From contig NC_080579.1 of NCBI RefSeq assembly GCF_029962835.1, forward strand, positions 80,617,959-80,681,958: 64,000 nucleotides of DNA, written 5' to 3'. This document shows, one piece after another, positions 1-64,000 of this stretch. The notes under the pieces were generated by a model. It had not been told where the DNA came from. It did not search any database and saw nothing but the letters and a program-made list of their open reading frames with translations. This stretch comes from Magnolia sinica (taxonomy: Eukaryota > Streptophyta > Magnoliopsida > Magnoliales > Magnoliaceae). The position numbers and the translations under genes are program-made. Position 1 is the stretch's first letter. Every line of letters starts with the position of its first letter.

Positions 1-1745
1 ACAAATTATTTCTAAAGGAAGAAAAATCTAAAAGTCTAAAAATAAGAAATTAATAATAAAAATTTTTAAATTACTAAAAATAGTAATGTTTTCCTTAAAT
101 TTTTGTTTTTGAGTTGAAACTGTGCTTTTTTTGGCGAAACAGATAGACACGACCCACTTTGTGGGTCGGTTCACTTCAGATGGCCTGTTTTAGTAAAGAT
201 TGATAAGTTGTGCACCCCGTAAATATACCCGGATCAAAAGTTAATTATGGTCAATTTATGGTTCACCTTATTTTGATCCAATCATGCTAGGAATATATTT
301 ATGCCACTTTCTATATCAAAAACTTGCACATAATGGATGACTCTGATCATTAGTATACTTGTATAAATACAAAATATGCCCAAATTCATTCCAAAGTTAT
401 TTCTTACCAAGTCTACTCTTGCCCCACGTCCCAATATGCCACTTGTGTGCATCGGCCGGTCGTCACAGGCACGTCTACTGCTATGACAACACGTGTTCAA
501 AAAATGTACATGCTTGCCATGTTGGCACTAGTGGGGTAAGCGAGCATATCATCTCTCCTCTTATATTTAATGCATTACTCTTTTATTTTAGTTCCACGAA
601 GAGCAGCGGCGGAATGACGCATCAGGCCTGAAGGATTCGACTGTAGTGTAAGAGGTATGGAACGATCTGACCATGTGCAGGACATCTAACCATGTATGGA
701 ATGGGACATATCATCTTGGAGCATTTGACAAAAAATAAAATAAAATCAGGCTGTCTGGTTATCAGGTTGCCGGACTTTTTCTTTTTCCAAAGCAGTGGAT
801 AGCCAAATAAAATTAATTTATTTCTTTCAGTGTATTTTTAGTTACCAGCCATTGCTTCTCAAAATAGGTGGGATGCCTAATAATTAAACAGCCTGAGTAT
901 TTGATCAAATGATTTGGAGATCCACCAAATACATTGAGTATATTGTTCCTGGAGCAACAATTAGTGGGGTCTACTATTAGAAAATATCTGTTATAGAGTG
1001 CTGATATCGTGACAGTGTGATTGGGTTTCGAAAACAAATGCCATATATCCATTGAGGTCTTCTCTCCACAGAAGCTGTACGAGTGCATTTGTGATTGCCC
1101 GTGCCCCCATGAAAAGTGATCAAAGCCCTTCATCACAAGGTCTTTCTAACAGAAAATTTCTGGTCTGTCGATCACAATCTAATCAGTGTCACGGTCCTCA
1201 CTCTTGCCCCCGTGGTGGACTCAACAGGAGTTTCAACACTAGGTCAGGGGTTCCGTAGGTGGACAGCGTGGGTGTGTGTGCGTGAAAAAAATAAAAAGAA
1301 AAAAAAAATCACAATGTCACAGATACTCCCTGTTATCTACATGGTCTTACCATGGAATGGCTGGATGCAACATCCCTCTCGTTGCCCATAACTCTCTCTC
1401 TCTCTCTGGTTAAAAAAAAAAAAGAAAAAAAAAGAAAAACAAGAAGAAAAACAGAGAGAATGAAGAAAACAGAGGAGAAGAGAGAGAAGAAGCCAGGGCT
1501 TACTCATTATTGATCCAGACCTTGACTACGGGCTTACTGTCACTTCACTCTGATAGTGGGCTAAAGAGGCTCATCCTCTTGACGTGTGATTGATTTATGC
1601 TGGTCTCCATGTTTTTGTGTTTTAGTGCCTTATTCAATCCCATTGTGCAGTTGCTGATATCAATCTCCACCATCCATCAAATGATACTCCTCTTCCAATC
1701 AACACTGATGCCCGAAAGTCATAACAGTCGGTAAGGGGTGGCTGT
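1..1745. other. Gene-free AT-rich stretch
   Basis: I see no credible coding region here. The short open frames of up to 107 codons have no recognisable domain. There are A-rich tracts around 1285-1310 and 1410-1500, a short CT run near 1392, and no terminal inverted repeat or LTR edge that I can identify. Confidence 0.6.
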
Positions 1746-2095
1746 AGGTAGAGCAACCATAGAGGTTTGTTACCACACTTTCTCCCTCATTTATTTTGGA
1801 TTTCAAGGCATGTATGCCAATGTGTGTTGGTGTGAAACTCTTTAACTCCAAGGACAGTATACTTTGGATTTTTAAGGCATGTAATAGTGTGAAACTCTCA
1901 ACTCTAAGGGCATGTGGCTAAAGGTGGAGCAACCATAGAGGTTTGTTTCCACAGTTCTCCCTCATGTATTTTGGATTTCAAGGCATGTATGCCAATGTGT
2001 GTTAGTGTGAAACTCTTTAACTCCAACGACAGTATACTTTGGATTTTTAAGGCATGTAATGGTGTGAAATTCTCTACTAAAAGGACAGTAAGACT
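1746..2095. repeat. Two-copy direct tandem duplication, ~176-bp unit
   Basis: A block starting with GAGCAACCATAGAGGTTTGT at 1751 recurs at 1927 and continues in parallel through the shared GGATTTCAAGGCATGTATGC and AGTATACTTTGGATTTTTAA segments. The offset is 176 bp. The copies differ by scattered substitutions, so the duplication is not recent. No coding potential is evident. Confidence 0.75.
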
Positions 2096-2496
2096 GTAAT
2101 ATTTGTGTGGTGTGGATTTTTCATTTGGATGTTAAGGCATGTGTCAATGTGTCTTCGTGTATTGTAATGCAATATGTTGTGTGCCAAGAACTATAAAACA
2201 TGTTAAAAAATAAACATGTCTTGAAATGCTAATGTTATATGCCATGAACTGAAAAACAGGTTCACAAATGAAGAGGTGGTTACCTGGCTCTAGCAAGCTA
2301 ATAAACTGATTTCAATCAACCAAGACATCAAGATGTGTCATGATGTACTACTTGAGCTTGCAAAATTGGATTTCACACTAATTGAACAGTTCTTTTATTA
2401 TGTTTTGATATTATTGTGTTCTTAATTAGATGTTGTATACAAATGAGTATTTATTCGATGCAATGTATTGTGTTTAATAGTAAATTTTATTTGTAG

Positions 2497-2736
2497 GACG
2501 TGATCAAAGTTCTTCTAAGTATCGTGAAACCTAGGGTTATTGTTGCTAAAGGAGTTGTTTTAAGTAAGGATTCACTCACAAAAGTAGGGGGGTTCCAACT
2601 TGGATATGGTTATTGGGAAATATCTGTTCAGGTAGCAATTGTACGTCAAGAGCATTTGATGAGACCCCATGTACGATACAAAACAATTGGGGATGCAATT
2701 GGAATGAGTATTTGTTGGCCCACTAGTTGTTGTTTG
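2497..2736 (+). pseudogene. Possible exon of a CACTA (TnpA/TNP1-like) protein
   Basis: An open segment is bounded by a plausible splice acceptor (TTTGTAG ending at 2496) and donor (GTAAGA at 2737). It reads through VVLSKDSLTKVGG, QLGYGYWEISV, HLMRP and IGDAIGMSICWP. The pattern 'G-x-V-hydrophobic-x-x-DPxTKVxG ... G.G.WxVxV ... IGxxIxWP' resembles the DUF8039-type segment in second proteins of plant En/Spm elements. This is recognised from memory, not searched. Another acceptor-like TTTTGTAG ends at 2834, but I could not follow the protein past it. Alternatively it is a fragment of an unrelated plant gene. Confidence 0.4.
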
Positions 2737-2866
2737 GTAAGAATTTTTTATTTTTTATTTTTGCATATACAATATAACTTCTTATATAAGATTGTAAATA
2801 TTAACTAATTTCTTTTTGTTATTTTGTTTTGTAGGTTGTGGCAGATATGGATTGAGCTAAATGGAG

Positions 2867-2869
<3 letters not shown>

Positions 2870-2905
<36 letters not shown>

Positions 2906-2930
2906 CCCCCCCCCCCCTTCTCTCTCTTTT
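2870..2930. repeat. (CT)n microsatellite with a C-run
   Basis: A CT dinucleotide run of about 30 bp is followed by a run of about 15 C and then more CT. It is simple sequence with no gene. Confidence 0.95.
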
Positions 2931-3914
2931 CCTGAAAACAAAAAAGATTGGTTTTGAAAGTTGCTCAATTTACTTGGCTAACCTTAGATTGAATTTCACT
3001 TCTAGAACTTTATTTTTTTGGTTGAATGTCATATCATCTCTTTCATTAGATTGGTTTTGCTATGATCTTTCAATCATTCTCTAATTTAATTTTCAGTATC
3101 TTGCTAACCTTCGTTTGTGGATGATCTTGGCTTCTGCGTAGATGATTTCTGTGCATATTCAGTATTCCATCTGGAGCTGGTTATGAGTGTAGTTTTCTGT
3201 GTAACTATTAAAAGGAAATCAATTTCCCCCTCTTTATTGGTGACTCAAACAGAAGAAGCCATCTCATGGTGAGTTTTATATATGTTCTCCATCCTTTTGG
3301 CACCAACACACTTGGTAAAATCATTCTATTTCTTTTCTTTTTATAGGTGGTCACTTGGTCATCATATTTGTAGTGCAAGAGTTCCTGTCATACCTTTTAG
3401 TAAATTTGCCTATCTTGCTTCATATTTGTAGTGTTATAAGTCTTAGGCTCCATTTGGTTATCACATCAATCTTCATGAATATAATTTTTTCTTAAACCAA
3501 ATGGAGCTTAAGCCCCTTTTTAACTCCGCCAATGCACTTCTTGCATTGCCGGTCCCAAGCCCGGGTAAAGGAGGAGGGAGAAGGGTGTCAAGGTGAGTTG
3601 TGTCATTTTCTTCCATTTTCTTTTACATACAACGTTAATGCATATTTCTGATGTTTTGAATATACTTCACTTCGACGTATGTTTTTCTTTTGTATTTTGC
3701 ATGATCAAGTTCAGGGTTATTACTTTCCTTGAAAATGAGCAGAGTAAGATAAAAAAGGACTTTTGAAATGTGGAAGGTATCTAATTATTAATATCTTATG
3801 CGTTGCAAACTTTTCAGTGCAACTGCCACATAGGAACATTTATAAGTTTGCTACTCTATGCAAGTAGGTTGGCCTTCATATTTGATCAACCAAATCTGCC
3901 CACACTGGAAGTAG

Positions 3915-3917
<3 letters not shown>
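2931..3917. other. Gene-free AT-rich stretch
   Basis: No ORF with a recognisable domain and no clear repeat boundaries are visible. The sequence is AT-rich and intron- or intergenic-like. Confidence 0.5.

Positions 3918-3973
<56 letters not shown>
3918..3973. repeat. (CT)n microsatellite next to a LINE poly(A) tail
   Basis: A run of about 28 CT dinucleotides leads into a T-run on the plus strand (3982-4007), which is the poly(A) tail of the LINE remnant on the minus strand. Confidence 0.9.
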
Positions 3974-3981
<8 letters not shown>

Positions 3982-3991
<10 letters not shown>

Positions 3992-4606
3992 TTTTTTTTT
4001 TTTTTTTGATAAGAGGGTCCACAGGCTTCATATATTGGAGAAATATTTACAACCTAGGCTATTTCGGGCGGGGCAGCAACAACTTAGCAGCCCCGCCTAT
4101 CATATCCTATACAATCGAAGATTTTTTAAGATTCCTAGCAGAGCTGAGGCCGGCTTTGTCCAAAAGAAACCGGCCCCTGATCGGCCGAGGGAGGAGATGG
4201 ACGTCCGGGAAGTACCTGTCAGATTGCGTCGTGCTCCCCTCTTTAGCCAAACCATCTGCTGGCCCGTTCGCTTCCCTAGGGGTAAGGGAGATACAGAAGG
4301 TTCCCCTACCGCATAACCCCTAGATCCGAGCCACCTAGTATTTCCATTTCCATAAGATTATGGATTTCCTAGATGAACACCCCACCACCCAATTGGAATC
4401 TATTTCAATTAGAACGCTGTCAAGACCGGAAGAAACACACAGCTTCACCCCTTCGTAAACAGCCCGGAGCTCAGCCAAGTTGTTGGAAGCAATCCCGTAT
4501 CCATTGGAGAAAGCAAATTTCATATTACCTTGATTGTCTCTACATATGCCCCCTCCACCACCTAGGATTGGATAGGGCGGACCCGTCCACATTGAGCTTA
4601 GACTAG
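3982..4606 (-). pseudogene. 5'-truncated LINE (non-LTR retrotransposon) tail with RNase H
   Basis: Read on the minus strand, this is the C-terminal RNase H domain of a plant LINE followed by a 3' tail and poly(A) (T-run at 3982-4007). An LNVDGS motif carrying the first catalytic Asp lies at about 4579-4596. The next conserved block (GGGGGICRDNQG, then NLAELRAVYEGV and VLIEIDS) is in a different frame, so a frameshift separates them. The terminal ADGLAKEGS motif is at 4234-4260, and the frame closes at 4107-4109. Reverse transcriptase and endonuclease are absent, as expected of a 5'-truncated insertion. At its 5' edge it directly abuts the LTR fragment. Confidence 0.8.
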
Positions 4607-7056
4607 CTGTGGGCCCCACCGTGATACTTTTCGAACATTAACGCCGTGCATTGGGTGGGCCCTTAGGCAGTGGCCCCCCTGCCAAAAATCAGCCGTATAC
4701 GGAACTCAGGTGGGCCATACCATCTAAAATCATGTGAGGACATGCCTAAAACATATAAAATCACTCGGTGGGGCCTACCTGAAATTTGGATGCGGCTGAA
4801 ACTTGGTCTGAACCCTCAGTCAAGTGGGACACACATAATGGGAGGACCGGATTTGTGAACAACATTACCGTGGGCCCCAGGCCCACCCCCAGGTCCATGT
4901 GGTCTTATAAACAGGTTAATTGATAAAAAAAAATATTACGATGGGCCCCCTCCCTGACCATGTGACCCTATCAACAGGTTGTATGGCAAATAAACATTCC
5001 AGTGGGCCCCAGTCTAGTGGGCCCTACTCTAGTCCACGTGACCTTATGAATAAATTGGATGATAAATAAATATTACAGTGGGCCCTACCCTGGTCCACGT
5101 GACCTTATGAACAGTTGGTTGGAAAATAAACATTATGTTGGGCCCTAGGTTGGTTGGAAAATAAACATTATGTTGGGCCCTAGGTTGGGTGAAAAATAAA
5201 CATTTCAGTGGACCCCAGGTTAGGTGGGAAATAAACATTATGGTGGGTCCTACTTGGGACCCACTTGTGTATGAATTGTGTCCACACCTTTCATCAGTGT
5301 GGAACTCCACCATGAAGTATGTGATTTATCTATGCCTTCCATCCCTATGGGACCTACCATGATGCATATGTTTCATCCTAACCGTCCAACCATGTTAGAG
5401 GATATTTTAAGGCCATGTGATAAGGCCCATATTATGAGGCCCATTGTGATGTAGGCAAGGCCCATGTGACTAGGCCCATCTTGATGCATTTGTGGCCCGT
5501 CGTTGAGGCCCACCTTGATATATATATATATATATATATATGAGACCCATGTATGAGGCCCATTTGATGTACTGAAGGCCCATGGGTCAAGGCCCAATAG
5601 GACGTACATGGTATATGTGTTGATTTTATAGCGGGCTACACCTTGAGAGCAATGATGGTTTAATTTCCACATTGTAAGGATGATGTTGGTTAAATATCCG
5701 CATTGTCACTCTCTCCCTAGGGCCCATTAATAGGCCCATACCTGTAATGTGCAGGCCGTCTAGGCCCATATTCGTTTTGATCAGAACCCATCACCCCATA
5801 TCATGCTTAGTATAGATTTGTGAATCATGATCATATGCATCTTATGTATGCCTAATGTGAGGATTGACCGATCATTGCACATGCCTTCAGGTAGATGGTT
5901 TATGGACTTCCTGATAAGCAGAGTTGTCCTACATGAGAACGCGGTACGCACAAGATTGTTGCATGTCTGATGATATGATTCATGCACTTACATTCGTGTG
6001 ATTATGCTCATTGTATGCCCTAGTGACATCAGGGCCATAGCCTCCACAGACACATCGTGGGTGGCTGGATTGGATACCGAAAATGTTTGGTTCTAGTATA
6101 CGGGCACCATAAATGTCCCTAGGTGAAAGTCCCTAAACCCGATGGTACTAGAGGATGACTCCAACGTCGAGACCGAGTGAATATATGAGCGCACGAGGGC
6201 CGAATACCAAAAGGCCGCGTCTCCCACTGTGTCGTGGTCGGTTGGAAAGGGGTGTGGCCTTACTCGCACGAGGTTAGGGGGCAATACTAGGCTGAGTTTG
6301 ACCAGCTCGTGAATGGGTCCGCTATCGATGTGCCGGATAGGTATTGGTAGACTATTGGCCAGGCGGATAGTGAGGTTTCTTACGCTCACTTGGACTGTGC
6401 GGCTAGGAGAGCAGCAGTGCCATTTGGAGTGTACTGAACCCTGATGATTATCCAGAATGAGAACTGTACTGATATACGATGAGGATTGACATGCTTGGGT
6501 TGCATCTCGCATCGCATGGCCATGTTATGGCCGATAGCATTCACATCTTCCACCGCATAGCCTTGGTACGGCTGATTGCATTCATGTACTCATCACCATG
6601 ATTCCGCATTACTCTGACCTTGCATTCTGAGCACGCTTATATTGTGAACACACTTACACCACCCTTTAAGCTTTCTATAAGCTTATGCACGATTGATGCA
6701 TGTAGGTAACGTCAGGACATAGCTATAGCATAGTAGCAGCAGGAGCGTGCAATCGAGCTTTGGAGTTTTTGTTATTTGCATTATCTTGTATTTCCCTTCA
6801 GACGCATTGTACTTAAAAGTTTTTGATCATAGTGAATTTTGTGATGGTGTTCTTGTTGTTATTATTCGTGGGTTATGCTTGTGGTTATGCTCACTACGAA
6901 TCAGACTGATGATTAAAAATCCTCCTTTTAGGATCCCAGGATCGGAACCTGGTAAATGGGTGCTGGGAGCCGAGAATGGGGTTCTACGGAGGCTGTCGGC
7001 GCCGGATTTGGCGATCGAAAATTTTGTGAGCCCGGTTTCCGAGTTCGGGCATGACA
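4607..7056 (+). mobile_element. 5'-truncated Tekay-type LTR fragment, plus strand
   Basis: From about 4620 this matches, in order, the right-hand part of the Tekay LTRs at 16195-17805/48154-48953 and 58790-61216. Shared landmarks are GTGGGCCC modules, the segment around GGTTGGAAAGGGGTGTGGCC at 6240, CTTTCTATAAGCTTATGCAC near 6670, and the LTR 3' end ATTTTGTGAGCCCGG...ATGACA ending at 7056. The first ~1.6 kb of the LTR (TGTAAGACCC end) is missing, and the fragment begins at the LINE. A (TA)n run lies at 5518-5541. No primer-binding site follows, so no internal region is attached. Open frames on either strand here are parts of the LTR, not genes. Confidence 0.75.
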
Positions 7057-7881
7057 CCAGCCCTCGGGGGGCCTAACCCATTTGACGATGACGACTGCCG
7101 AGGTGGGGAGAGAATGCGAAGTTGGTCTCATGCAAACAACTCTTAATTGAGTTCATCTTTGTGCAGCTAGCCATAGTTCCTTGTAAGCTTTTAAACTATG
7201 CTTTCTATACTGCCCCCCCATACTTTGAGTAATGTAGTGGTTATATTTCCAAATAATAGAAATGGGTTTATTTATTAAGAAAAAAGAAGTGCTAATCACC
7301 ACTAATGTAGTTTATCCTACAATAAGAAATAGATGAATATGTGCATGCGTGCATGTTTATAGAAATGTTTTAATTGATATTTGTGCCAAGTATTTAGATT
7401 GGAAAGGTGAATTGTGGGACCCATGCCAATTTGGCACATTTGTAGGAGATATGGCTCATTTATTAGAGGGAGCTTAAAATAAACATATCTCTGCTCATCA
7501 AGTAGGCCACATGTGCACATTGGATATTAGCCATTGGTGATTTTGTATCTGACAATTCCTTTTTGTTGTAGATCTGTGGTCCCCCTGATGATGTATTTAT
7601 GGTTGGCCCATCTAATGAATGAATTGGATTGGATCTCATACATTTTGTACCAAGTCGGCATGTACATGTGTGGCTGAATTTCATTTCTTGGGCCTCTCCT
7701 TAGGGTCCATGAATGACAGGCAATGGCAGTAATTGATTTTGTCAAGTCAAATGAGATATTGGAATTTCATTATGAGAAATTATTATCATGGCTGTAGTAG
7801 TCTTGGCATGAAAGTAAGTAGGTAAGGATGATGGTTTTCTAATTACTCATCACAAGAAATAACTGTTATTATTATTATTAT
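7057..7881. other. Spacer between two oppositely oriented LTR copies
   Basis: No domain-bearing ORF is seen in these ~825 bp. A (TTA)n microsatellite at 7867-7887 sits exactly at the edge of the next LTR and may have erased its target-site duplication. Confidence 0.55.
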
Positions 7882-10800
7882 TATTATGCCCCAAACTTGG
7901 AAACCGGGCTCACAAAATTCCCGATTGCCGAATCCGGCGCCAACAGCCTCCGTAGTACCTCATTCTCGCTCTCGGCACCCATACACCAGGTTCTGATCTT
8001 GGGATCCTACAAGGAGGATTTTTAACATTAATTTGATTCGTAATGAGCATAACCATAAGCATAACCCACGAACAATAACCACAAGAACACCATCACAAAA
8101 TTCACTATGATAAAAAACTTAAGTACAATGCGTATGAAAGGAAAATACAATATAATAAAAGTAACAAAAACTCCAGAAGCTCAGCTGCACACTCCAACTA
8201 CGGCGAGGCTATGACTGCTTCCTGGCATCACCTGCAAGCATCAATCGTGCATAAGCTTATAGAAAGCTTAGAGGGTGGGGTAAGTGTATGTGCAATATGA
8301 GCGTGCACAGAATGCAAGGTTAGAGTAATGCAGAATCATGCTGATGAGTACATGAATGCAAACAGCTGTACTAAGGCTATGCAGTGCAAGATATGAATGC
8401 AATCGGCCATATCAAGACCATGCGATGCATGATGTAATTCAAGCATACCAATCATCATCCAAATCCACATACAACTCATTAAATATCAGTACAGTTTTCA
8501 TTCTGGATAATCATCATGGTTTAGTACACTCCAAATGGCACTGCCCCTCTTCTAGCCTCATAGTCCAAGTGAGCGTAAGAAACCTCACTATCCGCCTGAC
8601 CAATAGTCTGCCAATACCTATCCGGCACGTCGATAGCTGACTCATTCACGAGCTGGTCAAACTCAGCCTAGTAATGCCCCTACCCTTGGGCGAGTAAGGC
8701 TACACCACTTTCCAACTGACCACGACACAGTGGGAGACGTGGCCTCCTGGTATTTGGCCCTCGTGCGCTCATATATCCACTTGGTCTTGACGTTAGAGTC
8801 ATCATCTGGTACTATCGGGTTTAGGAATTTTCACCCAGGGATATCTATGGCGCCTTGATGCTAGAAATTGTATTTCCGATATCCAATCCAGCCATCCACG
8901 ATGTATCTGTAGAGACTATGGCCCTGATGTCGCTAGGGCATACAATAATCATAATCACACATATGCAAGTGCATGAATCACTCTACTAGACATGCAACAA
9001 TCCTGCGCGTATCGCATGCTCATGTGGGGCAACTTCGCCTATCAGGGAGCCCATAAATAATCTGCCCGAAGGCATATGCTATAATCAGTCACTCCTCATA
9101 TCAGGCATACATATGATGCGTATGATCATGAATCATGAATCTATACTAAACATATTATGTGGTGATGGGCTCTGTTCATAACAAAGATGGGCCTAGACGG
9201 CATACACACTGCAAGTATGAGCCTAATAAGGGGCCCTAGGGAGAGTGACAATGTGTGCATTTAACTAACATCATCCTTACAATGTGGACGTCAAACCATC
9301 ATTGCTCTTAAAGCATAGCCCGCTATAAACATCATTACATAAACCATGGTAGAATCACACATTGCAATGGACCTCGTGTACATCCCATTGAGCCTCAACC
9401 CATGACATTAGATACACTTAATGGGCCGTATCACATGGGCCCCATATATATCAAGGTGGGCCTCAATGGATGGGCCATAACTCAATCAAGATGGGCCTTC
9501 TCAAATGGGCCTTATATATGTCAAGGTGGGCCTCATCAACGTGCCACAAATACATCGAGATGGACCTAATCACATGGGCCAAAACAATGAGTTGAATCAA
9601 CTAGGCTAAGTCGAATGGGCCGAGTTGAATGGGCCGGGTTGAATATACTGAGTTGAATGGGCCGAATCAAATATATCAAATGGGCTGCATCTCGTGGGCC
9701 TCATATATATCAAGGTGGGCCTTAACAACATACTCATACACATCAAGGTGGGCCTCAACAACAGGCCATAAATACATCAAGATGGGCCTCATCACATACC
9801 CAAAAAGAGTCATATGGAAGGATCATTGGACCATGCCCCAAGTAATAATGGAGATAATTTTCACTGTTTAAACAATTCACAGGGGCCTACCATAAGGTTT
9901 ATTTCCCACCCAATCTAATCATAAGGTCTTAAAGACCTGGATTAAGAGGGAAAAACAAATATCATATTGGTCTAAACCTTGTAATCCAATGGTTTTAATG
10001 GTGGACGTTCATACCCACTGTTTCCTGAAATGTGGTCCACCTGATCCTAGATCTGTCTTATTTTTGGTCTCGAGCCTTAAAATTATCCTTCAAAGTGGTT
10101 GGATGGTTTGGATGTAGCACATGCATCATAGTGGGGACCACACTGATGGAAAGTGTGGAGCACACACATCAGTGGGTCCCAAGTGGGGCCCACCATAATG
10201 TTTATTTTCCATGCAAATCTGTTAATAAGGTCACGCAGACCCAGATGAAGAGGAAAATAAATTTCATAATGATCCAAAACCTCTGACCCAGAAGGGTTTC
10301 AATGGCAGACGTTCAATCCACTGCTTCCAGTGACGTGGACCACCTGAGTCATGTACATGGCTGATTTTTGGGGCAGCTCACGGCTAGAAGGGGGGCCCAC
10401 TAAATGCACAGTGTTGATATCAACACACATTACGGTGGGGCCGATGGTTGGGACCCCTGCCTCCAGTGCCCACGCAGCAGGACGCTGCTGGGTGTCCTTG
10501 GGTTGTCAGCAACAGCAGCGACGGCTGCTGCTGCTGTTATTTTTTAAAAAAAAGAAATTTTGATGTTTTTCCTAGGTGGGGCCCACATCAGGAAGATCCA
10601 CTCCAGCCATTGCATTCCATGGCTCAAGACAGACCAGTCAAATCTAATATTCAATATTTTCTGGGGTGTAGAAACATCAGAGTGGGTTTTAATAGTAAAA
10701 CCACTGTTCTCTATGGTATGGCCCGACAGATAATCGGATTCACTTCATTTTTCGGCTCAACGCCTAAAATGAGCTAGAGAATGGAATGGATGGCTTAGAT

Positions 10801-11220
10801 TAAAGACATATATCGAGGTGGGGCTTACATGAGCGGCCACCCAAAACTTTATATTTTTATATATATTATTTATTTATTATTATTATTTTTTATCGTTGCC
10901 TGACAGCACATAACACCGCCAGTTCACACATTACTGTGGGGCCATGCCCAGCATCCTTGGACGCTGGACGATGTGGAAATAACATGAGCATCATGGTGGG
11001 TCCGACATGGATGTGGCCCACCATGCATGTATATATATATATATTAATATAATATTCATATAATATATTATATGTCATTTAGTCCAGCAAGTGGGACCTC
11101 CCACCATCCCAACAATGGATGGTGGATCTCGCCTGAAATGCGGTGGGCCACACCATCTGATGGATGGAGTAGGTTTAACACAAATAGGTGGGGCCCACTT
11201 CATTCAAGTGGGAGGATAAA

Positions 11221-11264
<44 letters not shown>

Positions 11265-12060
11265 GACACGTGAAGGGGAGGGACCCCGCCACTATTGGAC
11301 CCTCCCAAATACAATGCATATATTAAGTGGGTCCCATAATAAATGGGCCCTTAGGAATCGAAAACGATGATGGATCACTTACCTATTGCACTCCTCCTTG
11401 ATCCCTTGGACTCCTATGCTCCTTGCCTTTACTTTTAATGGTGGTTGATGGAGTTTTGATGGTGGGGATGAGAGATGAGAGGGTGGGCCACACTTGAGTT
11501 GCTCTTGAAAACTTGGGGAGCTTGGACGTTAGATTTTTTTGTTGCTTGGGAGAGTGTTTTTGAGAAATGAGAGAAAGAGAAAAATAATGAATAAAAGGGA
11601 TGGATGGAATGGTGGGTGTAAGGAAAGGAGATGGGGAAGCATGGGCTTAGTTGAAAATTGTGTAAAAGAGTGATGGGTAGGGGAGAGAGAGAGTTGACTT
11701 ATGGAAAAGGAGGGATGGAGCTTGTACTTGAGGTATGGGGTGTACTTGACTTGAGTGATTGATTGATGGGACATGTTGTAGAGATTCCCTCGAAATTCGT
11801 AATGCGCGGTGTTTCTTCGGAATGAATATAGGCCCACATCTCCTAGCCCAAGTATCGGTTAGGTGCGCGAGTTGCGACATTCGAACCGCGGCGACGGCGC
11901 AGACGCTGAGGTACAAGTTTCGGATCGAGCCGACTTCGGTATGCAGGACTCGGCTTAGGATCGCCCGCAAATGTCGGATACAGGTCGAGGGTTGTCGGAA
12001 TTTGACCGGAAGGACCGCGGAAGTCTATGAAATGGTATGGACTAGGATACGGGTCTTACA
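7882..12060 (-). mobile_element. Solo LTR of the Tekay-type family, minus strand
   Basis: On the minus strand it begins TGTAAGACCCGTATCC (12060 downward) and ends with the family's 3' end, seen on the plus strand as GCCCCAAACTTGGAAACCGG from about 7888. All LTR landmarks occur in inverted order: GGATCCTACAAGGAGGATTT near 8005, the TATAAGC segment near 8250, and GTGGGCCC modules across 9200-11350. A (GA)n run sits at 11226-11261. At about 4.18 kb it is close to full LTR length. No PBS, gag or pol adjoins it, so it is best read as a solo LTR from LTR-LTR recombination. Flanks are AATTT at the right and a TTA microsatellite at the left, so no TSD is visible. Confidence 0.75.
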
Positions 12061-13550
12061 AATTTTTTTATATCAGACAAAAAATGATTCCCCATTGGTT
12101 GTATTCCTGGCAGGTGTTGTTTCAACCCTTTTCTTTGCTCATTGGTGCATGTAAGTTGCAAGTTCCTAATATTTGCACATCACCAGTCTATGATCAACTT
12201 AATACACCAATTTCTTCTTGTAAGATCATTCAATTCTCGATTTCTTCCTTCAATATCTTTTCACCTTTAAAAAAAGGAAAAGAAAACAAAAGAAAAAAGA
12301 CATCATCTCATCTTTAAACATTAACTTTTTCAGAAAAAGAAAGTGGGTTGTATTCGAATCGATGGTACTACTCCATCCTTGTCAGCAGCCGATTTTGGCC
12401 GGGAGCGGATTAGGTGTGGCCCTGGCCTCACCTAAGATGGTTTGGCCCTTACTGTGGGCTATACTATACATACGAAAAAATAGTGATTGAACACCCCACC
12501 ATTAAAAACTTCCTAGGGCCTACTTAGAGCCACTTACCTTCTAATTCAAATTACATTCAATTGCTAAATAGGACCTTAATTAGATTATAATTTTGAGTAG
12601 ATTATATTTTTTATTCAAATTACATTTAACTGATATACTTTCTGTTTACTATTTTGTTTTGTAGGATTTATGTAGGATGAATGGGAGCAGGATCGATGGA
12701 TTTCTTTTTCTTCATTCAACTTATTATTGTAAATATTATTTTAATATTCATTTTTAGGGCTGGCCAATGAATGGGCTATGGACGAGCTCAGCTGGTTTGA
12801 TAGATCTTAAGAACCCGCAGATCCTCGTTACAGGCCCATCATGAAAAGGTTCATCTGATTGATGGAATGGATATCTAACATAGATCAGTGGGGCCCACAA
12901 CTTGACCTCATAGGAAATCTCTCTCTCTCTCTCTCTCTCTGTTGTGCCATTTGACGATTTCACAAGTTCGTAACACATTTTAATTTCAACCATGATTTGT
13001 TTTTTTCAGCATAAGCATAACAAGTTATATATCTGTAGACTCTGCCCATGTGGGCCTTGCTTTACCTGGAGTCGTTTGATCGTGGCAAAGAGAATGCGAG
13101 GTCAATCTGGCTTCTTTTTTTTTGTTATTATTATTATTTTTATTTAACATGTTCTTGTAAATGATTTAACCCATGAAATGAAGTGGGTTGATGGGCATGC
13201 ATTACACCACATAATGGCCGTTGAATGGAATGGGATCACTATAAATTGAAGATCATCACCCTTTGATATTTGGCCTTTCTCTCTCTTGAGTTTTCACCAC
13301 TAATGTATTTTCTTCTGTGTGTTCTTAAGCCATAACATAAGATGGTTCAGATCTTTGAATATTGGATATCCACCATCCCAGGCGAAGCCCATTATTTCAA
13401 CACTTTGGATCATCAGACCTTGGGCGCCACATGCACATAATGAGAATCATGATTGAGAGACCACATCCATTGCAAAGCTTTAGAGATCAAGCTTACCCTA
13501 CAGCCCTATGTGTGGGGCCCACTGTGATGTATGCATGACATCCAAATTAC

Positions 13551-13592
<42 letters not shown>

Positions 13593-13594
13593 CA
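12061..13594. other. Gene-free repeat-bearing stretch
   Basis: No credible coding region. It contains a (CT)n run at about 12919-12940, GTGGGCCC-type fragments (near 12890 and 13510), A/T-rich tracts and a (TA)n run at 13553-13591. I cannot assign element boundaries. Confidence 0.5.
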
Positions 13595-13862
13595 GGTTTC
13601 AATCAAATATACTAGCATATACCAGCATTTCAGTAGACATTTACTGGCGCTTATTGGGGATTTCTTGGCGTTTTGAGAAAGCACTGGTAAAAGTGTATAA
13701 ACCGCCGGCAAATGTTACATTAGGTGGAAACTGCCAGTAAAACCTTTACCGATGGAGCTTTTACCGGCACTTTTCTGACCGCCAGTAAACATTTTACTAA
13801 GCGATTTTCTTAGTCTTTACCAGCGGTTTTAACCGTCGGCAAAAGATGGTTTTCTTATAGCG
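13595..13862 (-). mobile_element. Degenerate CACTA-like transposon end
   Basis: On the minus strand from about 13862 the sequence starts CACGCTATAAGAAAACC, close to a CACTA terminus. It is followed by repeated subterminal motifs of the form TTTTGCCGACGGTTAAAACC and TTTACTGGCGGTC. This 'ACCGCCGGTAAA' style of palindromic subterminal unit is typical of plant CACTA ends and differs from the AGCGACGAAAA units of the large element in this window. Only one end is recognised. The sequence to its right (ACTACTTGAGCTTGTAAAAT, 13863 onward) matches that near 2347, suggesting insertion into a copy of that repeat. Confidence 0.4.
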
Positions 13863-14677
13863 TGTACTACTTGAGCTTGTAAAATTGGATTTTGATATGT
13901 TGCAATTGATGCACCAAAGTGCAGTAATGGATATTTCATGGTAAGATTTTCACAATCTTTTAGTAATGTAATTAGGAAGAAGTAGATCACAACTTGTTTG
14001 GACATAGAAAAGGTAAAAGAACAAAAATGGGTTCCTGTCATTGGTATGAAGAATGGCCTTATAGCCTCTTCATTGGAAATATTCCCTTCAATTTCTCACC
14101 AAACGGCTTAGAAGTCACGTTTGGGTGTTCTGGCAAGATTGTTGGGATCTTCCTCCCGAGGAACCTGAGCACTGGAAAGAGTCAAAGGTCTCAATTTGGC
14201 ATTCATCACCAAATTCTCTCCTCATCCCATTTTACCACAAATTAGAGATGGTATCATTTACTACGAATAGGGATCTTCACAAAGCTATATTGTTGAGCAA
14301 GATGAAAGTTTGGAATCCTTCAATGGTGGGCACTATATGCAACTCTGGGATTAGGATCTTTAGCATTCTGGCCCATATTTGATGTGAATCACTGATTATT
14401 GATATTAGTTTGATGTTTGGTTTCAGGGTGGAATTCAATAAGGGCAAGGTTGATGAATCTTTCATGATGTATGCTGGAGCGAGAGTTGAGGGACTTGCCT
14501 CCCCGCAACTTTGCCAAACTAAAATGTGTTTCTTGTGTCAATCAAGAGAAGCCCACAACTATAAATCCTGGCTCTGCGGTCTTGGAGGTACAAAATTTAT
14601 AGGTCATGGGGACCCAATCGTTTGGACCATCAAAGAACAATGCTAGATTGATGTTGGGAGAGGTTAGGCTGGCTAGT
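13863..14677 (+). other. Pre-insertion locus left of the Tekay element
   Basis: This segment and 61222 to about 61395 were contiguous before the Tekay insertion, because they meet at the AGATA target-site duplication. It contains an RRM-like fragment and several overlapping open stretches (14125-14382, 14410-14646) that look like a decayed coding region with frameshifts. I cannot identify a full gene. Confidence 0.5.
13994..14245 (+). pseudogene. RRM-like coding fragment
   Basis: The frame reads YSLFIGNIPFNFSPNGLEV, then GKIVGIFLPRNLSTGKS. This fits the RNP2 strand (LFIGNIPF), helix 1 and the 'G-x-V-x-x-hydrophobic-x-P-R' strand of an RNA-recognition motif. The RNP1 segment (usually GFGFVRF-like) is degraded after about 14190. 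Some plant LINE-type or cellular RNA-binding proteins have such an N-terminal RRM, so it may come from a retroelement ORF or from a host gene. No start, intron structure or second domain could be established. Confidence 0.35.
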
Positions 14678-14682
14678 AGATA
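14678..14682 (+). repeat. Target-site duplication AGATA, left copy
   Basis: AGATA immediately precedes the Tekay 5' LTR and recurs at 61217-61221 directly after the 3' LTR. A 5-bp duplication is the size made by Ty3/gypsy integrases. It shows that everything between belongs to one insertion plus later nested events. Confidence 0.9.
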
Positions 14683-15697
14683 TTTAAGACTCGTATCCTA
14701 GTCCGTACCATTCCGTAGGCTTCCATGGTCCTCCCGGTCAAATACTGACAACCCTCGACCCGTATCCAACGTTTACACGCGATCCTAAGCTGAGTCCTGT
14801 ATACCAAAGTTGGCTCAATTGGAAACTTATATCTTAGCGACCGCGCCGTCGCCGCGGTTCTAACGCCATGACTTGCACACCGAACCGATACCCAGGTCAG
14901 AAGATGTGGGCCTGCGTTCATTCTGAAGAAACGCCGCGCGTTGCGAACTTTTAAGGAATCTCTACGACATGTCACATCAAATCAAGTCAAGTACACCACC
15001 TTTCCTCCATGCCACCTCACCCAACAACAAGTACAAGTGGCCTCTCTCTCTTTTCCCACAAGTCAACCCTCTCTCTCCCCTCACCACTCCTCTTTTACAA
15101 GTTTTCAAACAAACCCATCCCTCTTTACAAAATTTCAAACTAAACCCATGCCTCCCCATCACCCTTCCTTACAACCACCATTCCACCCATCCCTTTTATC
15201 CTTTATTTTCTCTTTATCTCAATTATCAAACACTCTCCCAAGCTCCATACGTCCAAGCCTTCCCAAGCATTTCCAAGAGCAACAAGTGTGGCCCATTTTC
15301 CCTACCCTCTCATCCCCACCATCAAAACCCTATCATCCACCGTTAAAAGTTGAGCATAAGAGCATATAAGCCTAAGGGAGCAAGAAGGAGGCCAATAAGG
15401 TGGGTGATATACCGTAGTTTTCGATTTTAAGGGCCCACCTGTTGTGGGACACACATAATGTATGCATTGTTTAAGGGAGGGCCCATTAGTAGCGGGGTCC
15501 CTCCCCTTTCACGTGTCTCTCTCTCTTTTTATCTATCATGATTAGAGTGGGCCCCACAAATATGTGTTATGTACCATCTGACAGTGTGGCCCATTGTATT
15601 GCAGGTGGAGATCCACACTATCCATTGTTGGGAAGGTGGAGATTCCCACACTGGATTGAATAATATATGCCATACTATATTTATATTATATTCATAG

Positions 15698-15756
<59 letters not shown>

Positions 15757-17805
15757 TACATACAATGGTGGGCCACATATATGTGGGACCCACCATGATG
15801 TGCTGTGTGCAAACCGTCCAGCGTCCAGAGACGCTGGATGTAGCCAGGCCGACCGTGAAGTGTGGACGGATGGTGTGGTGTACTGACACCACAAAAATAA
15901 TAGCTTGGTTCAAAACGTTTGAGTGGACTACTCCTACAGGCCCCACCTTGAAGTATAAATCAAATCCAAGCCATCCATTCTTTTCTTGAGATCATTTTAG
16001 GCGTTGAGCCGAAATTTGAGACCTATCGATCAGGGGTTGTAGAATCCAATGGTCGAATTGGATTTTTCAGATGCGGGCCCTATACTTGAAAAACTGTGGA
16101 AAAAATAAAATAAAATGCAGCAGCTGACGCTGCTGCAGCCAAAAGGCACGCAGGCAGCGCCTACGCGCTGACGGACGGACGGACGCCCCACCATGATGTG
16201 TGTCTATCATCAACACCGTGCATTTTGTTGGGTCCCCTCTGACAGTGGGCCACCCCAAAAATCGGCTGTACATGGGACTCATGGCCCACACGGTAGGAAA
16301 TAGTGGGTTGAACGTCTGTCATTGAAACCCTTTTGGGTTAGAAGGTTTGGATCAATATGAAATTTGTTTTTCCTATCCATTCAGGTCCATGTGACCTTAT
16401 CAACCGTTTGGATGGCATATAATCATTACGGTGGCCCCCATGTTTATGTGGCCTTGTCAACATATTGGATGATAAATAAACATTACGATGGCCCTTGGGC
16501 CATGTGACCTCATCCACAGGATGGGTGGAAAATAAACATTTCGGTGGGCTCCATATCTGGGTGATCTTATCCATGGGTTGGGTGGAAAATAGACATTATG
16601 GTGGACCCCACATGGGACCCACTTATGTATGTATTGTATCCACACCTTTCATTGATGTGGGCCTCCACCATGAGGTATGTGATTTATTTATGACTGTCCA
16701 TCCCTATGGGACCCACCATGATGCATGTGTTTCATCCAAACTATCCAACCATTGAAATCCTTGGGACCTTATGATCAGATGGGATGGGAAATAAATGTTA
16801 TGGCGGGCCTTGGGAATTTTAATAGTGGTAATTATTATCACCACTTACATTTGGGGTGTGGCCCATTTGTTATACACGGGGCCCATTGACGTAGCCCATT
16901 TGATATACACATGGCCCATGTGGTGTGGTCCACTTACCATACTTATGGCCCATTGTTGAGGCCCACCTTGATTTGTATAAAGGCCCGTTGTTGGGGTCCA
17001 TGTTATGAGGCTCATTGTGATGTTTGCGAGGCGTATGTGATTAGGCCCACCTTAATGTATATATGGGCCCATGCTATGTGGCCCATTTGATGTATCTGAG
17101 GTCCATGGGTTGAGGCCCAATGGGATGTATATAAGGCCTATTGCAATGTATGATTCCACCATAGTTTATGTAATGATGTTTTGGCGGCCATGCCTTGGGA
17201 GCAATGATGGTTTGATGTCCACATTGTAAGGATAATGTTGGTTAAACGTCCGCATTATGACTCTCCCTAGGGCCCATTGATAGGCCCATACTTGTAGTGT
17301 GTAGTCCGTCTAGGCTCATCATCGTTATGAACAGAGCCCATCACCGCATAACTTGTTTAGTATAGATCCATGATTCATGCTCATACGCATCATATGCATG
17401 CTTGATATGAGGAGTGACTGGTCATAGCATATGCCTTTGGGCAGATTGTTTATGGGCTCCCTGATAGGCAGAGTTGCCCTTCATGAGCGCGTGGTACGCG
17501 CAGGACTGTTGCATGACTGGTAGTGTGATTCATGCATTTCACATTTGTATGACATGATTACTATACGCCCTAGCGACATCAGGGTTATGACCTCCACAAA
17601 CACATCGTGGATTGCAGGATCGGATACCGAAAATATTATTACTAAGCATCGGGCGCCGTAGATGTCCCTGGGTGAAAATCCCTAAACCCGATGGTACCAG
17701 AGGATGACTTCAACGTCGAGACCGAGTGGATGTATGAGCGCACAAAAGCCGAATACCAGGAGGCCACGTCTCCCATTGTGTCGTGGTCGGTTGGAAAGGA
17801 GTGTG
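14683..17805 (+). mobile_element. Tekay 5' LTR, first part (before the CACTA insertion)
   Basis: The LTR starts at TTTAAGACTCG (family TGTAAGACCCG) and runs until it is cut by CACTA at 17806. It contains GTGGGCCC modules and a (TA)n/(CA)n microsatellite around 15704-15757. It aligns with the 3' LTR from 56329 on. The 3' LTR has about 110 bp extra near 58482-58590 that is absent here. Open frames inside are LTR sequence, not genes. Confidence 0.9.
17803..17805 (+). repeat. CACTA target-site duplication GTG, left copy
   Basis: GTG precedes CACTA at 17806 and recurs at 48151-48153 after TAGTG. The uninterrupted sister LTR at about 60410-60420 reads GGAAAGGGGTGTGGCCTTAC, containing a single GTG at this point, so the empty site is visible in the same window. 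Confidence 0.93.
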
Positions 17806-18760
17806 CACTACAAAAAATACCACTTTTAGCGATGAAAATTTTCGTCGCTAAAAGTCAGATTTTCGTAGCTAAAACCCTTTAGCGACGAAAATTTTTGTCG
17901 CTAAATTCGTCGCTAAAAGACCGACGTACAAGGATTTTATCGGCGAAAAATCCAATTCGTTGCTAAAGCAAGCTTTTTAGCGATGAAAATTTTCTTCACT
18001 AAAAAAACTGTACAAGACTTTCGCTGCTAAAAGAATTCATTACACTTTTAGCGACGAAAATTTTCGTCACTAAAAAACCTGTACAAGACTTTTAGCAGCG
18101 AAAATTTTTGCTACTAGAAAAATTTGTTACACTTTTAGCGATGAAAATTTTCATCGCTAAAAAAACTGTACAAGGATTTTAGCAGCGAAAATTTTTGCTG
18201 CTAAAAAATTCGTTGCACTTTCTTAAAAAATTTCCAAGACTTTTAGCAGCGAAAATTTTCGCTGCCAAAAAATCATTCCACTTTTAGCGACGAAAATGTT
18301 CGTCGTTAAAAAAACTGAACAATACTTTTAGCGGCGAAAATTTTCGCTGCTAAAAATTCATTCCACTTTTAGCGACGAAAATTTTCGTCACTAAAAAACC
18401 TTTACATGGCTTTTAGGAGCGAAAATTTTCGTTGCCAAAAAATTCGTTACACTTTTAGCAACGAAAGCTTTCGTCACTAAAAAACTTTACAGGACTTTTA
18501 GCAGCGAAAATTTTCGCTGCTAAAAATAAATTACAAAACTTTTAGCTACAAAAATTTTCATCGCTAAAAGTCTATTTTTTTTAATATACAGCTCAAAATT
18601 CCACACAAAATTCCTGATATATACCTGTTAACAATATATTTCATCATATTCATCCTGATATACACCTATTATATAATATATTTCATCATATTCACATTCA
18701 CATCCATCTAAATTGACCTAAACCCAAACATAAACTACATTCATCCAAACACAAACAGTC
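17806..18760. repeat. CACTA left terminal inverted repeat (~0.95 kb) with subterminal palindromes
   Basis: From 17818 to about 18575 there are some two dozen half-units related to TTTTAGCGACGAAAA and TTTTCGTCGCTAAAA, often joined as near-perfect 30-bp palindromes. The variants AGCAGCGAAAA/TTTTCGCTGCT alternate with them. In En/Spm such subterminal repeats bind TnpA. The inner part (18590-18760) has no such units but still matches the right end in inverse orientation, for example the segment around GTGTTTGGATGAATGTAGTT read on the minus strand. Confidence 0.88.
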
Positions 18761-18829
18761 TTATTCGCATCACATTCATTCATGCATAAATACATATAAA
18801 CTTAACATCATAAACAAATATACAAAAAA

Positions 18830-20615
18830 TCACAATGATGAAGGCAGAGGTGGTGGGGCATCGGTGGGTAAGCATACAGCGAAAACATGAAACATCTCCA
18901 TCATCCGTCGCTCATGCTCCACTCGCATCTCCTCCATCCTCCTCTCCTGCTCCTCCCTCTGCCTCGCTAGCTGATCGTCCATCCTCGTCTCCTACTCCTC
19001 CCTCTGCCTCGCAAGCTCTTCCTCTATCCTCGTCTCCTGCTCCTCCCTCTTCCTCGCCAGCTCCTCCTCTATCCTCCTCTCCTGCTCCTCCCTCTGCCTC
19101 GCCAGCTGATCCATCATCTTCCTCTCCTGCTCCTCCCTCTGCCTGTCCAGCTGATCTTTGATGTCATCGATGACGACCCGTAGCTGCTGAACCTCTCTCT
19201 TTACGGTATCAGCTCGGCGTATGACGCTATCACCAACAACGATGGATCGGCTGGAGGTAGCTCTAGCGGGTGCCATGAGCTTGGCATCATGGCCAAACCC
19301 ACACACATATCCAGAACGGGTGCCAAGCACCTGACTCAGGATCTCTGGCTTACTCCGCTGAGTATCATCAAGAGTGGGCTGACTGCGTAAGGTGTCCATC
19401 TCCTCCTGTAATGAAAACATATGAATTTTCATAATAAATGACATTATTATAATTTAATGCAAATAAATTTTACAATGTAAGGATCTTTACCCAAATCTCG
19501 CTGGCTCTAGGATGTACCCAAGATCCCGTCGCCTGTCGACAGTGATCCCTTTTTAGAAGTCTACTGGTCTAGGCTCCTGGCCAGTGACAGAATCTCGCTG
19601 CGCAATCGAAAAGACAATAGAGTTGATATAAATGCATGGAAAGAATATATAAACGTAATAATTACCAGTACTTTCTTACCATGTCGTGACAAAGTCGTAC
19701 AAATGACTTTGAACCAGCTACATGGTTCACATCTAACTTTCCTCTGTTATCAGAATTTATTTTGCTCATCTTCTGAACACATTATTCATAATACATTGTT
19801 ATTAATTATGAATTTAATTATTACGTTAAGATATCATAAATATGTAAATATTACCTAAAAAGAATCAGACGAAAACCTATCATAGAGTATCCGCTAGTCC
19901 TCATCGGTCACGTGCAGCGGTGTGGACTGTACCGCCTCCTCGTGGCTCATGCACCGCTTGTACTGCCAGTGTAACTTACTGCGGTAATCCTTGAATCGCT
20001 CCTTCATCATGTCGTCGACGATATGGGAGATGTGCGGAACACTCAAATCCAAGTCAAATTTATCTTGCAGCGTAAATAATAAATTAAGACAATAAACTTA
20101 TTAAGAAAATAACTTAACCGTAAGTGAACTTTTATAAAATAAATTTTAATTTACTAAAATTTACCTGAAGGCGCTGCCGGATGAGCTGCCGCACATCATC
20201 TATCACGTCTCCCCAACAGGGGGTCGTGGGGGGATCAGAGATCAGCATAAGACACCAGCCTTCGATGTAAACAACATGGCATTGTTCCCAACAGGTCTAA
20301 TGCAGTCCTGTGGAAACTTTACTGTCACCCTACCCTCATGCGTAAGTCGCTCTAAAAGTAACCCGCGCATGGGTCCACGTCCTCGTCGGCTGGTCGACGA
20401 CGCTGTTGCAAAAGAAATATGTAAGTCTAAACATAAACAGAAATCATTAAAAGAAATATATGTCTAGACTTACATGCAGTACTCGGTGTATGCGCGACTG
20501 AGGGATCAGACGCCTGCGATGCAACATGTGACGGCGATGCTGGCTCCGTCGCATCACGGGTAAAAAGGGTAAATCCAGTGCGCGAACGACGTACTCTCTC
20601 ACCTGGTGCCATCAC
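18830..20615 (-). pseudogene. Transposase_24/TnpA-type (Ptta/En-Spm) CACTA protein, decayed
   Basis: Second CACTA gene. A likely first exon (MMAPGERVRRSRTGFTLF..., 20615 to about 20475) ends at a GTAAGT donor. The next exon starts after TTGCAACAG near 20408 and includes GRVTVKFPQDCIRPVGNNA. An exon near 20070-19855 carries VPHISHIVDDMMKERFKDYR and PLHVTDED, typical of the family just before a Trp that is here a stop (TAG). Further exons include SKSFVRLCHDM, then, after TTACAG at 19404, EEMDTLRSQPTLDD. The C-terminus is a charged coiled coil of RQREEQE/RMEE repeats ending at 18830, with one CAG-to-TAG stop at 18992-18994. In En/Spm, TnpA binds subterminal repeats. Exon limits are inferred. The Ser/Pro-rich frame opposite the coiled coil is its antisense. 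Confidence 0.75.
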
Positions 20616-21413
20616 TGAATATGTGCGAGCTACGAACTTATAAATTTAAACAATGTCAATACAAGTGGAATGTACTAAAATATTATACAAGTAGTGTTGA
20701 CGGTACAATGCATTTGTGCTTATGCTTAGAGAGATGATTAAAATATGATTAGACCATTACACTATATGCTAGCAGAATATAATAAAACTGTAAACTTTAA
20801 TTTATAACCATTGAAAATTCCATTATATATTGTCATTCTATATTAAATACACATATTTCGTTGTAATACGAAACAACTTTGAGGTAAACTATCCGAAGTA
20901 CTCCCTGCGTAAGCTATCGTATGCTTAAGAAGCATATGTCATTTCATGTGAAGCACTCGACATATTTATAGCCAACATGCCAGTCACAATAGGAGAAATC
21001 TGGTCTCTTGGGACTCCATTCAGATGTGCAAGTGATAGAGTTGCATCTTCCATATCTCGTTTCCCACGGTTATATATCTCTATCAACCCCGGAATTTTTT
21101 GGGATGGCATAATCTTTCCTCTGAGTCATCGTCGATATATTCTACTCTACACTCATCGATCAGACCGGGTATCTTTATGGCCCTACCAGAAGAAGATAGG
21201 ACCGAAACATCCATCTGCAACAGCTGATGAAGTATGTTGCGTGATTCTGCTATGCTCCAGTTTAAGGTGGACATGATCAGAAATTGACTCAACTGCAAAT
21301 GTGGATTATAAATAAGTCAATAAAAAGAATTAATCATGACTTGTAATTTTCACGTATACATGGAATACATAAATTATTTGAATTAAAAAATGACATGTAA
21401 ATCATGTGTACAT
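20616..21413 (-). other. Interval between the two CACTA transposase genes
   Basis: It contains minus-strand open stretches at 21083-21298 and 20925-21110 sharing the phrase KIPGLI(D/E) in two frames. They could be remains of one short exon (SLAHLNGVPRDQISPIVTGM), but I do not recognise a family. It may be the 5' end of the TnpA-type gene or the 3' UTR of the TNP2-type gene. Confidence 0.4.
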
Positions 21414-24400
21414 TTAATAATCGTCATCTGTATCACTATCGCTTAGGGCTATTTCTTCACCATCACTATCGCTGATCAGTATTTCATCCTCATTGTCCGT
21501 AACGTCGTCATCAATAAAACCGCTATCATCTGTAACAATATCACGTATTATTGAGGCATCAACATGATCAGGTGGCACATCATCTCTATCTAATTGCACC
21601 ACATCAATATCAACACTTGAATCAGTCCCTGTATCCCTAGATGGCATGTCTTCTTGATATGCTTCTTCAACCCTAAACATGTCATTTCCCTCATCCTCGC
21701 TATCTTTAACTTCTGGTACAGGAACATCAAATATATTCCTAGGCTTTATTTTCTACACCACGTGCCAAAAACCACCTAACTTGGTGTCAGTGAGGTAAAA
21801 TACTTGTTCGGCTTGACTGGTGAGGACAAATGGGTCGTCTTTAAACCACTTTCGAGATAAATTTATTCTTGTAAAGTAGTTGTCAGTCTGTATTCCCAAC
21901 TTCTTATTTCTAATATCTCACCAATCACATCTAAACAAGTACACCCACTTTCTCATACAATAACTGAACTCAATAATATCTATTAAAATGCCATAAAAGT
22001 CAATTTCATCCTCCTCATTTGTTCCCTTCACAACCACCCCACTATTTTGTGTGGTCCTGTACTTCTCACGTTCTTCGGTGTGAAATCGAATCCCGTTTAC
22101 AATACAACCTATATATCTAGATACACGTATATCAGGGCCACATGCCAGTGAGTATAATGCATCAGACGTATCCGTAGAGTTGCTCGTGCGCAACGTCTTC
22201 ATCTATTATCATGTACAGAATATAATTGTTTAGGAATTTTCATAAGTTAAAATAATGTGCAATATAACAAAAATGCTAAGTGCGGTGAGCTACAATGTGA
22301 AATCTTACACGTTTGGCGAACCATTCTGGAAACTGATCCTGATGCATTCGATCATAATTTGTGGAGAATTTGGACTTCATCTTGTCTATGTGTTCGCTAC
22401 ACATAAATGACACGTCATCAGCAAGAAACATTAAGATCATCGTATGTAGAGAAAATAATAATCGAAGGAAGACTTACTCCAAGTACGACTCTATTTCTTC
22501 ACAATTATGCAACACATACCACTGCACCTTTGCTAGATCCCCAAGGTCCATATCCTGAAACGTCGGGGATCCTAAAAGACGAACGTTATGTGCAAATACA
22601 GATATGAGTCCTTGTTCATGCTCCTGCCCTTCATCGGCATTCTGATCTTCTCGGTTGAATCTAGTCTCTATGCCACGAAAATACATGGAGCAAAATGTAA
22701 GGCACTCATTATCAATGTACGCTTCAGCTATCGACCCCTCCGATCGTGCCTTATTCCTCACAAATCGTTTCAGTGTGTGAAGGTATCTGTACGCAAAACC
22801 ACTATGCTATACGTATGAAAATATGGATATATATAGTTTATGGAATGAATAAAAATTTTAACATATTGGTACCACCTTTCGATCGGATACATCCAACGAT
22901 ATTGTACTGGGCCTGCAAGCTTCGCCTCGTGCAGTAAGTGAATCGCTAGGTGTAGCATGACATCGAAAAATGCAGGTGGAAATATTCTTTCAAGTTTGCA
23001 AAGGATTACGGTAATGTCCCTCTCCAGTCGTTTAATAACATCTACATTCAATGATCTCGAATACAAATCCTTAAAGAATATCCCCAACTCAATCAGTGCT
23101 ACACTAATATTCTTGCTCAAGAATTCACGAATCACAACCGGTAGTAGGCGTTGCAGAAGGACGTGACAATCATGACTTTTCATTCCTGTTACCTCACAGT
23201 CCGTAACGTTTACGCGTCGAGATATGTTTGACGCATACTCATCGAGAAACTTCACCGATCTCAACCATTCACATAAATGCTTTCTCTCTAGTTTTGTCAA
23301 CGTGTAGCAGGCTGTTGGTATAGTATACGAATTTTCATGTGGTTTTAAACCCATTTCTTGTAGATCCAATCGAGCCTTGAAACTGTCTTTTGTTTTCTTC
23401 TCTATGTTCATCAATGTTCTGAAGACATTGTTACATATATTTTTCTTAATATGCATGACATCCAAGTTGTGTCACAATTTTAGATCACTCCAATAGGACA
23501 AGTCAAAAAAGATGCTCTTCTTCCTCTAGTTATAGTCCAATACTGTACATTTCCTCTTCTTCAAGTGCGATGCCTTACCAAATCTAACTTTTCTGATGTT
23601 ACTCAGTTGCTGCATCACGTCTTCTCCAGGTAGCTCTTTCGGAGGTAGCCTATGATCTTGTTTGCCATCAAAGATCATCGTCTTCCTACACCAACTATGA
23701 TCGCTCGGAAGGAAGCGACGATGGCCCATATAACACGTTTTCCTACCATGCTTCAATGACAATGAACAAGTCTCAATACCACATGAAGGACAAGACAACT
23801 TGCCCTTCGTGCTCCACCCAGATAAATTTTCATATGTTGAAAAGTTATTTATCGTCCACAAGACCGCTGCATGCAATCGAAATGTCTGTCCTGCAAATGC
23901 ATCATACGTTTGTACACCTTGACTCCACAACTCGTTTAACTCATCTACTAACGGTCGCAAATACATATCAATGTCATTCCCAGGTGACCTGGGTTCAGGA
24001 ATAAGCAATGACATCATAAAAAATGACTCCTTCATATACAACCAAGGAGGTAAATTGTAGGGTATAAGTACCACTGGCCACATGCTGTACGAGCTACTCA
24101 TATTACCAAATGGATTAAAATCATTACTTGCAAGGCCTAGTCGAACATTGCGAGAATCCTCTCCAAACCAGTCATGTTGCTTGTCAAAATTTTGCCAAGC
24201 TTTAGAATCCGCAGGGTGCCTCAGTGTACTATCATCATGAACATGTTTCTCCTTATGTCACCTCATATCTTCAGCCGTCTTACGAGACATAAACAATCTT
24301 TACAATCTGAGTTTCAATAGGAAGTACCTTAACACCTTTCGCGGGATTTTCTTACCCCTGGATCTGTCATTCTTCCACCTAGACTCTCCAAATTCTTGAC

Positions 24401-25120
24401 ACTCTTTAGCCTTATCATGCTTTTTTCAATATAATAAACAATCATTTATATATGCATGTATGAGTTCATAACCAAGGCCCAAGTCTCGCATCAAGGATTT
24501 TGCCTCGTAATGAGACTTTGGCAATGTCTCACCATCCGATAATACTTCTTTCAACAACTCAAGCAACATGTCAAACGATTTATTACTCCAACGATTTATT
24601 ATCTTCAAATGAAGTAACTTTGTAAGAAAATTCAACTTGGAGAAGTTCTCATACCCCGGATAAAGTGGACGTTGTGCATCCCTCAACAACCTACTAAACT
24701 TTTCTGATTCGACATCACCCATTGGAGGAATATCTTGACTACTGCTTTTCACTACAAAATCAGTATCCGCAGCTGTTCCCCTGAACACTTCTCCTATGAT
24801 ATCTAACATTTCGTTAACGTCTTCATCCTCGTCATCCGGCACAATTGAGTCAGCAAGGACTTTAGTGGGCTCAACTTTATGGGTCATATCTTCACCATGA
24901 TAGATCCACCAAGTGTAACCCTGGTCAATCCCAACTATGAACAAATCGTCCTCTACTTTATCTAAAGTTTTATATATCATGTTCTTGCATTTTTGACATG
25001 GACACCTAATCCTATTCCTTGAATCTGCCCGATTTCGCGCAAATTCCATGAACTCTTGAACCCCTTGTTTATACTCTGGGCCAAACCTATTCTTAGCTCA
25101 CATCCAACTCTTATCCAAGT
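21414..25120 (-). pseudogene. TNP2-type CACTA transposase, nonsense-decayed
   Basis: Domains in order on the minus strand: Transpos_assoc with the zinc-binding CPCQKCKN (about 25015-24985); Transposase_21/TNP2 core (HPADSKAWQNFD, LPPWLYMKESFFMMSLLIPE, then NLDVMHIKKN near 23465); DUF4218 (PAFFDVMLHLAIHLLHEA, then ARSEGSIAEAYIDNECLTF); DUF4216 (ACGPDIRVSRYIGCIVNGIR, TTQNSGVVVKG); and an acidic Asp/Ser tail to 21414. An 89-bp intron is inferred at 22875-22787, with further donors near 22480 and 22310. The first exon visible starts after TTTTCATTGTAG at 25121. One frame runs from 25120 to 22876 without a frameshift but has in-frame stops at 25098, 24426, 24300, 24258, 23526 and 23472. Two more (21918, 21753) lie in the last exon. 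Most replace Trp, Gln or Arg. Confidence 0.88.
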
Positions 25121-25162
25121 CTACAATGAAAAGACTAAAGTCAGTTTACGAAAATAGCTTTA

Positions 25163-28100
25163 AGATTAGGCTAGGTTATAGGTTTAGGTTATATGTTTAA
25201 GTTTAGGGAATAGAGAATAGGTATAAGTTTAGGTTTAAGTTTAGGGAATTGAGTTGAGATTAGGATTAGGTGTAGGTTTAGGTTTAGGGATTTGAGTTTA
25301 GGTTATAGATTAGAGGTTATAGGTTATAGGTTATAGGTTTAGGTTAAGGTTATAAGCATAGGTTAAGGATATAGGTTAAGGTTTAGGTTTAAGTTATAAG
25401 TTTAGGTTTTGGGATTTGAGAATAGATTTAGGTTAAGGTTATAAGTTTAGGTTAAGGTTATAAGTATAGGTTATAGGTTAAGGTTATAGGTTAAGGTTAT
25501 AGTTTAGGTTAAGGTTATAATATAGGTTATAGGTTAAGGTTATAGTTTAGGTTAAGGTTATAAGTATAGGTTATAGGTTAAGGTTAATGTTTAGGTTTCA
25601 GTTATAGGTATAGGTTTTAGGATTTGAGAATAGGTTTAGGTTAAGGTTATAAGTATAGGTTAAGGTTATAGGTTATAGGTTATAGGTTTAGGTTAAGGTT
25701 AGGTTATAGGTTATAGGTTTGGGTTAAGGTTTAGGTTATAGGTTATAAGTATAGGTCATAGTTTAGGTTAAGGTTATAAGTATAGGTTAAAGGTTAAGGT
25801 TATAAGTATAGGTTATAGGTTAAGGTTAAGGTTTAGGTTTCGACCATAAGTATAGGTTTTGGGATTTGAGAATAGGTTTAGGTTAAGGTTATAAGTATAG
25901 GTTAAGGTTATAGGTTATAGGATATAGGTTTAGGTTAAGGTTAGGTTATAGGTTATAGGTTTGGGTTAAGGTTAGGTTATAGGTTATAAGTATAGGTTAT
26001 AGTTTAGGTTAAGGTCTAGGTTTAGGCTATAGGTATAGGATTTGAGATTTGAGAATTGGTTTAGGTTAAGGTTATAAGTTTAGGTTAAGGTTATGGGTTA
26101 TAGGGTTGGGTTAGGGTTTAGGTTATAGATTTAGGTTTAGGTTATAAGTGTAGGTCATAAGTTTAGGGAAAGGTTAGGTTTAGGTTATAGGTTTTGCGAT
26201 TTGAGAATAGTTTTCAATTATAAGTATAGGTTTAGGTTATAGGTTTATGTTTAGGTTATAGGTTATATGTTTAGGTTAAGGTTTAGGTTTAGGTTATGTG
26301 TTTTGGGATTTGAGAATAGGTTTAGGTGATAAGTATACGTTTATGTTGGGTTATAGGTTAAGGTTTAGGGATTTGAGAATACATTTAGGTTTTAGCTTTA
26401 GGTTATAGGTTTTGGGATTTGAGAATATGTTTAGGTTACAAGTTTAGGCTTAGGTTTAGGTTATAGGTTTAGGTTAAGGTCTAGGTTTAGGTTAAGGTTA
26501 TAAGTATAGGTTATAGTTTAAGGTTTAGGTTTATGAAATCGGATTCGGGTTCGGGGTCGGGTTTAGGTTATAGGTTTAGGTTTAGGTTTTAGGTTATAGG
26601 TTTAGGTCTAGGTTTATGTTATAAGTTTAAGTTTTGGGATTTGAAAATAGATTTAGGTTAAGGTTATAAGTTTAGGTTAATGTTATAAGTATAGGTTAAG
26701 GTTAAAGGTTATAGGTTATAGGTTTAGGTTAAGGTTAGGTTATAGGTTAAGGTTAAGGTTATAGGTTATAAGTATAGGTTATAGGTTAAGGTTAAGGTTA
26801 AGGTCTAGGTTTAGGCTATAAGTATAGGTTTAGGTTATAGGTTTTGGTTTTAGGTTATAGGTTTAGGTAAAGGTTTAGGTTTAGGTTATGGGTTTTGGGA
26901 TTTGAGAATAGGTTTAGGTTATAAGTTTAGGTTTAGGTTTATGTTATAGGTTTAGGTTAAAGTCTATGTTTAGGTTAAGGTTATAAGTATAGGTTATAGG
27001 TTAAGGTTTAGGTTTATGAAATCAGATTCGGGTTCGGGGTCGGGTTTAGGTTATAGGTTTAGGTTTAGGTTTTAGGTTATACGTGTAGGTCTAGGTCTAG
27101 GTTTATGTTATAAGTTTAGGTATTGGGATTTGAGAATAGATTTAGGTTAAGGTTTTAAGTTTAGGTTAAGGTTATAAGTATAGGTTAAGGTTATAGGTTT
27201 AGGTTAAGGTTAGGTTATAGGTTATAGGTTTAGGTTAAGGTTTAGTTTATATGTTATAAGTATAGGTTATAGGTTAAGGTTAAGGTCTAGGTTTAGGCTA
27301 TAAGTATAGGTTTAGGTTATAGGTTTCGGTTTTAGGTTATAGGTTTAAGTAAAAGTTTAGATTTAGGTTATGGGTTTTGGGATTTGAAAATAGGTTTAGA
27401 TGATAAGTATAGGTTTAGGTTGGGTTATAGGTTAAGGTTTAGGGATTTGAGAATCCATTTAGGATTTAGGTTTAGGTTATAGGTTTTGGGATTTGAGAAT
27501 AGGTTTAGGTTATAAGTTTAGGTTTAGGTTTAGGTTAAGGTCTAGGTTTAGGTTAAGGTTATAAGTATAGGTTATAGGTTAAGGTTTAGGTTTATGAAAT
27601 CGGATTTGGGTTGAGGATCGGGTTTAGGTTATAGGTTTAGGTTTTAGGTTTTAGGTTTTGGTTTAGGGTTAGGTTTAGGTTTTAGGTTATAGGTTTTGGG
27701 ATTTGAGAATAAGTTTAGGTTAAGGTTATAAGTATAGGTTATAGGTTAAGGTTAAGGTTTATGAAATCGGATTCGAGTTCGGGATCGGGTTTAGGTTATA
27801 AGTTTAGGTTTAGGTTATAGGTTATAGGTTTAGGTCTAGGTTTATGTTATAAGTTTAGGTTTTGAGATTTGAGAATAGATTTAGGTTAAGGTTATAAGTT
27901 TAGGTTAAGGTTATAAGTATAGGTTAAGGTTATAGGTTATAGGTTATAGGTTTAGGTTAAGGTTAAGTTATAGGTTATAGGTTTAGGTTAAGGTTTAGGT
28001 TATAGGTTAAGTATAGGTTATTGGTTAAGGTTAAGGTCTACGTTTAGGCTATAAGTATAGGTTTAGGTTATAGGTTTCGGTTTTAGGTTATAGGTTATAG

Positions 28101-31100
28101 GTTTAGGAATTTTAGAATAGGTTTAGGTTAAGGTTATAAGTATAGGTTAAGGTTATAGGTTATAGGTTATAGGTTTAGGTTAAGGTTTAGGTTTCGGCTA
28201 TAGGTATAGGTTTTGGGATTTGAGAATAGGTTTAGTTTAAGGTTATAAGTATATGTTATAGGTTATAGGTTTAGTTTAAGGTTAGGTTATAGGTTATAGG
28301 TTTAGGTTAAGGTTTAGGTTATAGGTTATAAGTATAGGTTATAGTTTAGGTTAAGGTCTAGGTTTAGGCTATAGTTATAGGTTTAGGGATTTGAGAATTG
28401 GTTTAGGATAAAGTTATAAGTATAGGTTATAGGTTAAGGTTAAGGTCTAGGTTTAGGTTATAAGTATAAGATTTGAGATTTGAGAATATGTTTAGGTTAA
28501 GGTTGTAGGTATAGGTTATAGGTTAAGGTTAAGGTTTAGGTTTTGGATATAAGTATAGGTTTTGGGATTTGAGAATAGGTTTAGGTTAAGGTTGTAGGTT
28601 TAGGTTATAGGTTAAGGTTAAGGTTTAGGTTATAGGTTAAGGTTAAGGTATAGGTTAAGGTTTAGGTTATAGGTTATAGGTTAAGGTTTAGGTTATAGGT
28701 TTTGGTTTAGGTTAAGGCTATAGGTTTTTATTTAGGTTTAGGTTTAGGTTTGAGGTTTAGGTTAGGGTTATAGGTTTAGGTTTAGGTTATAGGTTATAGG
28801 TTTGGGTTTAGGTTAAGGTTATAGGTTTTGGTTTAGGTTTAGGTCTAGGTTTTAGGTTTAGGTTAAGGTTATAGGTTTAAGTTATAGGTTTTGGTTTAGG
28901 CTTAGGTTATAGGTTTTGGTTTAGGTTAAGGTTATAGGTTTTGGTTTAGGTTTAGGTTTAGGTTTAGGTTAAGGTTATAGGTTTAAGTTATAGGTTTAGG
29001 TTAGGTTTAGGTTTAGGTTATAGGTTATAGGTTATAGGTTATAGGTTGTAGCTTTAGGGAATTGAGAATTGGTTAAGGATTAGGTTTAGGACACTAGGTT
29101 GGGGTTCGGGATCGAGTTTAGGTTTGGATTTTCAAGTTTAGGTTTATGTTTAGGTTAGGGAGTTGATATTAGGATTAGGTGTAGGTTTACGTTTAGGAAT
29201 TTGAGAATACATTTAGGTTTTAGGTTTTGGTTTAGGTTTTAGTTTATAGGTTTAGGTTATAGGTTTAGGTATAGGTTTTAGGTTTAAGTTAAGGTTAGGT
29301 TATAGGTTATAAGTTTAGGTTACAGGTTATAGGTTATAGGTTAAGGTATAGGTTATAGGTTTTGGTTTAGGTTAAGGCTATAGGTTTTGCTTTAGGTTTA
29401 GGTTTAGGTTTTAGGTTTAGGTTAGGGTTATAGGGTTAGGTTTAGGTTATAGGTTATAGCTTTAGGGAATTGAGAATAGGTCAAGGTTTAGGTTTAGAAA
29501 ATCGAGTTCGGGTTCGGGATCGGGTTTAGGTTTGGGTTTTCAAGTTTAGGTTTAGGTTTAGGCTAGGGAGTGGAGATTAGGATTAGATGTAGGTTTAAGT
29601 TTAGGGATTTGAGAATATATTTAGGTTTTAGGTTTAGGTTTAGGTTATAGGTTATAGGTTAAGGTTATAGGTTTAGGTTTAGGTTTTAGGTTTAGGTTAA
29701 GGTTAGGTTATAGGTTATAAGTTTCAGTTATAGGTTATAAGTTATAGGTTAAGGTTTAGGTTATAGGTTTTGGTTTAGGTTTAGGTTTAGGGTTAGGTAA
29801 TAGGTTATATGTTATAGGTTATAGCTTTACGGAACTGCGAATAGGTTAAGGTTTAGGTTTAGGAAATCGGGTTCGGGTTCGAGATCGGGTTTAGGTTTAT
29901 GTTATAAGTTTAGGTTTTGGGAATTGAGAATAGATTTAGGTTAAGGTTATAAGTTTAGGTTAAGGTTATAGTTTAGGTTAAGGTTATAAGTATAGGCTAT
30001 AGGTTAAGGTTAAGGTTTACATTTCGGCTATAGGTATAGGTTTTGGGATTTGAGAATAGGTTTAGATTAGGGTTATAAGTATAGGTTAAGGTTATAGGTT
30101 TAGGTTAAGGTTAGGTTATAGGTTATAGGTTTAGGTTAAGGTTTAGGTTTGGGTTTTCAAGTTTAGGATTAGGTTTAGGTTAGGGAGTTGAGATTAGGGT
30201 TAGGTGTAGGTTTAGGTTTTGGGATTTGAGAATACATTTAGGTTTTAGGTTTAGGTTTAGGTTCTAGGTTATAGGTTTAGGTTTAGGTTTATGTTTAGGT
30301 TCTAGGTTATAGGTTTGGGTTTAGGTTTAGGTTAAGGTATAGGTTTAGGTTTCGGTTTAGGTTATAAGCTATAGGTTTAGGGAATTGAGAATAGGTTAAG
30401 GTTTAAGTTTAGGAAATCGGGTTCGGGTTCGGGATCGGGTTTAGGTTTGGGTTTTCAAGTTTAGGTTTAGGTTTAGGTTAGGAAGTTGAGATTAGGATTA
30501 GGTGTAGGTTTAGGTTTAGGGATTTGAGAATACATTAGGTTTTAGGTTTAGGTTTAGGTTATAGGTTTAGGTTTAGGTTTAGGTTAAGGTATAGGTTTAG
30601 GTTTCGGTTTAGGTTATAAGCTATAGGTTTAGGGAATTGAGAATAGGTTAAGGTTAAGGTTTAGGAAATCGGGTTCGGATTCGGGATTGGGTTTAGGTTT
30701 GGGTTTTCAAGTTTAGGTTTAGGTTTAGGTTAGAGAGTTGAGATTAGGATTAGGTGTAGGTTTAGGTTTAGGGATTTGAGAATACAATAAGGTTTAGGTT
30801 TAGGTTTAGGGATTTGAGAATAGGTTTAGGTTATAGGTTTAGGTTTAGGTTTAGGTTATATGTTAAGGTTAAGGTTATAGGTTAAGTTTATAGGTTTAGG
30901 TTTAGGTTAGGTTATAGGTTTTTGGTTAAGGTTTAGGTTATAGTTATAGGTTTTGGGATTTGAGAATAGGTTTAGGTTAGGTTATAGGTTAAGGTTTAGG
31001 GAATTGAGTTTAGGTTATAGGTTCAGGTTATAGGTTATAGGTTTAGGTTATGGTTTAGGTTATAGGTTTTGGGATTTGAGGATAGGTTTAGGTTAGGTTA

Positions 31101-31228
31101 TAGGTTAAGGTTTAGGGAATTGAGTTTAGGTTATAGGTTCAGGTTATAGGTTATAGGTTTAGGTTATAGGTTTAGGTTGTAGTTATAAGTTTTGGGATTT
31201 GAGAATAGGTTTAGGTTATAGGTTAAGG
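25163..31228 (+). repeat. Telomere-like array A (G-rich strand on top), ~6.1 kb
   Basis: A near-continuous array of TTTAGG, TTATAGG, TTAAGG and GGTTTA variants fills this region, a diverged form of the plant telomere repeat TTTAGGG. Higher-order motifs recur irregularly: TTTGGGATTTGAGAATAGG, and a GAAATCGGGTTCGGG / TTCGGGATCGGG block (near 26534, 27018, 27600, 27770, 29500, 29870, 30415 and 30665). It begins directly upstream of the TNP2-type gene's first visible exon, whose acceptor is at 25121, so the array may lie in that gene's first intron or promoter region. It ends at GGTTAAGGGTGTGGTCCCTG, a junction repeated in inverse at array B. There are no ORFs of note. Confidence 0.97.
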
Positions 31229-31239
31229 GTGTGGTCCCT

Positions 31240-32093
31240 GCAAATACAGATATAAACACGGCCTACTCCAATTGGCCAGGCCCTTCCAATGCTGTCCATA
31301 GGAAATAAACATTTTCATCATAGTCATAACAGCGGTTCCCATCTTTCAGGGACCCCCTCTCAACATCCGAATAGCTCCGACGCACATCCGGGTCTACTCC
31401 ATTAATTTCAAGCAAATACAGATATAAACACGGCCTGCTTCAATTAGCCAGGCCCTTCCAATGCTGTCCATAGGAAATGGACTGCTTCATCATAGTCATA
31501 ACAGCGGTTCCCATCTTCCAGGGACTCCCACTCAACATCCGGATAGCTCCGACGCACATCCGGGTCTACTCCATTAATTTTAAGCAAATACAGATATAAA
31601 CACGGCCTGCTCCAATTGGCCAGGCCCTTCCAATGCTGTCCATAGGAAATGAACAGCTTCATCATAGTCATAACAGTGGTTCCCATCTTCTAAGGACCCC
31701 CGCTCAACATCCTAATAGCTCTGACGCACATCCGGTTCTACTCCATTAATTTCAAGCAAATACAGATATAAACACAGCCTGCTCCAATTGGCTAGGCCCC
31801 TCCAATGTTGTCTATAGAAAATGGACAGCTTCATCATGGTCATAACAAAGGTTCCCATCTTCCAGGGACCCTCGCTCAACATTCGGATAGCTCCGACGCA
31901 CATTCGGGTCTGCTCCATCAATTTCGAGCAAATACATAAACACAGCCTGCTTCAAATGGCCAGGCCCCTCTAATGTTGTCCATAGGAAATGCATAGCTTC
32001 ATCATAGTCATAACAGCGGTTCCCACCTTCCAAAGACCCCCGCTCAATATCCGGATAGCTCCGACGCACATCCGGGTCTGCTCCATCAATTTT
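31240..32093 (-). repeat. Five tandem copies of a 166-172-bp repeat with coding potential
   Basis: Copies start with GCAAATACAGATATAAACAC at 31240, 31412, 31584, 31756 and 31928. Spacing is 172 bp except for the shortened last copy. On the minus strand each reads as about 56 residues (RSYPDVERGSLEDGNRCYD, YDEAVHFLWTALEGPG, FMYLLEIDGADPDV), and one 258-bp stretch (32069-31812) stays open through 1.5 copies. I do not recognise the protein. The regular coding look suggests the unit derives from an exon that was amplified. Two inverted copies lie at 41880-42205 beside array B. Confidence 0.85.
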
Positions 32094-32875
32094 GAGATGA
32101 TATAATTAAATCCTAAATTAGTTACTCATCCAAGGTTGGATAGATTGTAATACTTTCATATTCCCACTTAAACGTCCACGACGAAAATCCGGCAGCATCT
32201 CCCCATGCCTCTCCGGATAAGTTGATCTTACGTTACATTTCGATGCCAAAAATCTTAAGCAATGTAAAGATATTTGGCATTGGATACGGAACGGAAGAAA
32301 CAGATCCAGAGAGAAACGAGGAGATGGACCGCAGATTAGGCATGAACATTTAAATAGATTATATGAAAGCATACTATCCATCTAACCTTGAACTCTCCAA
32401 AATGAGACAATTTGAGCGATTTCTATGCCACCAAAAACACACCATATCTATGTATGGCCCCATAGAAATCCTCAAACGAGTAACTAATTATCTAACTTAC
32501 AAATCTATAAATTACAAGTCACAACTATAAACTAACTAATCATAATAATAAGTCAAGACAAAAAAATGTAATTTACAAGACAATTAAGGTTTGCAACGAT
32601 AGAAATACACATTTTATCTTCATACTGAGAACAGAAATACAATGTTAAGTAAAGAAACATTTCTAACAAACTATTACGTGAAAGAAAAGCTCTAGAAGAT
32701 GAGAAAGTCCTCATGTATAATGCTACTATCAGCTACTTAAAACAAGAGATTTAATTCATATGCGAATGATAAATGTAAAATGAAGAGAAGGATGCCCGTT
32801 GCCGAGAGAGAGAGAGAGAGAGAGAGAGGTTCATATAAAAAATGAAGAGAATACATGTTCTAGTGCGCTGATCTT

Positions 32876-33065
32876 TGCATCATTACCACACATCCAAGTG
32901 GATTGATTTAAGCATCATAAACACATGTCCAAGTAGAGTAGACTGATTTAAGCATTGTAAACACATGTCCAAGTGGACTAATTTAAGCATCATAAATGCA
33001 TGTCCAAATGGAACTGATTTAAACATCATCAACACATGTTCAAGTGGGCTAATCTTAGCATCATT
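32876..33065. repeat. Minisatellite, ~45-bp unit
   Basis: Phrases such as CATAAACACATGTCCAAGT followed by GATTTAAGCATCAT recur about five times with small differences. Confidence 0.75.
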
Positions 33066-34210
33066 GCCTGAACTGTTTTGGGCCCACTAGGCTGTCCTAT
33101 GTGTCTTGCCACCTCTTGCCTTAGATCATGCAAGGAGGAGAAGAAAAAAAAGGAGGGAAAAAGCTATTTTCTAGGTCAAAATTGTGATTTACTCCAATCA
33201 CCTAGATCCACTTTCCCTAGAATGTGCAGAAAGCAAAGAATGGTTTGAAAGAGGAAAGCGAGTCCACCCAGAAATGCAAACCACATCTTTTAGTGCAAAA
33301 AAAGAAAAAAGAAAAAAGAAAAGGTCCTGTTTGGAACGAGGGAAATGAGAATATGAATTTAGCATATCTATAAACTTGTCAAATTCACAAGTTTGAATTA
33401 GATTTGGATTTGGCACATCCCAAGGTCAATTATTTGAAAATCAAGATAAAACCCATCGACTTTTAAGTATTTATTTTAATAGAATAAGGTTTATTACCTT
33501 TGAAGGTCATATTCCATAGATTTTTTCCCTTTTTGTTACTTAGATTTACATGAAATCCATGGGTTTATGGGTGTAGAATTTAAAAATCAAAGGATTTGAA
33601 ATGCTCCCAACAAAATACAAAATGGGGAGATTTGAAATCCACGGATTTCACATATCTCTGCCCCAAATCCCTCACCCCAAAGAACCCCTGAACACAAACC
33701 ATAGAAAATCCGTTTGTTGGGCTTTAGAAAAAAATATCACATTTCAATATATTTAATGCCAAGCACATATGCAACACACACTTAGGATGTGTGCTATTTG
33801 GGATCCCAAATGTCCATCATATGATCCCACGAGTCCATATGTCCTTATCCAAAAAATAATTTATCCACTCATCAGGTGACACATGCCTTGCGAACAAAAT
33901 GCTAAACATTTACCAAAACTAATCAGCTATTTGGAGAAGGTTCTTACTTAATCAACTACTTCAACTCAAAACTTCTGTTGCAGCACCCACAATTTCTGAT
34001 GCTGCAAAATAGTAACAAAAGAAGACCTGAGAATCTAAACTGTTGCTCTCTTGCATGATAATATGCTACAAACAAGCGTAACAAAATGAGGAAGGCTAGT
34101 AACAAAGTGACATAATAACAACAAAGAGAAGCTTATGAGATTTACATCTGCAGCATCGAAAACTTTACAAACACAACAAAAAGCACCCATATGACAGCAC
34201 CGACAAAAGC

Positions 34211-34264
<54 letters not shown>
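34211..34264. repeat. (CA)n microsatellite
   Basis: About 27 consecutive CA dinucleotides. Confidence 0.97.
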
Positions 34265-34267
<3 letters not shown>

Positions 34268-35197
34268 CCATTCCTTGGTAAATTATTATAACAGCAAAAG
34301 AAAGACATAAAACCATCGTGTTGATAATTTGCAACTTCATGTAAACCATAACGGATCATCAAATGTAGACTTTATAACATAAAGCCTCAGCGACTCAGTA
34401 TTTGGGCTAAATATCCCAAGGACATGCCAACCGTTTCACATGAAAAGTGTTTTTCACTTGTAAGTGGGTACTTCTCCAAATTCTAATTTCAAATGTCTCC
34501 TTTTGCTCAATAATGAAACTAATGAATCCTTGCTTATATACTTATTCATGAGCATTTAATTTGTAATCCGTGCAACTATGTCAGCTATAATTTCTGTAAA
34601 TTGCAAAATGGATTCAAAGTTGTGAAATTTTCTATTAGATTATGTGCTTGCACTTGAAATAAAAAAAATACATTCCTTACAGATCATTTTGTGGTCTTCT
34701 TTCTTTCACTTTATTCAATCATTCATGCACTTAATTTGTTGAGAAACTTCTTCTTCTTTTCTTTTTTTCAGGCAGTGGTACAGGGACTCTGCTGAACTGA
34801 GGAAAAATACCAATTAGGGATTTTTAATTTCGAGTTCCTCACCTCCAGACACGGTAAATGATGATCAACCATACAAAATCCCAATCTGGGATAGAGCTCC
34901 TCCAGAAATAAGGAATTACAAAAGCAGAAATACCAATTAGGGATTGAAAGTTCAAAAAGCCCCAATTAGGGATTTAGAATTTCAAAAATCCCTAATTTGA
35001 GATTTTCAATTTCGAAGCCCTATTAGAAAAAGAAAAAGAAGACAGAAGAGGAAGAGGAGAATACCACTGCCGCCGCTGAGAGAGAAAGCTGTTGGTCGTG
35101 AGGTTGCGAGCGAGAAGGAGATGGCGAGAGCGAGAAAGGATGAGGATTGCATGATGACCCTGCCACCAACGACCAGATGTGGATTGCGTGGTAGGGT

Positions 35198-35256
<59 letters not shown>

Positions 35257-35339
35257 GCACGTAAGAGAGAGAGAGAGTTTTAGGTTTGGGTTTTGGGAAG
35301 ATGGGTGTGTGCGGAAGGATTAGAAGGGATTTGGTTTTG

Positions 35340-35860
35340 GGGGGTGGTGGGCCCAAGATTTGGGGCAGGCGCTGGGAGAGTTGTGTGGGCCCCACCATAA
35401 TGCGTGTCAAACATCTACCCCATGAGTCAGATGCACCATTCCATGGTGGGCCCAAAGATTAAAAATCAAGTCAATTTATGAATTGTGTGTGCCACACCAC
35501 ATACAAAAGTTGAGAGGGGTTACCCTCCATTAAAACATTCATAATTATTTTTTGGGCCCACCGAGATGTGGTCCACAAATCCAGCCCATCCATTATGTGT
35601 GTACCACTTGGATGAGGGGTCATACCAAGTTTCAGACGCATCCAAATTTCAGGTGGGGCCCACACCGTGCTTTTATATGTTTTAGGCACATCTTCACATG
35701 ATTTTAGATGGTATGGCCCACCGGAGTTCCATATACGGCTGATTTTTGGGATATCCTATAATTTAAAGGGGACCCATCAAATGCATGGTGTTGATGTTTG
35801 GCACACATCATGGTGGGGCCCACCAGCATGGCACACGTGAGCTACATTCTACACACGCGT
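35340..35860. repeat. GTGGGCCC module inside the CACTA core
   Basis: In inverse orientation, 35590-35760 matches 4690-4850 of the LTR fragment: both contain a segment around GATGGTATGGCCCACC / GGTGGGCCATACCATC and the phrase TCACATGATTTTAGATGG in opposite senses. The module is therefore shared between the Tekay-type LTRs and the CACTA core. Confidence 0.65.
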
Positions 35861-37720
35861 GGGCCTTTGTTTCCAAAAATTGAACGGATCCAAATATCAG
35901 GTGGACCACATCTAAGGGAAATTGTGGTGTTGCCAGTCCATTTTGGTTCTAAAAATTGAACAGATCCAAATATCAGGTGGACCACATATAGGGGAAATTG
36001 TGTTGTTACCAGTCCATTCTAGGACGTGGTTCCACATCTAGGGGAAATTGTGGTGATCGAATGCTCACCATTAAAAACTTCCTAGGGGACTTGTGGAGTT
36101 GAATACCAACATGGAAATACCAATAATTTCACAATGGAATGCCAAAGTGCCACATTCATTAGGATGTGATGGGGACTTGTGGAGTTGAATTAAGCAAAGT
36201 AATTGCAATCACATGATCAAATTTAATAAAGAACAATATGAATTTATATAAAATAATTTCTTTCAAAAAAATCACGGCACAAAGCAATCATGTGATGAAA
36301 TTTTATCGATTAAAGCCCAAATAAGAAAATTTTATCTTTTTCTCTCTCTAAGTCTCTCTTAGCCATTAAGCATATTTTTCTCCTTACCTTAATTTCATTT
36401 ACACTTTTTTTATTTAAACCGAAACGAGAATAGAAACAATTCACGAGGAAACAGTGCAAATTGCGCAACATGTCAATCTGTAAGCTCGATCAATTGAAAT
36501 CCTTTAACTTGTTGACCAAAGTTTTCAACCTATTGAAAACACATTGGTTTGTCAGCTCACCAGACATTTCAGTGTTGGTTGCATGCGCAACATGCATATG
36601 CGGTTGCTATATAAAATCCGTGAACACCACCACTATAGAATCTTCCAATAGGATTAAAGTGAATCAAAAGCATCTCTAGTGAAATAAATATGATTACTTC
36701 AATAAGATATTCCTTTCATTTTTTCTTAATTTTATTTATGGTTGTTACTCACCTTTATCTCTGTAGAAGTGAGCATGATACGTTTTTTTTATTTTTTTCT
36801 CATCTAGCTCGTTGAACCGGACATGAGACTTTCTTCTCATCACGATCAATGCATCACAAATGGGATGATTAAATAATATTACAGAAGCACATTTATTAGA
36901 TAGAATGTAAAACCATATATTTTCTTATGGTTTCTCTGCAACATTAGTAGAACAAGCTATTTCTACAACTAGCTAGGCAGGTTTATCCTGAGCAATAAGA
37001 TGCCAAGGCACCCATCCTGTTTCCTGAAAACATTTCAGATAAGATATCAAAAAAAGGTCTGAGGGTACAGGTTGATGCTGGTAACTATATGATGTGATTC
37101 ACATATCCAACCCACTTATTATGTGTGTCCCACTTGGATGAGGGGTCAGACCAATTTTTAGCTGCATCCATCCATCCATTTTACCATATAAATTTAAATC
37201 TTGATCCCAAAAATGAAAAATATCCAAATATGAAATATCAAATGAACCACATAATAGGAAACAATATGAATTGAACTTCTACCATTGAAAAATCATTGGG
37301 GGCCATAGAAGTTTTGGATCAAGCTTATATTTGATTTTTCCATTCGTCCATGTTTGTATGATCTTATGAACATGTTGGTGTCAAATAAACATGACTGTGA
37401 GGTCTAGCAAGGTTTCAATGGTGGAAATCATTATTCCCACTGTTTCATGTGGTATGATTCACTTGAGCTCTGCATTTGCTTCAGTTTTGGTCTCAATCCC
37501 GTAAATAAGCTGAAAAAATGGATGGACAACATGGATTAATCATATACATTCATCGTGGGCCAATTGAGTTTACTCGGTACAGTAAAAGATCTGATTTCCT
37601 TGTCAATAGGTTGGATGGTAAATTGGATTGAGTACTGAGTTACTCGGTATTTTAGTTTTCCCTTCATCTATGTATTTGTGATCTATTGAACAGGTTGGAT
37701 GATAAATAAAAATCACTATA

Positions 37721-38200
37721 TGTCATGCCCCAAACTCGGAAACTGGGCTCACAAAATTCTCGATCGCCAAATCTAGCACCGACAGCCTCCGTAGAACCTC
37801 ATTCTCGGCTCCCAGTGCCCATTCACCAGGTTCCGATCTTGGGATGCTACGAGGAGGATTTTTCAACATCAGTTTAATTCGTAATAAGCATAACTAAAGG
37901 CATAACCCACAAACAACAACCAAAAACTTTATTGTATTTCCCTTTATACTCATTGTACTTTTAAAGTTTTTGATCATAGTGAAAATGTGATGGAGTTTTT
38001 AGTTGTTGTTTGTGGGTTATGCCTTTGCTTATGCTTATTACGAATTAAACTGATGTTGAAAAATCCTCCTCGTAGTATCCTAGGATCAGAACCTGACGAA
38101 TGGGCGCTGGGAGCCGAGAATGGGGTTATACGGAGGCTGTTGGCGCCGGATTCTGTGATCAGGAATTTTGTGAGCCCGGTTTTGAGTTTGGGGCGTGACA
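37721..38200. mobile_element. 480-bp palindromic insertion made of two Tekay-type LTR 3' ends
   Basis: It starts TGTCATGCCCCAAACTC and ends GAGTTTGGGGCGTGACA, flanked by CTATA at 37716-37720 and 38201-38205. The right arm (about 37928-38200) follows the last ~275 bp of the Tekay LTR. The left arm (37721 to about 37927) is the last ~205 bp of the same LTR inverted. The spacer between arms is itself LTR sequence (TTTTTGATCATAGTGAA). So two 3' LTR ends face outward, with a gypsy-sized TSD. Confidence 0.85.
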
Positions 38201-38756
38201 CTATAGGCTATAGGAAATTTCAATGGTGGAAATCATTATTCCCACTGTTTCCTGTGGTATGGTCCACTTGAGCTTGGGATATGCTTTAATTTTGGGCTCA
38301 ACCACCAAATTAAGAGAGAGCTTTGGATATGCTTTAATTTTGGATAGCACATAAGACATAGACTGCTCTAATCTTTGGAATATCTCTTCAAGTGGGCCAC
38401 ATTGGATGGCCCACTGTTATGAAATCACACTGCTTTCTTCAGTGTCGTGTAATTTAATATCGCGGAATTCTTGGGATGTGGAATGCCAATATGGCCATTT
38501 ATGTGATGGTAATTCACTTGGACGTGAAATGCCCAAAAAATATCTCAGATTTAATGTTTTAACCTTTGATTATATAAAGGTTATCCATTTTCAAAACAAA
38601 ATAGATATATCATAGGTTTGAAATAATCCAATTTGAGGCTTTTTTTTTTCTTCCTATACACATCCCCAATGTACTAATCTAATAAACATTTGAATCATTG
38701 GAACACTATACATATCCAAATGTTAAAGTTCAATATATCACATGGGCATCCAAGAG
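38201..38756. other. CACTA core: no recognisable gene
   Basis: AT-rich sequence between two inserted palindromes. It contains repeated short phrases such as GGATATGCTTTAATTTTGG twice near 38275-38345. No gene seen. Confidence 0.5.
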
Positions 38757-39293
38757 GGAAATGGATTGGCTACTGCCCCTAACACCATACCCGTGGCTGG
38801 TGGTCGATGCTCTATGGGTCCCACCATGATGTATGTGTTTCATCCATACCGTCCATACATTTTTACATATCATATTAGGGCTTGATACCAAAAATGAGAG
38901 GTATATAAATCTCAGGTGGACCACACCACATGAAAACAAAGTGATTGGATATTCACCATTAAAACCCTCCTAAGGCCCACTGTACTTTTTATTTGACATC
39001 CAATCTGTTGATTAGGTCATACAGGCCCAGATGAAGGGAAAAAATTATCAGATTGATCCAAAACTTTACATGGTCCCCAAAAGGTTTTTAATGATCGACG
39101 CTCATTTAACATTATTTCCTATAATGTGGTCCATTTGAGATTGGTATATACCTCATTTTTTGTCTCATACCATAAAATGATATGGAAAAATAGATAGACA
39201 GTAGGGATGAAACACATACATCATGGTGAGGCCCACAGAGCACCAACCACCAGCCCTTGCGCTGGTGTCAGTGCGAGTAGCCAATCCGTTTCC
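38757..39293. mobile_element. Fold-back (long-TIR) non-autonomous DNA element, ~537 bp
   Basis: The left end GGAAATGGATTGGCTACT matches the inverted right end GGAAACGGATTGGCTACT. The arms then run on as an imperfect inverted repeat through a GGTCCCACCATGATGTATGT-type core, CATCCATACCGTCC and AAAATGAGAGGTATATA, almost to the centre (about 39000). It encodes no protein. A clear TSD is not resolved (AAGAG occurs next to both ends, offset by one base). The arms carry the GTGGGNCCCACCATGATG motif scattered elsewhere in the window, so this family is a plausible source of those modules. Confidence 0.65.
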
Positions 39294-40687
39294 TAAGAGA
39301 GAGACTTCAAGTCTCTCTCTCTCTCTCTGTGTCCTCTCTCACTCTCTCAATCTCTCTCTCTCCCACTCTCGCGCACCCTCTCTCTCTCTCTCGGCCCTCT
39401 CTCAACGGCGCCCTCTCTCTTTGTCTCTCTGTCTCTCCTAGTGCTCTCTCTCACTCTCGCGCACCCTCTCTCTCTCTCTCTTGGTCCTCTCTCAACCGCA
39501 CCCTCTCTCTCACGCACCCTCTCTCTCTCTCTCCTCAGAGCTCGGGAACCCTATTTTCGGCCTGGACTCGTGATCGGGGCTCCAACTCAAATAGGAAGTT
39601 GTTCTCTTCCTGCTGCAAACTCAGTTGACTGTGAGCTATCTCTCTCTCTTTCTCAATCTCTCTCAATCTTGATTGAAACTAGTTGGGGATTTAGGGATTA
39701 AGGGATTTGGGAACTTAGGGATTTGGGGATTTAGGGATTTAGGGAGTTGGGTCTAATACACAGCTGAACCTAAGAAGTCCAAAATAGCTGATAGAATGTT
39801 GAGAAAATATTTGATCCCTGACCCAAAGTTAATGCAGGGTAATCAGGTTTTCAGTTTGTATAAGTGGGGCCATGGTTCACTGATCCAGATCATCGGTTTG
39901 TTGTGCTGTGGATGGTGCACCATGGATGCACCAAACTAAAAAAATCTCCTAAGATTGAGAGATCTTAGCCACCAATCTGTAGCCCTTTTCAGTGAATGTG
40001 GATAGTTCCTCTTCAATGCATATAACTGATGGATATCTTAATCACTCAAGCTGAACCTTAGCTGCTAAAAATAGTAGGAAGTGGGTGTGGCAGTGGATGC
40101 AGAAACTAGTAGTAAATAACCATTTTCAAGCCCAAAGTTTGTAGGAATTGTGAGATTATGAAGCAAGAAAAAATGGTAGAAGATTTTATTTTTTTGCAAC
40201 TATAGGGTGAGCTACAACACAACAGATGAATATATATATCTTGGCAACGAACATGACATGTAGATAGGATGAAATTTCTGTTTTTGAACTAGAACGACAT
40301 GCTTTTTGTTTTTTGGATGATAGATTATGAAATATGATAAGGTCACATAGAAGTGAATGAAGGGAAAAATATAAATATTAGCTTGATGACGTCAAGCAGT
40401 TTTAAGCAGTAGGCAATCAATCCCCACTATTTATGTGGTGTAGTCTTCTTGAGCATATGTGATTTGAATAGTGGTTGGAATTTCTTCAATCTTAGATCTA
40501 TTTCGTGATATTTCTCTTCAGATCTGCATATGTGATTTGAATAGTGGTTGGAATTTCTTTCATTTTTAGTTTTTTTTACTTGAATTTTGTTGAGATGGTT
40601 AGCATTGGATTCTTAATTGAATAAACTTCCCTGGATCTATTGATTTGATTTTGTTTTCACTTTTGATTTTTTTGATATTTTCATTCT
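39294..40687. other. CACTA core, right part
   Basis: Long interrupted CT-rich tracts at 39311-39535 (with CGCGCACCCTCTCTC repeats) are followed at 39683-39751 by a short GGGATTTAGGGATTTAGGG-like run. That run is the only place in the window where the motif is close to true TTTAGGG spacing. A 40-bp phrase (GATTTGAATAGTGGTTGGAA) is duplicated at about 40463 and 40535. No gene recognised. Confidence 0.55.
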
Positions 40688-41062
40688 GATCTATAACCTA
40701 AACTTATAACCTTAACCTAAACTTAAAACCAAATAAACTAAAACCTAAACTTAAACCTAAACCTAAACCTATAACCTAAACCAAAACCTATAACCTTAAC
40801 CTAAACCAAAACCTATAACCTAAACCTTAACTTATAACCTATAACCTATAACCTATAACCTAAACTTATAACCTTAACCTAAACTTAAAACCAAAACCTA
40901 AACCTATAACCTAAACCTATAAGCTAAAACCTAAACCTAAACCTAAAACCTAAATGTATTCTCAAATCCCTAAACCTAAACCTACACCTAATCCTAATCT
41001 CAACTCCCTAACCTAAACCTAAACGTATACTTGAAAACCCAAGCCTAAACCTGATCCCGAAC
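40688..41062 (-). repeat. Telomere-like block (C-rich strand on top), ~375 bp
   Basis: CCTAAA/CCTATAA/CCTTAA units, with the TATTCTCAAATCCC and AACCCGAACC higher-order motifs of the main arrays, form a short detached block separated from array B by 41063-42210. Confidence 0.93.
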
Positions 41063-41879
41063 CCGAACCTGATTTTTTAAATTTTAGTTAGTTGTCCAAA
41101 TGATTCCTGAACTTTTATTGAAAATGATACTCTTGTCATTCAATATTCAAAACCTTTGCCCGTACTCCAGATTTTTTTATTCAGTAGCTCAGTCAGGTCA
41201 ATGGTAAGCTCACCAACTTCATCAAAGAATCACAGATTAGAAGGGAGTCAATCAGATAGTTTCTTTAATTTTCTTTTTTCATCATAAATTGATACTGAGT
41301 TTAAACCAGCCATTACATTCTTTGGCACATATATTTTTAACTGTGGAAAACAGTCTTAGAATCTCCATCATGCTATATATATGTAGTTTCTCTTTCACTT
41401 GTGAATTTATTTCTCTACCTAGTTTTAAAACTAATGAGTTCTTTGTACTAATTTCATGTAACATCTCTTGGTATCATCAGATTTTGCCTCCATGCAGTAA
41501 CATCTACTGAAATGGTTGTTTCAGTATGAACATGAGCACAGCCAATGGTCGGCCATTATCTCTTTGGGACTGATATCAAGTTGTTTACATGCAATGGATT
41601 CAAGACAAATTCCAAATCATCATCGGACTTCTTGAGGTACATACTGGTCCATGCATACATACAAATGCCAACATCATTGTCGTCATTATCATTGACATCA
41701 CCCGACTGTGTATGGTCGCTTAACTTGTTCTTAATGTTACTACAGATTTCTCAAACCTTATATAGTGAGACAGTTCAGCAAGTTCCACTTTTTCTCAAAT
41801 TGAATTTGAAACCTTCAGTCTATAGAAGAGGAAGCAACCAAATTGTTGTAATTCTAATGATGTTTCCATAATGTGCATC
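41063..41879. other. Non-array spacer between telomere-like blocks
   Basis: AT-rich sequence with a 108-codon open frame (41545-41871, plus strand) that has no recognisable domain or repeat relation. I see no reason to call it a gene. Confidence 0.45.
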
Positions 41880-42205
41880 GGATGAAGACCCGGATGTGCG
41901 TCGGAGCTATCCGGATGAGCGGGTTCCCTGGAAGGTGGGAACCGCCGTTATGACCATGATGAAGCTGTCCATTTCCTATGGACAGCATTGGAGGGGCCTG
42001 ACCATTTGGACAGGCCGTGTTTATGTATTTGCTTGAAATTAATGGAGCAGACCCGGATGTGCGTCGGAGCTATCCGGATGAGCGGGTTCCCTGGAAGGTG
42101 GGAGCCATTGTTATGACCATGATGAAGCTGTCCATTTTCTATGGACAGCATTGGAAGGGCCTGACCAATTGGAGCAGGCCGTGTTTATATCTGTATTTGC
42201 AGGGA
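41880..42205 (+). repeat. Two inverted copies of the 163-172-bp repeat
   Basis: ACCCGGATGTGCGTCGGAGC occurs at 41888 and 42051. The block is the reverse complement of the repeat at 31240-32093 and ends TCTGTATTTGCAGGGACCAC, the exact inverse of the junction at array A. Confidence 0.9.
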
Positions 42206-42210
42206 CCACA

Positions 42211-45200
42211 CCCTTAACCTATAACCTAAACCTATTCTCAAATTTAAAAACCTATAACTACGACCTAACCTATAACCTATAACCTGAACCTATAACCTAA
42301 ACTCAATTCCCTAAACCTTAACCTATAACCTAACCTAAACCTATACTTATAACCTAAACCTATTCTCAAATCCCAAAACCTATAACCTAAACCTTAACCT
42401 AAACCTATAACCTATAACCTAAACTCAATTCCCTAAACCTTAACCTATAACCTAAACCTATTCTCAAATCCCAAAACCTATAATTATAACATAAACCTAA
42501 ACCTAAACCTATAACCTATAACCTAAACCCAAACCTAAACCCAATCTCGAACCCGAACCCGATTTCCTAAACCTAAACCTTAACCTATAACCTAAACCTA
42601 AACCTTAACCTATAACCTAAACCTATACTTATAACCTTAACGTAAACCTATTCTCAAATCCCAAAACTTATACTTATAACCTAAACCTAGACCTTAACCT
42701 TAACCTAGAACCTATAATTATAACCTTAACCTAAACTTACAACCTTAGCCTAAACCTAAACTTAACCTAAACTCAAATCCCTAAACTTTAACCTATAACC
42801 CAACCTAAACATATACTTATAACCTAAACCTATTCTCAAATCCCAAAACCTATACTTATAACATAAACTTAAACCTAAACCTATAACCTATAACCTATAA
42901 CCTAAACCCAAACCTAAACCCGATCTCGAACCCGAACCCGATTTCCTAAACCTAAACCTAAACCTAAACCTAAACCTTAACCTATAACCTAAACCTATAC
43001 TTATAACCTTAACCTTAACCTAAACCTATTCTCAACTCCCAAAACTTATACTTATAACCTAAACCTTAACCTATAACCTAAACCTATTCTCAAATCCCAA
43101 AACCTATAATTATAACATAAACCTAAACCTAAACCTATAACCTAAAACCTAAACCCAAACCTAAACCCAATCCTGAACTCGAACCCGATTTCCTAAACCT
43201 AAACCTTAACCTATAACCTAAACCTATACCTATAACCTAAACCTAAACCTTAACCTATAACCTAAACCTATACTTATAACCTTAACCTAAACCTATTCTC
43301 AAATCCCAAAACTTATACTTATAACCTAAACCTTAACCTATAACCTAAACTTTTTCTCAAATCCCAAAACCTATAATTATAGCATAAACCTAAACCTAAA
43401 CCTATAACCTATAACCTAAAACCTAAACCCAAACCTAAACCCAATCCCGAACCTGAACTCGATTTCCTAAACCTAAACCTTAACCTATAACCTAAACCTA
43501 TACCTATAACCTAAACCTAAACCTTAACCTATAACCTAAACCTATTCTCAAATCCCAAAACTTATACTTATAACCTAAACCTAGACCTTAACCTTAACCT
43601 ATAACCTATAATTATAACCTTAACCTAAACTTACGACCTTAACCTAAACTTAAACCTTAACCTAAACTCAAATCCCTAAACCTTAACCTATAACCCAACC
43701 TAAACCTATACTTATAACCTAAACCTATTCTCAAATCCCAAAACCTATACTTATAACCTAAACTTATACCTTAACCTAAACTCAAATCCCTAAAGCTTAA
43801 CCTATAACCCAACCTAAACCTATACTTATAACTTAAACCTATTCTTAAATCCCAAAACCTGTACTTATAACCTAAACCTAAACCTTAACCTAAACTCAAA
43901 ACCTATAACCTTAACCTAAACCAAAACCGATAACCTAAACCTTAACCTATAACCTATAACCCAATAACCTAAAATTATAACCTTAACCTAAACCTAAAAC
44001 CAAAACCTAAACCTATAAACTAAAACCAAAACCTAAACCTAAACCTAAAACCTAAATGTATTCTCAAATCCTTAAACCTAAACCTTAACCTATTCTCAAT
44101 TCCCTAAACCTTAACCTATAACCTAACTTAAACCTAAACCTATAACCTACACTTATAACCTAAAACCTAATGTATTCTCAAATCCCTAAACTTAAACCTT
44201 AACCTATTCTCAATTCCTTAAACCTTAACCTATAACCTAACTTAAACCTAAACCTATAACCTACACTTATAACCTAAAACCTTAATGTATTCTCAAATCC
44301 TTAAACATATACCTACACCTAATCCTAATCTCAACTCCTTAACCTAAACCTAAACTTAAAAACCTAAACCTAAACCCGATTCCGATCCCGAACCCAAACC
44401 GAATTTCCTTAACCTAAATCTTAACCTATTCTCAATTCCCTAAAGCTATAACTTATAACCTAAACCTAAACCTAAAACCTAAAACATATACCTAAATCTA
44501 AAACCTAAATGTATTCTCAAATCCTTAAATGTAAACCTACACCTAATCCTAATCTCAACTCCCTAACCTAAACCTAAACCTAAACTTGAAAACCCAAACC
44601 TAAACCCGATCCTGAACCCGAGCCCAATTTCTCAAACCTAAACCTTAACCTATTCTCAATTCCCTAAAGCTATAACCTATAACCTATAACCTAAACCTAA
44701 ACATAAACCTTAACCAAAACCTATAACCTAAACCTTAACCTATAACCTATAACCTATAACCTATAACCTAAACCGAAACCTAAACCTAAACCTAAACCTA
44801 AACCTATAACCTATAACCTAAACCTAAACCTAAACCTTAACCTAAACCTAAACCTAAACCTAAAACCTAAACCTTAACCTTAACCTAAACCTAAACCTAT
44901 AACCTAAACCTATAAACTAAAACCGAAAGCCTAAATGTATTCTCAAATCCCTAAACTTAAACCTACACCTAATCCTAATCTCAACTCCCTAACCTAAACC
45001 TAAACTTAAACTTGAAAAGCCAAACCTAAACCCGATCGCTAACCCGAACCTGATTTCCTAAACCTAAACCTTGACCTATTCTCAATTCCCTAAAGCTATA
45101 ACCTATAACCTAAACCTAAACCTAAACCTATAACCTTAACCTAAACTTAAAAACTAAACCTAAACCTAAAGCAAAACCTATAAACTTAACTTAAACCAAA

Positions 45201-46980
45201 ACCTATAACCTAAACCTTAACCTATAACCTATAACCTGTAACCTAAACTTATAACCTATAACCTAACCTTAACCTAAACCTAAAACCTAAACCTAAACCT
45301 ATAAACTAAAACCTAAACCAAAACCTAAAACCTAAATGTATTCTCAAATTCCTAAACGTACACCTACACCTAATCCTAATTTCAACTCCCTAACCTAAAG
45401 TTAAACTTAAAAACCCAAACCTAAACCCGATCTCGAACCCCAACTCGATGTCCTAAACTTAAACATTAACCTATTCTCAATTCCCTAAAGCTACAACCTA
45501 TAACCTATAACCTATAACCTAAACCAAAACCTAACCTAAACCTATAACTTAAACCTATAACCTTAACCTAAACCTAAAACGTAAATCTAAACCTAAACCT
45601 AAACCAAAACCTATAACCTTAACCTAAACCAAAACCTATAACCTAAACCTATAACCTTAACCTAAACCTAAAACCTAAACCTAAACCAAAACCCAAACCT
45701 ATAACCTAAACCTAAACCAAAACCTATAACCTTAAGCTAAACCTAAACCTTAACCTATTCTCAATTCTCTAAAGCTATAACCTATAACCTATAACCTATA
45801 ACCTAAACCTAAACCTAAAACCTAAACCTAAACCTAAACCTAAACCTAAAACCTAAATGTATTCTCAAATCCCTAAACCTAAACCTTAACCTATTCTCAA
45901 TTCCCTAAACCTTAACCTATAACCTAACTTAAACCTAAACCTATAACCTACACTTACAACCTAAAACCTAAATGTATTCTCAAATCCCTAAACCTAAACC
46001 TTAACGTATTCTCAATTCCTTAAACCTTAACCTATAACCTAACTTAAACCTAAACCTATAACCTACACTTATAACCTAAAGCCTAAATGTATTCTCAAAT
46101 CCCTAAACCTAAACCTACACCTAATCCTAATCTCAACTCCTTAACCTAAACCTAAACTTGAAAACCCAAACCTAAACCCGATCCCGAACCCAAACCCGAA
46201 CCCGAATTCCTAAACCTAAATCTTAACCTATTCTCAATTCCCTAAAGCTATAACCTATAACCTAACTTAAACCTAAACCTATAACTGACACTTATAACCT
46301 AAACCTATAACCTAAATGTATTCTCAAATCCCTAAACCTACACCTACACCTAATCCTAATCTCAACTCCTTAACCTAAACCTAAACTTGAAACCCCAAAC
46401 CTAAACCTGAACCCGAACCCGATTTCCTAAGCATAAATCGTAACCTATTCTCAATTCCCTAAACCTTAACCTATAACCTAACTTAAACCTAAACCTATAA
46501 CCTACACTTATAACCTAAACCTAAACTTATAACCTAAACCTAAAACCTAAATGTAATCTCAAATCCCTAAACCTAAACCTAAAACCTAAATGTAATCTCA
46601 AATCCCTAAACCTAAACCTACACCTAATCCTAATCTCAACTCCCTAACCTAAACCTAAACCTAAACCTAAACTTGAAAACTGAAACCTAAACCCGATACC
46701 GAACCCGAACCAGAACCTGATTTCTTAAACCTAAACCTTAACCTATTCTCAATTCCCTAAAGCTATAACCTATAACATAAACCTAAACATAAACCTAAAT
46801 CTAAACCTAAACCTATAACCTAAACCTAAACCTTAACCTAAACCTAAACCTATAACCTTAACTTAAACCAAAACTTATAACCTAAACCTTTACCTATAAC
46901 CTATAACCCATAACCTATAACCTAAACTTATAACCTACAACCTACCTTAATCTAAACCTAAAACCTAAACCTAAACCTAT
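42211..46980 (-). repeat. Telomere-like array B (C-rich strand on top), ~4.8 kb
   Basis: Mirror image of array A: CCTAAA, CCTATAA and CCTTAA units with CCTATTCTCAAATCCC and AACCCGAACCCGATTTCC motifs recurring, here together with TAAATGTATTCTCAAATCCC and ACCTAATCCTAATCTCAACT variants. It starts at the shared junction GGGACCACACCCTTAACC near 42205. It is somewhat shorter than array A. Confidence 0.97.
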
Positions 46981-47018
46981 AAGTGTAGGTTATAGGTTTT
47001 AGGTTTAGGTTAAGGTTG
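46981..47018 (+). repeat. Orientation switch at the end of array B
   Basis: After CCTAAACCTATAAG the sequence flips to TGTAGGTTATAGGTTTTAGG and continues GTTTAGGTTAAGG for about 33 bp before unique sequence, giving a small head-to-head palindrome centred near 46980. Confidence 0.85.
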
Positions 47019-47078
47019 TTTTTCTTTTTATTTGTCTAGATCACCTCTCATATGTTCTCTCTCTTTTCATTTGTTTTT

Positions 47079-48150
47079 TCCCATAAGATTGTTTGTGTTT
47101 GGATGGATGCAGATTATGTTTGGATGAATGTAGTTTATGTCCGGATGAATTTACGTAGTTTGGGTTTAGATGGATGTGAATGTGAATATGATGAAATATA
47201 TTATATAATAGGTGTATATCAGGAAGAATATGATGAATTATATTCTAACAGGTGTATATTAGGAAATTTGAGATGGAATATTTTTTTTAAAAAAAGAGAC
47301 TTTTACCTACGAAATATTTCATAGGTAAAAGTGTTTTTTAGCGATGCATATTTTCGTCGCTAACAGTCCTATCCAGGTTTTTCTAGCTACGAAAATTTTT
47401 GTCGCTAAAAGTAATCCATTGCAAAGTCTTTAGCGACGAAAATATTCGTCGCTAAAAGTCTCATCTAGGATTTTTAGCTACGAAAATTTTTGTAGCTAAA
47501 AGTAATCCATTCCAATTTTTTGAAAATTTGTTTGTAGCCTTTAGCGATGAAAATACTCGTCGCTAAAAGTCTCATCCAGGATTTTTAGCTATGAAAATTT
47601 TCGCAGCTAAAAGTAATCCATGCCAATTTTTTGAAAATTTGTTTACAGCCTTTGGCGACGAAAATATTCGTCGTTAAAAGTCTCATCCAGGATTTTTAGC
47701 TACGAAAATTTTCATAGCTAAAAGTAAGTCATTCGAATATATTGAAAAATTGTTTGCAGCCTTTGACGATGAAAATTTTTGTCGCTAAACGTCTCATCCC
47801 TGATTTTTAGCTACGAAAATTTTCGTAACTAAAAGTAATCCATTCCAATTTTTTGAAAACTTGTTTGTTGCCTTTGGCGATGAAAAGATTCGTCGCTAAA
47901 AGTCTTATTAAGGGTTTTATCCATTCGAATTTTTTTAAAAATTGTTTATAGCCTTTAACGATGAAATTTTTTGTCGCTAAAAGTCTCATCCACGATTTTT
48001 AGCTGCGAAAATATTTGTCGCTAAAAGTTTCATCGCTAAAAGTCACTTTTAGCGACGAAATAAAATTTCATTGCTAAAAGTGACTTTTAGCGACGAAAAG
48101 TTATTTCGTCGCTAAAAGTTTCATCGCTAAAAACCCTCTTTCTTGTAGTG
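47079..48150. repeat. CACTA right terminal inverted repeat (~1.07 kb) with subterminal palindromes
   Basis: The inner part (47080-47285: GTGTTTGGATGGATG, AGATGGATGTGAATGTGAAT, ATAATAGGTGTATATCAGGA) is the inverse of 18590-18760. Outward, TTTTAGCGACGAAAA/TTTTCGTCGCTAAAA units recur about every 60 bp to 48130, with the TTTTTAGCTACGAAAATTTT variant frequent. It ends CTTTCTTGTAGTG. Confidence 0.88.
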
Positions 48151-48953
48151 GTGGCCTTACTCGCCCAAGAGTAGGGGGCAATACTAGGCTGAGTTTAACC
48201 AGCTCGTGAATGGATCCGCTATCGATGTGATGGATAGGTATTGACAGACTATTGGCCAGGCGGATAGTGAGGTTTCTTATGTTCACTTGGACTGTGTGGC
48301 TAGGAGAGCGGCAGTGCCATTTGGAGTATACTAAACCCCGGTGATTATCCAGAATGAGAACTGTACTGATATATGATGAGGATAGGCATGCTTGAACTGC
48401 ATCCCGCATTGCATGGTCTTAACATGGCTGATAGCATTCATATCTTGCACCGCAAAGCCTTGGTACAGCTGATTGCATTCATGTGCTCATCAGCATGATT
48501 TTGCATTTCTCTGGCTTTGCATTCTGAGCACGCTTATATTGCGCACATACTTACACCACCCTCTAAGCTTTCTATAAGCTTATGCACAATTGATACGTGT
48601 AGGTGACTCTAGGACACAATTGTAGCCTTGTTGCAGTTAGAGTGTGCAGCCAAGCTTTTGGAGTTTCTGTTATTATCATTATCTTGTATTTCCCTTCATA
48701 CGCACTGTATTCAAAGTTTTTGATCATAGTGAATTTTGTGATGGTGTTCCTGTGGTTATTGTTCGTGGGTTATGCTTATGGTTATGCTTGTACAGAATCA
48801 AAATCATGTTTGAAATCCTCCTTGTAGGATCCCAGGATCAGAACCTGGTGTATGGGTGTCGAGAGCCAAGAATGGGGTACTATGGCGACTGTCAGCACTG
48901 GATTCGGCGATCGGGAATTTTATGAGCCCGGTCTCTGAGTTTGGGGCGTGACA
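48151..48953 (+). mobile_element. Tekay 5' LTR, second part
   Basis: It starts with the right copy of the GTG duplication and continues the LTR cut at 17805, ending TTTGGGGCGTGACA at 48953. It matches the 3' LTR end (60416-61216) closely. Confidence 0.92.
48573..48578 (+). promoter_or_regulatory. Candidate LTR TATA box
   Basis: TATAAG in the context AGCTTTCTATAAGCTTATGC is kept in all four long LTR copies (near 6672, 8250 inverted, 48573, 60836), about 375-385 bp from the LTR 3' end. Conservation and position fit an LTR promoter. Transcription start is not shown. Confidence 0.35.
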
Positions 48954-48958
48954 GAAGT

Positions 48959-48970
48959 TGGTATCAGAGT
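48959..48970 (+). promoter_or_regulatory. Primer-binding site (initiator tRNA-Met)
   Basis: TGGTATCAGAGT lies 5 bp after the 5' LTR. It matches the usual tRNA-iMet PBS TGGTATCAGAGC except the last base. It fixes the LTR end and the element's orientation. Confidence 0.92.
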
Positions 48971-49101
48971 ATAACTTGGAAATAACCGAGAACAACACCA
49001 CATGTTTACCACGAGTCTAAGTTCCAAGTGTGTAACCTTCTGATTGAATTCCCTAACATGCGATTCAAGGTTGATCGACATCCTTATTCTTCCTATAGGA
49101 C

Positions 49102-50314
49102 ATGCGGCGTAGGATAGTGATCCGATCGACTCCCGCTCCACCTCCTAAGGCTCCAGCTTTACCACCTGCGGCTCTCAATCCACCCCCAGAGATCCCTACT
49201 CCCTAGCCTAAGGATGTCGTTCCTCCACCTGAGGCGGTGTGATCCGATCGTACCTGTGAGTGCCTCTTAGTTACAGCAGATGTTACAGGCTGTGACAACC
49301 GCACTTCAGGGATAAGGCAGGTGCCCAGTTGTTCCTCCAGCCTAGGCCAAGCAAGACCGCTCGAGCACCCTTCTTCGAGAGTTTAGACAGCTTGATCCTC
49401 CACGTTTCTACGGCGAGCCGGATCCGACTGCAGCAGAGAGATGGCCCCCCGATGTGGAGAAGATTTTTGATACTATGACATGTACGACCGAGCAGCGAGT
49501 TCGGTTGGTAGTATTTCTTCTCCAGGGTGAGGCCGAGCATTGGTGGACCTCCATTACCCGTGTTGCAGGGCCTGATTATGTCTGGACATAGGAGGACTTT
49601 GTCAACTAATTCGAGGAGCAGTACTTCCCTGACCACATTAGACATTAGAGAGCACTGAAGTTCGAGACTCTGGTGCATGGGGACATGACCATGGCGTAGT
49701 ACGCGGCCCATTTTATGGCGCTATCTAGGTTTGTGCCGTATTTGGTTAATGATGAGGGGTCGAAGGTCCGCCGTTTTAAGAACGGCTTGCATTACGGTCT
49801 TCGAGGGCACGAGCTCCTGACTTTTCAGGAGGTAGTGCAGAGGGCTCAGATTTATGAGACTGAGTGGGCCGGCTCGCAGGCCAATCGAGATAAGAAGAGA
49901 GGTCGAAAGAGGTAGGCCCCCTCCAGTAGCTCCCAGCAGCATTGATGCTCACAGAGGTATAGGAGCCACCCACTTGCACGAGCACCAGCAGCCCCGGCAG
50001 CACCTCCAACGTCACCCCAGCAGCCATTTGTAGGGACCTATTTTGGATGTGGTGGGACAGGGCACCGCCTGTCTGATTGCCCTCGCCCTCATCTGCAGCA
50101 GTCGAGAGGGCCATAACAGCCTCCAGCGCAGCAGCGACCTCAGCAGCAGCCTCCAGCACGGCAGCAACCCCTTCAGCAGCGATCGCAGCCACCTCAACCG
50201 TCGAGGCCCCAGCAGCAGTAGAGACAACAGTACAGGGTGCCGCAGAGGCATCTGCAACACCAGGGACCTCAGAGGGGACAAGCACCTTCCCAGCCAGTTT
50301 AGGCTAGATTCTAT
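49102..50314 (+). pseudogene. gag: Tekay gag, decayed
   Basis: Capsid/nucleocapsid polyprotein. ATG at 49102 (MRRRIVIRSTPAPPPKAP) is in another frame from the rest. The capsid (Retrotrans_gag) segment runs about 49370-49915, with LDPPRFYGEPDP, EAEHWWTS, FVPYLVNDEGSKVRRFKNGL and FQEVVQRAQIYE. A Gln-rich tract and a CCHC knuckle follow at 50039-50080 (YFGCGGTGHRLSDC), where the first Cys has become Tyr (TGT to TAT type change). Stops at 49204, 49589, 49607, 49646, 49697 and 49913 sit mostly where Gln or Trp is expected. Overlapping Ala/Ser-rich frames near 50043-50307 are shadows of the Gln-rich tract. Confidence 0.88.
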
Positions 50315-51933
50315 GTGGCTCAGCAGGACCTGCAGACCTTTGGAGGAGTCGTTGAGGGTATACTTCCAATCTCTTCATGCAATGCCCGAGTATTATTTGA
50401 TTCCGGTGCTTCGCACTTATTCATGTTCGAGGATTTTTACCGATCGAATGGATTGCCGACAGAGTCTGCTAGTGAGAGATTAACTATATCGACGCCCTTG
50501 GGGAAGACTACAGTATTAGGTTGTTTCTGTTCCTCTTGCCCTATTCTGGTCGGTGATATCTTTTTACCGGCTGACTTATTTGTGCTGCAGATTACAGATT
50601 TTGACGTTATCTTGGGCATGGATTGGTTTGCCGAGTACCACGCCATCTTGGACTGTTCCGTTAGGACCAGGCTTACTGCAGTTTCAGTTTGTTGTCGAGC
50701 CCCGAGGAGAGCCATTATCTTGCTTGATGTCCTGTGCTGTTGAGGAGCCTGTTGCCGCTTGTACTGATTAGTGGCCAATTGTCTGTGATTTCCCTGATGT
50801 ATTCCAGGAGATTTCAGGATTATCGCCGTGTCGGCATATTGAGTTCCAGATCGATCTTATGCTCAGTACCGCGCCTATATCGAAGGCCTCGTACCGTATG
50901 GTATCGATGGAGTTACGTGAGCTCTAGCGACAGTTGGATGAGTTGCATGAGTTAGGATTCATTCGTCCGAGCAGTTCTCCGTGGGGATCGCCAGTGTTCT
51001 TCGTCAGGAAGAAGGATTGCTCGTTGAGGCTCTATGTGGATTACCGCGAGCTCAACCGGGTCACGATCAAGAAAAATTACCCGCTCCTAAGGATAGATGA
51101 TTTGTTTGATCAGCTATAAGGTGCACAGTTCTTTTCGAAGATTGACTTGCGTTCCGTTTATCATCAGATTCGAGTCCGAGAGGAGGACATCCCGAAGACG
51201 GCTTTCAGGACGAGTTATGGTCATTTTGAGTTTCAGGTCATGTCCTTCGGATTGACCAATACACCCGCGGTCTTCATGCAGTTGATGAATGAGGTCTTCC
51301 GTCCATATCTCAATCAGTTTGTTGTGGTCTTCATCGACGACATTTTGATATATTCGAGGACCCGTAAGGATTATTTGCAGCATCTGGAGATCGCCTTGTA
51401 GACCCTCCGTGCCCACCAGCTATATGCGAAGCTGGAGAAGTGTGAGTTTTGGCAGGAGAAGGTGAAATTCCTCTATCATGTGGTAACGAGGGAGGGTGTC
51501 GCAGTGGACCCCTCGAAGGTTGAGGGAGTGTGTCAGTGGGGTCAGCCCACGATTGTGTCTGAGATCCGCAGTTTTCTTAGTTTAGCGGGATACTATCGGC
51601 GTTTCATTGAGGGCTTCTCCCGTATTGCAGCCCCGTTGACCAGGTTGGTTTGGAAGGGTGGAGATTTTGTTTGGTCTGACGCATGTGAGTAGGCATTCGT
51701 GGAGCTGAAGGACCGTCTGACGTCCATTCCTGTCCTCACTCTTCCCTCTGGGAGTGATGGATTTATTGTATTTACTGATGCCTCACGTATTGGTTTAGGT
51801 GTTGTCCTGACGCAGCACGGCAAGCCTGTAGCCTTCGCGTCTCATTAGCTCAAGGTCCATGAGCTGAACTACCCCACGCATGATTTGGAGCTGGCAGCAG
51901 TCATCTTCACACAAAAGGTATTAAGACACTATC
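50315..51933 (+). pseudogene. pol: Tekay pol, N-terminal part: protease, reverse transcriptase, RNase H start
   Basis: Protease: VLFDSGASHLFM (DSG at 50399) and DVILGMDWFAEYHAILDC. A 1-nt frameshift near 50665-50675 moves pol to the third frame. [76 protein letters not shown] and the catalytic FIDDILIYS (51330-51356). RNase H: FTDAS and LELAAV. Stops at 50769, 50925, 51117, 51399, 51690 and 51846 mostly stand at Gln codons (CAG to TAG). It is cut at 51938 by a solo LTR and resumes at 54468. Confidence 0.92.
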
Positions 51934-51938
51934 TCTAT
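51934..51938 (+). repeat. Target-site duplication TCTAT, left copy
   Basis: TCTAT precedes TGTTGAGGGTC and recurs at 54463-54467 after GTGTGAACA, flanking the solo LTR. The RNase H reading frame continues on the far side once one TSD copy is counted. Confidence 0.9.
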
Positions 51939-54462
51939 TGTTGAGGGTCAAATATTGCATATCAGACCCAGTTGTTACCTAGATTTACGAACATGATACC
52001 GCTTAATGGCCTGATTAATCGTGTTTGTAATGCAGAGTGTATGTACGAGCCTGGACCGAAAAGGGTGCTTAAAAGCATGGACTTAACGCTCTAATGACAC
52101 CAAAGCATGGGACGGACTCCAGAGACCCAAGATCGACAGAATTATACGTCAGAGATCAGAGAAAGTCCAGCCACTCATCTTAAACAGGCCTAAAAGACGT
52201 CCAGAATACAAGATCATAGGGTTCCCACCATCTGATCAAGTCGAAACTTCATACGTGGCCTGAGGACCACAAATTAACCATACACGGCGAATTCCAACCT
52301 TCAGATCCCTCCAGAAGTGGCCCAACGGACAGATCAGCCCCTAAAATCTTGATTTGGGGCCCGCCTGATATCTGGATACACTTGAATTTCATTATCAACG
52401 CCTTAAAGTGGATGAGGAAAAGGATGGACGGAACGGATTTCTCACAAAAATCTCAGTGGACCCTACTCAAGAGAATGCACGTGCACAATGTGCATGCACT
52501 CGCTGTGCACCGCCAGTGTCCCAATCGGTCAGCATTACGCTGACCGACATATTCTCAAATTTTTAAAAACGCTCCAGCGTTTCACACTGCAGCTGCGGTT
52601 CTGGCCAGTGGGCCCCACTAGACGCCCGGAGCGATGATCAGAGCCGTCCATTCGTTTCAAGGGTTAGCCAAAACCGACGCCTAGGTTTCCTTTCTCCTTC
52701 ATGCAAGCATACGGGTGAAGATCTTAACCGTACGTAAGATGAACGGTAGCTCAGAAAATCGTATGGACCACACCGATTCTAGTTCAAAAATAGTCCTTTT
52801 CGAATGATGTTTCGAGTGCATTCCAATGAACGGATCGGATTGTCCTAAACACGTGGATCATAGGCCCACCGATCATTAAAACAGAATTCCGGAAGCTCTG
52901 TTTCGCAACGGAGCCTGCGAAAATTTATGTTGGGCCACTATCTGAATTAATCAGGACGATCAGAGCCGTCCATTCGTTCCAGAAGGTCGAACCGACCGTA
53001 CAGAAGGAGTTTCTCCAAACCCATGTACACACACTCAAAAGAGTCTTGGCCAAACACAGTCGGACGGTAGAACGATATTCTTGATGGGCCACACTATATG
53101 CGACCCGAACAACATCAAATCCGACCGGTTTTGCGAGACTAATCCAATGGCCGGAATGGATTTATGGTCTGACGATCGATCCTAGGCCACACAAAGCGTC
53201 AGCGCAAGCAACTTGCGACAACATCGTCCGAGACCCGATTGATCCGGGCCATTCAGGGACCATTGACAGAATTGGTCCGTTGATTGTGACTGTCCAAATC
53301 CAACCCAGGCGACCACCGATCAAGTCTAAGGAGCCTGGATGGCTTGGATCTAGCATATGAAGCAATCATGGGCCCCACCAACAGAGAAGCTCGGTCCGCA
53401 AGTCTAGCTTGCGCACGCTGCTGCGTAAGAAGTCCCACCAACTCTCGGGCTCTGGGGCTATAAGAAAGAAGGAGGAAAGCATAGAGGGTATCGGTTGCAG
53501 GAGTGGACGAGCAGGCTGGTTTTTGGCTTTGACGAAGGAAGAAAAACGAAGAGGAGACGGCTGGAGGCGGAAACGTGAAGGAAAGGGAAGAAGGAAGTTG
53601 GCTGCTGGACGGGGACAGAGGCAGTCGTGGGAGTCTGTTAGGCTCGTCTTTGGAAAGGGAGAGAAAGGGAAACGGAGAAGAAAAAGGAATGTTCTTTTTC
53701 TGATATTTTCTTGCTGGCTGTTGTTTTTTTTTTCCTTCTCTTCTTTCTCTTACGATGCCGAAGTTTATTAGCCTAATCATGTGGGGCTAAACCTCTTAGC
53801 TGGGGCTAAGAGGTGAAGCTTGTAGCCTGATGGGAGTTTTTTTCGTATGCCCTTTTTTTTGTTTAAACTGAACTGATGTTGCTTTTAGTTTAATTAAAGG
53901 AATGTTTCTTGTCTTTAATGGTTTGTTGTGACTGAAATTACAATGGATCTGCAATGGCCTTGAATATCTCTTTTTCCCTTTTGATGTATATGACGTTAGG
54001 AAGCCCTGTTGTTCACCATCGCCTCCTGGGCATGGTCGGATGATGATAACCTTCCTAACTTTCATGCATTGTTGATTGGTTGGTAATTAGTTTAATTCTG
54101 TTGTTTGCTTTGCCTCCTGGGCATGGATTGATGATGGAATCCATTCTAATTCATATACCTTTCATCTCTTTAAAAACTGTATTAACAGAAGTTCAGTCTA
54201 GTTTACATGATGATGGCATAAGATCTCCCTGATCTCTACAAGTGGATCCTCTGAATCCCTAGTTTCCTTCCTCTGAATTACTTAAGTTTTAGATAATTAT
54301 TCCACAATTATTTCTTAAATTCTCTTTGGTTTAAATCACATCTTAGTCTAGTTCTAGTTCTACTTGGTTTCAGATAACGTACAGGTATCAGTCCCTGTGG
54401 ATTCGACCTCGGTCTTACCGAGTTTATTACTACATCACAACCCTGCACTTGGGGTGTGAACA
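51939..54462 (+). mobile_element. Solo LTR, 2,524 bp, inserted in Tekay RNase H
   Basis: Bounded by TG...CA (TGTTGAGGGTC to GGGGTGTGAACA) with TSD TCTAT. The 3' end contains CAGTCCCTGTGGATTCGACC and GGTCTTACCGAGTTTATTAC, a phrase common near the ends of plant LTRs. A TATA-like TATAAGA is at 53459-53465 in a purine-rich setting. No PBS, gag or pol is present, so it is a solo LTR. The superfamily is uncertain (the length suggests a Ty3/gypsy lineage other than Tekay). The open frames in 53253-53771 are purine-rich tracts, not genes. Confidence 0.85.
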
Positions 54463-54467
54463 TCTAT

Positions 54468-56199
54468 GGGGTCAGGTTCAAGCTCTTCTCTGACCACAAG
54501 AGCTTAAAGTATCTATTCTCTCAGTCCGAGCTGAACATGAGGCAGAGACGCTGGATGGAGCTTCTGAAGGACTATGATTTTGACCTCCAGTACCACTCAG
54601 GTAAGGAAAATGTGGTGGCGGATACCCTCAGCCGTCAGCCAGAGGCCTGGTGGCACATATGATGATTCAGGAGTGGAGGATGTTCAAGGATATAGCAGAG
54701 TACGACTTTGATTTTGGTATACAGTCTACTATCGTCCAGCTATCGAGCCTGTCAATTCAACCCTCTCTTGTCGCAAGGGTGATCGAGGCTCAGCAGACAG
54801 ATGAGTCGTTACAGGATTATCGAGCAGAGACAGCATCTGAGAGTTAGACAGATTGACAGATTGGTGCTGATGGTGGACTTCGCTTCAGAGGCTGATTATG
54901 TGTCCCAGATATTCCTGAGCTGCGTAGAGATCTTATGACCGAGGCACATCGATCGCGATTTTCTATCCACCCTGGCTTGACGAAGATGTATCATGATATG
55001 AGGAGCCAATATTTTTGGGCAGGGATGAAGCGCCAGATCGTCAGTTTTGTGGCCAAGTGTGACACATGTCAACGTGTCAAGGCCGATCATCAGAGACCCC
55101 ATGGTCTATTGCAGCCGTTGAGTGTCTCGACATGGAAGTGGGAGCACGTATCTATCTATTTTATCATAGGTTTGCCAAGGACTCAGCGCGGTCATGACGC
55201 CATCTGGGTTGTCGTGGACCATCTGATGAAGTCGGCACATTTTCTTACGATTTGTGCGACTTGACCTTTGGATCGGCTTACGAGGTTATTCATTGAGGAG
55301 ATTGTGAGACTGCACGGTGTTCCAGTCTCGATCATTTCTGACCGAGACCTGAGGTTTACGTCTCAATTTTGGAGGAGCTTTCAGAGAGCGATGGGCACTG
55401 ATTTGTAGCCCAGCACCGCATATCACCCGCAGACCGATGGCCAGACTGAGAGGGTCAATCATATCCTTGAGGATATGCTTCGGGCCTACGTGATTGACTT
55501 TGGGGGTAGCTGGGATGAGCATTTGCGATTGGCTGAGTTCGCATACAACAACAACTATCAAGCGACCATTGACATGGCTCCTTTTGAGGCATTATATGGC
55601 AGACCATGCAGATCTCCGAGTTGTTGGACCAAGGTCGGAGAGCAGCGTCTCCTATGTCCCGAGCTTGTGTAGCAGACGTCAGAGGTTATCTATATCATCA
55701 GGCAGAGGATGCGCACAGCTTAGAGCCGGTAGAAGAGTTTTACTGATTGCCGGTGTCATTCCTTAGAGTTTGATGTAGGGGACCATGTGTATCTCAAGGT
55801 CTCGTTCATGAAGAGCGTAGTTCGATTTGGAGTGAAGGGCAAGATTGCCCCGAGATTCATAGGACCTTTCGAGATCACTGAGCACATTGGCGTCGTGGCC
55901 TATCGGCTTGCCTAACCATTTCAGTTGTCTGGCATCCACGACCTTTTTCATGTCTCTATGTTGAGGAAGTGTGGGATAGACGTAGTTCCTGTTATTAATT
56001 GGCAGCCATTGGAGGTTCGTGATGATGCTTCTTATATTGAGCAACCAGTTCGTATCCTTGATCGGAAGGAGCAAGTCCTCCAGACTAAGGTCATTCCCTT
56101 GGTGAAGGTTCAGTGGGGTCACCATTCTATTGACAAGGCATCTTTCGAGCGCGAGGCCGAGATCCGAGAGCGCTATCCCCATCTCTTTGATGATTGATT
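54468..56199 (+). pseudogene. pol: Tekay pol, C-terminal part: RNase H end, integrase, chromodomain-like end
   Basis: RNase H resumes at VRFKLFSDHKSLKYLFSQ and ends YHSGKENVVADTLSR. A frameshift near 54645 follows. Integrase: HHCC-type zinc finger (AHRSRFSIHPGLTKMYHD to CDTCQRVKADHQRP), core with [34 protein letters not shown] and HPQTDGQTERVNH. The first catalytic Asp is replaced by Tyr (VSIYFI, codon 55157-55159), so the DDE triad is broken. The C-terminus (HDLFHVSMLRKCG, EQPVRILDRKEQVLQ, IPLVKVQWGHHSIDKASFER) matches the Tekay/Del chromodomain region, ending at 56199. Stops include 54845, 55262 (Trp to TGA) and 55406. Confidence 0.92.
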
Positions 56200-56313
56200 A
56201 TATGATGTATCTTGTATGTTGTCTCCGATTTTATATGATGATGCCTTGTTTCCTCTTCTATTATGAGTTATGATTACTTGCAATGATTGTAAATTTTAAG
56301 GATAAAATTTTTA

Positions 56314-56328
56314 TTTGGAGGGGAGAGC
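56314..56328 (+). promoter_or_regulatory. Polypurine tract
   Basis: TTTGGAGGGGAGAGC lies immediately before the 3' LTR start TGTAAGACCCG at 56329. It is the expected plus-strand primer site. Confidence 0.88.
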
Positions 56329-56856
56329 TGTAAGACCCGTATCCTAATCCGTACCATTCCATAGGCTTCCATGGTGCTCCCGGTCGAATTACGGCAACAT
56401 TCCACCTGTATTCAACATTTGCGCGCAATCCTAAGCTGAGTCCTGCATACCAAAGTCGGCTCGATTCGAAACTTATATCTTAACAACGATGCTGTCGCCG
56501 CGGTTCTAACGCCGTGACTTACGCATCGAACCGATACCCAGGTCAGAAGATGTGGGCTTGCATTAATTCTGAAGAAACGCTGCGCGTTGCGACCTTCGAG
56601 GAAATCTCTACAACATGTCACATCAAATCAAGTCAAGTACACCACATTACCTCCATGCCACCTCATCCAACAACAAGTACAAGTGGCCTCTCTCTCTTTT
56701 CCCATAAGTCAACCCTCTCTCTCCCCTCACCACTCCTCTTTTACAAGTTTTCAAATAAAACCATCCCTCTTTACAAAATTTCAAACTAAACCCATGCCTC
56801 CCCATCACCCTTCCTTACAACTACCATTCCACCCATCCCTTTTATCCTTTATTTTC

Positions 56857-57742
56857 TATAAGACCCGTATCCTAACCCGTACTGTTTTATAGGCTTCCGC
56901 GGTCATTCCGGTCGAATTCCAATGACCCGCGATCAGTTGTTGGCATTTGCGCATGACCCTGAGATATGTCCCATATATTTGAGTTGGCTCGACCTGAGAC
57001 TTGTACCAGTGCGAACGCATCGTCGCTGCGGTTCCAATGCCACGCCTTGCACGCCGATGCAGTACTCTGGCTAGGAGATGTGGGCCCGCGTTCAGTTCGA
57101 GGAAAACATTGCGCGTTACAAATTTCGAGAAAATCCATCACATCAATCACTTCACTTGTCAAAGTACACCCATTAATGTATCCCATCCCCAAGTACAAAA
57201 ACAACCTTAAAAGTCAACTTTTACCCTTACTTAAATACACCCATCCATCCCTCTCTCCCATTACTCCTCTCCCATCACCCCTCTCTCCCTCTCATTCTCT
57301 CTCTCCATTTTTTTCAAACAATACCCCATGAGAGCACCCAACGTTCATGGCTCCATGAGAGGAGCTAGTGTGACCCACCTTTCTATCTCTCATCTCCACC
57401 CTCCGAAACCAATCTCAACCGTTGAAATTCTTTCCTTGGAGTGTGTAGTGGTCTTCTGGAGCTTGATTTTTTTATTTATATATTTTCCTTTCAGCATTAT
57501 ACTCAAATGATAATATTAGTGGATATGTGATGATGATGTTGCCTATGTGAATTGGGTAATCTTGTGGTTATGCTTATTACAAGTTAAATGTACATAAAAA
57601 AAAATCCTCCTTATAGGATCCCAGGATTGGAATCTGGTGTAGGGACGCTAGGAACCGAGAATGGGGTACTACGGAGGCTGTCGGCAACGGATTTAGTGAT
57701 TGGGATTCTTATGAGTCCGATTTTCGGGTTTGGGGCGTGACA
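56857..57742 (+). mobile_element. Nested solo LTR of a short-LTR relative, 886 bp
   Basis: Starts TATAAGACCCGTATCCTAAC and ends GGGTTTGGGGCGTGACA, flanked by TTTTC at 56852-56856 and 57743-57747. Its two ends resemble those of the surrounding 4-kb LTR, but it lacks the ~3 kb of GTGGGCCC modules between them. The 5' LTR at about 15200 shows the uninterrupted site (TTTATTTTCTCTTTATCTC). Confidence 0.88.
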
Positions 57743-60090
57743 TTTTCTCTTTATCTCAATTCTCAAACACTCTCCCAACCTCCATACGTCCAAGCCTTCC
57801 CAAGCATTTCCAAGAGCAACAAGTGTGGCCCATTTTCCCTACCCTCTTATCTCCACCATTAAAACCCCATCATCCACCGTTAAAAGTTGATCATAGGAGC
57901 ATACAAGCCTAGGGGAGCAAGAAAGAGGCCAATAAGGTGGGTGATATACCGTAGTTTTCGATTTTAAGGGCCCACTTGTTGTGGGACCCACATGATGTTT
58001 GCATTGTTTAAGGGAGGGCCCATTAGTGGTGGGGTCCCTCCCCTTTCATGTCTCTCTCTCTATCTATCTATCATGATTGGAGTGGGCCCCACAAATATGT
58101 GTTATGTATAACTATCCATCTAACAATGTGGCCCATCCTATTGCAGGTGGAGATCCACGCTATCCATTGTTGCCATACTACATTTATATTATATTCATAT
58201 ATATATATATACATACAATGGTGGGCCACGTATATGTGGGACCCACCATGATGTGCTGTGTGCAAACCGTCCAGCGTCCAGAGACACTGGATGTAGCCAG
58301 GCCGACCGTGAAGTGTGGACGGATGGTGTGGTGTACTAACACCATAAAAATAATAGCTTGGTTCAAAACGTTTGAGTGGACTACTCCTACAGGCCCCACC
58401 TTGAAGTATAAATCAAATACAAGCCATTCATTCTTTTCCTGAGATCATTTTAGACGTTGAGCTGAAATTTGAGACCTATCTGATTCTCGGGCGGGCCCTA
58501 CCATAGGAAATAGTGGCATTACTGTTAAAACCCACATTAATTCTTCTATTCGTCAAAAATGCGTCACATATTGGTCTCATTTGGTCGATCAGGGGCCGCA
58601 GAATCCAATGACCGGATTGGATTTTTCAGATGCGGGCCCTATATGTGAAAAACCGTGAAAAAAAATAAAAATGTAGCAGCTGATGCTGTTGCTGCTAGAA
58701 GGCACGCAGGCAGCGCCTACGCACTGATGGATGGACGGACGGACGGGCTGGGACCCACGATCCCAGCCATGAGCCCCACCATGATGTGTGTCTATCATTA
58801 ACACCGTGCATTTTGTCGGGTCTCCTTTGACATTGGGCCACCCCAAAAATCGGTTGTACATGGGACTCAGGTGGCCCACACGGTAGGAAACAGTGGGTTG
58901 AACGTCTGTCATTGAAACCCTTTTGAGTCAGAAGGTTTGGATCAATATGAAATTTGTTTTTCCTATCCATTCAGGTCCCCGTGACCTTATCAACCGTTTG
59001 GATGGCATATAATCATTACGGTGGGCCCCATGTTTATGTGGCCTTGCCAACATATTGGATGATAAATAACATTACGGTGGCCCCTGGACCATGTGACCTC
59101 ATCCACAGGATGGGTGGAAAATAAACATTTCGGTGGGCTCCATATCTGGGTGATCTTATCCACGGGTTGGGTGGAAAATAGACATTATGGTGGACCCCAC
59201 ATGGGACCCACTTATGTATGTATTGTATTCACACCTTTCATCAATGTGGGCCTCCACCATGAGGTATGTGACTTATCTATGACCGTCCATCCTTATGGGA
59301 CCCACCATGATGCATGTGTTTCATCCAAACTGCCCAACCATTGAAATCCTTGGGACCTTATGATCAGATTGGATGAGAAATAAATGTTATGGCGGGCCTT
59401 GGGAATTTTAATAGTGGTAATTATTATCACCACTTACATTTGGGGTGTGGCCCATTTGTTATAAACGGGGCCCATTGACATAGCCCATTTGATATACACA
59501 TGGCCCATGTGGTGTGGCCCACTTACCATACTTATGGCCCATTGTTGAGGCCCACCTTGATTTGTATAAAGGCCCGTTGTTGGGGCCCGTCTTAATAGAT
59601 ATGAGGCCCATGTTATGAGGCCCATTGTGATGTATGCGAGGCCTATGTGATTAGGCCCACCTTAATGTATATATGGGCCCATGCTATGTGGCCCATTTGA
59701 TGTATCTGAGGTCCATGGGTTGAGGCCCAATGGGATGTATATAAGGCCTATTGCAATGTATGATTCCACCATAGTTTATGTAATGATGTTTTGGCGGCCA
59801 TGCCTTGGGAGCAATGATGGTTTGATGTCCACATTGTAGGGATAATGTTGGTTAAACGTCCGCATTATGACCCTCTCTAGGGCCTATTGATCGGCCCATA
59901 CTTGTGGTGTGTAGTCTGTCTAGGCTCATCATCGTTATGAACAGAGCTCATCACCACATAACTTGTTTAGTATAGATCCATGATTCATGCTCATACGCAT
60001 CATATGCATGCTTGATATGAGAAGTGACTAGTCATAGCATATACCTTCGGGCAGATTGTTTATGGGCTCCTTGATAGGTAGAGTTGCCCT

Positions 60091-60741
60091 TCATGAGCGC
60101 GTGGTACGCGCAGGACTATTGCATGACTGGTAGTGTGATTCATGCACTTTAAATTTGTATGATATGATTACTATACGCCCTAGTGACATCAGGGTTATGA
60201 CCTCCATAGACACATCGTGGATGGCAGGATCGGATACCAGAAATATTGTTACTAAGCATCGGGGCGCCATAGATGTCCCTGGGTGAAAATCCCTAAACGC
60301 GATGGTACCAGAGGATGACTCCAATGTTGAGACCAAGTAGATATATGAGCGCATGAGGGCCGAATACCAGGAGGCCATATCTCCCACTGTGTCATGGTCA
60401 GTTGGAAAGGGGTGTGGCCTTACTCGCCCGAGAGTAGGGGGCAATACTAGGCTGAATTTGACCATCTCGTGAATGGATCTGCTGTCGATGTGCTGGATAG
60501 GTATTGACAGACTATTAGCCAGGTGGATAGTGAGGTTTCTTACGCTCACTTGGACTATACGGCTAGGAGAGCGGCAGTGCCATTTGGAGTGTACTAAACC
60601 CCGGTGATTATCCAAAATGAGAACTGTACTGATATATGATGAGGATTGGCATGCTTGAACTGCATCTCGCATTGCATGGTCTTGACATGGCCGATAGCAT
60701 TTATATCTTGTACCGCATAGCCTTGGCATGGCTGATTGCAT
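60091..60741 (-). other. Antisense open frame in the LTR, recurrent in several copies
   Basis: A 216-codon minus-strand frame lies within the 3' LTR. Shorter relatives in the same place are open in other copies: 139 codons at 6093-6512, 94 codons at 8356-8640 (in the inverted LTR), and 102 codons at 48101-48409. Shared phrases include QACQSSSYISTVLILDNHRG and HSKWHC. It has no recognised domain. Most likely it is an incidental frame in conserved LTR sequence, but an antisense transcript is possible. Confidence 0.25.
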
Positions 60742-61216
60742 TCATGTACTCATCAGTATGATTCCACATTTCTCTGGCCTTGCATTCTAAGCACGCTTAT
60801 ATTGTGCACATACTTACACCACCCTCTAAGCTTTCTATAAGCTTATGCACGATTGATGCGTGCAAGTGACGCCAGGACACAGTCGTAGCCTTATCACAGT
60901 TGGAGTGTGCAGCCAAGCTTTTGGAGTTTCTATTATTATCATTATCTTGTATTTCCCTTCATATGCACTATATTCAAAGTTTTTTATCATAATGGATTTT
61001 GTGATGGTGTTCCTGTGGTTATTGTTCGTGGGTTATGCTTATGGTTATGCTTGTACAGAATCAAAATCATGTTTGAAATCCTCCTTTTAGGATCCTAGGA
61101 TCGAAACCTGGTGTATGGGTGCCGGGAGCCAAGAATGGGGTACTATGGAGGCTGTCAGCGCTGGATTCGGCGATCGGGAATTTTGTGAGCCCGGTCTCCG
61201 AGTTTGGGGTGTGACA

Positions 61217-61221
61217 AGATA
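61217..61221 (+). repeat. Target-site duplication AGATA, right copy
   Basis: Directly follows the Tekay 3' LTR end TGTGACA and matches 14678-14682. Confidence 0.9.
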
Positions 61222-61395
61222 TGGTTAGTAGGAGATAATAAAAATCACTCCAGGAAGAGCCGATGATCATGGCTGACCTAAGGAAGGTGATGTGAACAAT
61301 GCTCGTTCCGACTAGCAAGTGGAGTAGGGGGATGGTTTGCTTATTGCTGGCCAGGTGTTTGTGCACAATGCTCTCTCAATTAATGTAAGGGTTTG
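61222..61395 (+). other. Pre-insertion locus right of the Tekay element
   Basis: This continues the sequence interrupted at 14677. A frame with several stops can be followed across the junction (for example EIIKITPGRADDHG, then GLLIAGQVFVHNALSIN), suggesting the Tekay element landed in decayed coding sequence. The family is unknown. Confidence 0.4.
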
Positions 61396-62046
61396 TCAAA
61401 TAACCACTTTCTCTGAAAGCTCGAGCCTATGGTGTATCAATGTATATCGAGGGACTTTAAATTCTCCCCTCCCCCACACGTGGGGGTAGTACTCCATTTT
61501 GTTAATGTCTAAAATACTCGATGCCATCGACAGACCACCGATGCCATTGATATATGCTCGATCCCAAAGAGAAAAACTAGAAAATCCATGTTGGTTGTTG
61601 GAACGTTTTAGTCTTGTTACTTGATGGCATTGAAGAAGTTCCATGCCATCGACAGATCCTCGATGGGGTGTCAATGCCATCAAAGGTCCCATCGAAGATG
61701 TGTGCATAATTGCGTAAGTGCGTAAGTTGTTTCCTATATATATATATATAAAGTGGAATCGGTTTTTGGGAGAGAGAGTAGTGTATTTGGGCTTTCTAAA
61801 TCGTTCATATGGGTTCAAGGGCATAGCTAGGGCTCGTGAAAAGAGATTTGAGGCTTGTTCGAATCAGTAAGCTACTATCTCTTGTAATTTCTACTTTCAT
61901 AGTGCATTACTTGTTGCTTTGTGCAGTGGTTTTTTCCTACAAGGGTTTTTCCATGTAAAATTCAAGTTGTTCTTGTTTGGGCTTGGTTGTGCAATTGCTT
62001 GTACTTTGCTTAATTCATCTCTGTATGCTTTCACGGTTCCCTAACA
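61396..62046 (+). mobile_element. Ty1/copia 5' LTR (start uncertain)
   Basis: The 3' end is fixed by GGTTCCCTAACA at 62046, two bases before a PBS. A TATA run (61735-61752) followed by GTGGAATCGG fits the LTR promoter. The T-rich stretch with GGTTTTTTCCTACAAGGGTT is typical of the copia R/U5 region. The start near TGTCAAATAACC is a guess, since no TSD can be tested because the other end lies outside the window. Confidence 0.55.
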
Positions 62047-62048
62047 AG

Positions 62049-62060
62049 TGGTATTAGAGA
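62049..62060 (+). promoter_or_regulatory. Copia primer-binding site (tRNA-Met type)
   Basis: TGGTATTAGAGA is a diverged TGGTATCAGAGC just after the LTR end. Confidence 0.7.
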
Positions 62061-62096
62061 TAACATTGGGAAGCAAATCGAATTAGAAAGCAATCA

Positions 62097-62828
62097 ATGG
62101 CATGTAACATGAAGTTCGATGTAGAAAAATATTCCAGTAAAAAAATTGATCTATGGAAATTTAAGATGAATGATATCTTAGTTCAACAAGAATTGGACAA
62201 AGCTCTCATTGGAAAGCGATTGGAAACTGTGTCAGAAAAAGAATGAAACAGGCTAGATAAAAAAGCTACTATATATATATATATATATAACTAGTTATGT
62301 CTAATGGATGGGGTCCTTTATAATGTTATCAGAGAGAAGACTGTAATGCATACATGAGCGAAGTTAGAGAACATGTGTGGAAAGAAGTCTCTTAAAAATT
62401 GTTTGTATTTGAAGCTACAGTTGTTCAATCTGAAGACGGCGGAGGGGGTTGATGTTGAGGCCCACATCAGTAGCTTCAATAAGATTGTTTGCAAGCTATT
62501 GGATGTGGAATAAATGATGAAAGATGAACATCATACATATATACTACTGAACCCTCTTCCAGTATCGTATGAGTCGTTCAAAGACTCTTTCTGCAACGGT
62601 AGAACGACCATTAGCAATGAGACCGTTATCTTAGCCTTTCAGGCAAAGGCGATGAGAAAGAAAAACGATGACGTTGATGCTTTTACAAATGCACTGGTTA
62701 GAAGGGCGATAAATTCTAAGTGGTATAGTAAATCTTCACGATCAATGTCCAAATCTAAGGATAATTGTAAAGGCAAGTTAAAGTACTTGAATTGTGGCAT
62801 GTCAGGGCACATGAAGAAGGATTGTTAG
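62097..62828 (+). pseudogene. gag: Ty1/copia gag, decayed
   Basis: ATG at 62097 (MACNMKFDVEKYSSKKIDLW) opens a Retrotran_gag_2/UBN2-type capsid. A TGA at 62244 replaces the usual Trp, a (TA)n run interrupts at about 62266-62290, and a TAA lies at 62511. The frame resumes HHTYILLNPLPVSYESFKDS, then AFQAKAMRKKN, and ends in a CCHC knuckle (YLNCGMSGHMKKDC) whose first Cys is Tyr (TAC, 62784-62786). The TAG at 62826 again stands where Trp is usual. Confidence 0.82.
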
Positions 62829-64000
62829 AATCCTAAGTCAAGAAATGAAAATTCAAATAGTTCTTCTAAGGAAGCAAACAGTACGGAATCAAATAAGGAA
62901 ACGAATGGCAATAACATGCTAACTACATCAAAATCCGCGTACTTCAACGAAGAATGAATTATATATATGGGGGCTTTGAACCACATGACCCTTCATTGGA
63001 GTTAGTTAACTAGTTATAGTGAGTGTGATGGTGGCCAGGTATTTATGGGAAATGTCAATGTTTGTAGCGTAGTTGGTGTTGGATCAGTGCTTATCAAGAT
63101 GTTTGATGGCATGAAGCATATCTTAACAAAAGTAAGACAAATACCTGAGTTGTGGAAGAGCCTAACATCTCTGGGTGCACTGAAGGCACTAGGGTACAAA
63201 TTCCTTGGGTTTGATCGTATCCTTAAAGTTTCAAAGGGGGCACTCATAGTCATGAAGGCATGGAGAAATGAAAACTTTTACAAGTTGATCGAGGGTACTT
63301 CATTTGGTGAAGCTGCAGCGTCTGTAACAAATTCCACATCTGTACCTATGTGGCATCCGGGCTTGGGCCACATGATCTAGTGGGGCATGAAGGCACTTTC
63401 TACATGTTATTTAATTCCAGCTTTTAAAAGAATTGATTTTAGTATATGTAAGTATTGTATACATGGTAAACAATTAAGGTTGTCTTTAAAATCTAGGAAA
63501 CATGTTTGTAAGGGAGTTCTATATTATGTTCATTCTGATGTATGGGGGTTGTTGCCCGTGGTTTCTGGTGGAGGGTTATCATGGTTTGTCATGTTCATTG
63601 ATGACTATTCCAGAAAAGTATGGGTTTATTTTATGAAAAATAAATCCAAGGTTTTCACCAACTTCAAATAGTGTAAGCAGATGGTGGAAAACAGTCAAGG
63701 CAAAAGGTGAAAGTGTTAATGATAAATAATGGTGAAGAATTCACTTTTGGGAAATTCAATTGATATTCTAAAAATGAAGAAATCGTGAGGCATAACACAG
63801 TGTACCACACACCAGAGCAGAACGTTGTGTCTGAGCGGATGAATCAGACTCTCTTGGAGAAGGCTTAATGTATAATCAATAATGCTAGATTGGACAAGTT
63901 ATTATGGACCGAGACTGTAACATGACTTGTTACTTGGTGAATCAATCCCCTTCTATGACCATCGAATGTAAATTTCTAGAGGAAGTGTGGAGTGGTCAGT
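62829..64000 (+). pseudogene. pol: Ty1/copia pol, decayed: protease, pre-integrase, integrase; runs off the window
   Basis: Protease: the usual W-x-x-DTGAS-NHM site reads as a stop followed by IIYMGALNHM near 62955-62990, so the active-site Asp is gone. GAG_pre-integrase: WHPGLGHMI (63352-63378) then WGMKALS after a TAG, and CKYCIHGKQ. Integrase core: VHSDVWGLLPVVSGGGLSWF, FIDDYSRKVWVYFMKNKSK. Further on, NNGEEF shows Asp-to-Asn at the second catalytic position, and the third (SERMNQTLLEKA) is present. Stops and frameshifts continue to position 64000. RT and RNase H lie beyond the window. The lineage looks like the Tork group but is not certain. Confidence 0.82.

Follow-up and report, generated by a model that had tools for sequence, protein, structure and literature searches.

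Giant retroelements associated with telomere repeats, the Terminons of rotifers, are found at chromosome ends. In plants, the closest described system is a DNA transposon, the C. quinoa CACTA element Jozin, which carries a 5.55-kb satellite array within an element of 16.5 kb; three more elements contain the same satellite (PMC8978399), and FISH places it dispersed along Chenopodium chromosomes (PMC8978399). Transposition has also been named as a possible means by which interstitial telomeric-like repeats spread (PMC8621592). In those parts of the open-licence literature that were consulted, Magnolia genome papers included, no array-bearing CACTA element of Magnoliaceae was found.

The locus considered here lies in a window of 64,000 nucleotides of Magnolia sinica DNA (the window being the whole stretch that was analysed). 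Its arrays are located inside terminal inverted repeats (TIRs) and a target-site duplication (TSD), and their junctions and junction pairs recur in the genome. Very probably, the degenerate TTTAGG-type minisatellite of these arrays is a built-in passenger of Magnolia CACTA elements, its cassette being present as an inverted pair in the window's subfamily.

Structure of the element

A complete CACTA (En/Spm) element of 30,345 bp extends from 17806 to 48150, flanked by the TSD GTG at 17803-17805 and 48151-48153. Its TIRs read CACTACAAAAAATACC from 17806 and TTCTTGTAGTG to 48150. The flank that the element splits is a repeat present elsewhere in the window, where three paralogous copies of the flank keep the uninterrupted (empty) site. 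TSD and empty sites together therefore show that the 30,345-bp unit was inserted as one piece. The attributes of a CACTA element are all found: terminal CACTA...TAGTG inverted repeats (at 17806 and 48150), a 3-bp TSD with empty site, subterminal repeats that are both direct and inverted, and a Tnp2-type transposase (PF13963, PF02992, PF13960). The frame of the latter is interrupted in the window copy; Transpos_assoc, Transposase_21 and DUF4218 lie in separate minus-strand ORFs, so that this tnpD is broken. The ORF with 45-bp tandem repeats (Table 1) is possibly a second CACTA gene.

Table 1. Features of the array-bearing CACTA element, by position in the window
Feature	Position	Strand	Evidence
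Left subterminal repeats, TTTTAGCGACGAAAATTTTCGTCGCTAAAA type, family a	17806..18583	.	TRF and end comparison
P' block, inverted homologue of P near right end	18617..18820	-	Sequence comparison
ORF, 45-bp tandem repeats, coiled-coil-like by eye	18992..19453	-	No Pfam match
tnpD remnant, DUF4218 in two pieces	22474..23471	-	PF13960
tnpD remnant, Transposase_21	23526..24257	-	PF02992, E 7.3e-98
tnpD N-terminal Transpos_assoc	24426..25097	-	PF13963, E 1.4e-20
Left junction, tnpD/array	24940..25175	.	421 candidates, 40 scored at 94-100%
Left telomere-like array, G-rich on +, 6.06 kb	25163..31228 (TRF 25172-31228)	+	TRF, unit count
Inner ~172-bp tandem repeat, left arm, 5 copies	31240..32092	-	TRF
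Spacer with dispersed repeats	32097..41885	.	4 ORFs put to Pfam
Third array fragment, 0.38 kb	40691..41070	-	TRF, unit count
Inner ~163/172-bp tandem repeat, right arm, 2 copies	41886..42200	+	TRF
Right telomere-like array, C-rich on +, 4.77 kb	42207..46983 (TRF 42215-46982)	-	TRF, unit count
Short palindromic flip, outer tip of right array	46944..47016	.	Sequence comparison
Right junction, array/CACTA end	46950..47200	.	791 candidates, 40 scored at 94-100%
P block	47083..47261	+	Also found at 4/10 sampled loci: R1, R4, R7, R9 (family b)
Right subterminal repeats, family a	47335..48132	.	TRF and end comparison

The G-strand units of the arrays are mainly TTTAGG, TTATAGG and TTAAGG. These three are counted 503 times in the left array and 404 times in the right, and at most 7 times per 6,066-bp stretch of the window outside the arrays (sampled every 500 bp, both strands). 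A sequence-only reading of the window had placed opposed arrays of 6.1 and 4.8 kb strictly between CACTA ends, and TRF, unit counts, TSD and empty sites all agree with that placement.

Each array has the ~172-bp repeat on its inner side, joined to it through one identical short junction. One cassette is thus common to both arms, its orientation reversed between them. The arrays themselves do not align in register: the best alignment of left with right is an off-register one, at 75%, and the register is scrambled, so that the common origin of the arms rests on the cassette borders. (Colinear homology of the arms was considered and rejected. An in-register alignment at 73% over 5.4 kb is no better than off-register alignments, and is therefore left out as evidence.) The arms resemble each other no more than they resemble the array of a further locus, Y1. 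The junction between ~172-bp repeat and array has 2,869 candidate places genome-wide, 40 of which were scored. The repeat has a reading frame that is open in part, with no Pfam match, and none of the four spacer ORFs searched against Pfam scored above cut-off. The palindromic flip at the tip of the right array has an opposite-strand match at every one of 40 scored copies.

Some other features of the window may be recorded. A type-P1 twister ribozyme (RF03160; score 73.1 bits, gathering score 67.2) lies at 3517-3582 on the plus strand, outside the CACTA element; an Rfam scan at gathering scores gave no match inside it. Copies of a single repeat occupy 5420-7049, 7889-9584, 16026-17805 with 48151-48953, and 58585-61216; two orientations are represented among the four, and the CACTA insertion splits one copy.

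Recurrence of junctions and junction pairs

The genome searched comprises 1,838,573,281 bases in 127 contigs, and TTTAGG repeated four times occurs in it 19,243 times. With up to 3 mismatches allowed, a 34-mer of the left junction is found at 288 places and a 35-mer of the right junction at 156; reversed controls are found at none. The array directly adjoins tnpD in all five fetched copies of the left junction, the window excluded.

The junctions also recur in pairs. Among the matches listed, at least 16 pairs, including that of the window, have the window's orientation and lie within 60 kb, with distances between the paired junctions of 8.5-49.5 kb. (What pairing means operationally is that 107 left and 108 right places were taken in: the best 100 of 288 and the best 100 of 156, with 7 left and 8 right places added from the scored junction copies.) Random placement, with random strands and the highest position seen taken as the contig end, gives an expectation of 0.23 oriented pairs and a maximum of 4 in 3,000 trials. 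Both arms have been read through in the window alone, and the other 15 pairs are known by their junctions. That the CACTA element carries two opposed arrays and has moved with them, as had been proposed from the window's sequence, is supported by the return of the junction pair, in matching orientation, at these 15 other places.

One of the pairs was read in part (the C13 copy, in stretches ~13 kb apart). It has the array beside tnpD on its left side and, ~21.3 kb further, the ~172-bp repeat, an opposite-orientation array of 11.2 kb (against 4.8 kb for the right array of the window), and then a right end that is 94.9% identical to the window's over 335 bp. The window spacer and the 6.6 kb read at the corresponding place in this copy are not colinear. 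The pairs on C9 and C1 have the ~172-bp repeat between their junctions, oriented as predicted. Two further pairs within 60 kb (C2:9635588/9639975 and C12:34632634/34640447) lack the right geometry; 0.71 such pairs are expected by chance. Their right and left junctions are 4-8 kb apart, and they are perhaps rearranged or neighbouring elements.

An inverted pair could also have come about at this site only, by opposite nesting of two independent array-bearing elements. That the arms resemble each other no more than the Y1 array is compatible with such an event, as are ten loci elsewhere whose arrays run in a single direction over the 20-30 kb read, but 15 other places show the outer junction pair again, oriented consistently, and a single TSD with empty sites belongs to the unit as a whole. 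A unique nested event is disfavoured by the recurrent junction pairs and must be regarded as improbable. Least credible of all is an assembly artefact in which a long-read misjoin brought repeats together: the arrays are highly repetitive and the M. sinica assembly was built with ONT reads (PMC10999834), but a misjoin would have to be reconciled with a perfect TSD and empty sites, with identical junctions at hundreds of places, and with the different array length of the C13 copy.

On the preferred reading of the array as a built-in passenger, the cassette (~172-bp repeats plus array) would be present twice, in inverted orientation, between one element end and tnpD in the window's subfamily. 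The inverted pair would have arisen once, by inverted duplication or by ancestral nesting, and then multiplied, the arrays moving as cargo through CACTA transposition and probably lengthening or shortening by slippage or unequal exchange.

Array loci in other CACTA families

Array loci elsewhere were sampled at 10 of 23 clusters. The clusters had been delimited by eye among the first 100 matches, all within 22.5 Mb of the start of C1; the ten loci (R0-R9) were picked before their flanks were inspected. CACTA subterminal clusters lie within 7 kb of the array at all ten, and there are none in first-order Markov shuffles or in the window outside the element. Five of the loci (R1, R2, R4, R7, R9) belong to family b, of GACGGTC type, and five (R0, R3, R5, R6, R8) to family c, of GCTACGGATT type. 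Three are exceptional in some respect: R2 has a cluster on the inner side only, R0 is without terminal CACTA, and the cluster of R4 is 6.4 kb off. Each locus has its array in a single orientation within the 20-30 kb read. Arrays are common in this genome. Were they common without CACTA ends, that would speak against the proposal that the element carries them; since all ten sampled loci have CACTA subterminal repeats, this is not the situation in the sample. At the further locus Y1, where a different insertion interrupts the array, 20 kb of sequence showed no CACTA end.

Complete family-c elements with matching TSDs are found at R3 (ACC), R5 (ACA) and R8 (TAC). Both end types are present at R1, R7 and R9 of family b, with a matching TSD at none of the three; the unlike ends of these loci read CACTACGTGAAAAATGG and CACTA[CT]GCCAAAA. 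The ~172-bp repeat is present at five of the ten loci (R0, R5, R6, R8, R9), and R9 has a different gene order (Transpos_assoc, repeat, array, end). The unmatched TSDs of family b, the patchy distribution of the ~172-bp repeat, the R9 gene order, the locus Y1 and the two ill-oriented junction pairs all weigh against the passenger reading. The shared borders make it likely that the arrays of families a, b and c have one origin.

Resemblance to telomere repeats

TTTAGGGTTTAGGG does not occur in any of the three arrays of the window, and the telobox, AAACCCTA, occurs once in the left array (6.1 kb) and not at all in the right (4.8 kb) or the third. Plant telomeres are recognized by tandem TTTAGGG (which is the general plant repeat and perhaps not Magnolia's own), and telobox/TRB sites by AAACCCTA in number; neither is found. 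The resemblance to telomeres is therefore one of the unit only. Of the initial description, the repeat units and their opposite orientation hold, and a telomere identity is not supported: the unit differs from plant TTTAGGG, there is no TTTAGGGTTTAGGG, and one telobox is all that the arrays contain. By the same counts, the suggested binding of telomere-repeat proteins seems not to be a likely function.

Real interstitial telomere DNA, a relic of chromosome fusion or of insertion at a break, and only later hit by a CACTA element, would account for a telomere-like unit, and telomere-like interstitial repeats are widespread in seed plants (PMC8621592). The counts just given oppose this origin, as do two further findings: hundreds of places share identical array borders, and all ten sampled loci have CACTA subterminal repeats no more than 7 kb away. 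A true telomere origin was rejected on unit and telobox counts, and the probability left to this history is very small.

The passenger reading has consequences of its own. The seeding of dispersed telomere-like repeats, one of the roles suggested at the outset, fits the data, and the element is a concrete vehicle for such repeats in a plant genome. The sampled repeats travel inside CACTA elements rather than mark chromosome fusions; because they are CACTA-borne, their in situ signals on Magnolia chromosomes could be mistaken for ancestral telomeres.

The tnpD leader and a possible hairpin

The left array lies upstream of the tnpD start region, at a distance of ~65 bp. The window and the five fetched copies all have, directly upstream of tnpD, a sequence that resembles a branch point with acceptor (CTGAC..CATTGTAG). 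Transcription from the right end into tnpD would yield an RNA with the G-rich array ahead of its C-rich complement, in which a long hairpin could form. For 120-nt segments drawn at random from the two arrays, taken as transcribed, the computed pairing energy averages -104.8 kcal/mol; the corresponding value is -52.9 with Markov shuffles, and it is -36.0 within the spacer (n=40 for each), so that array-array pairing energy is about twice the shuffle value. Hairpin RNA from the opposed arrays is thus energetically possible by this calculation, and the inverted pair may possibly have a hairpin or intron role.

It is a further step to suppose that the inverted pair is under selection, with a hairpin in the tnpD leader aiding the splicing of a giant first intron or yielding dsRNA and siRNAs. 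This supposition, which is compatible with the passenger explanation, would draw on the position of the arrays between right end and tnpD, on the acceptor-like stretch just before the gene in the window and five copies, and on the pairing energies; however, any inverted tandem repeat would pair likewise, and in families b and c the arrays at the ten loci sampled run one way only. Selection of this kind is accordingly rated unlikely, and so is its more specific form, in which a kilobase hairpin would feed siRNAs or keep a first intron, tens of kilobases long, together. If it were true, the transposon would regulate itself through telomere-like repeats while dispersing them genome-wide. Whatever the role, recurrent kilobase-scale tandem arrays, inverted and placed ahead of a transposase gene, make a natural test set for hairpin RNA, splicing and silencing.

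Comparison with known systems

With the window, R3, R5 and R8 taken together, there are four complete array-bearing Magnolia elements with a TSD. Like the Terminons, these are large mobile elements associated with telomere-type repeats; the Magnolia case is one of a DNA transposon with internal arrays. Like the interstitial telomeric-like repeats of seed plants, the Magnolia arrays resemble telomeres and lie within chromosomes (PMC8621592). The seed-plant repeats have been reviewed from molecular cytogenetics (PMC8621592), whereas the sampled Magnolia arrays are tied to CACTA elements and their unit is not TTTAGGG. A CACTA element as the source of kilobase arrays also has a counterpart in the Chenopodium 40-bp satellite, the monomer of which comes from tnp2 coding sequence (PMC7320549); for the Magnolia unit no coding source was found.

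The nearest relative in kind is Jozin, likewise a CACTA element with Transposase_21 and a tandem array (PMC8978399). An array-bearing CACTA element is therefore already known, since C. quinoa elements carry a satellite array (PMC8978399), and the Magnolia elements share with that type a kilobase tandem array within the element ends, in multiple copies. In Jozin, the monomer is 171 bp and one array lies near the 3' end, with no inverted pair mentioned in the account as consulted (PMC8978399); in the window both arrays are 5' of tnpD. Unlike Jozin, the Magnolia element has a telomere-like unit of 6-7 bp, two opposed arrays before tnpD, and junctions at hundreds of places. New here are the likeness of the unit to telomere repeats, the placing of two opposed arrays ahead of tnpD, and the copy number.
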